This document shows positions 1-64,000 of a stretch of 64,000 bases of DNA, in pieces. Where the stretch lies: positions 22,779,581 through 22,843,580 of the forward strand of contig NC_092191.1 of assembly GCF_043641665.1 (NCBI RefSeq), read 5' to 3'. The position numbers and the translations under genes are program-made. The notes under the pieces are model-generated. The model saw nothing but the letters and a program-made list of their open reading frames with translations, ran no database searches and was not told the origin of the DNA. The stretch comes from Enoplosus armatus (taxonomy: Eukaryota > Chordata > Actinopteri > Centrarchiformes > Enoplosidae). Position 1 is the first letter of the stretch, and every line of letters begins with the position of its first letter.

Positions 1-1094
1 AAGGGCCAGCAGCCGTTTAACCTTTCGTATTTGGACATGCCATCGATCACAGCATGGACTGAAGCTCTACATGCAAACCATCTCTGATCATCAAGCAAAC
101 GTTGGATTAGGACATCTTGACAAATGACCTTTCAGGAGGAACATGGAGCAATGTACACACGAGTACATTCAGCTCATATGTGCAGTCTGATGGAGAGCCC
201 CGGCCGCCAGATAAACTCAGTGACCGGCTGCCCACTCATTATTCCGCAGGGCAAACCGAGGTAGGACGAAGAGCCGAGGAAGGGATGTGTGGAAACACTG
301 GACGCATGAAGGGTCAAGGGCAAGACTGACTCACGCGTCCATTAAGAAGTTCCTTATTCTTAGTTTTCTGTGTTCCATCAGAGGCCTCAGATACCTGCCC
401 TACTAAACCCCGACGACAGCCCTGACCCGCAGAAATATTTCCATGATCCTAAGCTGCAACACCAGCAAAGTAAAAACTGGTTTATACCACAAACTCAAAC
501 ATGGCTTGTACTGTCTGCCTGTAGCTGTCATGTACTTGAACATGTACATTATTATTATGTCATCTCACTGAGGCAGTAGCCTGCATAACATATCATTTCA
601 AAAGACCAGATACATGTATGATCAGGTAAAAATAATTAGCTTCTCAAGATGGTAATGTGAAGCTAATTCGCTAGTAATGTACCTGCCTACCTCGATACTA
701 TGATACCAGAGTATCAAAAAAGTGAAACAATACCAAGTCTCTTATTTTAGCGTTAGCACGCCAACGTTTGCTAATAAGCACAGAAAACAAAGCACAGCAG
801 AGGCTGATGTGAAGTAGTGGATTCGTTTTTGCAAATATCTGGTCATAAACCAACAGACTGGCCAACCAACCCACGCTACTAGCATCGCTGAAAACCTTTA
901 TTTTTAAGATTGATTCCTCCATTGGTAACTGTGTGCTAACTGAACGTAACTGTCTAGCCTTATTAGCCATATATCTTAAAATCTGGAGAATTCTTTGGGG
1001 CTGAGATCAACATCACTTGCTCTTTTTGTGAGAAACACTCAGACTTTTTTAAGATGGGAGCAAGAATCTGCAAGCCACTTTGTGACGACTTCCA

Positions 1095-1440
1095 TCATCT
1101 GTGAGAGTTTGCGTCTTCACAGTCCCCCCCCCACATACATGTCACCGTTGGATCTGCGCACATTTGGACGTCAGTTCCAATACATACTGATAGCAAGACA
1201 TCGATGTACAAGCTGAAGAGGAGAGGACCTAGACACGCTGATGTCTGTTTTTGAGGTAGCAGCACAAGATGATTTACATTTCGCCAGAAGAACGTTGTGA
1301 TCAGCTGCATCAAAGGCAAGTTGAGAAACGCCGCACAGATAGCTCCCCTAAGCCTCAAGTTAAGCTTTAATATTTTCAACGAGGACACAATTGTAGCTGA
1401 GTGACTTTCTCTGAAACCAAACTGCGTGGGGGTGTAGAGT
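1095..1440 (-). pseudogene. Decayed LINE reverse transcriptase fragment
   Basis: Read on the minus strand in pieces from different frames, this shows reverse-transcriptase landmarks in the right order: QFGFRE near 1410, AFDAADHNVLLAK near 1275-1315 (the FDxxDH block), LGPLLFSLYID near 1205-1250, and CADPTV near 1145-1165 where an intact enzyme would have YADDTV. The frame changes several times and the active-site Asp pair is lost, so it is a dead, 5'- and 3'-truncated non-LTR retrotransposon copy. The clade cannot be fixed by eye. Confidence 0.7.
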
Positions 1441-1918
1441 AAAAGGACTGATCAGTGGTGCTGCTACACATGTTTCTGCTACCTTTGACAATACAGGAAG
1501 TAAGTATATATTTATTCATACACGTTGCATCACCCACTTTAAAAATGGGCTCAATTAAAGCCGATTTCCAGGCTGCAGGATATACCCTCCGACTGCAGGA
1601 TGCATTAAAAACCTTACGGACGGGATAAAGACTCTTTAAACCTCTTTGGGGACCATGGTGTCCATTCCAAAGACATCTGAGGCTTTTGAGTTTTTTTTAA
1701 GGAGCCTAATGAAGGTATTATTGCTATACATTTGTCCTTGTTTAGCCAGGCTATAAGTAAAAGTAATTGGGCTTACTGTAATTAGGGACAGATGTGGGGT
1801 TTTTTTGTTTCTATGAGGGTTACTAATGCTGGAAAGCCTTTCCAGACCACCAGGCAGCCCCATGGTATCTGCTGAGCTGCCAGCACCCAGGGTATGAATC
1901 CCCCCAAGCTACAGCTTG

Positions 1919-1969
<51 letters not shown>
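1919..1969. repeat. Compound (CA)n(TA)n microsatellite
   Basis: About 16 bases of alternating CA run directly into about 35 bases of alternating TA. This is a length-variable type of locus; no function is inferred. Confidence 0.95.
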
Positions 1970-1972
<3 letters not shown>

Positions 1973-2568
1973 ACTCTTAAAGAAAAGGTCTGACGGCTTG
2001 GTTACACCAAGGCAGACACGTCTCTTCAAAACCAATCAATAATGCAGCGATAGGGAGTGCTCAATGGAACAATTCCCTGTCAGGACGGCTTCCTACCACT
2101 CCCTGCTGTGTGCGAGAGTGTTACTGTGCGATACCGTACGCAGTGAATGGGAAGGATTTGGTGTGAGGCTCGAAGTGTTGCTGCACACGTTTACTTGAAA
2201 CATAAACGCGAGCGTGTTGGGCAGCAACATCCTTTGTGGAAGCGGTGGAAGGTTCATCGAGTGCGGTTCTCACTCCAAGATGAGCATGGTCTCTAGACGT
2301 CAGCCAAAGAATATATGGAAGTGGACGCAACCTCCAATGCTACAGATGGTCTAGTTCATTATGTTAATCCTCACCCTATGGTACTGAACCACGAGGGGGG
2401 ACAGTGTCGGTGCTATTTGCCTGAGACGTGGAGGTAGTTAAGGGTGTCACCCGTCAGTGGCTCCAAAGGCCTTTTTTTTTTTTTTACACTTCAGTGCAAA
2501 TGTGAATATGACAACGCTGCCTTTCTTTTCTTCTTCTTACCACAAAAAGGCATATTTACAAGTATACC

Positions 2569-2610
2569 CGCGCGTGCGCGCGCACACACGCACACACACA
2601 CACACACACA
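2569..2610. repeat. Alternating purine-pyrimidine (CG/CA)n tract
   Basis: A run of CG and TG dinucleotides passes into CACACG and then pure CA. The whole tract alternates purine and pyrimidine, a composition able to adopt Z-DNA, though nothing here shows that it does. Confidence 0.9.
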
Positions 2611-3429
2611 ATGATCCATATTTTAAACATGCGACCCATTCTCCTTAATTCCACCTGACAATCTGCTTGCTGCATAATTCAAGCCTGTAAACCATTCTCT
2701 AGCTCGACCTCTATAAATAGCATGTGGTAACATTGGATTCTCACACACACACATACCAAAAATAAAGTCTTGTCTACGCAATTGGATCCCACTAATCCAA
2801 TGCTCATAAAAGCAAAAACGCACTAGCAGCATCATCAGCATGGATGCATGTGGGTGCATTCGAGTCTTGGATATAAAAATGACTTGCTGTAGACTGAGCA
2901 AATAAAAACATTACAATGCACTATTGACAACATAGAGTATGTTGTTTTCTATCGATGCATAGGCTATTGAGGGAACCGGGTTGAATGACGATTGAAAAAC
3001 AGGAGATAAATTAATCAATTTCAGTATTGCCACAGGGAAGAGAATCACAGCAAAAAGTCTAAAGGCCTGCTGGCGAAATTTTCCATTACACCTCAGAGTT
3101 TAATAGTGTTGGACCAAAGAGCCTCAACTCAAAGACCACTTACTAGCTTGTTTTGGAAACTGCAAAAGTGCTACGAAAAAAAAATTGAACGTTTGATCAT
3201 CAACAATTACATGACAACCGTGCAAACTCAATCAGCTGACAGAGACAGTGTGATATGGTTGAAAGCTCTGGAGCAAGGTAGTGAGTGGACCTCGAGTTGA
3301 GATCGGTGCATGGATCTAGAATTGGGTGCTTTGTATCGCTAGCTGATAAAGTTATTGTGCAAATGGCAAGCTAGCCAATTTACCGACCAGATCAGCCCTG
3401 GGAGTCTGGGTGAATTAGCTAACGTTATT

Positions 3430-3452
3430 AGCTAGCTAGCTAGCTAGCTAGC
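3430..3452. repeat. (GCTA)n microsatellite
   Basis: Tandem GCTA units, about six copies, directly after a TAACGTTA motif. AGCTAGCT is self-complementary, so either strand can fold. It sits in a stretch rich in GCTAACGTTAGC-like words. Confidence 0.95.
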
Positions 3453-3988
3453 AATTTGTCCGCATTAGCAAGCAAGCTACTTTGTGTTGGACTGTTTTGG
3501 TGGGTGCCAGTCGTTTGTTGACGTTAGGAGACTCCCTTTCTAAGCTAACGTTAGCTTGTGTTGCACACTGTTTGCGCTTTAGGGGAGCCAAAGAGAGATT
3601 CAGGTACTCGGAAGCGTGCATAACGTCACATCCTTTGGATTGGAAATCAGTCCACAGGCTGTTATAGGCAACCGAGAAAGTCGGGCAGGGTCTCATCAAG
3701 TGGCGTTACAATCCGTTCACACATTGGCAATAAAAAGCGATTAACACATGTTAATTGATACATATTGATACATACAGGACCTTTAATTGTGTGTTTCTTT
3801 TCTGTCATTGTTTTGGCCCACCTCGGAAGCCGCAATGAAGATTTCTTACCATTCGGTGAGTTTGAATTTTGAACATTCTTCTCACAGAATTTTATCTACT
3901 CACCCAACACCCAACCCATTGGCTCAGTGACTGAAAAGTCCAAATCAAGGGAGATGGTGATCTAGGACCATGCTACGCCATGATAGTT

Positions 3989-4007
3989 GGGGGGGGGGGG
4001 GGGGGGG
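3989..4007. repeat. Poly-G homopolymer
   Basis: An uninterrupted run of about 19 G. Exact length is likely unreliable in sequencing and assembly. Confidence 0.95.
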
Positions 4008-4250
4008 CAACTAAGAATAAATAATCATCAACAAAAAAATCAATCAAAAATTCCTCAAGAAGATGGTGAAAGATTATGAAATTAATAGCAGAAACAATGT
4101 ACTCACATGAGTACAGCCTAAGGACAGATACACTTTCACTAGTCAGCACAGCTCAATGATAACTTGATGATGGAGTTTGTGTGTAACTATTATTTTGTTT
4201 TTAATTTACGGGGTGCCAGCCAGGAGACATCCTGGCAAAATGTCGTGCAG

Positions 4251-4251
<1 letters not shown>

Positions 4252-4290
<39 letters not shown>
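4252..4290. repeat. (CA)n microsatellite
   Basis: About 19 perfect CA units. Confidence 0.95.
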
Positions 4291-4292
<2 letters not shown>

Positions 4293-7200
4293 TATACTTA
4301 GTCCTCTTGAAAAAGACAAAAAGAATAAAACCAATCTGACAGGTGCTGACAGGTCAGTTAATTTCCTTTCCGAAACAAGCAACAGTTCAATGCATCCGGC
4401 GGATATTCAAAATAGTTCATGAACAGTTAAAAAAAAACAACAACAACAACCCAAAACAGCTCATCAGGAATACTCTACCGCAGTTTGCAGAACTATTTCA
4501 CAGGAGACGAACTGTTTCCTCTGACTGTTTACAAGTAATGGCGCTCTCTGCATGATGTCATTTTAAAGCAACGCGGTGGCCGGCAGCAGCAGACATCGGA
4601 CCCACTGAAAACAATAGCTGGGTTGCTGGCTTTGGAGTTGTATTATTGCTACATTGGATATTTACAGCAGATTGGAGAAAACAGCTCATTTTCACAACCA
4701 ACCAAATGAATATTAGTAGAAAATGGAATCCTAGTTGGGTTTTTGTTTTTTTAGTTTTTTTAGGAGGGACCCTGGTTCAAACATAAAGCCTGCACTATTA
4801 CTGAATCCCACGCTGAGCTCGTATGGTTACCACAGTTTATAACACATTTTCTGTGATAAGGATGCAGCAGTGTTCAAAATGAGGTCAAGATGATGGATAA
4901 ATGCAAGAACTCTGTGACAGGGTTACAAAATAGTGGCACTACGAGCCTGCTGTTATTCATCAAGAGCGAGAGACCAGCTGGAACAGCAAAGGTTGATATG
5001 GAGGCTTCTGATGAAGATGTACAGCAAAATCAGACAGCTACAAGAAGACAGTCACACAACTGTTTCATATGGAGGGCATCTTCTAGGGACAGGCTGAGCA
5101 ACTCTATTGATTTTCATTCTGGAAAACAAAAAGACCAGGAGGGACAGTAGTAGGGAACCATGATGCACTGGGTTTTCAAACAGAAACAACGCTGTGAGCC
5201 AAAGAACGGAGACCTGCCGATGTGGTACACACCTGTGCTCGACCATCAAGACGGGTCATGGGGAGGACTCCCGCTCATAAAACTGACACTTTTCTGTGTC
5301 AAGATTCAAAGTGCTTAAGATGCCGCCTCATGAGGAGTGACAGGATGTGCTCAGGCAAATGAGAGACTTGACAGCATCAGTCGAGCTCCGGTGGGACCCA
5401 CCACGTCAGCAGACATCGCTGCACCTTCAGCACCAAGGACAGCAGATGTAAAAATACTGCATGCAAGCCGTGCATTACTGTTTCCATTACAGTTCTACTG
5501 TTGCTTGCTTGTGTTGTTGTATGCCCCGAGAGGCCTACAGCACTTTGGAAAACACAGATTGCTGTGGGCGGACACGAGATCGGCCTGCAAGCAAAAAAAA
5601 CCAAAACTGTTCACTTCAAATAGTTTCTGGACAATGACTAACACACTGCTGGTAAACTTTCGACTGGATATATTCTGGCATAAAGCAAGCTATTTGCAGC
5701 TAGTTCCTGACCTCTGAATCCCAACCAGAATCTCTAAATGTTGCAACGACAACGTGAGAAACTCAGATTCAGGCAAGCTCGCAAAATAATTATCAGACGT
5801 GTCTATAAAACATAGGTTTGTTTAACATAAAAAGGAACGCATAATGCAAAATTGTAATACAAAGCGACATCTATAGAATCTCCAGTTTTCTATCCACCAA
5901 ACGTCACTCTCTACTGACACTGAAACAAAACAACCTTGCGGTTTCATTCGTATAAACATAAAGCAAAGGCATTTGAGAAAATGCCCACAACCTCGGGCTG
6001 TTCTAAATAGTAGAATTCTGTATGTCAAATTGGTTATCAGCAAGAGGGTGACAGCTGCTAAATTCCATTTTGTTCACGGCTAGTTGTGTTCCTCTCTGTG
6101 TCGAGGTTGATCTCAGATGTGGACTTAACAGGCGCTAAAAGGCCAGTGGTGAGAAACCCACAAGGGACTATCTCACCAAGCTTAATTGAATTTCTGTGTG
6201 CATATGTGTGAGAGATTGCTCAGCCGGGTGACATTGCCAAGTCCTACTATGTCCCCTCAATATCTCTCGGTCCAACGGTCCATTTCACCAACTGGCTGGG
6301 TGGTGTCATGGAACCAGCCCCACCCCTCCCCCCTTAATGGCAGCATCGCCTGCAGTGCAAAGGCCAGATAAAACGTATAATATTTCACGTTCAAATCCAC
6401 GGGAATAAATGCAGCACTGGCTGTGGATGCATACAAATAATCCAGCTCAGGACATTTTTTTTTTTTTACATATATCCTGAACAAAAACTACAACGCGTCT
6501 GAAAACCTGTGGTTGCTGAATTCCTGGACAAACGTGATAAACTCCACGCAGACAAACGTCACGTCTCGTCAAAGTGACAGTCATTGCTGTGTGGTTATGC
6601 TCTGCATTTTTTCGAAAATCAAACTTTGCTAGAAATGCATTACTAGGCATGATGCTAACAGTGAAGGATCACCAAACTCAATTAAGTTTCAAGTCTTTCC
6701 AAGTTGAGTGTAGATACATTAAAGGGATATAAGAGGCTTCCTAGAAGGTGAGAAAACCAATTAAAAAATATAGCATACTTTAAAAATCCGAAGCGGTAAT
6801 GGAAATCACATCACATTTATAGAAAATGGAATGAATGGTAAGGCTACGAATAACTACCTTCTGGATTCAGCCCAGTGAAAAAGCTTGTCCAGTAATGGTT
6901 GTGAAGCTAACGTTAGCCCCACCGGCTAATGTTAAGCGCAGAGCTGTCAACAGTACCATTACACCATTACAAGCTGTTTATCACCATTGCCATAGGTGAA
7001 CAGCCATTCAGATGTTATCAATAAATAAACTGCCACTTTTGAATTTTAGGATTTCTAAAGATGAATGAAAAATGTTCAATAGTTTTTTTTTTTGATTTAG
7101 TGTTAACTTAATTGGTCATTTCATTTTTTTTCCCTATAGAAAACTCGAACAGACTGGTTTGAAGAAAAGGAAGGAAAAGGAAAAGAAACTGCATCATTCT

Positions 7201-7371
7201 ATTAGATTTCTTTCATGTAGAGACACGTGATTATGCTTAGCATCTTGTTCAATATCATGTAGACCACCAATATAGGTTTGGACAAAAAATAATTAAATGT
7301 TTTCCTCCAATCGCTCAAAACCGTTCAAATCCTAATTTGGCACGATCCGTCTCACCACGGACCATTTAAAA

Positions 7372-8545
7372 CATGGGTCTCAATCTCGGACAATATTTTG
7401 TGGCCCCCACCTTGATATAAAAGTTTAATGTTAGTGCGGCCCGCGATTTTTGTTCGTCCAATGTGCGCTGAGAATGTGCGCACCTCACGGTAGACTGTGT
7501 TGTTATTTTTGCTACACAGCTTTCTGTAAAATTCAAAGATGCATTATTAAACCTTAATAAAGCATCATTCTTTTAATTTGAGCATCATCTCCCCATTAAT
7601 GACCACTTAGTTTAATTATTGTGAAGCACTTTGTCCGTTTCAACACGAGCTCTGTCAATACATCATTTATCGTTCTTCTGATGTTTAATAATGATGACGG
7701 ACACTTTACAGTGGTGACGGTTTGCAGAAACGTGATGAATTTTGGGTAAAGTCGCCCCAAATATCTACAGCAGCTGTGCGTACTGATCAGCTGTTGGAGA
7801 ACCTGTGCGTAATTCTCACTGAGGTCTAATGAGTAGAGCAGACGTACAAACGGACGTTAAAAGACCTTTACATCCATGTTTGGCGCACTGTGTGACAGCA
7901 AATGAGGCTCGTGCATGTGATTCCACAGCGTGTGACATTAATAAAACAGAACCAGGCGAACCTGCTGCTGTGCCACACGACATATTTGATTAGGCAACGC
8001 CGCTATGCTCCTGCTGCATCCATGGAGTTATTATAGAAAATAAAAGCCAGTAAATAACGCTTCAATGGGATAACGGCGTCCCACTGTCCCGGCTTCATGC
8101 TTTCACTTGTTTCTATGACGACGTTTACAACAACAACAGCACGGCGGATAATGAACAGCCCGGTAGAATTCGCCTTTTTTTGCGCTCACTAACCCGGTAC
8201 TTTCTACCACCTACAAATGTCATGATGTTCATATCATCATGAAAGACGTGAATATCGAGCGCAAAAAGAAAGGCGACTGCTACCGGGCTGTTCTGTTCGG
8301 CTCAGCTATGTGAGAGGAAGCGCTGCCAGGTTTCTGGCAGCAAGGAGCAGGCAAGAGACGCCATGTTAAGAAGGAACGTTCATGTTCAGAAGAAGCCATT
8401 GAAGTTAAATAACTGTTAGTAATGTAGTTTGAGAAGTTTGGATTTTTTTTAGCAAAGATTTTTTTGTGGAATACCTGATGCGGCCCAGCCTCACCCAGAC
8501 TCTGCCTCCAGCGGCCCCCCAGGTAATTTGAGTTTGAGACCCCTG
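7372..8545. mobile_element. hAT-type non-autonomous DNA transposon with perfect 8-bp TSD
   Basis: The left end reads CATGGGTCTCAA and the inverted right end reads CAGGGGTCTCAA, the CAGGGGT-type terminus of hAT elements. The 8-bp word ATTTAAAA flanks both sides (7364-7371 and 8546-8553), a perfect target-site duplication of the size hAT transposases make. The 1,174-bp body has no transposase ORF, so it needed an enzyme in trans. Inside are two arms (about 8153-8187 and 8257-8293) that form a long imperfect hairpin. GC-rich wording near both ends (GCGGCCC) is symmetrical. Class assignment rests on termini and duplication, not on protein. Confidence 0.8.
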
Positions 8546-8955
8546 ATTTAAAAGGACCACAGGAAATCCAAAAACTGTGAGGTAGGGGGGTGGGGTGGTA
8601 GGCCAACCTCCAGATGATGTCATCTACCAAGGAACTAATAAGAGGGGAATTTATGATCATACAGCATGCCCAAACAACCCTCAGGGAGGAGAGGTTGCTT
8701 TTCTTTCCTCTTTTAGTTTCTGGATTGAAATAAATAGAAAAATGTCAAGAAGAAGAAGGGCAGCGGCATGCAGCTGACATATCATGGGGATGATTCCCGA
8801 TTCCGTTGGAACTTTGTGTTGAGTGGAACCTTGTAAACACAAACATCAAAAAAACCTCCATCCTCATTCCTTTCCTGATCAAGAAATACCACATTTATAT
8901 TGAAAAAACATGAGTGTGAATTGAGTGTGAGACTTTGCAACGTAGTTACTCCTAC

Positions 8956-9144
8956 CTCTTTGAAGCACGGCGAGGGGTTGCGCATCTGCTCGAGCATAGC
9001 CCACTTGACGGACGCCTGTCGGATGTTGCCATCGTATTCCCGTGAGCTCTGGGTGCCACTGGGGGTCCCGCGGGAGCGTTCGTATCCTGGCTCATTGAAG
9101 TAGGGCTCCGCCACCAGAATGAGGGACTGCACTGACACTAGCAC
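8956..9144 (-). CDS. birc6: birc6 exon 18 of window: C-terminal part of UBC domain
   Basis: Sixty-three codons, starting [20 protein letters not shown] and ending NPSPCFKE, essentially the vertebrate BIRC6 sequence. The acceptor is ctgtag before GTG at 9144 and the donor is GAG followed by gtagga at 8955; both ends are phase 0. This is the helical C-terminal portion of the E2 fold that follows the catalytic cysteine loop. BIRC6 is a giant cytosolic/Golgi-associated E2-E3 hybrid ubiquitin ligase that restrains apoptosis by ubiquitinating caspases, SMAC and related targets, and it regulates autophagy. It is the last birc6 exon I can see; the C-terminal tail must be encoded further left. Confidence 0.97.
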
Positions 9145-10965
9145 CTACAGCAGATAAAATTTAAAAAAAATAAAAAAAAAGAGGTGGGAAATGGAATTAA
9201 GTGATGGGAACATTCAGGATTCCCACTGTGGTACAAAAAGAAAATTCCATGATGAAAACCACATTCTAATACAATTAATGTGTCCAACTATTTAGGCATA
9301 ATCCTGATCCATTGGTAAATTATGCCGACATCCCCTCAGTGTCCTCAACATCCAAAGCCTCTTAAATGATCTTGGCAGTGGTGGCCACTTAGAAGAGAGT
9401 CTGACAAAAGCAAGGAATATTTTGGCCCCATAAAAGATATATCCTTCAATATATCTTTATTAACAGCTCGATTAATGCCTCGAGCCTGTCTCAAGGAGAC
9501 TAAGGACGTCCTCCTGCATCATTCTGTCCATTACAAGCGACTATATTACCAACAATGACGATCTTGGGCTTGGAGCCCTGCCTGCTGGCCCCAGCCGTAC
9601 TGGAGCTGGATGATGTGCGCTTGAAAATGCTCCATCAAGTTGGATACCAATGACCTTCAACTGCCGCGCTCTGTACGTCTTAAACTGGGCTGCTAGATTT
9701 CACAGCCGATATCCACCCCGGTTGATGACCGCTTGATCCCAAGCCCACTCCCCTTTCTCCTATTCACCAACCTCCTTATTTTCCATTATTGATCGGCAGC
9801 ACACTAACAGGAAAGATAATCAATGGAGACATCTCTATGTACTCTCCAACCCTGCAAATGAGGGAATTATAAAAAAAAAAATAAAAAAAAGAGGAGGAGG
9901 GATCCATTTCTAAGCGCTCTGGCTCGCTTGTTGTTGGATCAATATATATATATATGTGGAAAATGAATGCAAGCGTGTGCATGGCAAACAAATAATGGTG
10001 CGGGTGTGTGTCAACATGCTGCGTTCAAGAACTTGTGCGTTTATCCATAAGCCTATGCACCACTTCGGATACCCAGCAGAACCATAATGCCGTCCATTAT
10101 CTATAAGTCTAAACCCTTTAGACGATGAAAACACAGATAAACTACTCTCTTTACAAAAAGCCTGATAATCAAACATGTTCCCTTACCAATAAATTACTGA
10201 AATTCTTATTGAAAACTGTAGCTGGACAACAACTCAGCTTATACACAGCAGAAATGCGGCTGATGGAGCTGACAGAAAGGTAACAAAAATACCAGACAGC
10301 AAGTGGTCAATGCCTAACAGCGTTTTTAGAACATTTGGGTCACACGTGAGATCGAGGTTTACTGAAATCCTCTTTCATTCTATAGCTCGACAGTTTAGCT
10401 ACAATGGATCTCGGTGAGATCTCCTAAGATAAGCTTCAAAGTAAAAAAAAATAAAATAAATGTTCAGCGTCGGGCCCGTCTTTAAAATGCACATTCCAAA
10501 GCAAAGGAATACTAAAAGCGACAGAAAATTAAGATGACAGAAATTGTATCAGGAACAAGACTACAAAGTGATGATTTTAAAGGATAAAAAAAGTGAGAAC
10601 GGTCTACGAAATCAAGGCTTAAAAAAAAAAAAAAAAAAACAGATGGCATCTGGACTAAACGTGCAATTGAAGCCAACCGATTTGGACTTCAAGATGAGTG
10701 ATGTGTGTGAGCAGGCACGACCTGGAGGTTCAAATGATACCGTGTTTGTGTTTGGTTTGATTAACACCCACACACTGTCAACCAAAGCGAAGTAATAACT
10801 TGACTTTAAAAAGGATCCTTCATGTCAGCTGTCGAAACACGCCATTAATGCAGAGCCCCCGGGAGCGGTGTAATGACAGTGATAAACTACAGCCGCTGAC
10901 ACGAAGACTCATACAGCGGACCTGCTGATCCATTCAGACTCTGTCATAGCGGATCTTCAGCTCAC
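9145..10965 (-). other. birc6: birc6 intron (between window exons 17 and 18)
   Basis: GT-AG intron of 1,821 bp. It holds short A-rich runs (9160-9180, 9869-9890, 10620-10639) and a short TA tract near 9940. No exon, hairpin or transposon end was recognised. Confidence 0.9.
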
Positions 10966-11043
10966 CTGTAGAAAGCTTGAGGTCTGTGGGTTCCATTTCT
11001 CCTCTGGTCTCCCGTGCCATGTGTTGAGGATACTTAAACATAC
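10966..11043 (-). CDS. birc6: birc6 exon 17 of window: UBC catalytic-cysteine exon
   Basis: A 78-nt, 26-codon, phase 0-0 exon reading [20 protein letters not shown] then TSSFLQ. The acceptor is aatcag before GTA at 11043 and the donor is CAG followed by gtgagc at 10965. The Cys (TGT, 11040-11038) aligns with the E2 catalytic cysteine of BIRC6, just after the NPNLYNDGK loop encoded by the preceding exon, and the following tryptophans are conserved in the family. Being a multiple of three, its skipping would keep frame but delete the active site. It is too short to show as a standalone ORF. Confidence 0.97.
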
Positions 11044-12693
11044 CTGATTAACACACACAGAGAAAAATAAATAAATAAATAAATAAATATTAAGAAATTA
11101 ATCTCAGCATAAATGACATTGAGCCTAACACGACCATTGCACTGGTGCTGGACCCTCAGACATCCAGGGCAAAACACATTGGGGCACCTTATCTTCAGGT
11201 GTGGTCTATATAAATCCAGTCCACATTTGTTAAACCCTTTACTGTACACACTTGCCAGCTTATTGGGTCCACCTAGCTAAAACTAATGCGGTCTAACACA
11301 ACAGTCCTGCTATAAATTCTCCCTTCAGGAGGGTTCTAATGTTCCGTTTTTGTTGAAACTGTTTTAGTTTCTTTAGGAGAGGTGTTCAAATGTCATTTTG
11401 GAGGATTTAGTTTTTTTGTTTTATTGTATTGCGTCACATATTGACTAGTCTGGCTCACCGGATGTCGGCTGCTGGGATAAGTCTGGCGACTATTTCAGTC
11501 GCTGCTCTCCTCCCCTTCCGCTAACTGCACGTTAACTGTTTTTTAGAAGTCTGTGGTTTTAAAGGGGTCCAGTGAGCTCCTTCAGAGCTTAAGTATAGGT
11601 AGGCTTCACCTCTAGGACACCAATGACATAGTCTACATACGTCGTTTACTGGTTTATGTGGTGTTTTCTTTAGCCTTCTTCAGGATTTAATCATTTTAAT
11701 GCAAGATCCCCCTCCCAGACACTATTTTGGAACGGCACCACGATGTGTAAAAGATTTTCACGCATCACTCGGCATGTACAAAATGGATGAGAAGTTGATA
11801 GCTTCTTTTTTTTTTGAATGAGTTCAACAATGAGTATCTAAAGAATGAGGCCTGGCGAATGGCTTCATCATGGCCTCGATAGCAAGCTTTGAAATGAAGC
11901 CATTTCTTTTTGCTCCTATTCAACTTCAATTAATAATCCTACGTCTACTTATGAGAACTGTTCCTAGCACTGATTTGCTTGTTTAAAACTTTGCGGCTGC
12001 TTCAAATCACTGTACTGATGCAATTAGAACCTGTTGCGTGGCTGGGCAAGACTATGTTGATGGTCATAGATAGACATTGTGTAATTGACAAGTGTGCAAT
12101 GGAATTAAATCATTTAATGAAATTGTATGACAAGCCCAAGTTCGCTTATACAAGCCGGACAGGGCCAGAAACCACAGCAAGCGGAATAGTGTCCTCTGAT
12201 TGGTGCAGCCAATCAGATCTCCTGCCCTGTGGTTTGGATGGAATCATGTCATGAATGAAAATGACCATAAGAAATAATAAAGTTTTCTAATTTTCATTAG
12301 ATGTGTGCTAAAAATGAGGACTAATCCAAAAGTCCAGTTTGCTCATTTCACATTCCATTTAATTAAGGACTAGACTGAAAATTATTTGTTAATGGAGTTC
12401 TAATTTCAATTTTGGTAAATAAAAAAACAAAAAAACAAAACCAAAATACCCATTTTCATCTATGAGAATAAGATAATTAAATTAAATTTAGAAATTTTGA
12501 CTTTGGCATACATGATGGCAGTGGTGGCCTAATGTTAGAGGCTCCAGTGAAGCTGTTCAGTGGCCAGCAGGTCAAACTGCGGTTGTGCTAGACGGCTTCC
12601 AGGTGTGAATATGTAACTGTGTGAATATGATACACAAAAGAGAGCATTTATTCCCCTGAATAAATAACAGACTTTGGGCCTTTCCCAACTTAC
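11044..12693 (-). other. birc6: birc6 intron (between window exons 16 and 17)
   Basis: GT-AG intron of 1,650 bp. It contains an (AAAT)n tract at about 11064-11089 and a cluster of short inverted repeats near 12158-12235 (TCTGATTGG/CCAATCAGA with a 5-nt loop, AAACCACAG/CTGTGGTTT). Nothing coding was recognised. Confidence 0.85.
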
Positions 12694-12855
12694 TTTGCCG
12701 TCATTGTAGAGGTTAGGGTTAAAGCGCACGCTGTGTCCGCCGGTGGTCTCCAGGTTGACCAGCGGAGGCGAGTTGGGATAGTCCTGGGGAAAATACACGT
12801 CGAACTCGAAGCAGCCGTTGGCGTACGGGGTGTCGGCTGGGCCTGTGATGAGAAC
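12694..12855 (-). CDS. birc6: birc6 exon 16 of window: UBC core
   Basis: Fifty-four codons, [20 protein letters not shown] through [14 protein letters not shown], phase 0 at both ends. Acceptor tttacag before GTT at 12855; donor AAA followed by gtaagt at 12693. This is the beta-sheet core of the E2 fold: the tight PYANGCFEF strand, the [11 protein letters not shown] proline turn, and the NPNLYNDGK stretch that takes the place of the HPN motif of ordinary E2 enzymes. The match to vertebrate BIRC6 is near-identical. Confidence 0.98.
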
Positions 12856-15800
12856 CTGTAAACAAAAAGGGGTGGCGGAAGGGCTTTAATACAACACAAA
12901 CAGCCCGACAAAGGGTAGTTATCAATCACACAATGAAAGGGGTTAATTAAAGAAAGGTGGATGCACTGATAACAGTAAATATGGATTAAACAGAGGCAAA
13001 AAATGGTGCTGACTCTCTTTTCCACAGCCACAACAATGAATTAACTACAAGGCTAAAGGGTGAAATTGGCAGAGAGAAGGAGACCAGTTCCATCTGCAGT
13101 AGTCGTGGCGTTTGTAGCAAAAACTATTCATTTCCTCACTAAATGAGATTAGCTCATTAATCAGAAGAAGAAACACAAGCACTCAAAAACTGTTATAAGG
13201 ACCCGAATATATATTTAAATATAAACAAATGATCTAAATCAACAGTAATATCTCTAATAGCAGGCAGCGCCAACTTCAAAAACCATAACAGGAATAGGCT
13301 TCAAGGATTTAGGATTTAAGATTGGGCACACAAAGATAATGGATCTTTGATAAGATTTTGCAGCGGACTGCATGCTTACTGTGGTTGATCACGAATTTCA
13401 AGCACAACTGGGGCAAAACTCAGGACTGTGTCTTTACAAAGCCTTTGTATTGAGGGCATTCTGTATGGCCGATGAATGGAAAACCTTTTTTTTCCTCCAC
13501 CTTGCCAGCCCTGTTGTCAAAACGAGGATCTGCTCTGGAGCATCAGGGTCTTAGCCAGTGACAGCCGCGTCAACTGGCTACGACTACAGCAGAACTCCTC
13601 TGCACGGGTGACTCAACGCATCATTTAGACTTAACGATGGAACAGACGTGGCCCAAGTCTAATGGGGGGGGGAAAGGCTAGGGTCGTTTTTTGAAACTCG
13701 AGAGCGGACGGAGTGTGACAGAGCTCTGCCAACACTGCCAGACTTGCGAGACTTCAGGCAGGCTGGGCAACACTGAAAGAGAGAAGGCACTGCATATACA
13801 GTATGTGGGGGCTACAAGGTTCCTTTAGAAGACACAAAAAGAAATGTGGGACTATGGTACGGATGCAGGATCGTGAAATGACTGCCTAACCCATCCTCAC
13901 TGGGGCCTGTGCACTACGGAGGATCAGCCGAGAATTGCCAACCAAGGTGCTCATCTGTACTACCTCTAGGCTGGTGAACGAGCTTCCTGGATTATTTAGG
14001 TGAATGCAGTACCGCCTCAAAATGCTCCCGAGCCATCTGTAGTAAGCGGTTGCAATGTTTCACCTGATCTGGAAGCTGAAACATTCTAAGTGGCACACAG
14101 CAAATAAAGACTTTTATTTACATCTGGTGGTAAATCAAAGCCAACTGGACTTGCTGTAGATTTCTTGAAGACGGGCCGCATATGGCCACATTCATTTAGC
14201 AGAAAGACGGGAAACAGTCCTGTGTTAAAACTACATGAGGAGCTATTGTGGGCGTGCGGTGTACATTCAGGTTCCCGGGGAGACATGAAATAAGATCCAG
14301 GGATTCCAGTTTGAGTAATAGATCCATGAGTTTGAAGGCTTCTCAGATGCCAAAACTGAAATAGAAGATTTTACAGCTCCGGAAAATCCCGGCGACAATT
14401 ATTTTATCTTTACTTCAGCTTTTTTGCTGGACAACCCTGCGTTGGGGGGGGGGCTGTGCTTTCCCCATGCGGTCTGAATATGGCCTCACAAAAAGGCATT
14501 CCACATCCCTTCCCAGGCAGTTTAAAGGATCTGCCCACCCCCACGTGTTCTCAGGTATTTTGGCTGATTAGACCACTGCTCAGTTTAAACGGTGGGCAAA
14601 ACTCTGTGAGGTCACCGGACTCCTTTAACTAATGAGAATGATAAAAGGTGTAAATTTGTCCCAACAAAGAGTACTTATTGTAGTAATTGAGAACTCTCAC
14701 ACGTGTTCTTATTTCAGAGAAGAACACTGACCCTTGTCTAAACCACCACATCGGTCTGGAGTCGCGCTGTCAGGGTGTGTAACACTGAGATGACTCGGCA
14801 ACTACACTTGCAATATTTCCTGAGGGCGCTGAGCACCATTCATGCATTAAGTTTATTTTGACATGACCATTCAGAGCTTCTAACCAAAGTTGGGTAAATC
14901 TGGTGGGGAAGCATTTCAAGACTGAAACCAACTGTGCCACTGCGACGGGCTCGTGGATAAACGCAACGGGCTGCTTTTTCGGTACTAATGTGAGGCTGCA
15001 GGGGCGAGGTGCAAGGATGTACTGACCCCTCACAGATCATGAGATTTCCACCTCGCCAGCCACAGTCCCATTCCGCCAATGCTCCTTAGGCCATGCTATT
15101 CTTGGGGGGGGGGGGGGGGGGAGTAATTTCGGTAGGTTTGTATGAACATGTTTGCATAACAAAAGTGTGCACTGCTGTGACAGGGCTGTTGGCTGTGGAC
15201 GAAAATCTTATCCTTTTATACCCCACTTTGTGATCACAGCTAAAATGTATTATGGTTGTTCTGCTTGGTGGTAAAATGGATAACATTTTGTGCTTCAAGT
15301 TCTTTGTTTGATGTTTCAAAATGTATGATTTGACCACTCGCCCTTCACATTGTTTTCATGGCAAATCAAACAGTAGAACAGTATTCCCTCAGCTGCCTAC
15401 GGTTTTGCCGTGTATATTTCCTTTCATACCTACATTAGTTACTTCAATATTTTGTGCACGGATAAAAATGCTGTTATGAGCGTCATTCATTATCTATTTT
15501 GCTTCCGACGTTGTTGGTATGCTGTGGACTTTCATTACGGGGTTCCTTTGCCGTAACCGAGCTAAACAGATGAGGATTGTGACATTTAGCAAAGGAAGAC
15601 TTGCCATTAATAAACTTGAGCGGGGGAGAGCCATCTATTAAATGTCACTGGGGCAATGAGTAAGAGCTGTCATTGACAACGCTGTGTGGTATAAACGTCA
15701 GCTGCAGAAACAGTACAGTGCACAACATCCCTTATGGGTGTGTTCCATCAGTTATATTCATGATATCATAACACTGACGCATTTTACTACAACGTTGTTG

Positions 15801-15911
15801 TACAATGACTGTTGTTGGGTCATCAAAACTAATCATGGTTCTACGTCTCAAACATTCGTACTCTGGTGCCCGGCCTAATACAGTTGATAAGACGTTGAAG
15901 CAGCACTTTAC
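12856..15911 (-). other. birc6: birc6 intron (between window exons 15 and 16)
   Basis: GT-AG intron of 3,056 bp. Apart from short G runs (13665-13672, 14443-14452) and a long one at about 15104-15121, I see no repeat family or exon. Confidence 0.85.
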
Positions 15912-16129
15912 CTTCATGATGTCCAGTCTCTCCTCGTCGCAGCGGACAAAGACACTGGACGAGGACGACAGGGGCAGAGAGGTGGACAGGGTGACTGCCT
16001 CCTGGGCGAGGCGGCGGGATCGGGCTGCACTGTTCGTATCGCTGGCGTTCTTCACCTGAGACATGTAGTGGTAGTTGACCTTGAACATCACTTTGCCATC
16101 CTCGTCCTCGGAGACCATTTCGAAGGTGT
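15912..16129 (-). CDS. birc6: birc6 exon 15 of window: start of UBC domain
   Basis: The exon is 218 nt: two bases completing a split Asp codon, then 72 codons from TFEMVSEDEDGKVMFKVNYH to DEERLDIMK. Acceptor ttccag, donor AAG followed by gtaaag. It spans the acidic EDED turn, the Ser-rich ALTSTSLPLSSSSS-like segment typical of BIRC6, and RCDEERLDIMK, the first helix and strand of the UBC domain. Sequence matches vertebrate BIRC6 closely with minor fish substitutions (ASDTNSAARS). Confidence 0.97.
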
Positions 16130-16844
16130 CTGGAAAAGAGAGGAGACCAGAGTGAGGGAGGTTGTGAGAGTGTCACTGTCCTGTAAAGTACCCATTCTTA
16201 CATCCAACTACACCCAAAAACCTATCGTTACCACCTGTCAACACTCAACGTAACAATGTCCCACATTGCCCATGTAGAAGCATTTAGAAGTCAAGCTAAA
16301 AAGTGTTTGTTAAAGGAGAACGCAATATTGCTTGGACTCATTGGATTGGCTAAAAAAACTTTTATCTTGGTCTGAACAAACAAAAACTTTCTTTCAGCTT
16401 TTCTTAAGCTAGAAGCAAAATCACACTTGTAGTGCGAAATCAACTTCAGTCAAAAACTCTCCAGTTCCATCCAACTGAATGTCTTTTAGCCTTACAAATA
16501 AAAGACACTCCCCTGTATAAATGCAACGATACAATAAAAAGTCTTGTTATAATCTAGCCCTGTCTTGAGTTTTCTATTTCTACTCTGTCTGCACATTAAA
16601 ACAACAGTCACGTGTTTACAGTCACGTCACTAGCAATTACTTCAGACATCAAGCTGCTTACAAAACCAATTACAACACAGCAAAAAAAAACAACAGTGTA
16701 ATTAATCCTGACATGGCCGAATGAAGAGTGACGGACAAGACAAAAGGGACGAGCAGGGCAAGAACGTAGCCCGAGTCTGCCTCCCTTTCAGAGTTCTGGC
16801 ATCGTGGGCATTCTGTATCTTGTCAAACAGGGGATGGAGACATA

Positions 16845-16883
<39 letters not shown>

Positions 16884-16927
16884 TTGGGAAAAGGAGGAGG
16901 AAGTCTATAGAGGAATGGCGAACTCAC
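16130..16927 (-). other. birc6: birc6 intron (between window exons 14 and 15)
   Basis: GT-AG intron of 798 bp. It carries a (GT)n microsatellite at 16849-16881, ending within 50 bp of the upstream exon's donor site. Nothing else was recognised. Confidence 0.9.
16849..16881. repeat. (GT)n microsatellite near a splice donor
   Basis: About 16 GT units. On the birc6 (minus) strand it reads (CA)n and starts about 47 nt inside the intron from the donor at 16927. Intronic CA repeats close to donors can bind hnRNP L and modulate splicing; whether this one does is unknown. Confidence 0.95.
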
Positions 16928-17038
16928 CAAACTGCAGCTTCTTCATGGCAGCTACGTATTTTTCCTCTAGAGAGCGCAGAATGGACAGGGGCTTGGGCCG
17001 ACTTGACACCTTCTTTGAAGACTCCACCAGCTTCCTCT
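16928..17038 (-). CDS. birc6: birc6 exon 14 of window
   Basis: The exon is 111 nt: AG completing a Glu codon, 36 codons (RKLVESSKKVSSRPKPLSIL, then RSLEEKYVAAMKKLQF), and a final G that pairs with the next exon to give Asp. Acceptor cttgccag after a C-rich tract, donor gtgagt. Matches the LGEYSKK..PKPLSVLKSLEEKYVAVMKKLQF segment of vertebrate BIRC6 just before the UBC domain. The PKPLSIL..LEEKYVAAMKKLQ part looks helical and is the most conserved portion; the first ten residues are fish-divergent. Confidence 0.94.
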
Positions 17039-17559
17039 CTGGCAAGTGGGTGGGGGGTTTGGGGGTGGGAGCAAAAAAATGTGATTTGAGAGTGAAAAAA
17101 AGATCAGGTTGGAGGCATTTAAGAGAGTAACCGTGGCCGAGAAGCGTCAGTTTCAGGACATCTTTCCCTTGTGAAAACCCTGCAGAGGCCGGCCTGCCTG
17201 CCTGCCACGGGGCTATTTATCAGAAAAGGCACCTTAGCGAGCAACCAGCTGCAGTCTTTGCACTACTCTTTGTCAACAACACGCACAGATACGGGCATGC
17301 ACATAAAGAAGCACTACAGAAAGGCTGGGGGGAACAACTTTGACAAATCAATCTTAACTAGACGTGAAGGTGAAAACTGCTTCTATACAACACACATTAT
17401 TGTCAAGAGCATTACTGCATTAGGGTTTTTTTTCCAAAAGGATAACTGCAGTTTATTACACCGTGGATGGCCGTTGGTCCCATCAGTTACGATGACATTG
17501 TACTCACCACCGCAACTGCTGAAATCTCAGAATGCAGTAACACCGCTGCAAATAAAGTC

Positions 17560-18045
17560 AGACGGGCGACAGGCACATGTGGTCAGACCATAGACGACCA
17601 AAACGTCTCAATTGCCCCCCTGGTGGCTGGCTGCAGTATAATTCATAAGCCCCGCCCCCCTCCACATTAGCAGATGGGACATGGGCCAAACTAAAAAAAT
17701 CAAAGTACAAATACATTTTTTCCCCAAAGATGGTTTCTGTCATTTTAGGTAGTTCTTATCACGCTGATGTTTGTTCAAGCGTTTACTTTTGTGACAAGTT
17801 TGGTTTTAATTCGTTATTTGATGCCATAAAAACGGGGTGACACGTCATGACTGACAGCTGAGTTTGACTGCGGCGTGCTTGCAATTGGGTTGGGCAGGTG
17901 TATGGGCGGGACCTTGATACTGTGGCTCCACCCCCCTGATCACCACTGCGCAGGCTCTGGCTCCAAATGACGTGTAGCACTGCGTGTTCCCAGATATCAG
18001 CAACTTTAGAAATAATGGCCAGAGCTACCAAAATAAAAGGTACTT
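17560..18045 (-). repeat. Dispersed teleost-type repeat (class unknown)
   Basis: On the minus strand this stretch carries the wording CCATCTGCTAATGTGGAGG, GGGGCGGGGCTTATGA and CAGCCACCAGGGGGGCAA, which I recognise as recurring in fish genomes. A related CCACCAGGGGGCAA word occurs near 39628. Borders are approximate and I cannot assign a transposon class by eye. Confidence 0.45.
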
Positions 18046-18586
18046 TGAGAGCGCTGTCACTCGAGGATATCGGTGCTCCGTTATTTTGAAGGCAACTCCA
18101 CCACCGCAGCTAGCAGCTCAATCTGACCCCTACTAACAACCTGTACAAAATGCTGCTGCTAGCCACATGTTCTGCTGTCATCACACAGCCAAACACAGTC
18201 GTGACTTATAGTAGAGGTTAGCAATGTGGCATGACTGATAGAGCAAATTCGCCATACTAATATCATAAAGATTGTTTATTTGGTCTAACTGGATAATCAA
18301 ACTTTGAAGCAACGTTTTTTGTTTTCTCCACTGGAGGTGAAGAGGTGTATATTTCAGGGATCTTATCATTTATTCGGCCTGTTCAGGCAGCACAGGTATA
18401 TGGATGCTCGAGAGGAATACTTCCTCTCCTCGGTCAATACTAGATATTATATTTCTCTGTCCTGATTCAATCATTATCAAGGCCCTTGCGTCGTAAGCTC
18501 CACAACTGTGCGTGATGTGTGATTCCCGAGGTCTTTATCGTATGGATTTCTTTATGTGAAGTGACATGACATTGATCTTTATCTGT

Positions 18587-18617
18587 ACCCCCCCCCCACC
18601 CCACCCCCCCCACCCCC
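18587..18617. repeat. C-rich low-complexity tract
   Basis: Runs of 5 to 11 C broken by single A. The minus (birc6 sense) strand is G-rich with four or more G runs, so a G-quadruplex is formally possible. Confidence 0.85.
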
Positions 18618-18726
18618 GAATGCACACTTCCACCACATCTAATGGCATTGACCCACCTAAGTGATCAGTTAGAAGGCTGTTTAGCAACAAGGTGATGGGG
18701 GAGGTTTAATGTAATCATTTTATCTC

Positions 18727-18760
<34 letters not shown>
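18727..18760. repeat. (CTTT)n microsatellite
   Basis: About eight CTTT units; purely pyrimidine on the plus strand. Confidence 0.95.
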
Positions 18761-19408
18761 CCATGTACACAGCTTGGAGAGGCTCACAAAAGGTGCCAAG
18801 GATTGTGGGGCAATTTCAGATACAGGAGCTCAAACGTGTACAGTCCATTATGGACATCTAGAGCCACACAGCCACATGAGAAGGAGTCTTACCGAGAGTT
18901 GAGTTTGACCTGTAGCTTGAGACCATTTGGTCAACTTTCAAAAACAGGGCCGATAGCCTCCTTGATTAAAAATAAATGGCTTGGCTTCAGTCAATCACAG
19001 CTGGGGGAATTCAGACTTTTTGGTAAGCTAAACTTAGAGACCCATTTTCTTGTCCTTGCACCAAGAGGGCAGGACACAGACAACAGATGAGGGTGTGGGA
19101 GACAAATGGAGAGAGACTGGAGACCTGCTGAAATTTTTCAGATCTAGTCAAGAGAAGGGAAATGAAAAATACTGGATGCCAGCCAACAAGTGTTTTAAGT
19201 CAGGGAGAGAGTGAGGAGAGAAATGTGGGCTTAACATTTCTGCTCAAAATCCCAGACTCCAAACTGGGTTTGTGTTGGGCACAAGTTCAAATGTACTGAT
19301 GTAAATATGTACCGTGGTTACCCAAGAGTCTTCAGGCTTTGATTTAAATCAGATGCAACAGTGTTTGGCAATAAAGCCGCGTGTGTGTGTGTGTGTTTGT
19401 GTACATAC

Positions 19409-19554
19409 CCTGGTTGGCCTGCCGTAAGCTGGTAGTAGCGGCGTAGACTATCTCAGCTGTCCTCTGGATGTCAGGCACCAGCAGAGTCAAGCCCTCGGGC
19501 TCTGGATCTGAGCTATCCGTCTTCATCACACCTTTACTCTTATCTTTCTTTGAC
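19409..19554 (-). CDS. birc6: birc6 exon 13 of window
   Basis: The exon is 146 nt: G completing an Arg codon, then 48 codons from SKKDKSKGVMKTDSSDPEPE to TTSLRQANQ, then a G. Acceptor tgttccag, donor gtatgt. The conserved part EGLTLLVPDIQRTAEIVYAA matches vertebrate BIRC6; the lysine-rich start (SKKDKSKG) corresponds to the divergent KRENVKTGVK linker of mammals. The junction with exon 14 restores Glu as in other vertebrates. Confidence 0.96.
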
Positions 19555-21237
19555 CTGGAACACACACAAATATACATTCAGCCACAACGTGACATTGGGT
19601 GCTGCTTGGATTTCACCTGAATTGAACTTGAATTATTCACAAAGATGAAGCGAGCTGTTTTCCCTTTAAGTTTCCAAAAGGACACCGTAATGGTGATGAG
19701 AATGGTAATGCATTAACATATACAATGTTATATACACACATCGACTCGGTAGACGTGTTGACTAGTGATGCCTTGAGCTAAGCTGGAAATAGGATCAGGG
19801 TTGATAAAGGTATTTTTTTTATCGAAAAAGCTGCTCCAATTCTGATCTTTTGCACAATAAACAGCAGCCAGCAGTCTCAATTACTTAAATAATAAGGCCT
19901 GTAATAATTATAGGACATATAGTACTGTAGGATACCGTTAAAGGAAAGGAAATGTTAAACACATCTAAACTGAACCAACTGCCAAGATTTGAATCCAGGC
20001 CAACATTAGGCTGTGTGTACCCCGACCATCTCGGCCGGACAAATGATTTTAAGATTACAAGTGGAAATACAAGTCTGCAATGTTCCACCTAGAGGTTTTT
20101 AAGTGAGTTTTACGTGTTGCAGAAATTGCGATTTTAAAGATATAGTCTTATTTAATGTTACCGAGGCAAATTCAACAATTAATTGTGATATGTGATATGG
20201 TAGGGCTGGAATATATCTCTGGATATATAAGTGTGGCCAATGATGAAAAAAAAAAAAAAATCAGTGAGGAGGACAACTTGATGGCAGCATTGGATTTTTA
20301 TATGAGTTTCGTATCGGCGCAATGAAGTACCAAGTATTTCATTTATTGGATTCACCAAAAAACAGACATTCCCGTTTGGTTATTTTATGTACGTTGTGAT
20401 ACATGCACGTATACGTGGACTGATGGACTACTTTGCCCTCTCTAAATTTCAATTGATACTGCTTAGCCCTAATATCAGAGACCCATTATTATTCCAGTAA
20501 CATTCATCCTAAGCCTTTAAAAGATGAGTCACTAGCTGAGTTACACATTTCTAACTGTTCTTCACTTGTTAATGGAGCAGATTTAATTCTTTTTGATATT
20601 TCAGCTACAAACACAAAGAGCGAATCAAATTGTAAGTTTGGAGCTGTCAGTGGTCTCAAATGTTGCCTGGACCAAGCTTCAGTAGTCCACTGCTGTCTCC
20701 TTGACTTATAACGAACTATGGAGGTTGTTCTTCCCGTGGTACCTTAGATGAACCACAGGATGGCTGCTGCAACATTCATGACAAGCATTCTCTAAAAATG
20801 CCATCAGATACATCATTCATAATCAGCCACTTTGACTTGATGTATGTATGTATGTATATACACACTGCACGTGTATGCCTCGACAAGAAGCTAACAGGAG
20901 TGAGCCCTCTCATCTGACGGTGGCGGATTTCTCTGGTGAGACTAGCCTTTTTCCTGCTATAATGAAACACACAACACATTTATGCACATGTGTCCTTGGA
21001 CACCTACAGAAGCAGCTTAGTGATTGAATCTCAATGTGTCCTCAGTGCCTCTTGGGGTGCATTTTAATGCCAAGTTTGAACAGGGCTACGGATGTAAAAA
21101 GATTCCCAGTTCGGCAGTAAAGCAGAGAGGAGAGTGAATGATACTGGAGTGGTGAGGTCATGGCTTATGTATGTAAGTCTGTTTTAGCCCAAAAGATAAG
21201 ATATGATAGATAAGATGTGTAACAATACACCTTTAAG

Positions 21238-21286
<49 letters not shown>

Positions 21287-21360
21287 ATTTGGATTCTATA
21301 TTTCAAATTAAAATAAAAACTCTAAATGTAATTATTATTAAGTTCTATGGATTTTCTCAC
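19555..21360 (-). other. birc6: birc6 intron (between window exons 12 and 13)
   Basis: GT-AG intron of 1,806 bp with a (TATG)n tract at about 20841-20860 and a (GT)n microsatellite at 21241-21282. Nothing else was recognised. Confidence 0.88.
21241..21282. repeat. (GT)n microsatellite
   Basis: About 21 perfect GT units, starting about 80 nt inside the intron from the donor of the neighbouring birc6 exon. Confidence 0.95.
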
Positions 21361-21583
21361 CTGAGGCGATTGGTGTATGTGTCCACGCATGTCTTCATCT
21401 TGGCCAGCAGCATCCCAACAGAGGTCTGCCCCTCAGAGTGTTCTTCGTCCTCCTCCTCCTCGTCCTGGCCCGGGTCTCCGGAGAGAGGCAGCAGCAGAGG
21501 AACGAGGGCCGTGCAGGTGGAAATGGCCCTCAGTAGCTCCAGTAGGGCCCGATACAGGGGCACATGGCGTGCCATATCCAAGA
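21361..21583 (-). CDS. birc6: birc6 exon 12 of window
   Basis: The exon is 223 nt: TC completing Val, 73 codons (LDMARHVPLYRALLELLRAI ... LLAKMKTCVDTYTNRL), then AG of an Arg codon. Acceptor ctctgcag, donor gtgaga. It encodes helical-repeat sequence followed by an acidic linker (DPGQDEEEEDEEHSEGQ), longer and more acidic than the mammalian one, then the conserved TSVG.LLAKMKTCVDTYTNRLR segment. It follows the 22.6-kb intron that hosts the tunar-like gene. Confidence 0.97.
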
Positions 21584-23619
21584 CTGCAGAGTGACAAGGA
21601 GGATACAACGTGTTCAATGATCAAAAGGATAAAGGAACGAACGTGTATGTTGGTATCACCAACATGATCCTGGATCTTCCTAATTGCCATTTCTCAGAAC
21701 TCATTTCAGCCACAGAGGAGCTCCGAAAGATTTGAAAAGAATACTGAAAACATAAACGGACCGGAGGGTAGGCAATATCCCTCTTAACGACGCTAAGTGC
21801 GTGCAAAGTAACAACAAAAACTGATTTACTCTGAGCAAGAAAGGTTTTTTCATGCACTCAGCGCTGCCACTGGTAGCCAGAAGCGATGTTACAATTTGAC
21901 AGCAGCCTCCTTTGTAAATCTTCCAACCACCAGTGGCAGCGAGTTCAAGTTTATTTGTCACATATAATCATACAGGTTACAAAAATCAAAGTGAAATGTA
22001 TGTCCGCAAGGTCCCATACTTGTGCAATAATAAAGACTGAGTGTAAAATAGAATAAGAATAGAAATAAGTCATCAATAAATTATATAATAATAATAATAT
22101 AATAATAATAATAATAAATGTCTTTCAGGCAAGGTAGAGCACTGGCTTTTGTACGTTCAGTCGAAGCAACCCCTCATTGCAGGGCCTTGATTTGACATGA
22201 TTTGTACTGACATTAATGGAGGAAACTTTTTTTTGGTCCCAGTAAAATGTTTTCTTTGTTACTTTGCACCTTACATACAGTAAGTAGATTATGGTAGAAG
22301 GAGGAATTGTAAAACCAACAATACAATAAGATCTCAATCCAACATCTCCGATGTGGGGTTGAACAGGAATGCTGTGTTCTACAGTTGCCAACAGCAGCAG
22401 TGACCTAGCTGTGTGTCGTGCACATCTCTGCTCAGAGATCAAAAGACGAGGAAGGGAAAACTCCAGATTGCGTTTGAGATTGCACTGATTGTGGGAAGAG
22501 CCAGTGTCACTGAATCACGATAGATAGACAGATGGTACTTTGAGCAATCACAGCAATCTTGTGAAAGGGGATGCTGAAAATCATCAGATTTCTAGCAATG
22601 GATAAAAAGACAAATGACATGCCAAGGGAAATCCCCGAAGCGGTGAAAAGCAGCTCCAGGGCGTAGGTTGGAGTCAATAAGTAATGAGGACACCATAAGC
22701 AAGTCTACCCTAAAGAAACCCTCAAAGGCTTTGGCAGATAATGCCCCCTAATAAATTGATTAATCAATCAATCAGACGGAACAAAAGTTTGGGGGTGAGA
22801 GGCAAAATTAACAACAAGAAGTTCCGCGAAAGAATAAATGAATGCAAAGAATGCCAAATGGCCCGATCAGGAGGCGAGGAGATGAAAGTGGACTGTATGG
22901 ATGGCAGATATGAAGAGCCTGGTAGTGGTGACATATGTACTGTGTGTGTGTCTGTGTGTGCATGGCTGGTGACAGCCAATGGTCTACCTCAGTCGTTTCT
23001 AAATTCACAAACCAAACCTGACAGCTCCTACTTCTTGCCCACAGCTGAGGGCTGAAATAACAGGACGTGGATGGCTCTGCAGCCTGAGTCAGCTGGAGAT
23101 GTACGCTGAATGAATGTTCACACTTGACAGCAAGCGCTTTGGTCAAAGAATAATAATTATCTTAAGCAGTCTCTATTTTTTGTTTTTTATGTAGTGGTAG
23201 GCTTGAATCATAGACTGATAACAGAAATGGTGAAATGATCTCAACTGGTATTTTTTTTTTTTGTTTGGGGTGAGAAGGTGCTCTACATTGATTGTGGTCT
23301 GGGGCTTCAATAACTCTAAATAATTTAGTTTTTTTTTTTTTACTGGATTTCATAGTTTGCTGTGAAGTGGAAGAACTGAAATTCCAGTGGGTGTAATTGG
23401 TTGCAGTGCGTATCATAAAAACATTTTCATTTTCTGAACATCTGGTGTTGGGTGGATATTTACTAGCTAATATTACACAGCAGGCAGCAGCAACAGCGAG
23501 GATGTTTGGGTGCAAAGGAAGAACTGGGCAGTCAGCATGAGCAATGTTATGTACGCCGTGCATGAACAGATGGCAGAAGAAAATGTCAGGAATGACCACT
23601 TGGCACTGAAGACGACAGC

Positions 23620-24020
23620 GCAATGCTCACAATGACAATGCTAACATGCTAATAGTTAGCAGGGAAAGTTTACAGCCTAAATGCATAAAAATGTGACTGA
23701 ATAATAGCACTAGATGAAAGTCAAGGGATCACCAAAGTTATTACAATTCATTGTGTGCGTCTAGTTTAGCTTTGCTGTAGATTCATAACTACATATAAAT
23801 GTGTGTTCTGGGGTCAGTGTGGAGGCGCTAATCTTCATCTGTATACCAAATGTTATGCCAATTGATCGAGTAGATGTTGACATACTGGTTAAGTAAGAGA
23901 CTGAGATGAAAAGTCAGATGATCATCAAAGTCATTAGGATTTATCTTGAAAAACTATTGGATGGATTGCAGTCTGGACAAAAGTGATGGGCTGCCTGTCC
24001 GACATCGCCATCCCTAGACC
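23620..24020 (-). repeat. Dispersed repeat, copy 1 (class unknown)
   Basis: Contains GATGAAAGTCAAGGGATCAC followed by CAAAGTTATT, ACTATTGGATGGATTG, and a trailing CCGACATCGCCATCCCTAGA. Equivalent wording recurs in the window at 24870-25250, 30000-30400 and 60780-60975. GCTAACATGCTAA at about 23640 and GTTAACATG...TTAGCATGC near 30370 flank two of the copies. I recognise the wording as common in fish genomes but cannot assign a class. Confidence 0.7.
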
Positions 24021-24869
24021 CCAAAAACAGTCGAATATGACATAAACTCATATCCCTTGAGTAATCATTAGGGGTTTAGGTACAAGTATTAGTTGGCTTG
24101 CGTCAATGCTAAAACAAAATGAGAAAAACAAATGTTATCCAAGACTCAGAGGAGTTAATTCAGCCATTGTTTGTCAGTTGCGTCAAGCAGCACTTCAATC
24201 AAATACAAGGGTCAGTTGAGACAGTGAAGCAAGCATCAACAGGCTGACTGTGTGAGCCATATCATTTTCTGAGAGGGGGCTGTCTGGCGTGTGCGGAGGT
24301 ACTTGTGCATCCACGTGCTTGCCTTGAAGTGTCAGCGTCTCAAAATAAATAAAACTGCTCTTGTTTGTGGCCCCCAGACTGTTTTACATTTATATTGAAA
24401 TTCCCAGCTCCCTACTGTCCTTCTCCCAGTATCTGCTCAACACTGACCTCCCAGGCCTTTAATCTGTTCTCAGATCCTTTAACTAGTGTGTCTGGATGAC
24501 ACCTAGCGTGGAATCCCAATCCCTTCCAGATACATCTGTGTAATTACTCTGATCTTTTGTGTGGAACTCATCAGAATTCCTCCCCCTACTCTGTGTCAAT
24601 GTCAGATTGGTTTTTCCCTTACTCTGGTGGTAATAAATGCCAAGCAGACTCTACGGAAAGAGAAAAGAACAACACACGCGCATCAACAAGAAACAAATGG
24701 GTAATAAACAAGGCTAGGTAGACAAGGATGCTAGTGCCATGGACAATATAATGCACTTGGGTCCCCTGACCATCGTACAGCATTTATTCTCTTTTTTCTT
24801 TCCCGTTTTTCAGACATTGGGAAACTCGTGTTTTTTTAGCCATGGTAGCAGCGTCGATGGCCATGCTGG

Positions 24870-25250
24870 TCCATCAACCATTCACGGTCCCCAGAGGGTG
24901 AATCCCAATGACTTTGGCTGTAATCGCCACCATGAGCTTGACATATTTGCTTTTGAGTGAAACATCTCAACAACTACTGTATGGATTGCTACACAATTTG
25001 GTGCGGACATTCATGCCCTCCAGAGGATGAATCCCAATGACTTCGGCGATCCCCCGGCGATTCGCTTGTCAAAGTTTTCAGTTATCCAGTGAAACATCTA
25101 GTGGATGGAGTGGCACCAATTTTTGCGCAGACATTCGTGGTTCCCAGACAATGTATCCCAATGACTTTGGTGATCCTCAGACTTTTCATTTAGTGCCACT
25201 CGCTGATCCAATTCAGTTACTTTGAAGCTCAAATCCGTGGGGCGGGAGGA
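24870..25250 (+). repeat. Dispersed repeat, copy 2, with internal tandem units
   Basis: Three successive units begin with versions of CAGAGGATGAATCCCAATGA at about 24890, 25021 and 25146, spacing about 131 and 125 bp. Each continues toward a TATGGATTG/AGTGGATGG word and GACATTC. The unit arrangement means the repeat is internally tandem. Opposite orientation to the copies at 23620 and 60780. Confidence 0.7.
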
Positions 25251-26505
25251 CTGTTTGCTTTGCACTGTTAAATGATGCCACACACTGCTTAAGGGAGGGG
25301 GGCCATGTATTTGCTTAACAACTGGCTTTGTAATGAGCAAACACACTAAACAATACAAGTTTAAGAAATGAAGCATGTTGAACTCAAATAGTCATGTCAT
25401 TACTTAAACAAGTTATAATCTGAGATTAAGTGATTCAATTGAATTTTTTTTTTATTCTTTATATGCTAAAATGCAGACACATTTGCTAAATCCTGGATCC
25501 ACTTTATTCATTTATATATAATTTTTCAGATTTAAATGTATCCCAGTACAGTTAATCATGTATCAAATTGTTTTCTCTACTCTTATTTCCAGCCTGATAA
25601 AACAATGAACTGGTCCCAATGCTTCAAAGGTGACATAAATATATTGATTTAATGATATGATAAATCTATGGCAACAGTACGCGGACTCACTTACAATATC
25701 GGGATTATTGTTTACAACAACTCTAGCATACAACAAAAAAAAAATCATATGGACTGGCTTTCCCCGCCTGTAAATACCATTTCCATGAAATTCAAGAAAC
25801 TCCTTCACCAAACAGTGATGCAGAGCAAAGAGTAAGGAGACAAATCAGAGCCTGCTCTCCTCTCAGCCACAAGACAAGCAGCAGCCCAAAGAGGCTGGAC
25901 ATCCATCACAGTTATGACTATCTTGGTAGTGCTGACCTGCAGTCATTGCATTGCTACGAATAGCGAGTCTCCACTCTCTGTGATTAAGGGCCTTCTGGGG
26001 GCCGTACAAAGCCGGGTGCTGCATGTAGCCATGTTGGATGCTCAGGCTGATTAATAGTTAACGGGGGCCCTTAGAGCTGAGCGGGAGTGCCTGCGATGAG
26101 TTAGCATGGCATATGTAAGGGAAATGAAAGCAGTGCCGTTGGATTCTAATGTCTCCCTGTTTGCCACTGTAGCCTCACCTAGCGTCGAATCAATTGGCTC
26201 AGCAAAATAGCGTGTCAGGAAGTTGCATTTCAAATCAGGCAGTGAATCATCCAGAAACACACACACAAACAAACTGATATGATGCATATACAGTGGGGCA
26301 AACAAGTATTTAGTCAGCCACCAATTGTGCAAGTTCTCCCACTTAAAAGATGAGAGAGGTCTCCAATTTTCATCATAGGTATACCTCAACTATGAGAGAC
26401 AAAATGAGAAAATAAAATCCAGAAAATCACATTGTCTGATTTTTAAAGAATTTATTTGCAAGTTATGGTGGAAAATAAGTATTTGGTCAATAACAAAAGT
26501 TCATC

Positions 26506-27541
26506 TCAATACTTTGTTATATACCCTTTGTTGACAATGACAGAGGTAAAACGTTTTCTGTAAGTCTTCACAAGGTTTTCACACACTGTTGCTGGTATTT
26601 TGGCCCATTCCTCCATGCAGATCCCCTCTAGAGCAGTGATGTTTTGGGGCTGTCGCTGGGCAACACAGACTTTCAACTCCCTCCAAAGAGGGAGTTGAAA
26701 GTCTATGGGGTTGAGATCTGGAGACTGGCTAGGCCACTCCAGGACCTTGAAATGCTTCTTATGAAGCCACTCCTTCGTTGCCCGGGCGGTGTGTTTGGGA
26801 TCATTGTCATGCTGAAAGACCCAGCCACGTTTCACCTTCAATGCCCTTGCTGATGGAAGGAGGTTTTCACTCAAAATATCACGATACATGGCCCCATTCA
26901 TTCTTTCCTTTACACGGATCAGTCGTCCTGGTCCCTTTGCAGAAAAACAGCCCCAAAGCATGATGTTTCCACCCCCATGCTTCACAGTAGGTATGGTGTT
27001 CTTTGGATGCAACTCAGCATTCTTTCTCCTCCAAACACGACAAGTTGAGTTTTTACCAAAAAGTTCTATTTTGGTTTCATCTGACCATATGACATTCTCC
27101 CAATCCTCTTCTGGATCATCCAAATGCTCTCTAGCAAACTTCAGACGGGCCTGGACATGTACTGGCTTAAGCAGGGGGACACGTCTGGCACTGCAGGATT
27201 TGAGTCCCTGGCGGCGTAGTGTGTTACTGATGGTAGCCTTTGTTACTTTGGTCCCAGCTCTCTGCAGGTCATTCACTAGGTCCCCCCGTGTGGTTCTGGG
27301 ATTTTTGCTCACCGTTCTCGTGATCATTTTGACCCCACGGGGTGAGATCTTGCGTGGAGCCCCAGATCGAGGGAGATTATCAGTGGTCTTGTATGTCTTC
27401 CATTTTCTAATAATTGCTCCCATAGTTGATTTCTTCACACCAAGCTGCTTACCTATTGCAGATTCAGTCTTCCCAGCCTGGTGCAGGTCTACAATTTTGT
27501 TTCTGGTGTCAGCTCTTTGACAGCTCTTTGGTCTTGGCCAT
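26506..27541 (-). pseudogene. Tc1-family transposase, frameshifted and lacking the catalytic Glu
   Basis: The original ATG is at 27541-27539 and starts MAKTKELSK, but a short repeated AGCTCTTT word (27511-27518 and 27522-27529) adds 4 bases and brings a TGA at 27511-27509. The rest is open from 27438: helix-turn-helix DNA-binding part ([20 protein letters not shown]), SDETKIE with the first Asp, and QHDNDPKHT with the second. At the third site family members have NPIENLWRE; here it reads [12 protein letters not shown] because of a templated hairpin insertion at 26668-26703, so the DDE Glu is gone. The span of 1,036 nt is 345 codons plus one base, agreeing with one uncorrected frameshift. It cannot make active enzyme. 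Confidence 0.94.
26668..26703. repeat. Perfect 16-bp hairpin inside the Tc1 transposase
   Basis: GACTTTCAACTCCCTC at 26668-26683 is exactly reverse complementary to 26688-26703, with a 4-nt CAAA loop. Relative to the family sequence the left arm looks like a copy of the right arm (GAGGGAGTTGAAAGTC, which encodes the normal REL-KV part) replacing the two codons for Glu-Asn. Net gain is 9 bases, so the frame continues. This is the signature of a replication template switch, not of a structural RNA element. Confidence 0.9.
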
Positions 27542-28140
27542 AGTGGAGTTTGGAGTCTGACTGTTTGAGGTTGTGGACAGGTGTCTTTTATACTGATAAA
27601 GAGTTCAAACAGGTGCCATTAATACAGGTAACGAGTGGAGGACAGAGGAGCCTCTTAAAGAAGAAGTTACAGGTCTGTGAGAGCCAGAAATCTTGCTTGT
27701 TTGTAGGTGACCAAATACTTATTTTACAGAGGAATTTGCCAATTAATTCATTAAAAAGCCTACAATGTGATTTCCTGGATTCTTTCCCCCCATTCTGTCT
27801 CTCATAGTTGAAGTGTACCTATGATGAAAATGACAGGCCTCTCTCATCTTTTTAAGTGGGAGAACTTGCACAATTGGTGGCTGAATACTTTTTTGCCCCA
27901 CTGTACATGTATATCTTGAAGGCAGAGACCAACATTTCTTATGCAAGTCCACACAAAAACTCTAGTATTGAGGTCACAGATGGGTCGAAGTAATGGATAC
28001 AACACCAGCCGCAAACTGGCTCAAACAATAGTACAATGGTGTGGTCAAAAGTGCTTGTTTCACTGTTGGAGCTGAAGTGATTAATTATTTGTAGTGCTCG
28101 CCCATACAGATGAAGTGCAAATCAAATCGCAGTGCCAACC

Positions 28141-28612
28141 ATCGTTAGTTGGTACCTGAGCCGTAGGGCAAAGCTTTCGATTTACCACTTGGTCTACATC
28201 CCAACCCTAACCTATGGTCATGAACTTTGGGTAGTGACCGAAAGAATGAGATTGTGGATATAAGCAGCCGAAATGGGTTTCCTCCATAGGGTGGCTGGGC
28301 TCAGCCTTAAAGATGAGGTGAGGAGCTCAGTCATACGAAAGGAGCCAGTTGAGGTGGTTCGGGCATCTGATCAGGATGGCTCCTGGGCGCCTTCCTTTGG
28401 AGGTCTTTCAGGCACATCCAACTGGTAGGAGACCCCGGGGTAGACCCAGAACACTCTGGAGGGACTACATATCTCATCTGGCCTGGGAACGCCTCAGGAT
28501 CCCCCAGGAGGAGCTGCAAAACGTTGCTAGGATGAGGCACTTCTGGACTACCTTGCTTAGCCTGCTGCCACTGCGAACCAGCCCCGGATAAGCAGAAAGA
28601 AATGGACGGACG
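28141..28612 (+). pseudogene. Non-LTR retrotransposon 3' end, 5'-truncated
   Basis: The plus strand first reads YHLVYIPTLTYGHELWVVTE, then has an in-frame TAA after RMRLWI, continues AAEMGFLHRVAGLSLKDEVR, and shifts frame near 28350 into RWFGHLIRMAPGRLPLEVFQ, RPRGRPRTLWRDYISHLAWE and LLSLLPLRTSPG. This is the well-known C-terminal tail of a fish LINE ORF2. The 3' end GATAAGCAGAAAGAAATGG followed by GACGGACGG resembles the usual short tandem tail. With a stop and at least one deletion it is dead. Confidence 0.85.
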
Positions 28613-29756
28613 GCACACAGTGAGGTGCAGACCAGCATGAACTGGAGTAAAGGTGACCCTGATGAAGGCAGGATAGCCAAAAATGTTTGGTGAATAAAGC
28701 ATGGTATAGAAAAGAGTTGTTTGACGTATTTTCATTTTCATTAGCCTGGTAAGTGGCAATAATGGTCAAAATATTCCAAATTTTGCGATGAGTGGACCCA
28801 ACAGTAAAAGGGTTTTGTAGGCAAACCCATAAGTCAGTTGTACCATGTGTCAGGACATGGAATCCTTGTGAAATCCCTGTATCTTAGATTGCTTTTTGTT
28901 GCCGGTGATATGTATCATACACTGGGCAAAAACCTATCAGCTAGAGAGAGAATAAATGAAGGAGAACGTAACATTGGATATTACGCATACGACAGCACCG
29001 ATAAATTAAAGATTTGATTGCGTTGTGGTATCGATGCTTAGACGTTCTGGTGGCTCAGTGACATTATGAGCAAATCATGTACCCACAGCAACTGAAGTTC
29101 TAATCTATGGCTTTTCTAAACATGCGTGTTATGTCTCTCTTTACTGCGTACTGTCTAATAAAAATATAGATGCAGTTTATATCCTTTTAGACTTCCTTGC
29201 TCACCTGTACGAGGACAACAACATGTCATCTTGGACACCGCACGGCCAAATAGTTCAAACCTGGAGACGGCACTGATAATGAAACCACAGAAAATCCCGC
29301 ACTGGTATCAAATGTCAGAGAAATTCTACTTAACCCCCAAACCATGTTGTCCACTCACGACTCCTGCCTACACACACTAGCTATCAAATCCCTTCAACTG
29401 GATGGATACAATGTAAAATACCTCTGCTCAGCTATTCCTCCTCTAAGTGGAACAATACCAATCATTTCAGTGCAGCTCATAATTCAGCTCCTGGGAACCA
29501 AGGTCCATTTCTAATGAGGCTGGCTGAGATGCATAGAGGCATTGCTGGTGTAGAATGAGCACACTTGATAATTACCCTTAATTGGCTGGTGCTGCAGTTG
29601 CGCGTGGGTGTGTGTGCATGATCATACAAGAGGAGAGGCAACACTCCAATCACCACTGATGAAAGTTTGTTCATAAAGCATCTCGGTGTTTCCTAACACA
29701 CTGCTGTAATCACTCAAGGAAGCCCAAGAAACTGCTACATTTAAAATGAGATGGTC

Positions 29757-29905
29757 TCCATCGGGAGCAACTTAGGGTTCAGTGTCTTGCGCACTTCAGC
29801 ATGTCGGGGGGGGGTGCTAACCACAGCGTCACCATGGCGCCAAAAAGGTGTCCACGTGTGACAGTGCTAACCACAGCGTCACCATGGCGCCAAAAATGTG
29901 TCCAC
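29757..29905 (-). repeat. SINE fragment with tandem duplication of its head
   Basis: Wording CATCGGGAGCAACTTAGGGT and CAGTGTCTTGC matches the tail part of the SINE at 47981-48271, followed by its head (GTGCTAACCACAGCGTCACC). The 41-bp head piece is present twice at a 50-bp period (29815-29855 and 29865-29905), differing by one base. The B-box part is missing and a G run sits at the junction. Confidence 0.8.
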
Positions 29906-29999
29906 TCCGTGTCAAACCAAATTTAAAAAAAAAAAAAGCTCTTTTTAGCTCTATGGAGCCTTTTAGCCTCTTTTATCTCATTGTTTTGGTTTTACAGCA

Positions 30000-30400
30000 C
30001 ACAGTGTTCTTTGGTCCAGACCGAAATATTGGATGGATTGTTGAATTGACTGCCATGAACTTTTGTATAGACATTCATGGAGAATAGATCCCAATGACTT
30101 TGTGTTCCTCAGACTTTTCCTCGAGCGCCACCATGTTTTTGGTTTTGAGCAGAATGGCTGTTGAATGGATTGCCATGCCATTTTAAGACAGACATTCAGG
30201 TCCTCCTTAGGAAGAATCACGAAGACTTCGGTGATCCCCTGATTTTTCATCTTGCACCCTCATCAGGGCAAAATTTTACTTTGGTTTATGAACAAATAAC
30301 TACCTAGCTAGTTAGAATAAATGTTAGAATAAATAAGAGTAAATACCATACCTGTTAAACATTAGCACGTTAACATGTCATTGAGAGCATGTTAGCATGC
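30000..30400 (+). repeat. Dispersed repeat, copy 3 (class unknown)
   Basis: Contains ATTGGATGGATTG, AGACATTCATGGAG, GATCCCAATGACTT, CTCGAGCGCCACCATG and CTTCGGTGATCCCCTGA, repeating with about a 130-bp internal period, and ends in AGCACGTTAACATG and TTAGCATGCTGAT. Same orientation as the copy at 24870-25250. Confidence 0.7.
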
Positions 30401-30927
30401 TGATATAAAAAATTAGAAGCGAATTTTAGAGGTGGCAAAGTCAATAGAAATACGTGAGTGGTGTGAATTTGCCCGGGTCGGTGCAAACTGGTGCCAAGAC
30501 ATGTCCACCTGAACCCAGTTTCCCCAGTTGACAATGTTTCAACTTGAGTTTGCAAATTTGCACTTCGTGAATATGCTTCATTAACATATAGAGCCAAGAG
30601 GACACTAGGAGAGGGACTAAAGGGAAACAAAAAGAATGAGTTTTTGCTAAGCACAAACACACAGGCACGCTACCACAGAAAGGAGCGGTGTGTCAATTGC
30701 TAGCTAGCTTACAGCTAACGTCTGTACAGCGCAGCTGGTACATTGGCTGTTTGGGGGGGGATTAACACAAATGGTCCAGTGGTCAAATTCGTGCGAGTAA
30801 GAAATTTGCTTCCCTTTCTGTCTCAACACACCTTTTAGTCTTATAAAAAGGTCCTGTTCAGCACATATCTTGGTCACATTTTTTAATAACCAAAAAATGC
30901 TTCTTTATGTTATGAGTTTGTTAAAAA

Positions 30928-30929
<2 letters not shown>

Positions 30930-30958
<29 letters not shown>
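30930..30958. repeat. (TA)n microsatellite
   Basis: About 14 TA units after a short A run. Confidence 0.95.
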
Positions 30959-30961
<3 letters not shown>

Positions 30962-33858
30962 CCAGCAAATCATTATTTCGATATTTTTTTTACTTTAAAA
31001 TATCGACATCAGTATCTAGATCTAGTATTAAAACAAACAAACAAGCTTCAATAAACCCCACTGTAGCCTACACCGGCCCAGCACCAAAACGGCAGACAAA
31101 GTTAGCGACTAAACGCGAAGAAACCGTTATATTTAGCAGCTAAATCTCCCCCCTCAAGGATCAATAAAGTATTTCTGATTCCGATTCTGATAAAGAACCA
31201 GATATTCATCTTAGTGGTCGGGGGAGACCAGAGCTAAAAGGAAAGTAAATATTGGACTTAGATTCATTAGGTAGCAAGAAACAAGAGACCAAATGAATAC
31301 TAATGTTGCTCAATGTCTGCTAGATATGCAAATATACAACTGTTTTGTAATGTTAACAACTTTACAAGGCAATGTCAAGACTGCACAGCATCTAAATTCT
31401 TAAATTATTATTAAATACACGCAAGTGGATTTGTTGTGACCACTCTAGCAGATTGTAGAGTAACATATCCAACCCAGTGCTGCCATAACAAACCCATTGA
31501 GACAACAGGATATGACAGTCATTGGTCTTCATAAAACCCATACGCTCCACACACCCACTTGTTTACTGTAATGGTCAATAAAAGCAAAGCCAGAAAACAT
31601 TAAATGGGTTACCACCGAGTCTCAACTCATGGGTGAACAGGAGAGCGGGTGCGTGGGCTGGTGGCTGCTACGGGGGACGGGTGTCTGTTGACTTACCAAG
31701 GGGAAAAAGGCGTTGAACATGCGGTTCAAACCGAGTGGGTGGCCAATACTCTGACTCAAGCTCATGGCTGGACAATGTCAGGTCTTCCTGAGCCCTCTAG
31801 GGCAACGGAACAGAGGAGAGAGTAGCTGAAATAGTAAGACTGTGACATGTCTCCGCCAACTCACCATCTGCCTCAGTGGACACTGTAGATAATGTGCATC
31901 GCAGCAAGACTATGTGGAACAACCTGGGAAAAAAAACGTGGCCTGAAGCTCTGTGCCATTTCAAAGGACGGAAGGAACAGTGGCTGCATTTTTGTGCGCA
32001 AAGAGTCCCTTTATAAACCAAACTACTCAAGTTAGTTTTGCGTTGACATACTCTGTGTGGACATCTTAAGTGGGTTAGAATAAGTAGGAAAACTCAAGCT
32101 CTTAGAATAAAAAAAACAAAATCTGGCTCACTCCTATTTGAAACTGGTAACTGCGAACCAGAAAAATCATTCCTGTCATTTAAGTTTTTAAGTATCTGCA
32201 CAAAACATTTATGTGAAAGACACTATGGGTTCTTGCTTAGATGAGAAACCTTTCCATTTTATTCTTCAACCTCGTCATTTGAGTCGAGTAGAAACAGACC
32301 ATTTCAAAACCTTTAGATTAGTACAAAGAATGAATATTCATTTGGGATCATAATGAATTTTTCCTACATTAGAAGAAGTCTACTACATAAAGAGGAAGAG
32401 GAAATATTAAAGTAACTGTCAGCAGAAACTAAATTACAATGTGTCCAACACTTGATCTCGATGAAAAACGCCATGAGGTCAAGGAAGAGGCGAAGGAGAA
32501 TTCATAAGGACTTAGGAAAAGACAACCGCGGTGCTGAGAGAATCTGACTGCACTTCCAATAGGCAATTGGAATTATGCGACGGCGGATGTTATTGACGTG
32601 GGACTGCCGTGGCCGCTTTTTAATGTTGCTGCCGCAAGGAACTGTAGGACGGCATCATCTCCTTTCCTTTCGTTAAGGATGGCCCGGTATGCTAAAGGAG
32701 ATAGAAAAAAAAAAGGAAGCACTGAAGAACTTTTCCTTAGCATTTAGAGAATTCCACTCTCTCTGATCATGGCTTCCTTTATACTTCCGGGTCATTTCAC
32801 TCAGTTAGGAACCTCCTTCAACAAATAAAGACTATTCGACCGCAACTCCTGTTTCAAATGTGGTGATTATGGCACTAAAATGGAAACCACAATAGGACAC
32901 CCAGTAATGATTTTCGGGAAGGTAAAATACCATACGTTTTGGTAAAAAAAAAAATAGAGAAAGCTGCATCAACTACTCCCAAAAACTGTCTATCTGTTCA
33001 GAAATTGTTTGAAAATTGAAAAGATGCATAGGCAAGAGATTGGGACTTTTCCCAACGCTTGCAAAGTAACCAACATACGCCATACACCGCTGATCTTGTT
33101 ATGTTATTGGCTAAAATGTCTGCAAGTGATACCAACCAGATGCTGCAACTGGCCAGCTTTACAAAAAGGGAAGAGTAAGGTTGTCTGTATCAAGTTCTTG
33201 CTCGTTTTAGAGAGGTTGCCTTGCTTTACTGACTTGTAACTTGTTCGTTGGACTCTCACGGTGAAAAGGGTTCAAACGTTACAGTGATTCAGCTTGTATC
33301 TGCCCTCTAATACGACAAAAAAACTTACGGGGTTGAGTTTCACATGCTTTCCCTGTTACAAAACATGTAATTGTTGTCGTAACATTGAGATCTTACCATT
33401 GTGGTGGTGTAAGGAATCACCCCAGGTGCCGTCCCCGTATGTTTGATCGGACCACCTCTCGACCTGTACTGAGGCCTCTACCCATTAACAGGTAAGCAGC
33501 TGAATATATATATCTCTTCTTAAGCTTGTCAGCACCCATAACTAGCAGGTAGTGACCTAAAGGAAGGGTCAGCCATGGAGGTTATGAGGACGGGAGCGTG
33601 AAGGAAAGAAGATAGTTGCAGTACTGTTGTTTTACCGACATCCTCAGATTCAGCTGCAGCGCTCTCGATTACCCCCGAGGTCAAGATAACGCTAAAACTA
33701 TAAACTACTGATCTGCCTGGGGATATTGAAAGTATGGTGGTGGCGGCAGGTGATGATGGTATTAAACCAGCCACAGTAAATCCTGGCTGAAATGCTGAAA
33801 TAGGTTTGTTACCTTTTTGTAAGTGCTGAATTAAGTTAGGTTGTCTTTATAGTGTTCA

Positions 33859-33862
<4 letters not shown>

Positions 33863-33895
<33 letters not shown>
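33863..33895. repeat. (GT)n microsatellite
   Basis: About 16 perfect GT units. Confidence 0.95.
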
Positions 33896-33898
<3 letters not shown>

Positions 33899-34894
33899 AC
33901 CCTAAGGAAGACGGGTATACCGTTCATACACATTGGTCGTGTTTTTAAAGCAACCAGCTTTTTAACTTTTGTACTTGAACAAAGCAGCGTGCTTCGGAAT
34001 CTTGTGGAATCCATTAATTTCTTGTGGATAGCTGGAACTGTATGCAACTGGGTAACTTTGCAGGAGAAGGGTGGGTCGCACATTTACACTCTAGAGGCAC
34101 AGGAGCACTAAGATTGCAAATGTGGCTGTGATCTGTTTGTTTAAAGCTCTTACGGAGTCAACATTAAAACAATAATTGTGACACCTGTCCAGCAGGTGAG
34201 AGTGAGTCATAGTGCTCGGAGAAATGAGCTGACTGGATCTGAAGCCTGTTGACATACATTAAGAACTGCAGTCCAACTGCGCTGACCTATGCTCAAATGC
34301 ATAAACTGGAAGGGAACGCAGTTTTCCTCATTTATTAAACTCAACAATTCAGAATGGAGCTGAGAGAAACTAACCATAAAAGTACCCACTGACGTAGATA
34401 GCAAAGGGTGTCGCACAGAGAAGTAGAATTAGGAAATGAAAAGGCAGGGAAAGTTAGATGGCAAGAGAGGAGCGTAGACAGCTGAGCAGGCATGGTGCGT
34501 TTATTTCGGAAGCCACTCTTTTAAAGATAAATATCGAAGTGCGTGCCCAGACCCCCCACATCTTTCCACTGCCTCTCTCTTTGTCCTCCACCCAGCCTCA
34601 ACCATGCTTTATTTCCCTACTGCCTCCCTATTGTTGCCCATTCTTCCTCCACTCCTCCCCTCTCTGCAGGTCTGCCAAAATAACAGCAGCTGATGATGAT
34701 GATGGGCTCGACTGAACTCGGAGCAGAGCGTGGCACGGTGGGGCTGAATTCACCTCCTTTTTGTCTTTTTCTCTTTTCCGCTGGCGCGCGGGTTGTTTAG
34801 GTGGTGGCTGTACGGGTGTGTGCGCTCAACCAGCCCCCAAAGCAGTGGGAGAGGAGGAGACAACAGTAAGCATGAGCAATGTCATTTCCCCCTC

Positions 34895-34940
34895 CCTCCT
34901 CCTCCTCCTCCTCCTCCTCCTCCTCCTCCTCCTCCTCCTC
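34895..34940. repeat. (TCC)n microsatellite
   Basis: About 15 TCC units, pyrimidine-only on the plus strand. It lies roughly 1 kb upstream of the candidate first exons of the tunar-like gene, in a locally GC-rich, polypyrimidine-rich stretch. Confidence 0.95.
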
Positions 34941-35299
34941 TCTCATTCTCCTTCATTGCCACAGCCATCAGGATCCGTCTTCCCTCTCTCGCCATCATTC
35001 TGCTTGGTTATGCAATGCACAGTCCTCCCATGGTGACTAACTGGTGTTGGAGACCTACCGTAACACTGCTGTCACTGGCGGTAGATGCAGATCCATAAAT
35101 GCCATAGCAACCGTCTGGCGCTCCGGCTGCCTTTCTACAGACGTCTGCTCCATGGGATTTTACAGCTTTTCCTCCTCTTCTGGAATATCACCTGCCAGAC
35201 TCGACTAATTCAGGGAACCTGCCTGTTCTTAGAGACACCATCAGCTGATCCTACTAATATAATAACGCACCGTGTTGGCAGGCGGGCTTCAGTGATGAG

Positions 35300-35900
35300 C
35301 AAGAGGCTTTTTTGAAAAAAGGCACTAATCGCACTGTTCCCCCACAAGAGTTCCGAAGCGAGCAGGAGGGACGCCACAGCACGAGGGGGTGTGTAGATCT
35401 ACTGATGAGATGGGGAGGGGGGCGGAGGAGTTGTGTGGAGCAGTTTAGGCAAAGCGGTGACGGGGAACTCAAGAGAGGGAGCAGACGAGGAGGATGAGAA
35501 GAACAATGGGGAGGCGGGATGGGGCAAATGGGGAGGGGGTTTCTCCTCGCCACCTAAAAAGAGGCTGCAAGCTCTTTAGCAGCAGCAGCGATGCAAACCT
35601 GCTGATAAAAACCTGACTGCAAAGACTTGTGAGGGCAAACTTAATCAAAAGGGAAGTTGGGGGGGGGGGTGGGTTTTTTTTTGTGTGAACCTGACAGGTG
35701 GCGCTATAGACTGGAGGAGTAAAGAAGTGACAAAAGGAGGTTTTCACTGGAAGCGCAGCCGAGCACCGCAAAGCCGCCGCGACACCGCTGCCTTCTACTC
35801 CTCTTCTCCGTCACTTTGTCGGTCGCTCACAGGCACCGGGACTGTGGCTCCACAGCCGCTCACTCCCACCCCCCACCCCCCCCCCCCCTTTCTCCCCCAG
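35300..35900 (+). promoter_or_regulatory. tunar: Candidate promoter / 5' region of the tunar-like gene
   Basis: A locally GC-rich stretch with CpG-containing words (for example AAAGCCGCCGCGACACCGCT at 35771-35790) in an otherwise AT-rich intron, directly upstream of the candidate spliced exon that leads to the microprotein ORF. No TATA box at a convincing distance is seen. This is an inference from composition and position only; the transcription start cannot be placed by eye. Confidence 0.35.
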
Positions 35901-35996
35901 GTCTCCACATGTAGCATGCCCTTAAAGCCACGGTTTTCCAGTGAGGATCCAAAAAGCATGCCGGATGACGTTTTCTTACACCTTAGACGCCTTAGG
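35901..35996 (+). other. tunar: Candidate 5' exon of the tunar-like transcript, carrying a uORF
   Basis: A strong polypyrimidine tract and ctcccccag end at 35900 and a donor (TTAGG followed by gtaagc) follows at 35997, framing a 96-nt exon; it could also be the end of a longer first exon. It has a minimal ATG-TAG at 35909-35914 and a longer uORF from ATG at 35916 (MPLKPRFSSEDPKS...) that reads open to the donor. Spliced to 36787 the uORF would continue ISVPLPG and stop at 36808-36810, giving 34 codons ending 15 nt before the main ATG. Splicing is predicted, not observed. Confidence 0.4.
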
Positions 35997-36786
35997 GTAA
36001 GCCACTTTTTCTTTATACCATCATTTTTATATTTGTCTGTCATTGCCTTATTTCTTGAATTAGAGTGAATTTAGTGACAACTATGCTGCATGTTGACATG
36101 AGTTGCGGGGACTGATGATTGTAGTTCCATTCCCAAATGAGCCCAAGCCAAGAATGACCCTGTTTACCTTTTTTGCTCACACATTTCTCTTGGAGACGAC
36201 ACCATCGCAAGCTCCTTGTCCTTACCTTCTAAGACTCCTCCACGGGGGAGGTGGGAATTATGCTTAGAATAACTACTTACAAGGACCTGGGGGTGGAGGG
36301 TGGTTAATCATTAAAGGCAAAAGAAAAGAGGTGGGCGCGTGCAAGGGGGCTCTAAATGGCAGCATTAAATCATGCTTATTTTGACATGGGGGGGGACGCC
36401 ATTGAGCATTACTGGTGGCAATTTAACAGTTTCATTGCAGATAATCCAAGGATGAGGCTGAGCGAGTGCTGGCGTCAAGCTCAATGTTGTCGAGGTGCTC
36501 GGCTTCAAGCTGTGGCAGGTCATAAACACTGGCGTTCACAGACTAATCTCCACTCCGCTCTATGTGGCCATTGTTTTGTTTGATTCACTGACTGATTTCT
36601 TTCTGAGCGGGGGGGGGGGGGGGGTACGTTGGTGCTTTGGGCTGGTAGATTAGCAGGCAGACGAGGTCAAAAGAAGTAACACTAAGCCTTGAAAGCAGCA
36701 TGTTAATTCAGACCAGGTTCTGTTGTTCCTTTCCATGCACGTGTGACAACTTCTGACACGGTCTCCATGATTTCCTTGTATTCCAG

Positions 36787-37720
36787 ATAAGTGTCCCCTT
36801 GCCAGGTTAGGTGAGCTTCAGGATCATGGGCACCACAGTAATCACCCTCGAGGACGTGCGGGCACTGGAGGTCAAGGAGGAGCAGGAGGAGTCCATCTTG
36901 GCCATGTTAGGCATCATTGGCACATTCCTTAACCTTTTTGTAATCGTTTTTGTTTACATCTACACTACACTGTGAAGCGCCAAAAGCAAAAGAGAAAGGT
37001 TTTCTAAAAAACCTGCCATCAGCTAAGACGAGAAAGGTTGGAGTGATCAGTAGGGAACGATTGAAAGTATAGAAAGCGATACATGTTGGAGAAAAGAAGT
37101 TTGACATGAGGAGGAAACTGGACACACTGGCTAAGGATGAAGACAAAGCCATATTGCCAAGTCACAGCCATGATCCCGGGAGATAACAAAGGGTTGGAAG
37201 ATGTGGCAGGAACAAGGATATGCTAGGACCTCTGTGAGCAGAGCCAGATGGACACTAGCAAGCCCCCAGCCAGGACTGACCCGCCTATGGCCTGACAGGA
37301 AATACAAACTGCCCTGATTTTCTTGGACTGCTGGACTCACTGGAAACATGAGCCAAACCAGACAGTCTTTTGGACAACACAATGTACTTAATTTTCAAGT
37401 TGGTGGAACTGTAATTGCTACTTGCCTGGAAGCGATTTTAAGCATCAGGATTAAAAGCAGAGAAAGAACTAAGAACTATGCTGGGAAGCTGCTCTGGAGA
37501 CACTGTTGGCCACCATATTCAATCATTCTTCAGGGCCAAAAATGTTATGGCTTCAGGGCTCCTGTCAAAGAGTACCTTTCTCCCCAGAAACGTGGCTCTG
37601 GACAAGCTCTGCGGTACTGTCGTCTCCTAAGATATCTGTTGTCTCAAAAATGCCCTCAACCCACAAATAATAACCAACAATAAACACAATTCTATTAAAG
37701 AAAAGATGTGCAACAACATT
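36787..37720 (+). other. tunar: Predicted terminal exon of the tunar-like (megamind / linc-birc6) transcript
   Basis: Acceptor ttccttgtattccag ends at 36786. The exon holds 39 nt of leader without ATG, the 49-codon ORF, and then about 700 nt of trailer. Poly(A) signal words AATAAA (37679-37684) and ATTAAA (37694-37699) suggest an end near 37.7 kb. Zebrafish megamind is known as linc-birc6 because it lies in a birc6 intron, and this is the same arrangement, antisense to birc6. The 111-codon ORF at 37348-37683 within the trailer is not recognisable and is treated as chance. Confidence 0.65.
36826..36975 (+). CDS. tunar: pTUNAR/BNLN-like single-pass membrane microprotein
   Basis: Forty-nine codons plus TGA. 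N-terminal 22 residues are hydrophilic and acidic (MGTTVITLEDVRALEVKEEQ, EE). Residues 23-49 read SILAMLGIIGTFLNLFVIVF then VYIYTTL, one predicted membrane span of about 22 residues ending at a short YTTL tail. From memory, mammalian pTUNAR (48 residues) has EESVLAMLGIIGTILNLIVI and ends FVYIYTTL; the match over the last 30 residues is nearly complete, while the N-terminus shares only VIT and acidity. The ATG has A at -3 and G at +4. Mammalian pTUNAR is an ER membrane protein reported to bind the SERCA2 calcium pump and affect calcium handling in neural and beta cells; the same role here is inference. The ORF falls below common annotation length cut-offs and the locus is often labelled non-coding. 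Confidence 0.88.
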   Translation: MGTTVITLEDVRALEVKEEQEESILAMLGIIGTFLNLFVIVFVYIYTTL

Positions 37721-39822
37721 ATTATCTTGTTGAGAATGAATTTCAAAATAACTCTGAACTTTGAAGTATGAGGATCATCACAGGGGTTACTTAATTACAT
37801 ATGCAGGTGTAAGCTATGACTGGGTTAGAAATAGTCAGGCTTCTCAGAACCCGATTAGGATTCAAAAAGCATCTTTATGGCTGCATGTTCGTAATCACAA
37901 GAACAGTTCCCCTCTGCTGGCTGATGCGTGCTACATCCCAACTGAAAGCCACAGACCGTTTTCTCTTGCCGCTTGAGCTTTACAGGCTTATTGACTGCTC
38001 TTGTCGTCTAAAGACACGAGTGGGAAAAAAAGAAGTGAGGGAAATCAGAGTGGCAAACGTCTTCGGTACGATCCAACAGCGTAAGCCAGGGAGAAGAAGT
38101 GCACGATTGGCTCCTGTAATTGCAATGATGATCACTATTGGTAGCACTCCACCTTGCAAATCCACGGGGAAAGAGTGGTAATGAATGAAGGTGGTGCTGT
38201 GGCTTTTTTGGCTTTCACCTTGCACGGACTCCAATAATGTCGTGATAGGGGGAAATCCTTTAAGCAAGCTCGTATGAGTTTGTATACAGAACTCCTTTAC
38301 TGTCAAAACCTCTCTTTCTTTTCATCAGCCCAATTGCAAATGAAAGTTTGGAGGCCTACACTACTGAAACCCCACTGTTCACAGAGACTCACACTCAATT
38401 CAATGGTAGAGAGACTCCGTCAACACAGCAATGCAGGTACTGCCGTCAGTTCCACATGGTCTCCATTGTATCTGGAGTGATGAATCATTAGCAACTACCC
38501 TCCAACAGGCCAGTCATGTTCAGATTACCGTTCAACAGTGTATATACACGCCCACTCAACATGAGTGATGGACCAAAATAGCCATTACCTAAGTGGTGTT
38601 GCCTGTCGCCGCCTAGTTTAACTTCAAATCTCGTCAGTCTTGGATGAGTCAAAAGGGGAAAGGTGGTGTAGAACGGAAGTGGATGTAATGCCCCCCCCCC
38701 CCACACACACATCAGATCTGGAAACCATTTAGTGTCAAACAAAACACACATACAAGAAATCCGTTCTTCAATTAAGACAAATTAGTATTGTGGTGACATT
38801 CAAAGGTAATACCTCTCACTAATGGCTTGGCTTCCTGTGATGGAGTGCCAGGCAACGGCGAGAAACTGTAATATATCCCAAAAGGCTTTGCCAAGACACT
38901 GATGATTAATGTGGAGCAATGCGCTAGGCTGACAGGGCAGGCGGAGCTCTCAGGCAGTGGGGGGAATAGAAGCTAGAAATAAAGGTTTTGCGTGAAAGGT
39001 AAGACTAAGGGGCAAATAAAAGGTGTTCAGGGTAGTTAGGTGAAACGAGGATCCTTTAGGAGGGGATTTGTTCCATCTAGGGGTGGTAGGGTGATTTTAA
39101 TGTTGCACTGAATTTAACCCCATCTAGAGGGCACGTGTTTCATCCCCACCCCCACACCTATACTGTTGTTAATTACAGCCCCGAGTACTGTTAATTGTCA
39201 AGTTCCTTGGTTATCTTGCGTTTTAAAGTGGGTCAGAGTATTTGTGCGCAAAGAGCTCACTTACTGTTAATGAATTTATGCACAAGCTGGGAATATGCCA
39301 TGTCCTCTCACAGAAGACAGCCCGGGATGAAAACCAGTTTAAACCAAGTATATTTTGGCAAAATGCTTAAAAACAAACAAACAAATATTTCAGCCTCCGG
39401 AGCTCCACTGATTTGAAGAAGGCCGTGCTAAGGTACAAGACCAAGAATGAAGAGAAATGGGCTGGTCTTAAATGACCCTAGGCTAATGATGCTTAGTTTA
39501 ACTATATTGGTATAGTAATTCCCTCTAAAAGAGATAGATAGACAGATAGATGAGACAAATCAATATTAACTAATTGCTTTGATTCCATTTCAAATTGTCC
39601 AAGCTGCCTAAATTGATTTTTTTTGGCCACCAGGGGGCAAAAGAACTCCATAAGAAGCTGACATAAAGCTGTCATGGCCGAGCTGTTAGCAGGATGTTTA
39701 TACATCCAGCAGACACAGAGCAACATTAGTATTCATTTGGAGTCATGTTTGTGTCCTCCTGATGAACGTAAATCAAACATTCACTCTTCTTTTAGCTCTT
39801 TTTTTGGTCTCTTGAGAAAGAA

Positions 39823-39875
39823 TTTACAGTTTGGTTCTGTCCCACCCAAAGAGTCGGACAGAACCAAACTGTAAA
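39823..39875. repeat. Perfect 20-bp inverted repeat (hairpin) with 13-nt loop
   Basis: TTTACAGTTTGGTTCTGTCC at 39823-39842 is the exact reverse complement of 39856-39875, with the loop at 39843-39855. Flanking bases do not extend the stem. It lies just after a stretch with the CCACCAGGGGGCAA word of a dispersed repeat, so it may be part of a repeat or a template-switch scar rather than a microRNA precursor. Confidence 0.9.
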
Positions 39876-40409
39876 TGTGCCCTAAAACCCAAACTATGAG
39901 CTGAAAGAGGCTTAAAAAGCTCCAGAGAGCCGTGGAGTTGGTGACAATTCTCTGTGGTTTATTCACTTGGGAGTGTAGCCTTTCACATTGCATGTAGTCA
40001 TCGGATTCATTATTCATACAAAAATATTGATTAGTGGAACTTTTAAATAGGTTATAGATTGGCTACTGAGTTCTTCCCTACATAAAACTCATACAGTGCC
40101 CACCGGTAATGAGAATATTGTCAGTAAATTAAAAGACCATCATCCACACCTTTTCCATAGGATGGAAATCACAGCTCTGTATTGTAAGACACACACACAC
40201 ACATACTTTAGATTAAGGGTAAATGTGAGCTTGAGACTATTAAAAAAAAAATACATGTAGGACCTCAAAGTAAGATGTGGAAACTTCAAATATTTGCCAC
40301 TAAACAAAACTGTTGTTAGTCACAAAGATAAACTTAAAATGTAACCGTGGTTGCTGCCAAACTTGCGGCGTCTATAAAAAGCACTGCCTACTACCCCCAG
40401 TAGTAGTTG

Positions 40410-40410
<1 letters not shown>

Positions 40411-40457
<47 letters not shown>
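40411..40457. repeat. (CA)n microsatellite
   Basis: About 23 perfect CA units. Confidence 0.95.
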
Positions 40458-40460
<3 letters not shown>

Positions 40461-40939
40461 CTTCACAAAAGCTGATATAAGATGTCACAGTGTCAGTTCA
40501 CAGTTCCTCTAGGTCTGCAGCTGTGACAGTGATCAGAGAGTCCCAAAGCTGCACGGGGTACAGAGTGATAGGAGTCCTCTAAATATGGTGTGGCAATGGT
40601 ACAGTTTTTGTTGGGTTTTTTTTAAATCACTGGTGGGACACTTAATGTGCTGTCTTGTATGTTGGCAGTTTGGGGCTGAGGTTTGCTCTGTTAAAAGTCA
40701 GTTTGTGCTCAGCGAGGTGTTGTAACGCCTGACGTGGGATGTAAACACAGACCACAATAAAAAAGGAGGTCAACTCCTGCAGTGAATGAAACGGTTTACA
40801 GTAAATAAAAATGGAGTTTAAGTGAGGAGTGCATGTTTTCCTTATCGCGGTGACATCTGCACACCAACCTTCGTTTATGCAGAAACAGATTCCACTTCCC
40901 CACTTCCCTTCGTGTTCCCTGATTGCTCCGTTACACTGA

Positions 40940-41070
40940 GCCAGGTTTCGGTGAAGCGCGGGGCAGCTGATCTAGGAAAAGTCTGTGTCTGTGAGCAGCA
41001 GGTTCATCCATTTTGTGGGCAAGAGAGCGGACGTTCGCCACGTGTATTGATGGGGAGCGCAGTTCATAAA
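40940..41070 (-). pseudogene. Short LINE ORF2 N-terminal fragment
   Basis: On the minus strand the reading GIYELRSPSIHVANVRSLAH then KMDE resembles the opening of the apurinic endonuclease domain of fish LINE ORF2 proteins (typically ...LLANVRSLRNKMDEL). No further domain follows in frame, so only a small relic is present. The call rests on one motif. Confidence 0.5.
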
Positions 41071-43426
41071 TCCCCCACTGTTGCAGTGTCACCAGCGCTC
41101 CGGTGAAAAAGGTTTGACAGGTGAATTGTGGAATGCTCAAAAGTTCCTCTCTGGTGAAAAAAAACACCTAAAAAAAAATGGGGATGTGTGGAACACGTTG
41201 TCACACACGCTCGAATAAGCATAAGATCAATCACAGTTACACGAGTCCCTCCCTGATGCTATTACTCTTTCATCTTGCTGTGCGACGAATAGACTATCAT
41301 CTGTTTACCCATTACCAGCTCTTCTGACGTAAAGCAGGCGGGGGTGGGGGGTGGGGGCTCTCTCAGGTCTCCCAGTTCTTCCATTACAGGCTGCTCTTCT
41401 TGACATTTATTGACACCTCAGAGCTCTTGGGCAACTGGCTCTCATAAAGAAGGTGGTCCGGGAGCTTTCGTTTCACTGAATGCACCATGACTTCAATTAG
41501 CAATGTGCAACAGCCAGTTAGCACAGTACAATGCCATTTGTTATTAAGTCGAGTGGTTAAACGCGTAGATTTTGAAGGAAAATGTGTCATCATTAAGGCT
41601 ATGCCTCAACGGAGCATGTGGCGATACCTAATCAACCAAGGGGCTATAAGCTTCATATTTGCACGCACACACGCATGCAAGCGTGTGTCAGAGGCATTTA
41701 CCAGATAATGAGGAGCAATTACAACATTCACAATGCTTTTTATCAGCTGTTATTTAATTATGAGACCAGGGGCGCATTAGCACACACCAGTATGCTCACA
41801 GAGACACTCCTAGCACGCTGAAACAACTCCAGCAGCATTAGGCACACACACACACAAGAGGTGACACACACTCGGCTCTAACTGGCTCTGGGCTGATAAG
41901 CGGCAGCACACAATGGCAACGGGAGGAGGGCAGGAACACTGGTGCGGAAATCCGCATGTCTCATGTTCTGTCCAAACTCAACACAAAAAGGGGCCTGATC
42001 AAACAAAATGTAAACTGCTGGCAGTGAACTGTGTCTGGTTCTCTGGGTAATGACTGCATTAGGATTTCACTCCCTGGAGCTGCAACACTGCAGCTGTTGG
42101 TAGTTTTTTGGTAAAAAGCAAAAAGGCAGACAATAAAACGGAGGCAATTTGAACTTCACAATATGATGCAACCCAACACTACACCACCACAAACAACAAT
42201 TTCAAAATTATCTTTTAGTTCAGGCAACCTCTCAAAAACATTACATTATAATGCTTTCCGGGACTTTTTGTGATATATTCGATGACCTAGTGCTGAGCAA
42301 TAAAGCTAATTCATTTGTGAGAATCAGCATTACTCGAAAAAAGGCAAACATTGAGGTGAAATAAGAAGTAAGTTTACATAATGTTAAAGCCAAATCGCCA
42401 GTGCTATGCATTGTGGGACACAGTAGGCGATTATTTTTCAGAATCACTACGGCATCCTTTTGTTTGCATACCGGCATGCTACATGCTACATTTTGGCCAA
42501 ATCAGTGTGCACTGCTGGTATAGCGGGCGGTTTCGAATACAGCCACTGTCCACTTTTTTCGAAAAGCTTTCGTCTTTAGCATATGGCGGTGGTGAGATGG
42601 TGAGATGAGGCTGAAAGCTTTGGAAAAAGCCAATAAGTGGACCCTGTGTTAATGTTGTTTGTTTTATTTTACTGTTGTCTTTTTTACATTGGTGGGAGAA
42701 AATCCTACTGAAATTGTTAATTGCCTATAAGCTTGGAGAAAAAAACAACAACAACAACTAAAAGAAATGGCTATATTGCAGTTTGTTACTTTGTGTGAAA
42801 ACCGTCATCAAGTGCAGCCAGGCAAGAAAGGGTCAGCCCAGCACTAATAACCAGCAAGTCCCCGAGGAACCAATGCAGTATATATATACAAAGCAATGGA
42901 CTGACCTGACCTGAACAGTGCTAAAGCCCCACTGAGTGCCGAGAGCTCTGATGGAAGCTCATTGCTTGGCCAGAGGGTCTGACTGAAAAGGCAGGCTGAG
43001 GGAATGAGGGATCACCCGGCCATGTGCAAAACAAATCTGGTTGCAGCCTTACACCTACACAGCATTTAACCCACAGTGTTACACTGGAACAGCGTCATCT
43101 CATACTGCACCAAAGAGGACGAGCTCTGATAAAAATCCACATCCCTCTGAAGAAACATTTTAATCCACTCTGATTCCAATTTGCTGAACAGTGATTACAA
43201 CAAAAACTGCAACATGAGAGGAACTGATCAAAGTGGAAGAGCCAGTCTTTTCATTCTCGGGTACAAAAACAAAATCATGAGAGAGCCTGAACTCATTAAA
43301 CGTATACTACTGGGACATCAGTGCGATTTCAACAGTGAGACATACACAACCTCGGCTTCAGTCCAAGACGCAGTGGCTCCATCTGCTGTTTCATTTAGCA
43401 TCCACCATCTTAAAAACACACAGGAG

Positions 43427-43429
<3 letters not shown>

Positions 43430-43460
<31 letters not shown>
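43430..43460. repeat. (CA)n microsatellite
   Basis: About 15 CA units. Confidence 0.95.
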
Positions 43461-43464
<4 letters not shown>

Positions 43465-44233
43465 GCTTCCCCTATAACTCGCTGCAGTAACTCTAGACAT
43501 CAGTTATCACTGAGATCAAAGACCAAACCCACTATCTCAGCATCAAAGGCCACCCGCTGAGCAGAGGATCCACATGAAGTTCAGCGACAGACAAACATCA
43601 GCGGGTCGAATCATTTGATGGGTTGGGGGAGACGTTACAGACCAGAGGTTTTCAAAGTCTGACAGAAGTTACATTGGCAACATGTCTTATGGCCACATAA
43701 GTCAGTTTCCCATCATGATGCAAAGCAAAAACAATACTTTTGTCTATTTTCTCTGTTGACCATTCACTTTGTTTCATGATTTGTCCAAGACACCAGGGAC
43801 AATATGATGGGGGTTACATAACCAGAGAGGCTAGCTAAAGGCGTCACATATACCTTGAAATTCCAACTCTTGTTCTGTACGTGTCCTTAAAAGGAAGGCG
43901 AGCTGTATTAGGGTTCTTTGGTACTGAACGGGTCTACGTTTTACAGCAGCGGTCATTGTCACTGAGCGGACAATACATACTGCGAGGTAACTCCAACCAA
44001 TAACAATGGGACATTACACCCAGTCACGGGCTGTAATGCGGACTTGACTACTACTACTTGATCAGATTTGGAGACATGGACTTCCTAGGCTGTAAAATGT
44101 ATTACTTAAACAGTCAGGATACAGACTGGTAGCGGTTGCTGTTGTTCTCAGCCTTGCTAGATGGCGCAACACTACCTCTTTTACTTTGTGCCCTACTCTT
44201 TACTCATTTGTAGAAAAAGAACAGGGAGCCTAC

Positions 44234-44405
44234 CTGAGTCGTTGCGTAGGTAAGAGGACATGGCAGGGATGAGGCAGGACTGGCTCAGCAGCTCCTGCAG
44301 CACCGCTGGCAGTGCTGAGCTGTTGTGGGCTCGGCTGTCTGCCGAGGAGGGATCACCACTGTGGCAGCTGCTGGAGCCTGCTGGGTTGATGTAGCTTGCC
44401 AAGAC
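44234..44405 (-). CDS. birc6: birc6 exon 11 of window
   Basis: The exon is 172 nt, phase 0 start, ending with a G that joins TC of the next exon to make Val. It reads VLASYINPAGSSSCHSGDPS ... LPAVLQELLSQSCLIPAMSS, then YLRNDS. Acceptor cactag, donor gtaggc. The conserved LLSQSCLIPAMSSYLRNDS helix is diagnostic; the Ser/Gly-rich middle is the variable linker seen in mammals as SAVNGEAQSSHETRG. It marks the 5' side of the 22.6-kb intron. Confidence 0.97.
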
Positions 44406-44713
44406 CTAGTGAACAAAACAATGTAGACATACAATAAAAGACAAATTACTGGTCTGGTCCAACCTTGCTTAAATTGACACATATAAGTACAGACTTTACG
44501 TGACCTGTTCTGGATCAGGGCCAAACTGAGACAATCTCTGCCTTTGATTGAACCGTGTTACACTTCAAGAAAAATGTACCTTTATCTGAATTGAGACATC
44601 TGTTCATGGTTTCTCACATTATGGCCTGTCACAGGTATACAAACATTTTCTCAAGCTGCCTATCACCTGCAACATTCTCAAAGCCCGGGAGTAATCACTG
44701 CCTGAGGGGTATA

Positions 44714-46350
44714 CAGTGCATCCGGAAAGTATTCACAGCGCTTCACTTTTTCCACATTTTGTTATGTTGCAGCCTTATACCGAAATGGATTAAATTCATT
44801 TTTTTCCTCAAAATTCTACACACAACACCCCATAATGACAACGTGAAAAAAGTTTATTTGAGATTTTTGCAAATTTATTAAAAATAAAAAACCTGAGAAA
44901 TCACATGTACATAAGTATTCACAGCCTTTGCTCAATACTTTGTTGATGCACCTTTGGCAGCAATTACAGCCTCAAGTCTTTTTGAATATGATGCCACAAG
45001 CTTGGCACACCTATCTTTGGGCAGTTTCACCCATTCCTCTTTGCAGCACCTCTCAAGCTCCATCAGGTTGGATGGGAAGCGTCGGTGCACAGCCATTTTC
45101 AGATCTCTCCAGAGATGTTCAATTGGATTCAAGTCTGGGCTCTGGCTGGGCCACTCAAGGACATTCACAGGGTTGTCCTGAAGCCACTCCTTTGATATCT
45201 TGGCTGTGTGCTTAGGGTCGTTGTCCTGCTGAAAGATAAACCGTCGCCCCAGTCTGAGGTCAAGAGCGCTCTGGAGCAGGTTTTCATCCGGGATGTCTCT
45301 GTACTTTGCTGCATTCATCTTTCCCTCTATCCTGACTAGTCTCCCAGTTCCTGCCGCTGAAAAACATCCCCACAGCATGATGCTGCCACCACCATGCTTC
45401 ACTGTAGGGATGGTATTGGCCTGGTGATGAGCGGTGCCTGGTTTCCTCCAAACGTGACGCCTGGCATTCACACCAAAGAGTTCAATCTTTGTCTCATCAG
45501 ACCAGAGAATTTTGTTTCTCATGGTCTGAGAGTCCTTCAGGTGCCTTTTGGCAAACTCCAGGCGGGCTGCTATGTGCCTTTTACTAAGGAGTGGCTTCCG
45601 TCTGGCCACTCTACCATACAGGCCTGATTGGTGGATTGCTGCAGAGATGGTTGTCCTTCTGGAAGGTTCTCCTCTCTCCACAGAGGAACTCTGGAGCTCT
45701 GACAGAGTGACCATCGGGTTCTTGGTCACCTCCCTGACTAAGGCCCTTCTCCCCCGATTACTCAGTTTAGATGGCCGGCCAGCTCTAGGAAGAGTCCTGG
45801 TGGTTCCGAACTTCTTCCACTTACGGATGATGGAGGCCACTGTGCTCATTGGGACCTTCAAAGCAGCAGAAATTTTTCTGTAACCTTCCCCAGATTTGTG
45901 CCTCGAGACAATCCTGTCTCGGAGGTCTACAGACAATTCCTTTGACTTCATGCTTGGTTTGTGCTCTGACATGCACTGTCAACTGTGGGACCTTATATAG
46001 ACAGGTGTGTGCCTTTCCAAATCATGTCCAATCAACTGAATTTACCACAGGTGGACTCCAATTAAGCTGCAGAAACATCTCAAGGATGATCAGTGGAAAC
46101 AGGATGCACCTGAGCTCAATTTTGAGCTTCATGGCAAAGGCTGTGAATATTTATGTACATGTGATTTCTTAGTTTTTTATTTTTAATAAATTTGCAAAAA
46201 TTTCAAAAAAACTTTTTTCACATTGTCATTATGGGGTGTTGTGTGTAGAATTTTGAGGAAAAAAATTTATTTAATCCATTTTGGAATAAGGGTGTAACAT
46301 AACAAAATGTGGAAAAAGTGAAGCGCCGTGAATACTTTCCGGATGCACTG
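44714..46350 (-). mobile_element. Complete Tc1/mariner transposon with intact transposase
   Basis: Both ends read CAGTGCATCCGGAAAGTATT inward and each is flanked by TA (44712-44713 and 46351-46352). The terminal inverted repeats are about 213 bp (44714-44926 and 46138-46350) and differ at a limited number of positions. The internal transposase is uninterrupted. With intact gene, both ends and TA flanks, it has every sequence component a Tc1 element needs, although the terminal-repeat differences may lower activity. Confidence 0.97.
44932..45972 (-). CDS. Tc1-family transposase, full length, DD34E
   Basis: An uninterrupted 346-residue protein, the normal Tc1 transposase length. It begins MSEHKPSMKSKELS, with two helix-turn-helix DNA-binding modules over about residues 10-115 joined by the basic RAGRPSK (AT-hook-like) segment at 63-69. 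The DDE catalytic domain follows: D159 in [10 protein letters not shown]250 in FQQDNDPKHT and E285 in NPIEHLWRD, with exactly 34 residues between the last two. It has the glycine-rich HGGGSIMLWG box (193-202) and ends KGASTKY. It cuts and pastes DNA into TA sites in the nucleus. No frameshift or stop is seen; activity has not been shown. Confidence 0.96.
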   Translation of the reverse strand: MSEHKPSMKSKELSVDLRDRIVSRHKSGEGYRKISAALKVPMSTVASIIRKWKKFGTTRTLPRAGRPSKLSNRGRRALVREVTKNPMVTLSELQSSSVERGEPSRRTTISAAIHQSGLYGRVARRKPLLSKRHIAARLEFAKRHLKDSQTMRNKILWSDETKIELFGVNARRHVWRKPGTAHHQANTIPTVKHGGGSIMLWGCFSAAGTGRLVRIEGKMNAAKYRDIPDENLLQSALDLRLGRRFIFQQDNDPKHTAKISKEWLQDNPVNVLEWPSQSPDLNPIEHLWRDLKMAVHRRFPSNLMELERCCKEEWVKLPKDRCAKLVASYSKRLEAVIAAKGASTKY

Positions 46351-46414
46351 TATTTCAGGGCTTCAGATATATGTACTATGGTAGCTACAAAGCCCTAAAA
46401 GCAGGACAGTTCGG

Positions 46415-46516
46415 CATCGGGAGCCACTTAGGGTTCGGGGTCTTGCTCAAGGACACCCGCTCTACCCTGCTCTACCCTCCCGTGCGACAGTGCTAACCAC
46501 TGCACAACCATGCCCC
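46415..46516 (-). repeat. SINE fragment, partial copy
   Basis: Wording ATCGGGAGCCACTTAGGGTT, CTTGCTCAAGGACACC and GCGACAGTGCTAACCACTGC matches the SINE at 47981-48271 but the B-box region is deleted and replaced by a doubled CTCTACCCTG. It lies 64 bp from the Tc1 right end. Confidence 0.75.
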
Positions 46517-46628
46517 AATGTGCTTACATGTTAACTTTGACAGTCCGTGGTCAAGGTTAAAAGGTACAAATACTTCTGAGGCCACCACACTCCTTTAAAA
46601 ATGATATGACATTGATGGGAGGACGTAC

Positions 46629-46793
46629 CTGCAGAAGACAGGTGACGTGTTCCTCTTCTAGCCGTTGTTTGGTGAGGGCCTGCTCCACGTCCCAGCCCGA
46701 GGCTGTGGATCCAGTACCAAAACCGGTTCCTTTAGCCCAGTACAACTGCTGCTCCTCACTGGTCCCCGCACCGTGACAACTGGATATCTGCGG
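46629..46793 (-). CDS. birc6: birc6 exon 10 of window
   Basis: Fifty-five codons, phase 0-0: PQISSCHGAGTSEEQQLYWA, then KGTGFGTGSTASGWDVEQAL and TKQRLEEEHVTCLLQ. Donor gtacgt. The acceptor is cgacag before CCG CAG; joining to GAG of the previous exon gives EPQISS, as in mammals (EPQVSS). A second AG lies six bases further in (after CCGCAG), so alternative use would drop Pro-Gln without changing frame. The stretch SGWDVEQALTKQRLEEEHVT is nearly invariant in vertebrate BIRC6. Confidence 0.96.
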
Positions 46794-49217
46794 CTGTCGA
46801 CAAAGACATAGCCATGACATAATGTACAGGGTTAGAGACATAACTTCAATACACGTGAAAGGAAAACAATGATATTTTCATTCGAACTGACCACTGACCA
46901 TCTCATGTGTTTTATATTTCCCTTCTGTGTTTTTAAGGAAAGTGGTTACCAATGTATTAAAATGGTGGCACTGTACACTGCCAAGTATTGGCAGTGGAAG
47001 AAAGATATTCAGTCAATTGAGTCTAAACTAGAATCACTACCCAGCGCTTGTATGCCTACTATTAAGTGTATTTTTTGACTAAATGGAAGTTACCACCATA
47101 TTGATGATACATATGTGCGATTCCAGTGAATATACATTGTTGGGGTTCCTGAGATATCACGTTCACGAGAATGGGACGGACGTCCTTCAAAATATCAACG
47201 CTGCCCTTTGCGAGCATGAGACTGGATATGTCACCACAACGACAAAACAAACAAAGCAGGTCTGGTTCAGAACCTACAGTCCCTCTTTTTGATGCAGGTT
47301 CCAGAAAATGGTTTGTCCCTGCGATGCAACACAAGCCAAAAAAGCATAGTTCCAATTTTGAGCATGAATGTTTGCAGCTCAACAGCATAGACAGGCTACT
47401 GGTTATTTGTTTGCCGCTTCACATCCGGGGTTTGTTTCTCCCATCTGTCTGTCCCACCAGTCTAAACGATTACTGGTGCTGTGGGATAAAGTGAAAATCA
47501 ATTAAGTTGTCAGTTATTTCCAATATCTGCAATATATTTAGGGCCCTGCAGTCGGCCCAACATTTCATATGAGTTTACCGAGTTCTGCACTGCTCATTTT
47601 AAGTGTAATATATGGATGTTTTGTTGGTGTCCCTGCAATTTACCATTGTAGGCAAATAAAAAAAAATGTCTGAAAACATTTCTTGTTCAGGTTTGGACTC
47701 AACAGTGATGTCCTTTGGCGGTCTGACCCAAATGCTTCGAAGCTTCTACCGTTGCCATGGTAATCGATTCAACCTCTGTGTTCTGTCAGGCGATGCAGTG
47801 ACTTAAACCAACGGTGAGTAAGAAAAAGTAGAAATTAATATGTCATTTGTTAAGTCAGCTAGCCGCAAGGCTAATTTATGAAGTGTAAAATGTCATAGGC
47901 TTAAGCTAACAATGGTGACTAGCAAAAAAAAAACAATGTTACCTAAAGTAAAACACTCATATATTGGAATAATACTTGACTAAATGGTAAATTGGTAAAT
48001 GATCTCACTTATATAGCGCTTTTCAACCTTCACGGTTCCCAAAGCGCTTTACAGCTAAGTCTCATTCACCCATTCACTCAAACATTCACACACCAATGGC
48101 GACCGAGCTGCCATGCAAGGTGCTGGTCTCCATCGGGAGCAACTTAGGGTTCAGTGTCTTGCTCAAGGACACTTCGACCTGACGGGGGCAGCCGGGGATC
48201 GAACCCCCAACCCGCTCTAACCAGCTTCACCTCCCGTGCGACAGTGCTAACCACTGCGCCACCATGCCGCGACTAGCACCTCCTCCTGCCATAGCCACCT
48301 ACACGTTTAACATTTTTTCAGAGTTCCATGTCCTTCGCGTTTTCTTCAGCCCGGTGCTGCTGAGGCCCTGCAGACGGCTCAATAGAAAATCTTCACAGTC
48401 ACTTTAATGGGCAGCACAGTCAAGGGGAGTTTGAGAGTCGATCTCTATTCATGATGATCCCCCTTCCCTTGCTTCTCACCCTGAGGGTGTCAATAATAAT
48501 AATAACACTCACCCATTTCTCTCCAAAGCTCCATTTGCTCCTCATCATTCAGGCTGAACAATTAAGCTATTTGTCAGGGGCTCACTGGGAGATATGCAGA
48601 GGAGACCTTGAGTAAAGGCCAGCAAGGCAGAGGCTTGTTTCTCTATCAGTGGGAACACCAAAACAATCACTCAGGCAAAGTGACAGAGTGGCTCCTCCCG
48701 GGGAGCCGGAGAGCATTTTGCCTTCTTTTTCTTGGTCTTGTTCTCAGGCTGACTCAAAAGTTCAAAGAATAAGACATGAAGCGCCCGTCTTCACTCCCAA
48801 AGGTCTTCTTAAAGCAAGAAGAGTTGTTCATGTTCAACATGTAAACACACGAAAAAGAAGTTTTTGTGTGTGTGTGTGAAAGGAGTTGAAGTGGCAACTG
48901 AACCAGAATTACTGAAAGAAGCTTATATAATCAGGAAAAGAAGGAAGTTGAGGTTTCTGTTGAAACACACACACACTTTTCTGACGTTGGATTTGGGGCA
49001 TTACATTTCTGTAACCTTAATGACAATAAAACTGGAGCTAAAATGACTTAATCTCAAGCAGATTAAGGTTGAAAAAGAGCATGCAAGTGTGTGTTTCTGT
49101 ACTTTCTTTTTAATCAATTTGTAGCTAAGGACCAAATCAAAACATTTCTGAGGCCAGTCAAAGAGACAGCTGAAGGTCGGGGGGAAACAACTATGGTCAA
49201 CTGAAAGATTGCCATAC
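46794..49217 (-). other. birc6: birc6 intron (between window exons 9 and 10)
   Basis: GT-AG intron of 2,424 bp. It holds a near full-length tRNA-derived SINE (47981-48271) and short CA/GT runs near 48865 and 48965. Nothing else was recognised. Confidence 0.88.
47981..48271 (-). mobile_element. tRNA-derived SINE with A and B boxes
   Basis: Read on the minus strand it starts GCGGCATGGTGGCGCAGTGG. TGGCGCAGTGG (48261-48251) fits the RNA polymerase III A box and GGTTCGATCC (48205-48196) fits the B box, so the head derives from a tRNA. The body continues GTGTCCTTGAGCAAGACACT and ends with AAAGCGCTATATAAGTGAGA followed by ATTTACCAATTTACC. This is a common dispersed fish repeat. Two partial relatives are in the window (29757-29905, 46415-46516). 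No clear target duplication was seen. Confidence 0.85.
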
Positions 49218-49435
49218 CTCAGATACACTCGTGCTGGCGTTGGGGTTGCGGGGGGCGTGGTGGCTGAGGGCCGACAGACAGGCCAGGATGAGGTGGATGG
49301 CGCCGATCTCCAGAGCCATGCGGCGCAGCAGCACGCCGTCGTCGGTGGTCAGGGGAGTGCTGCTGAACAGCGCTCGGAGGACGTGGAACGGCAGCGTGGG
49401 CAGCACGTTGGCTGACGGAGACTGCAGGATGTGAC
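49218..49435 (-). CDS. birc6: birc6 exon 9 of window
   Basis: The exon is 218 nt: GT completing Ser, then 72 codons from HILQSPSANVLPTLPFHVLR to NASTSVSE. Acceptor cctccccag, donor gtatgg. The core LTTDDGVLLRRMALEIGAIH, then LILACLSALSHHAPR, matches vertebrate BIRC6 with a few conservative changes. It is unusually GC-rich compared with the flanking intron. Confidence 0.97.
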
Positions 49436-50281
49436 CTGGGGAGGATGCCAAGGCAGACAATTGAATCAGAAGGCGTTTTGTACGGGTTTGGGTTTTAAGG
49501 AGGATTCATTGGGTTTTCCAATATCAGTGTTAGTACACCACTGTTGAAATGCACTATCAAGACATTCAAATTCTCCGTAAGGAAAACGAACACCTTTTTT
49601 AGCATAAGATGTGACAAAAAATTTTTTTAAATGTAGTGACTTTTTTTGATATTTTTGTGTTAAAAATTTGTCTAACAACTTTCAGGCTATTAGCTAGCAT
49701 TAGGTGGAATGTACATAAAATGTCGTCATCTTATGATGTCATAGTTTTGCTATTTGTAGCGACCCCATGCTTTGACAAAATCAGTGTTTATGTCTGCTTT
49801 GTTGAACAGACAGCTCTTAACTGATAAAACACAAGTTTCCTTATAACATATCTAATAATAAACCTGTTGACAAATCGCACCTTCCTGAAAAGCAGTACTG
49901 TTTTTATGCCGCATCATTTTAAGGAATCACATATCGTGAATAATGATGCAAGATTTTAGTCCGTGTGTGCCCCTCCAGCAGTGGCCTGATGTGCTGTGTG
50001 ACCTGTATCACTAAACAAGATGGCAAAGATACTCGGACATCGCTCACTAATAAAACCACTCAATTCAAGGAACTGGAAAACAAACTCTGTATCAGCAAGA
50101 AATGTTCATGTAAGACTCAAATCAGACCATCTCACTTTGTGGTTTAAATAATATCAGCAGAGGAGGGGGCTGTTGAAATATAGAAGACATTATTAATATT
50201 AAATAAAAAGAGTCAGACACACAAAAAAAACAAGAACTAAGGATGAGGAACGTGGTTTTTTTTTTGTGCTTTCAGACTTAC
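49436..50281 (-). other. birc6: birc6 intron (between window exons 8 and 9)
   Basis: GT-AG intron of 846 bp; AT-rich, nothing recognised beyond short T runs. Confidence 0.9.
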
Positions 50282-50615
50282 TGCCCTCTCCATCGTCCGT
50301 GACACCCAGCACCAGGCGCAGCAGACACTGGGCGTGCTTCCTCTCCTTCAGCAGCACCTCCGCATACCCCGGCAGGCGCAGAAACAGGCCGAATGCAGCC
50401 AGCGAGTGGGCAGGGATGGGCGACATGGTCTGCACCGAGGATGAGGACGAAGAGGACGACTGGGACTGCTGCTTGTTGATGGGCGGCGGCTCGGCGGCAA
50501 TCGACTCCGGCGCCTCGTACACCAGCTCGCCCGACTGCTCGATGGTCACCCACTCGAACTGGTCGTTGTCCTTGGGCTTCTCCTGTGTGGCGGAGGGCAC
50601 CACCGGGGCGCTGAC
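50282..50615 (-). CDS. birc6: birc6 exon 8 of window
   Basis: The exon is 334 nt, 111 codons plus an A that joins GT of the next exon to make Ser. It reads VSAPVVPSATQEKPKDNDQF, EWVTIEQSGELVYEAPESIA, a Ser-rich stretch, then TMSPIPAHSLAAFGLFLRLP and KHAQCLLRLVLGVTDDGEG. Acceptor tccacag, donor gtaagt. The run QSQSSSSSSSSVQ replaces a short PPIKSAVQ linker of mammals, a fish-side insertion of low-complexity serine in a linker just before an invariant helix. Confidence 0.97.
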
Positions 50616-51655
50616 CTGTGGACGACCGTGCGGAAGAGCAGAGGGGGAATTTTATTAAAAAAGAAAAGGTGAGACAGGGTGAATACGAGAGAATGCTGAC
50701 AGGTGGATTTAGGAGAGCAGGAACTCCGCAGTGTCAGGATGAGGCAAATTCACGACCTGAGGGGTCGAGGAGAGACTGCTGGCTTCTCTACAAAGTGCGA
50801 ATGTAAACCAACACTTCATAATCTGGATCAGTACGTAAAAGCACCAGTTTCATCCTCCTTTAAATGAAGGAGAGAGCCCTTTGTCATACTTCAGTCATTT
50901 TAGCGTGGAATATATCAAAGTGAAGCGTCAAAGTTCATTCCTGACCTTGGTGACCAACAAGGTGATACAGTTGAAAGTAGGGCTGCAACTGAAGAGTGCG
51001 GTCATAATGGATTAATCTGCCGATTATATTCACGATTCATTGTTTGATCTAAAAATGTCTAAAAATATTGAAAAATGTCCATCATATCTTGTGTATGTCT
51101 CGTGATGTAATGTTAGACTAAGTCTCCTAAACCCAAAAGATATTCAGTTTACTATCTCAGATGACTGAGGAAACCAGAAAATGTTCACTGGAGCTCCATC
51201 TCCATGACAACTAGGCAAACTCCAGAAAAGAAAAAGATGGTTAATGGGACCTAGAGTGGGGATTTAGTCAAATTAAAGTGCTTTAATATCATCCTATAAA
51301 CAATCTCATGATGCTTTCCTGTCAATATGAAGTGCAAAAACATGTCCTTCACTAATATGTCTGTGACATGCTTATTGCATTAGAATCTTCTTGTTGTGTT
51401 TGTTAAAGATGTCACGAAAACATGTTGGAAGAGCCAAACAATTAAAAGAAAGAAGATAAAAGCTAATGTAAAACAAGCAATTCAACTGATGAGAAGAATT
51501 TGCTGTGTGAAACCAAACCTGATGGGTTTTTTTGTCCTTAAACTGACAAATTTAAGACTTGAGCATGTTTTTACATAGTACATTAACATGAAGATTTTAG
51601 CCCTACTTGACCACCCATACTCTCATCATTGACCTGCGTCTGTGGGCAGTCTCAC
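50616..51655 (-). other. birc6: birc6 intron (between window exons 7 and 8)
   Basis: GT-AG intron of 1,040 bp; nothing recognised. Confidence 0.9.
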
Positions 51656-51855
51656 CTGCTGGATGACATCAGGGTAGAGCATGGGCAGCCTCTCCGCAAT
51701 GAGGGCGAGGCCGCCCATGCCTGCGAAGACCTGCAGCGGTGACTGAATGGGGTTGGTCTCCAGCAGGGACTCGTCAGTGGCGGCGTCCAGACATTCCTCG
51801 CTGGCCGCCATTGGTTCGTCCTCTGGACAGCTGTTCAGCATGTCACAGTGATCCA
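51656..51855 (-). CDS. birc6: birc6 exon 7 of window
   Basis: The exon is 200 nt: TG of a split codon, then 66 codons DHCDMLNSCPEDEPMAASEE ... LQVFAGMGGLALIAERLPML, YPDVIQQ. Acceptor cttgcag, donor gtgaga. The acidic CPEDEPMAASEECLDAATDE loop precedes the conserved SPLQVFAGMGGLALIAERLP helix, as in mammals. Splicing from exon 6 gives EKVDHCDML, one residue longer than the mammalian EKDHGDLL. Confidence 0.97.
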
Positions 51856-54800
51856 CTGCAAGGAGAGCAAAGAGAGGACCTGTTGTATGTTCATGCACTG
51901 GTGTCTGTAGCTTGGGAACCAGACGCATCTGTGAGCTCCTGTTTTTATTTGCTCTGGCAGATGAGTCTGGTTTTTTTATTTTATATGACATTAGCTTTGG
52001 TGGATGTTTATCGGCTTCACTGTAAATTGGGTCGATTGCAGCAATATGCATTCCAGTCGAACTGATTTACGACACCGTGAACAAGGGGGGCCATTTGTGA
52101 CCCAAAATTAGGATTAGGGGTTAATGGATACTAATTACATTTTAGAATAAAGATGAAGTGGTTTTCGAAACATTTACGCACGTGGTTCATCTCGCCCTCC
52201 TCCACATTTTCCACTGTTGGTGATATTGTCTGTATTATTTCCTCCCTTTCAACTGAGCAAATGCATGAGTTGTATGCATAAGAGAGGTGAAAACAGCTTA
52301 TTTCAGAAAATTCTCATTTTTGAAATTCCCGTTGGGGGACTATAAGAAACTGTAAAGGACTTGAATTGGCCTTAATTTAACACTCCACCACCCGTCCCTA
52401 TTATCTTTTTCTTCTTTCTAGTGTAATTTATCTGTGCGTGTGAAACCCCCCTGTTGTGTATGAACTTATGTATTTGTGTCCTGGTGACATGGTCTGTCCT
52501 GTCATTTTATTCCATGTATTTATTTTGCAGTCCATATATTCTCCTAAAAACAATAAAAGTAAATTTTATACATAGATTTTTTAAAATTATTATTAACAGA
52601 TTTTTTGAGAATAACAACTGAGGATAATTAGATAATTAGTATCTACACATAGGAGCTTTAACAGGCTTAAAAGTACAACTCCATAGTACAGAGTTCCACT
52701 ATGGGGTTTAGCACTTTCGCCTATTTCGCTTCCATTTCTCAAAACGGCCAAACAGGAGAGCGGGAGGAGGAGAACCCAACAACAGCTTCCAATCAGCACA
52801 GACCATCTCCATCACAGGCTATTCATCCCTCAACAGGCTTTAATGAGGGCGTGGAACGTTGAGGGTGCCCTTGGGCGTGCCACGTGCTGATCAGAAAGGA
52901 GAAAATGAAACACCGTCCTACTGCCCTTGTTTACACTTACAACATGGCACCGGAGACAAAGTCAAGACAGTCAAAATGGAACAGAGAGGGTCAAAGGCGA
53001 AACACACACCCCCACTTCCACCAGTGCTAACCGATTGTGTAAAGCTCTGGACGACTGGTAGGTCATCTTCCAAAATAGCCACTCATCATCATCACCATCA
53101 TCTCGTACAGAGGAGAAAATCAGGGGGATGATTCATAGCTCTCCGCAGGGGAATTTTTTTTTTTTTTTTCTACCCCACACATTCTCTTGATGATGAATTC
53201 AAAAGTCACTGAGATTGTGAATAAAAGGGTTTCTAACAGAGATTAACGTGCCTGAACTTCCAAAACGGGATTAGAGAATGCTCGTGTTTTAGGGAAGGGC
53301 GAGGACGAGCCGGTCATTTGGCAGCTTGCCTGAGGAATAATTAAACAGTGCTTCTACCACATGATTTAGCTCTTTCGAAACGCGAGCGAAACCATAGCGG
53401 CAAATGACTAAACAGTTAAGCTCTCAGAAAACTGTCTGCGCGGAGAGAAAGTAACGTTCTGCAGAAACAACTTCCCTCTAAAGCCCTTGGCCTACTTAAA
53501 AGACTACTCCACCAATTTAGCATTGCACTCAGGCAACTTTGTCGACCTCAAATAAATTTATTATTGTCCAAAGCTCGCACCTGTATTTCCCAGAAATGCA
53601 ACTCGACAGTTTGATTGGAGAGTTGCGCGTGCTTCAAACAAACTACTTCCGACCATGTCTGAACGTGAAATGCGGAAGTGTGGGGGGGAGTGACTGAAGT
53701 AGACGGATTTTTGGTTTCAGAAAGTTTTTGAAAAAAATGCCACATTTGAAGCGTACGGATGCCTTTCGCCGGTGGTTCTGTGAAAGGTGTGACGTAAATT
53801 GAGTCTTCAGCTCCACCTGCTGAAAGCCCCGGCATTAGATTGAAAGGAATGTCTCACCGTCTTTGTCAGGGGTCACTGCCATTTCCCTTCACTTATCGGC
53901 TGTAAAAAGGTTTTCAGGGAAAGAGGGATGAATCTCAAGGGTTTTGGGGGCCACTGGCAGTGTAGTTAAATGTAGCGTACGCTAGACACGATGTGAGTGC
54001 ATTTAGGCAGACAGCGGTCAGGGTAATTTCTTTAAGAGGCAAAATAACTGGTACCGCATCGGACAGAGACTCCAATGGGGCCACTAATCCGTGTTATTTG
54101 TTAGCCTTTCTGTGCTGCTAAGTGTCTAATCTCTACAGCTCATGTAATAAGGCTCTCTGAATTCAGCAGCCACGGAGAGAGGAAGGACACGTTGGTTAAA
54201 TAAAGACAATGGCGGACCTCATCACGTGGTTAGTGTCTGGACAGTGGGCACATTTGAGAATTATTCGAGTTCATTGAAAGGGAAGTGGCAAGTCAGCACC
54301 TTCTCCTTTTGGGAAAGTCAAGGTTGAAGAACTACAAGGAGTTGCCACGTTGCTTCCTGGGGCCAATGAAAAGGCAAGCTATGTAACTGAACCTAAACAT
54401 CTTCTTTCGTGGAGGGCTGTAAGCACTGATGGTGAAGTGTCTTGCACCTGCAAAAATAATCAAGCTGTTCTAGGCTTTGACCAGACTTTCATCTTCCCGG
54501 CCAAAAGAGAAAATGTAGAGCAGAAACAACCTTTTACTCACCAACCAAACAGCACATAAAACTTATTTTTCTTCTTAATGACATACATCTGAAGATCCTG
54601 ACTTGTAAAATACAGTGGAGATGCAAAGAAGACCGACATATAAAAGCCTAACAAGGCTCTTAAAAGTTCAGGTTTTGGGATGCCAGAGGTTACTTTGCGG
54701 AGGAAAAGGGCTTAATGTAAAATTGCTTTCTGTTGTATGAAGTGCGAGGAAAACAGAACTCAAGAGCTTGAATACTATCGAGACTCACTTTGCATGTGCG

Positions 54801-57020
54801 TTGCTGTTCTTCACTTGGTAAACACTAACTGGCAGCACTTAAAAAGAGTACTCCACCGATTTAGCCTTGAACTTTTATAACATTGTTGGACTCACAATGG
54901 ACTATTAAAAAAACAAGGATAAAAATCATCACATCATTCCATACTTTCTTCTTCCTCATCAAAACCTGGCGCCTACACTCCCCACAATGCAACTCAACCA
55001 CTGACATCACCTTTAAGACATTTTCAGACTTCACACAGCCCCCTCTGGAGCCACAAAAGGCTTTATACATCTGTTTTCACATAGGTAGCAGTACTCCCCA
55101 AGACCTGTGAACACACTTCGGTGTTTAAGATCGTTGGTATAAAAGTGTCAGCAGTAAAGGTATAGTTTATATTGATATAAAATGTCCAATGGATGTATAT
55201 ACAGACAACACACACTGTTGAATATACAAACTTGTATATTCCTGTTACTGGTCCAGTCACAGACAGGTTCAGGTAAAAAAAAAACAACAGAAATGGAAAA
55301 GGTTTCTCTTGATTTCTGGCTCACCGTTCTGGTTTACAGGGACGCTAAAAGTATGACGTCTATGATACTGAATTACCCAACCATGAAAGTCATCCAAACA
55401 AATGAGACCACAGTTTGTTTTTTTTAAATGGAAACTATGGATCGTGGACAGGACATGGCCGATGGACAAAAAGGTATCTGAGCAGTTCTGCAAATTCACC
55501 AGTGCTGAGATCATCAAAACGAGGCATTGGAATCTGACCTAGCGCTGACCCTCGAGCCTGCAGAATCGGATAGCTAAATATAACCAGTCCATGGAGCAGC
55601 AGTGTTGACGTCTGGCTGAAAAGGAGGGTCAGCGGTTTGATCCCAGCAACAACCTGTCCTGACTAAATGTCCTTCAGCAACAGCGCTCACTGGACAAAAC
55701 AGTCAAAGTAAACGGCTACAAATGACACTATAAACATACTTCCCTGAGCCTGAATATTCGGTACAGCATCCCAGGTAAAACACAATCTTTCTACATGCCA
55801 TTGTGTATACATGAATGCTACATCAATATCCAAAAAGTCCCATGAATATTGTACGAAAGCAACATCTAAGGATCAAAAAGCTTTAATTCCCGGAGGGCAG
55901 AGGTAAGTAGAAGAGGCACCATGATTGAACAGCGTGTGCTCAAACCACTCCACAAGCTTTTAGACTTCAAAGCTTTTCTTCCAAAGCTGCCCAAGATATA
56001 GCCCAGGTGATGTGAGCCGAGCCAAGTACAACTCCATTAAAATCTCCAGGCAGGAGGAGAGTAATAGCCACTGGACTAGATTTTTACTGCAGCACAACCC
56101 ATTTGTTGTGCTGTATTTGAATTCCTAAAGCCCTTTTCTGTTCACGTGATTTTCGGTTACAAAGCGGTCTAAAAATCACCACAATCCCTTCATTTCCTTC
56201 TCTTCCATTCAGATGGATTTACACTGGACTAAGGCAGAGAATTCCCAATCAATGGACCTCAACAGGGCCAGAAGTTGAGTTGGTGGGTCCAAGAATTGGG
56301 GCAGGACTAAGAACCCGAAAAGCTAGAAAATGGGTTATTTTTGTGGCGGTGGGCCAGGGAAGTGTGGATGAGCTTATTCATGGTGTCATCCTGGGATCTG
56401 TGGGAGCAGTACACAAACTGCAGTGGGTCCCGGGTAAGAGTTAGTGAGGAGGTGACGAAGTCACCTGCCAAACATAAATACAAGTGCCACAAAATGGCAA
56501 TGGCTGCACTTTCCACAGAAACACTACATGGCTTTTAATTTGAAACAGATACAGGAAGTATCGAGTTTGCATTAACAGCATAATGCCATAACAAACATGT
56601 AAAAGGACAAACAGAGCAGATCAGGAAAGAAGGACGCTTCATACTAAAATAGGACCAAATATACTCACCGAAATGAGTGAATTAGAAAAAAAGACGGTCT
56701 CTAATATAAGCCTGCTTCAAATAAAGGCCTGGTACACTCCACAGTTGAGGTAAATCAAGGCCCCAGCCACTATTTGAGAATTTTCAGGAATATATCATTT
56801 TACAGTGACGGTAATAACTACGTTTTTGTTCGTTTTTTTAAATTAGGCTTCACGGGTAAGGTAACAAATGCGTCGCTCAACATATGAACATGCCAAATGA
56901 CATGGGAATTGTTCATAAAATAAGTCTTGTTGAACTGAATAAGGAGAACATTTTGGAAAACTGGAATTGGAAAATTATTTAAACCTCCTAAAGTGCTGTA
57001 GAGCTGCATGTTTTCGGTAC
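51856..57020 (-). other. birc6: birc6 intron (between window exons 6 and 7)
   Basis: GT-AG intron of 5,165 bp. Two stretches beginning with the shared words TACTCCACC and ATTTAG (53498 and 54842) look like diverged copies of one dispersed repeat. There is a T run at 53153-53169. Otherwise nothing was recognised. Confidence 0.82.
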
Positions 57021-57194
57021 CTTTCTCAGTGCGCAGCCTCTTGAAGGAGTCCGTCTTGGAAAGGCCGGGATCAGAGATGACCTTGGAGCCCAGTTTGACT
57101 GTCAGGTTGATAGACTGGTAGCCCTGTGGCAGCTTGCGGTCATACAGGAGCGTCAGTAGCTGGGCCAGGGTCATCTCGGGTGGGAGGGGCTGAC
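57021..57194 (-). CDS. birc6: birc6 exon 6 of window: second half of ubiquitin-like segment
   Basis: The exon is 174 nt: GT completing Gly, 57 codons QPLPPEMTLAQLLTLLYDRK, LPQGYQSINLTVKLGSKVIS, DPGLSKTDSFKRLRTEK, then G. Acceptor cccctccag, donor gtaccg. With the previous exon it forms a pattern of strand (TISVPVFHLYHKLL), helix (TLAQLLTLLYDRKL) and strand (SINLTVKLGSKVI) consistent with the ubiquitin-like domain described in BIRC6 structures; that mapping is from memory. Confidence 0.96.
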
Positions 57195-57351
57195 CTGGAG
57201 GGGAGGGCAAGGTGAACTTCATTAATATATGAACTTTGGCTGCTTAATTTTGTTGTGCGTGACCCCCCCCCCAAAGAAAACAAAAAAATACGTGATGTCC
57301 TGCTGCTGGATGTGAGTTGCTATGTTAACCTTGCACTTGCAGGTGTAGTAC
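57195..57351 (-). other. birc6: Short birc6 intron (between window exons 5 and 6)
   Basis: A 157-bp GT-AG intron, the shortest in the window. A C8-9 run lies near 57262-57270 on the plus strand. Confidence 0.95.
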
Positions 57352-57513
57352 CTGGAAGCAGCTTGTGGTAGAGGTGGAAGACAGGCACACTGATGGTTTT
57401 GGCTGAAGGGTCCACACCAGACGAGGCAGTCAACTTGTCGCTCATTACTCGGCCCCTCCTCGACGGGGGTCGGGGAGGGGTTGAGAGCGCTCGCTTGGAC
57501 TGGGACTTCAAGC
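57352..57513 (-). CDS. birc6: birc6 exon 5 of window: start of ubiquitin-like segment
   Basis: The exon is 162 nt: GC completing Gly, 53 codons LKSQSKRALSTPPRPPSRRG, RVMSDKLTASSGVDPSAKTI, SVPVFHLYHKLLP, then G. Acceptor gccatcag, donor gtacta. A basic, proline-rich linker (KRALSTPPRPPSRRGR) runs into the first strand of the putative ubiquitin-like fold. The linker has several Ser/Thr next to basic residues, possible phosphorylation sites. Confidence 0.96.
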
Positions 57514-58422
57514 CTGATGGCGAAGACGGACAACATGGAAACATCACGGGCCTGTTAGTCGTGTTCTCATTCAAAGAATACGCAGACTTTTATACTGAAA
57601 GCTTCCCAACAGCTTATATATGACATATTTAAACACATGATTAATCATAAAATAATAACAACGTCCCATGAAAGTTGTACCTGACATTTTCAGGGTGTGC
57701 TTCGGGTACAAAATGGAGATGCATATATTAATTCATTGGAAAGCACTGTTGGAAATAAACTTACACATAAGCATTTTAGACACAATGGGATAAATGATGG
57801 TGACCAAAACTAAAAAAAAAAAACATGACATTCTGATTAAGTGGGCTGGGGAAATGATTTTTCACTGCGAGCAGAGCTTGATTTGGAATTTGTGGCTGAG
57901 GTTTGTGGGTTCCATACGCATCAAATGCGGCACATTGCATCGTGGGATTGTTAGCAGAGAATAAAATGGCAGAGGGTAAACGTAGCGCGCAAGACTGCAA
58001 AAGGGGAGGGATTTTGGACACAGCCCTTGTTATAGATACGCTGATGTTAAGCTAATGTTAGCCTCTCCTTGAACGCCCTTACACAATGCGAGAGATGGTT
58101 TTATGCCAACTGTTGCAGCATCTGTCATTCATTGTTCTACTTGAGGAACAAATTGGAGACTGCTGTTTCAGCATGGTTAATTGTGCAGCCTCAGTCATCG
58201 TGCTGTATGTCAACTTTAGATCTTAGTTTTTAAATACATATCTTTCTTGTGAAAAGCACTCAGTCATTTTAGTGCTTCCTGCTTGTGAGTCAACAACCTA
58301 CACAATTCCAACATGACTGGCTTGTAGGCAGCTGTGGACATGAAGACCTTTCTCAGACTCAGGTTGGCTAATTGTAGCCGATGGCTGGGTTTGGGGCGCG
58401 TGCGGAAACCGATCCCAAGTAC
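57514..58422 (-). other. birc6: birc6 intron (between window exons 4 and 5)
   Basis: GT-AG intron of 909 bp; nothing recognised. Confidence 0.9.
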
Positions 58423-58554
58423 CTGAGGCCACGACGACACTGTAGTTGTCCTGGAAGCCGCTGTCCGCTTTCATCTTCTCTTTCTCCTCATGGTTCTTCT
58501 TCTCCTTGTCCTCCTTCTGCTCATTGATCAGCTTGGCTGTAATACTGGGCGTGT
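58423..58554 (-). CDS. birc6: birc6 exon 4 of window: charged helix
   Basis: The exon is 132 nt: AC completing Asp, 43 codons TPSITAKLINEQKEDKEKKN, HEEKEKMKADSGFQDNYSVV, VAS, then G. Acceptor ttcctccag, donor gtactt. The highly charged EQKEDKEKKNHEEKEKMKAD stretch should be helical or coiled and is nearly identical to mammals. Confidence 0.97.
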
Positions 58555-60385
58555 CTGGAGGAACAGAAGAGAGCGTGACATCAAACGAGTCATAAAACAT
58601 ATTTGTGGTTCATTTATTGTAAAATGAAGTATAGGCAAGCTTAAAACAGTATTTTTTTTTTATGAAAATCTGTGCAGGCAGTAGATGATATGTCATACAC
58701 ACACACACACACACACTACTGCTGTTATGAGGCTGTGTTTTGGTGTATCAGGCTTTCTATCAGCTCTTCAAGGTCCCAAGAGCTGAGCCATTCATCACGT
58801 ACGTAGCCGGCTAAAAGCTAATAGGTAATACTGCAGCTCACAGCATCAGTGCTGCACTGTTGACCTTGATGGCCGAACGACGTCCGGAGAATTAAGAGCA
58901 CAAGGGCACATGGCGGAACCACAGAGCTGACGTCTGGGATATATTTTGTTAATAATTTAGGCTCTAATGAAATATTGCAGCTGTTGTGGTTTTAAAAACG
59001 ACACATTAGAGGAATGTTTTTATTTATGATTTTTTTTGCTTGCGTTAGACGTGTATTTTGCGACCCTTCGGGGGCAGTCAAGGCCCCCAGGTTAGGAACC
59101 GCTGGCCTGGGATACAGATGCACCGGCCCTTGATCGGAGTTAACGGCGTGTTCTGAGTGAAAATGTTCTGCTTTTCAGTGTCTCTTCATTTTAAACATAT
59201 TATTTGTTACGTTAACTTATTTGGTTTTCTTTGCCTATATGCCCGCAGGTTTGTAACACACTGTAATTGTCTATATATGAACGGATAGAGTGAGAGTCAG
59301 GGTTCCAGGAGCCTTAGGCTGCATTCAGACTGAATCCGGCAGTTACCGCAGTGTGTGAGTGACACTACGTGGCCCATTTGTGTGACGTCATGTTGTGAAC
59401 TTTAACACCAACTGCCCCTAAACAACAAAAGAGAAGAAGAAGAAAAACCTGGGGTGCCAATACGTTGGCTCGTGCGAGCGATCACACATTTGCCTTCGAT
59501 AAATAACCAGGATATGGGGGCCTGTCAGGATATGGGGGCCTGTCATGACCGCGTGGTTTAAACTGGTGTACAAGGCCGAAGACGACACGTGAAAGGTAAC
59601 GTCACGTCCTTTATGTTTTGGTCAGTCATTCAGCAGCAGCAGCAGCACGCAGTGGGGTTTAACACTGTTTAACACAGTGGCCTGTTGTGTTTGAGCAGGA
59701 CACTGAGCTACACACATGCCAGCTGTGTGTGTGTGTGTGTGTGTGTGTGGGGGGGGGGGGGGGGCTTTTAAAGCACTGTTTGATAGTAATTTACTGTGAA
59801 AACCGCAGAGGTCTCACAAACAGACTTTCACCGCCTGCACAACCTGCCAATATCTTTTTGTTTACGTCTTCTGTAAACTACACATATTTAGATGGTGAAT
59901 ATTGTTTAAGCACAGTAATATGAAGAGTAATGCATGTCTGTATAAATGAATACTGTATTAACGGGGGACAACTTATTTATTTATATTATATTTTGATAAA
60001 AACCCATAAGTATGTATTGGAAGGTCATCCTTATCCTGCCCACATTATGTACCGTGCAATGTTATTATTAGATTCTTAAATAAAAGCCAGTCTTCAAATA
60101 CACACAAATAAAAGGTAGAGAGGGGCTAAAAATGACACATGGAGATAAAAATGTACAATGAAACTCAAAAGCACATCCTGCATAAGAAAGCCCTTTGAGC
60201 TGCTGGAAGGCTTTTAATGTGAAACATCTACGCAGGAAGCTTTAAGTGTCACTGGCAGTATCTTCACAGCAATTAAAAAAATGGAAAAGTAGAAGAGATT
60301 AAAATAAAACAATCAGCGATATGTGCCGTGCCTCGCTGTGTTTGGCAGCTCGTTCTAGCGAAAAGTTTCCTGTACTGAAACATAC
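58555..60385 (-). other. birc6: birc6 intron (between window exons 3 and 4)
   Basis: GT-AG intron of 1,831 bp. It has a CA tract (58697-58717), a hAT-like right end (CCAGGTTAGGAACCGCTG near 59089-59106) without a recognised left end, a perfect 18-bp tandem duplication (59508-59525, 59526-59543), a (CAG)n run near 59634-59646 and a (GT)n(G)n tract (59723-59764). Confidence 0.85.
59723..59764. repeat. Compound (GT)n(G)n tract
   Basis: About 13 GT units pass directly into a run of about 15 G. Confidence 0.95.
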
Positions 60386-60515
60386 CAGACACGCGGTCCA
60401 GGACTTCAGCCAGCGTAGTGGAGATGGGCAGGTGGAGGGTGCGGTACTTGTGGCCTGCTCCATACATGGGATGCTGGATCATGTGGCTGGTGGCGTTGAT
60501 GCGTCCTTTGTATAA
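60386..60515 (-). CDS. birc6: birc6 exon 3 of window
   Basis: The exon is 130 nt, 43 codons plus G: LYKGRINATSHMIQHPMYGA, GHKYRTLHLPISTTLAEVLD, RVS. Acceptor ccctctcag, donor gtatgt. Nearly identical to vertebrate BIRC6 (HPMYGAGHKFRTLHLPVSTTLSDVLDRVS). Confidence 0.97.
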
Positions 60516-60779
60516 CTGAGAGGGAAAAGGGACAAAATGGTTTCGCGTTAGCGTGTCATGACGATACGGCGACCGGCTTAGCCACAGGACCAATCAACTA
60601 TTTTCGAGGGGGTGCTCAGAGAGGTCTCTGCTGGTACACGTCCAGACTGAGGAGAGATCGTGTTGGTTCGCTCTTGTCCTCCTCTTCCAACCCTTTACTT
60701 AACATGCTGATGTTTTGCAGGTATGTTTACCGTGTAAACCAAAGCTAGTTTTGCAGGTATTTGGTCATAAAGTACAGTA

Positions 60780-60975
60780 CAGAACAAATTGAAAATTTTG
60801 ACCCGATGACAGCGCTAGATGAAAAGTCAAGGGATCGCTAAAGTTATTGCAAATTTTCCTGAGGGGGACAAGAACGTCTGAACCAAATTTCATGGCAATT
60901 CATCCGATGGTTGAGATATTTCAGTTTGGGCCAAAGTGGTAGAACAAACAACCAACCCACCAACAGACTGCCATC
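60780..60975 (-). repeat. Dispersed repeat, copy 4 (class unknown)
   Basis: Carries GATGAAAAGTCAAGGGATCG, AAATTTCATGGCAATTCATC, GTTGAGATATTTCAG and ACTGCCATCCCTTGAGCC, matching the copy at 23620-24020 in order and orientation but shorter. Confidence 0.7.
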
Positions 60976-61817
60976 CCTTGAGCCAAGCAGCTTACACTGG
61001 TCCAATTAGAGTCTTTTCTTCTCACCATCAATGCACATAGGAAGTCAGAACTATGCCAGCATTCTTTATCTCTACAATTAAAACTAAATACATTACATTT
61101 GCTAGGTAATCTGGATTTTTCAGCACTCATTCAACTATTGTTCAACTAAAAAGTTGAGAGTTTGGCAATGTGATCAGATTTTGATATTTCTTGTGTACCA
61201 GTGAAAAGAAGGCCTGAAGGTGGTGCTGGAGGAAAGAGCAGGGTGGTCTCCAAATTGAAAAAAAATAAAAATAAAAAGTCATCCTCTCAGCACAATATCT
61301 ATATAAAATGTCAATGACAATCTGGGCAGCTGTTGCTAAAATACCTCGTCTGGACCAACCAAACGACACCAAGCAACAAAGAATAGCCTAAGGATTTCTT
61401 GCTTTGGGTAATTAAAACCTATTTTCCATATACCCTACCCCCAGACATACACACACACAAACTGAAAGAGCTTTTCTGACAACCAGTCACTGAGCGGTGT
61501 GTAAAATATGGATCATTAAGGTGTCGCCGAGGACACATTATGCCAAGCATGTATCAGTCTGAGGGGATCTCTGTGATAGGAAAGGAGCCCTCTGCCTCAT
61601 ATTGCTGCGCTGTCCCCTTGTGGTCACAGCTGAATACTGCATCAATCACGTATGCTTGGTGCCACACCATCACTTTGTGCTGCGTTTTACATGTCATGTC
61701 ATAAACATCATCATGCCAGTCGTGTAGATCAGTGGTTCCCAACCTGGTTACCATCATGGGTTGCCAAAGCTCCAGGGGGGGGGTCATGAAGCCCTCTTGA
61801 TTTTAAGGGCATAAGAA

Positions 61818-61867
<50 letters not shown>

Positions 61868-61881
61868 CATATATATATACA
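61818..61881. repeat. Compound (CATA)n(TA)n microsatellite
   Basis: Six or more CATA units followed by about 12 TA units and more CATA, directly abutting the left TA of the nested Tc1 derivative. Confidence 0.95.
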
Positions 61882-61883
61882 TA

Positions 61884-62377
61884 CAGTGCTTAACAAATTT
61901 ATTAGACCACCTGTCATAAAAATGAGAAAACACAAATATTTTAGAAATCTGTCAAAAACTTGTTTCAAACTAAAAATTGTATTGTTATTTATTAACCAAA
62001 GATCTTAATATTCTGTATGACCTCCTTTGGCCCTGATAACAGCTTGCATTCTTGCAACCACAAAACAAATGTTTCTGTTCAGGAATGCAAGTAAATAACT
62101 GGAATTTGGCATCTCAATCAAAAAATAATAATGTGCTTTACTATTTTGTTTCTGCTTTTTTGTAAAACAGTAAATTTGAGAATTCATGGATAACAACAAT
62201 AATGATATTTTAGCATTAAAGATATCATTTTGACTAAAGAGCTTGGCTTGCACATACTGGTGGATTAACCATTACAGAAACATCAGATATTTTGGTCATC
62301 AGCAATACTGTTCATTTAGGGCAGCGGAGGCAAACACCTTACACTGGGTGGGGGTCTAATACATTTGTTAAGCACTG
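61884..62377 (-). mobile_element. Tc1-derived deletion element (MITE-like) nested in hAT
   Basis: Ends CAGTGCTTAACAAATTTATT and, inverted, CAGTGCTTAACAAATGTATT, each flanked by TA (61882-61883, 62378-62379). Length is 494 bp against about 1.6 kb for autonomous elements. Near the left end the minus strand still encodes the C-terminus of a Tc1 transposase (RMQAVIRAKGGHTEY and stop, 62005-62050), so it arose by internal deletion of a full element of a family different from the two others in the window. Confidence 0.9.
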
Positions 62378-62822
62378 TATATATGTCAACTTTTTCCCCT
62401 TGCCGGTGGTGGGGGTTGTCAATATATATACACAATGGTAAAATACACAAAAAAAAAAGGTTAGGAACCACTGATGTAGATTATGTACCCCAGAAAGTAT
62501 GATCTGCTATGACCTCATTATTTCATCCGGAGCTTCTGATGATCTCTGAAAAACTGCCATGGGTTAATTTTTCTCCGTTATATCTCCTTTATTTCCATAG
62601 TAGATGCAACACAAACCACATCAAACAGAAATAGGCAAACCCTAGCTCTACATTATTAACTAGCAGATATGTGCAAGTTCAAACATTTGAACATGAAGTG
62701 GGAGTTGCACTGTAACTTATTAAAAACAGCACCTACAAGCTAGTGACAACGCCGAGGAGACATGTAAACATCTCTGCATAGAACCGGCCGCCAGATATTC
62801 AACGACAGAGAGAACTACCCAC

Positions 62823-62966
62823 CGGACAGGGAGACTGGAGGAAGACTGTGACCTTCTCGTCCTCCAGCATGAGCTGCAGGAACAGCCTTCGAATGAAGCC
62901 CGAGATGTTTCCAGAGATCGGCACGTTGCCTCGCTGGGGTGCGGACTGGAAGAGCTCGCAGAGAAC
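62823..62966 (-). CDS. birc6: birc6 exon 2 of window
   Basis: Forty-eight codons, phase 0-0: VLCELFQSAPQRGNVPISGN, ISGFIRRLFLQLMLEDEKVT, VFLQSPCP. Acceptor ggctgcag, donor CCG followed by gtgggt. Nearly identical to vertebrate BIRC6. The longer open reading on this strand here is in a different frame and is a shadow. Confidence 0.97.
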
Positions 62967-63183
62967 CTGCAGCCAGAAAATACAGTCTTAAACTTTTCAT
63001 TTGGATGTACTCATCGGCTTCTGAACTGATTTTGTCATTAACATCACCAAGGCCATTACAGGGTTCCTTTAAAATAGTCACAGCCTAAGGCTTTGCTGGG
63101 ATGAAAAACTAGACTCTAAAATGTTGACAAATTACAAAACTCATTTCCTGCTGTGTCAGAGAAAGTGGAATGTAAGAGCAGAC
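62967..63183 (-). other. birc6: Short birc6 intron (between window exons 1 and 2)
   Basis: A 217-bp GT-AG intron; nothing else recognised. Confidence 0.95.
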
Positions 63184-64000
63184 CTGTGCCATGAGCCGCT
63201 GGTTGTTTGGGTGGCAGGAAATGCACTGGAGAAAGAAGGCTACAGTGGCGTTCTCCAGCGCTGTCCTCTGCTGGGTGGTGAGTCCTCCTGCTTGCCCAGA
63301 AGACACCAGGGAGAAGCGTGACCCTGAAGGCTGAGGCTGGGATGGAGGGGGGCCTGCGGCAGACCCAGAGCCCAGAGGCTGACAGCCTGCATTGGCACCG
63401 GCACCGGCACTAGCACTGGCACTGGAATGGCACAGAAGGAAGAGCAGCGCTGTCCACAGCGGGTTGACCTCCGGTCCTCCTAACCAGTCTTTCATGGCGT
63501 GACTGTTGCCTACTTCAGTCAGGAAGCGCAGCACCGGAGCGGCCAGCTCTGCAGCCAGAGGCGGCCGACTGTGTGAGGATGAGGAGGCTGAGTGGTAGTG
63601 GTGATGGTGGTGACGTCTTTCTGCCTGAGCAGCGGGCAGAGGCAGGTCGGCACTGGCCAGGAGACCGACGCAGAACTGGGCCAGGCTGCGAACCAGCAGC
63701 GAGGGTAAGCCCGAGTCCAGGAGCTGCTCTATGGCTCCCGGAGACTGGGAGGCAGCCGCCAGCGTGGTTAACTGGGACTCCGACAGATTAATTGGGGGTC
63801 TCGCGTGCTTGGAGTCGTCGGTGAGCCCCGCGGCGTTGGTGTTGGCGTCGTGCTGCTTTTTGCCGTCGTCGGTCATGGCGAGGCGGTGGTGCTGGGCCTG
63901 AGAGTGACTGGCGCTGGGCACCGAGACGATCCCCATCCAGGACATGAGCAGGGAGAAGTAGCTGGGGTGGATGTGACACATGGAGCACAGCAGGCTGTCC
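63184..64000 (-). CDS. birc6: birc6 exon 1 of window (open at the window edge)
   Basis: At least 817 nt of one exon, entering from beyond 64000 in frame as DSLLCSMCHIHPSYFSLLMS and ending FLQCISCHPNNQRLMAQ at 63184; donor gtctgc. It carries conserved blocks INLSESQLTTLAAASQSPGA, IEQLLDSGLPSLLVRSLAQF, VLRFLTEVGNSHAMKDWLGG, EVNPLWTALLFLLCHS and TTQQRTALENATVAFFLQCI. Between them are fish-expanded low-complexity linkers: ERRHHHHHYHSASSSSHS and SASASAGAGANAG. It is part of the central helical scaffold of BIRC6. The ATG at 63981 is internal, not a start. The BIR domain lies far upstream, outside the window. Confidence 0.97.

Follow-up and report, generated by a model that had tools for sequence, protein, structure and literature searches.

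A TUNAR-family microprotein gene inside a birc6 intron of Enoplosus armatus, most likely a paralogue of TUNAR older than the fish-tetrapod split

TUNAR has been reclassified as a coding gene (PMC6886504), and its mouse product, pTUNAR, is described as translated in brain, located in the endoplasmic reticulum (ER) and co-precipitating with SERCA2 (PMC8758570). In the same account, overexpression of pTUNAR led to faster calcium clearance, SERCA2 is described as activated, and Li et al. 2021, as cited there, reported binding to SERCA3 and reduced re-uptake in beta cells. The longer human TUNAR isoform (65 residues) was translated less than the 48-residue form, and that paper finds no apparent similarity of pTUNAR to the regulins or DWORF (PMC8758570). 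Zebrafish megamind, named for birc6, is expressed in brain and was once classed as a lincRNA (PMC3877055, PMC4466246). It is treated as TUNA in PMC6347452, where a study of a mutant is cited as having detected no function and as having found the morpholino defects to be non-specific. Mouse and human RNA are said to rescue megamind partially in PMC4047558, where the counterparts are called syntenic. Within the open-licence literature covered, we found no description of paralogy, or of two lineages, in the TUNAR family, and it is this paralogy that constitutes the novel point of the present analysis.

The DNA analysed here, termed the window, is a stretch of 64,000 nucleotides from the Enoplosus armatus genome (C19:22779581-22843580; assembly of 579.7 Mb). 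Its plus strand carries an ORF of 49 codons followed by a stop, whose ATG at 36826 has A at -3 and G at +4 and thus lies in an optimal Kozak context, as a preliminary description of this DNA had reported (Table 1). The translated protein matches the Pfam family TUNAR (PF21954) at E = 1.2e-18 and 67.1 bits (cut-off 27), and every one of the 65 matches that a search of 5.8 billion protein sequences returned at E <= 10 carries PF21954. Counted by eye, 25 of the 30 C-terminal residues are identical to those of macaque TUNAR (P0265), and the spacing EES-LAMLGIIGT-LNL-VI-FVYIYTTL could be confirmed in the same way, so that the near-equality of the last 30 residues with mammalian pTUNAR, which the preliminary description had proposed, holds. 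Chance is excluded as the source of this likeness; the ORF is real and is a new member of a family already known. Its reading as an ORF for a conserved TUNAR-family membrane microprotein is likewise supported, membrane insertion being predicted. The further statement that gene callers would drop such an ORF was only partly right, since public records do hold annotations for several relatives, in part as TUNAR-like. Two TUNAR-family peptides are misfiled in the database, namely P0132 as 'HHIP-like protein 1' (Callorhinchus) and P0242 as 'Tat-binding like 7' (Dissostichus eleginoides). Rfam, run over the window, gave no match at gathering scores.

On the minus strand of the window lies birc6, recognised by PF12356 (63112-63999) and by its ubiquitin-conjugating domain (12538-12885). 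Two birc6 pieces, combined into one query, match human BIRC6 structures (8atm_A, E = 9.5e-81). The exon on the 5' side of the intron ends with the human BIRC6 residues directly preceding VLDMARH, and the exon on its 3' side starts at VLDMARH, the join being read by eye against the 8atm_A alignment and the exon ends being taken from a simple splice-site script. Because these two exons join directly in human BIRC6, the ORF lies in a single birc6 intron, antisense to its host, as had been claimed. Tc1/mariner-type transposase ORFs (HTH_SB, HTH_Tnp_Tc3_2, DDE_3) were seen on the minus strand at 26509-27618 and 44935-45978, the former inside the same birc6 intron.

Table 1. Features of the TUNAR-family locus, its host intron and the tandem cluster on C8 (window positions unless a contig is named)
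Feature	Position	Strand	Basis
Core ORF, TUNAR family, window lineage	36826..36975	+	translation, PF21954, protein matches, dN/dS 0.12 vs C23
Hydrophobic C-terminal segment, residues 25-49, predicted tail anchor	36898..36972	+	helix model; topology inferred
5' part of core exon, acceptor TTCCAG, 39 nt (13 codons) before ATG	36787..36825	+	sequence
Alternative core-exon start after GTTAG	36811..36825	+	in frame (VSFRI); predicted 81-residue isoform
Predicted upstream coding exon, phase 0	35901..35996	+	acceptor CCCCCAG, donor GTAAGC
birc6 exon 5' of intron	44234..44405	-	read against human BIRC6 alignment
birc6 exon 3' of intron	21361..21583	-	read against human BIRC6 alignment
birc6 intron holding the TUNAR-family gene	21584..44233 (about 22.65 kb)	-	two flanking exons
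Three tandem TUNAR-family ORFs (L008, L009)	C8:16903462-16914192	-	PF21954

Searching the assembly with the 49 residues pointed to six places: the window, one site each on C7 and C23, and three on C8. The C7 match was set aside as a simple repeat reading IYIYIY. All five own-genome copies contain PF21954, and TUNAR therefore forms a small family of genes; this assembly has five or more of them, three standing in tandem, which is relevant to any fish tunar knockout. The C23 gene (ATG at 13556677, 48 residues) is of the TUNAR type and matches PF21954 across the full profile (E = 2.3e-27). Its ATG lies 68 kb from a B2 bradykinin receptor-like gene (best PDB match, E = 7.6e-96) and, on the opposite side, about 92 kb from WDR20 (E = 5.2e-261), with GSKIP at 9.65 Mb on the same contig; these three genes are chr14q32 neighbours of human TUNAR. 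Another C23 ORF, at 13655411, which looked KCNK10-like, had no PDB match and was left out of the neighbour evidence. Four adjacent look-alike single-exon GPCR frames occupy C23:13624275-13638169, and the first one, the frame used as a query, matches the B2 bradykinin receptor.

The C8 trio scores 52.7, 40.3 and 36.7 bits against PF21954 (cut-off 27) and lies within 11 kb; a CCCH zinc-finger ORF (16888660) and an SRCR ORF (16936296) were seen in its surroundings. Database relatives of the first C8 type come from Xenopus, a salamander, a turtle, a gecko and the elephant shark. Two C8-type proteins of Onychostoma macrolepis (P0137 and P0155) have consecutive locus tags (G5714_018182 and _018181) and contigs of equal length, which points to an early origin of the tandem array within teleosts. 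PAP_central, looked at with a whole-genome-duplication origin (chr14q/chr2p) in mind, was found on C19 and C32; such an origin is a conjecture.

Upstream of the core ORF, a predicted exon reads MPLKPRFSSEDPKSMPDDVFLHLRRLR from an ATG at 35916. It is probably the counterpart of the upstream exon of the C23 gene, which lies at 13550470-13550541, reads MSVHYGKASPSSMSNAMLFLMLCK and is followed by the donor GTAGGT; its splicing in the window gene is predicted. The core exon of the C23 gene starts 39 nt (13 codons) before the ATG, the same spacing as in the C19 gene, and TUNAR proteins of other fishes in the database read across the same C23-type junction. Caranx P0015 matched the window's upstream exon at E = 2.1e-8 and Pampus P0016 at just E = 2.4, while 5 of the 7 protein queries left it unmatched, the strong match thus coming from one species only. 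The exon was chosen among five upstream candidates obtained with a looser exon pattern; the tight pattern gave a single match over both strands, which is no independent control because this pattern was composed after the exon had been seen. Since an in-frame TAG occupies 36808-36810, the predicted join 35996|36787 would yield a 34-codon upstream ORF (uORF). The alignments of both database models, P0016 and P0015, begin exactly at 36811. The upstream exon may set the output of the gene, with the older acceptor (36787) giving the uORF and the second acceptor (36811) the longer isoform.

For the phylogenetic analysis, a set of 269 proteins, the window protein included, was drawn from three protein searches, of which the one with the alignment of C8 copies gave 90 matches and the one with both main types contributed the best 120 of 407. 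Typing against exemplars distinguished 116 proteins of the TUNAR type, 65 of the window type, and 57, 22 and 9 of the C8 types, P0155 being the sole assignment of low margin. In a tree of 71 rows and 74 columns, (i) the window-type proteins form a clade of 21 rows (support 97/90) comprising teleosts, sturgeon, frogs, a newt and a snake, (ii) the C23 gene falls inside the TUNAR clade (91/90, below star), together with mammals, a bird, reptiles, a frog, gar, sturgeon and teleosts, and (iii) the 15 rows of the first C8 type need 4 changes, six of them forming one side (96/91) in a smaller tree of 38 rows. With 74 alignment columns, the deep forks are mostly weak. P0146 (Cirrhinus molitorella) is a divergent cyprinid protein that sits on a long branch within the TUNAR clade and may be an additional copy. 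AU tests on the 38-row tree rejected the grouping of the window protein with mammalian TUNAR (p-AU 2.9e-8), that of the ray-finned window type with tetrapod TUNAR (p = 0.0012), and a duplication confined to fish (p = 0.0018), p values which are to be read in the light of a short alignment and of groups picked after the first tree had been seen.

Both types occur together in Menidia menidia (P0021, P0171), in the snake Pituophis (P0219, P0260) and in Enoplosus armatus itself. Among the 65 window-type proteins, the species is given for 16: ray-finned fishes account for 10, amphibians for 5 and a snake for 1, with no mammal or bird among these 16 (the search with both main types being represented by the best 120 of 407 matches). 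In the tree the window gene stands apart from mammalian TUNAR, and its own surroundings are birc6, the BDKRB and WDR20 neighbours flanking the C23 copy. The orthology to mammalian TUNAR that the preliminary description had put forward is thus not borne out; given a TUNAR-type gene on C23 of the same genome, the separate window and TUNAR clades and the AU rejection, the most likely status of the window gene is that of a paralogue which arose before fishes and tetrapods parted.

The pattern of constraint is that of a protein. Between the window gene and its C23 paralogue, dN/dS is 0.12 over 34 codons (dS 1.29), a value which, being between paralogues and not orthologues, speaks of long-term constraint on the family and not on this branch alone; 14 of the 25 differences fall at third positions. 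Of eight dN/dS comparisons, six were finite (0.07 to 0.28) and two had saturated dS. Over residues 21-49, mean identity to the window protein is 95% for its 64 window-type relatives and 88% for the 116 TUNAR-type proteins, while over residues 1-20 the corresponding means are 73% and 29%. The N-terminal half, previously described as merely diverged, has therefore not simply decayed, since it is conserved within its own lineage. In the helix, F34 and V41 are found in none of the 116 TUNAR-type proteins. The regulin motif LFxxF (xLFxxF in PMC8758570) is present in 0 of 65 window-type, 3 of 116 TUNAR-type and 0 of 88 C8-type proteins; 63 of the 65 window-type proteins have LFxxxF instead.

A structural model built from a 40-row alignment consists of one helix, residues 8-48 (pTM 0.45), with block means of pLDDT of 53 and 68 before residue 21 and of 90, 96 and 94 from that residue onwards. 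It has the single C-terminal transmembrane helix of the family, as far as predicted membrane insertion goes; among solved structures, none matched the 49-residue protein at E <= 10. We propose that a plus-strand transcript of at least two exons is made and translated from the ATG at 36826, and that the product would be a tail-anchored membrane microprotein with a single helix and an acidic N-terminus, the latter presumably cytosolic because almost nothing follows the helix. By analogy with the studied paralogue pTUNAR, it would reside in the ER, bind SERCA and be expressed in neural tissue. The C-terminal helix likely docks on SERCA and so would modulate calcium re-uptake, SERCA being the most likely target because the helix is near-identical to that of pTUNAR.

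The reading that we favour, with somewhat better than even confidence, goes beyond the directly observed ORF, family, host intron, second TUNAR gene of the same genome and tree: the birc6-intron ORF would represent an old paralogous lineage, split off before ray-finned and lobe-finned fishes diverged, and encode a tail-anchored ER modulator of SERCA. A copy of the C23 gene that entered birc6 recently, as a duplicate or a retrocopy, would fit a small gene within the intron of another, yet the predicted upstream exon and intron, the presence of sturgeon, amphibians and a snake in the window lineage, and the rejection of a fish-only duplication leave it barely credible. Nearly as hard to sustain is a one-to-one orthologue of mammalian TUNAR that moved in one lineage and diverged in its N-terminal half alone: a separate TUNAR-type gene with chr14q32-type neighbours lies on C23, the AU test rejects the grouping, and the helix has residues specific to the window lineage. 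That very improbable view draws on the near-identity of the helix to that of TUNAR and on the equation of megamind (linc-birc6) with TUNAR in PMC5300904 and PMC6347452.

If the main role of the locus were that of an antisense or enhancer RNA for birc6, the peptide would be secondary; its position antisense in birc6 and the RNA roles published for TUNA (PMC4047558, PMC12019361) accord with this, but conservation follows the protein frame, in codon positions and dN/dS alike, and the frame is kept in 64 relatives, and we hold this explanation to be improbable. More weight, though still rather unlikely, is to be given to a protein whose main partner is something other than SERCA, either another membrane protein or none shared with pTUNAR. 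LFxxF is absent from every window-type protein and the SERCA partnership of this lineage is drawn from pTUNAR by analogy; against this, residues 21-49 retain their high mean identity to the TUNAR type, of which the mouse member binds SERCA2 (PMC8758570).

Should megamind be the gene in the birc6 intron, which its name suggests, then earlier works on megamind and TUNAR compared paralogues, and the paralogy bears on the dispute around linc-birc6, which is well known as an example of a conserved lincRNA. The word 'syntenic' in PMC4047558 speaks against a paralogue reading of megamind unless it was used loosely. Were the birc6-intron gene a coding paralogue, shared microprotein activity and redundancy between paralogues would offer a simple reading of the morphant rescue and of the silent mutant. 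Tentatively, and as a possibility rather than a probability, we suggest that the calcium-pump microproteins of jawed vertebrates comprise three or more ancient lineages, TUNAR being one of them, and that megamind belongs to a second, which fishes, amphibians and at least one snake have retained and for which the matches listed include no named mammal or bird; the morphant rescue would then reflect a paralogue standing in, and the silent mutant the cover given by tunar and the C8-type tandem cluster.

Among known systems, the regulins (phospholamban, sarcolipin, myoregulin, ELN, ALN) and DWORF resemble the window protein in being small, with one helix and SERCA as the proposed target, and differ from it in the LFxxF motif, which is replaced as counted above. 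The likeness to zebrafish megamind (linc-birc6) lies in the link with birc6 that the name of the latter conveys. The C8-type genes share PF21954 and the core GIIGT-LNL-V---VYIYT with the window gene, but have other N-termini and stand in a tandem cluster at another locus. Closest is mammalian TUNAR (pTUNAR, BNLN), with which the window gene has in common PF21954, the C-terminal residues identical to those of macaque and, through the C23 orthologue of TUNAR, the spacing from exon junction to ATG; it is set apart from it by a different N-terminal half, by F34, F38 and V41 in the helix, by its locus and by its separate clade.
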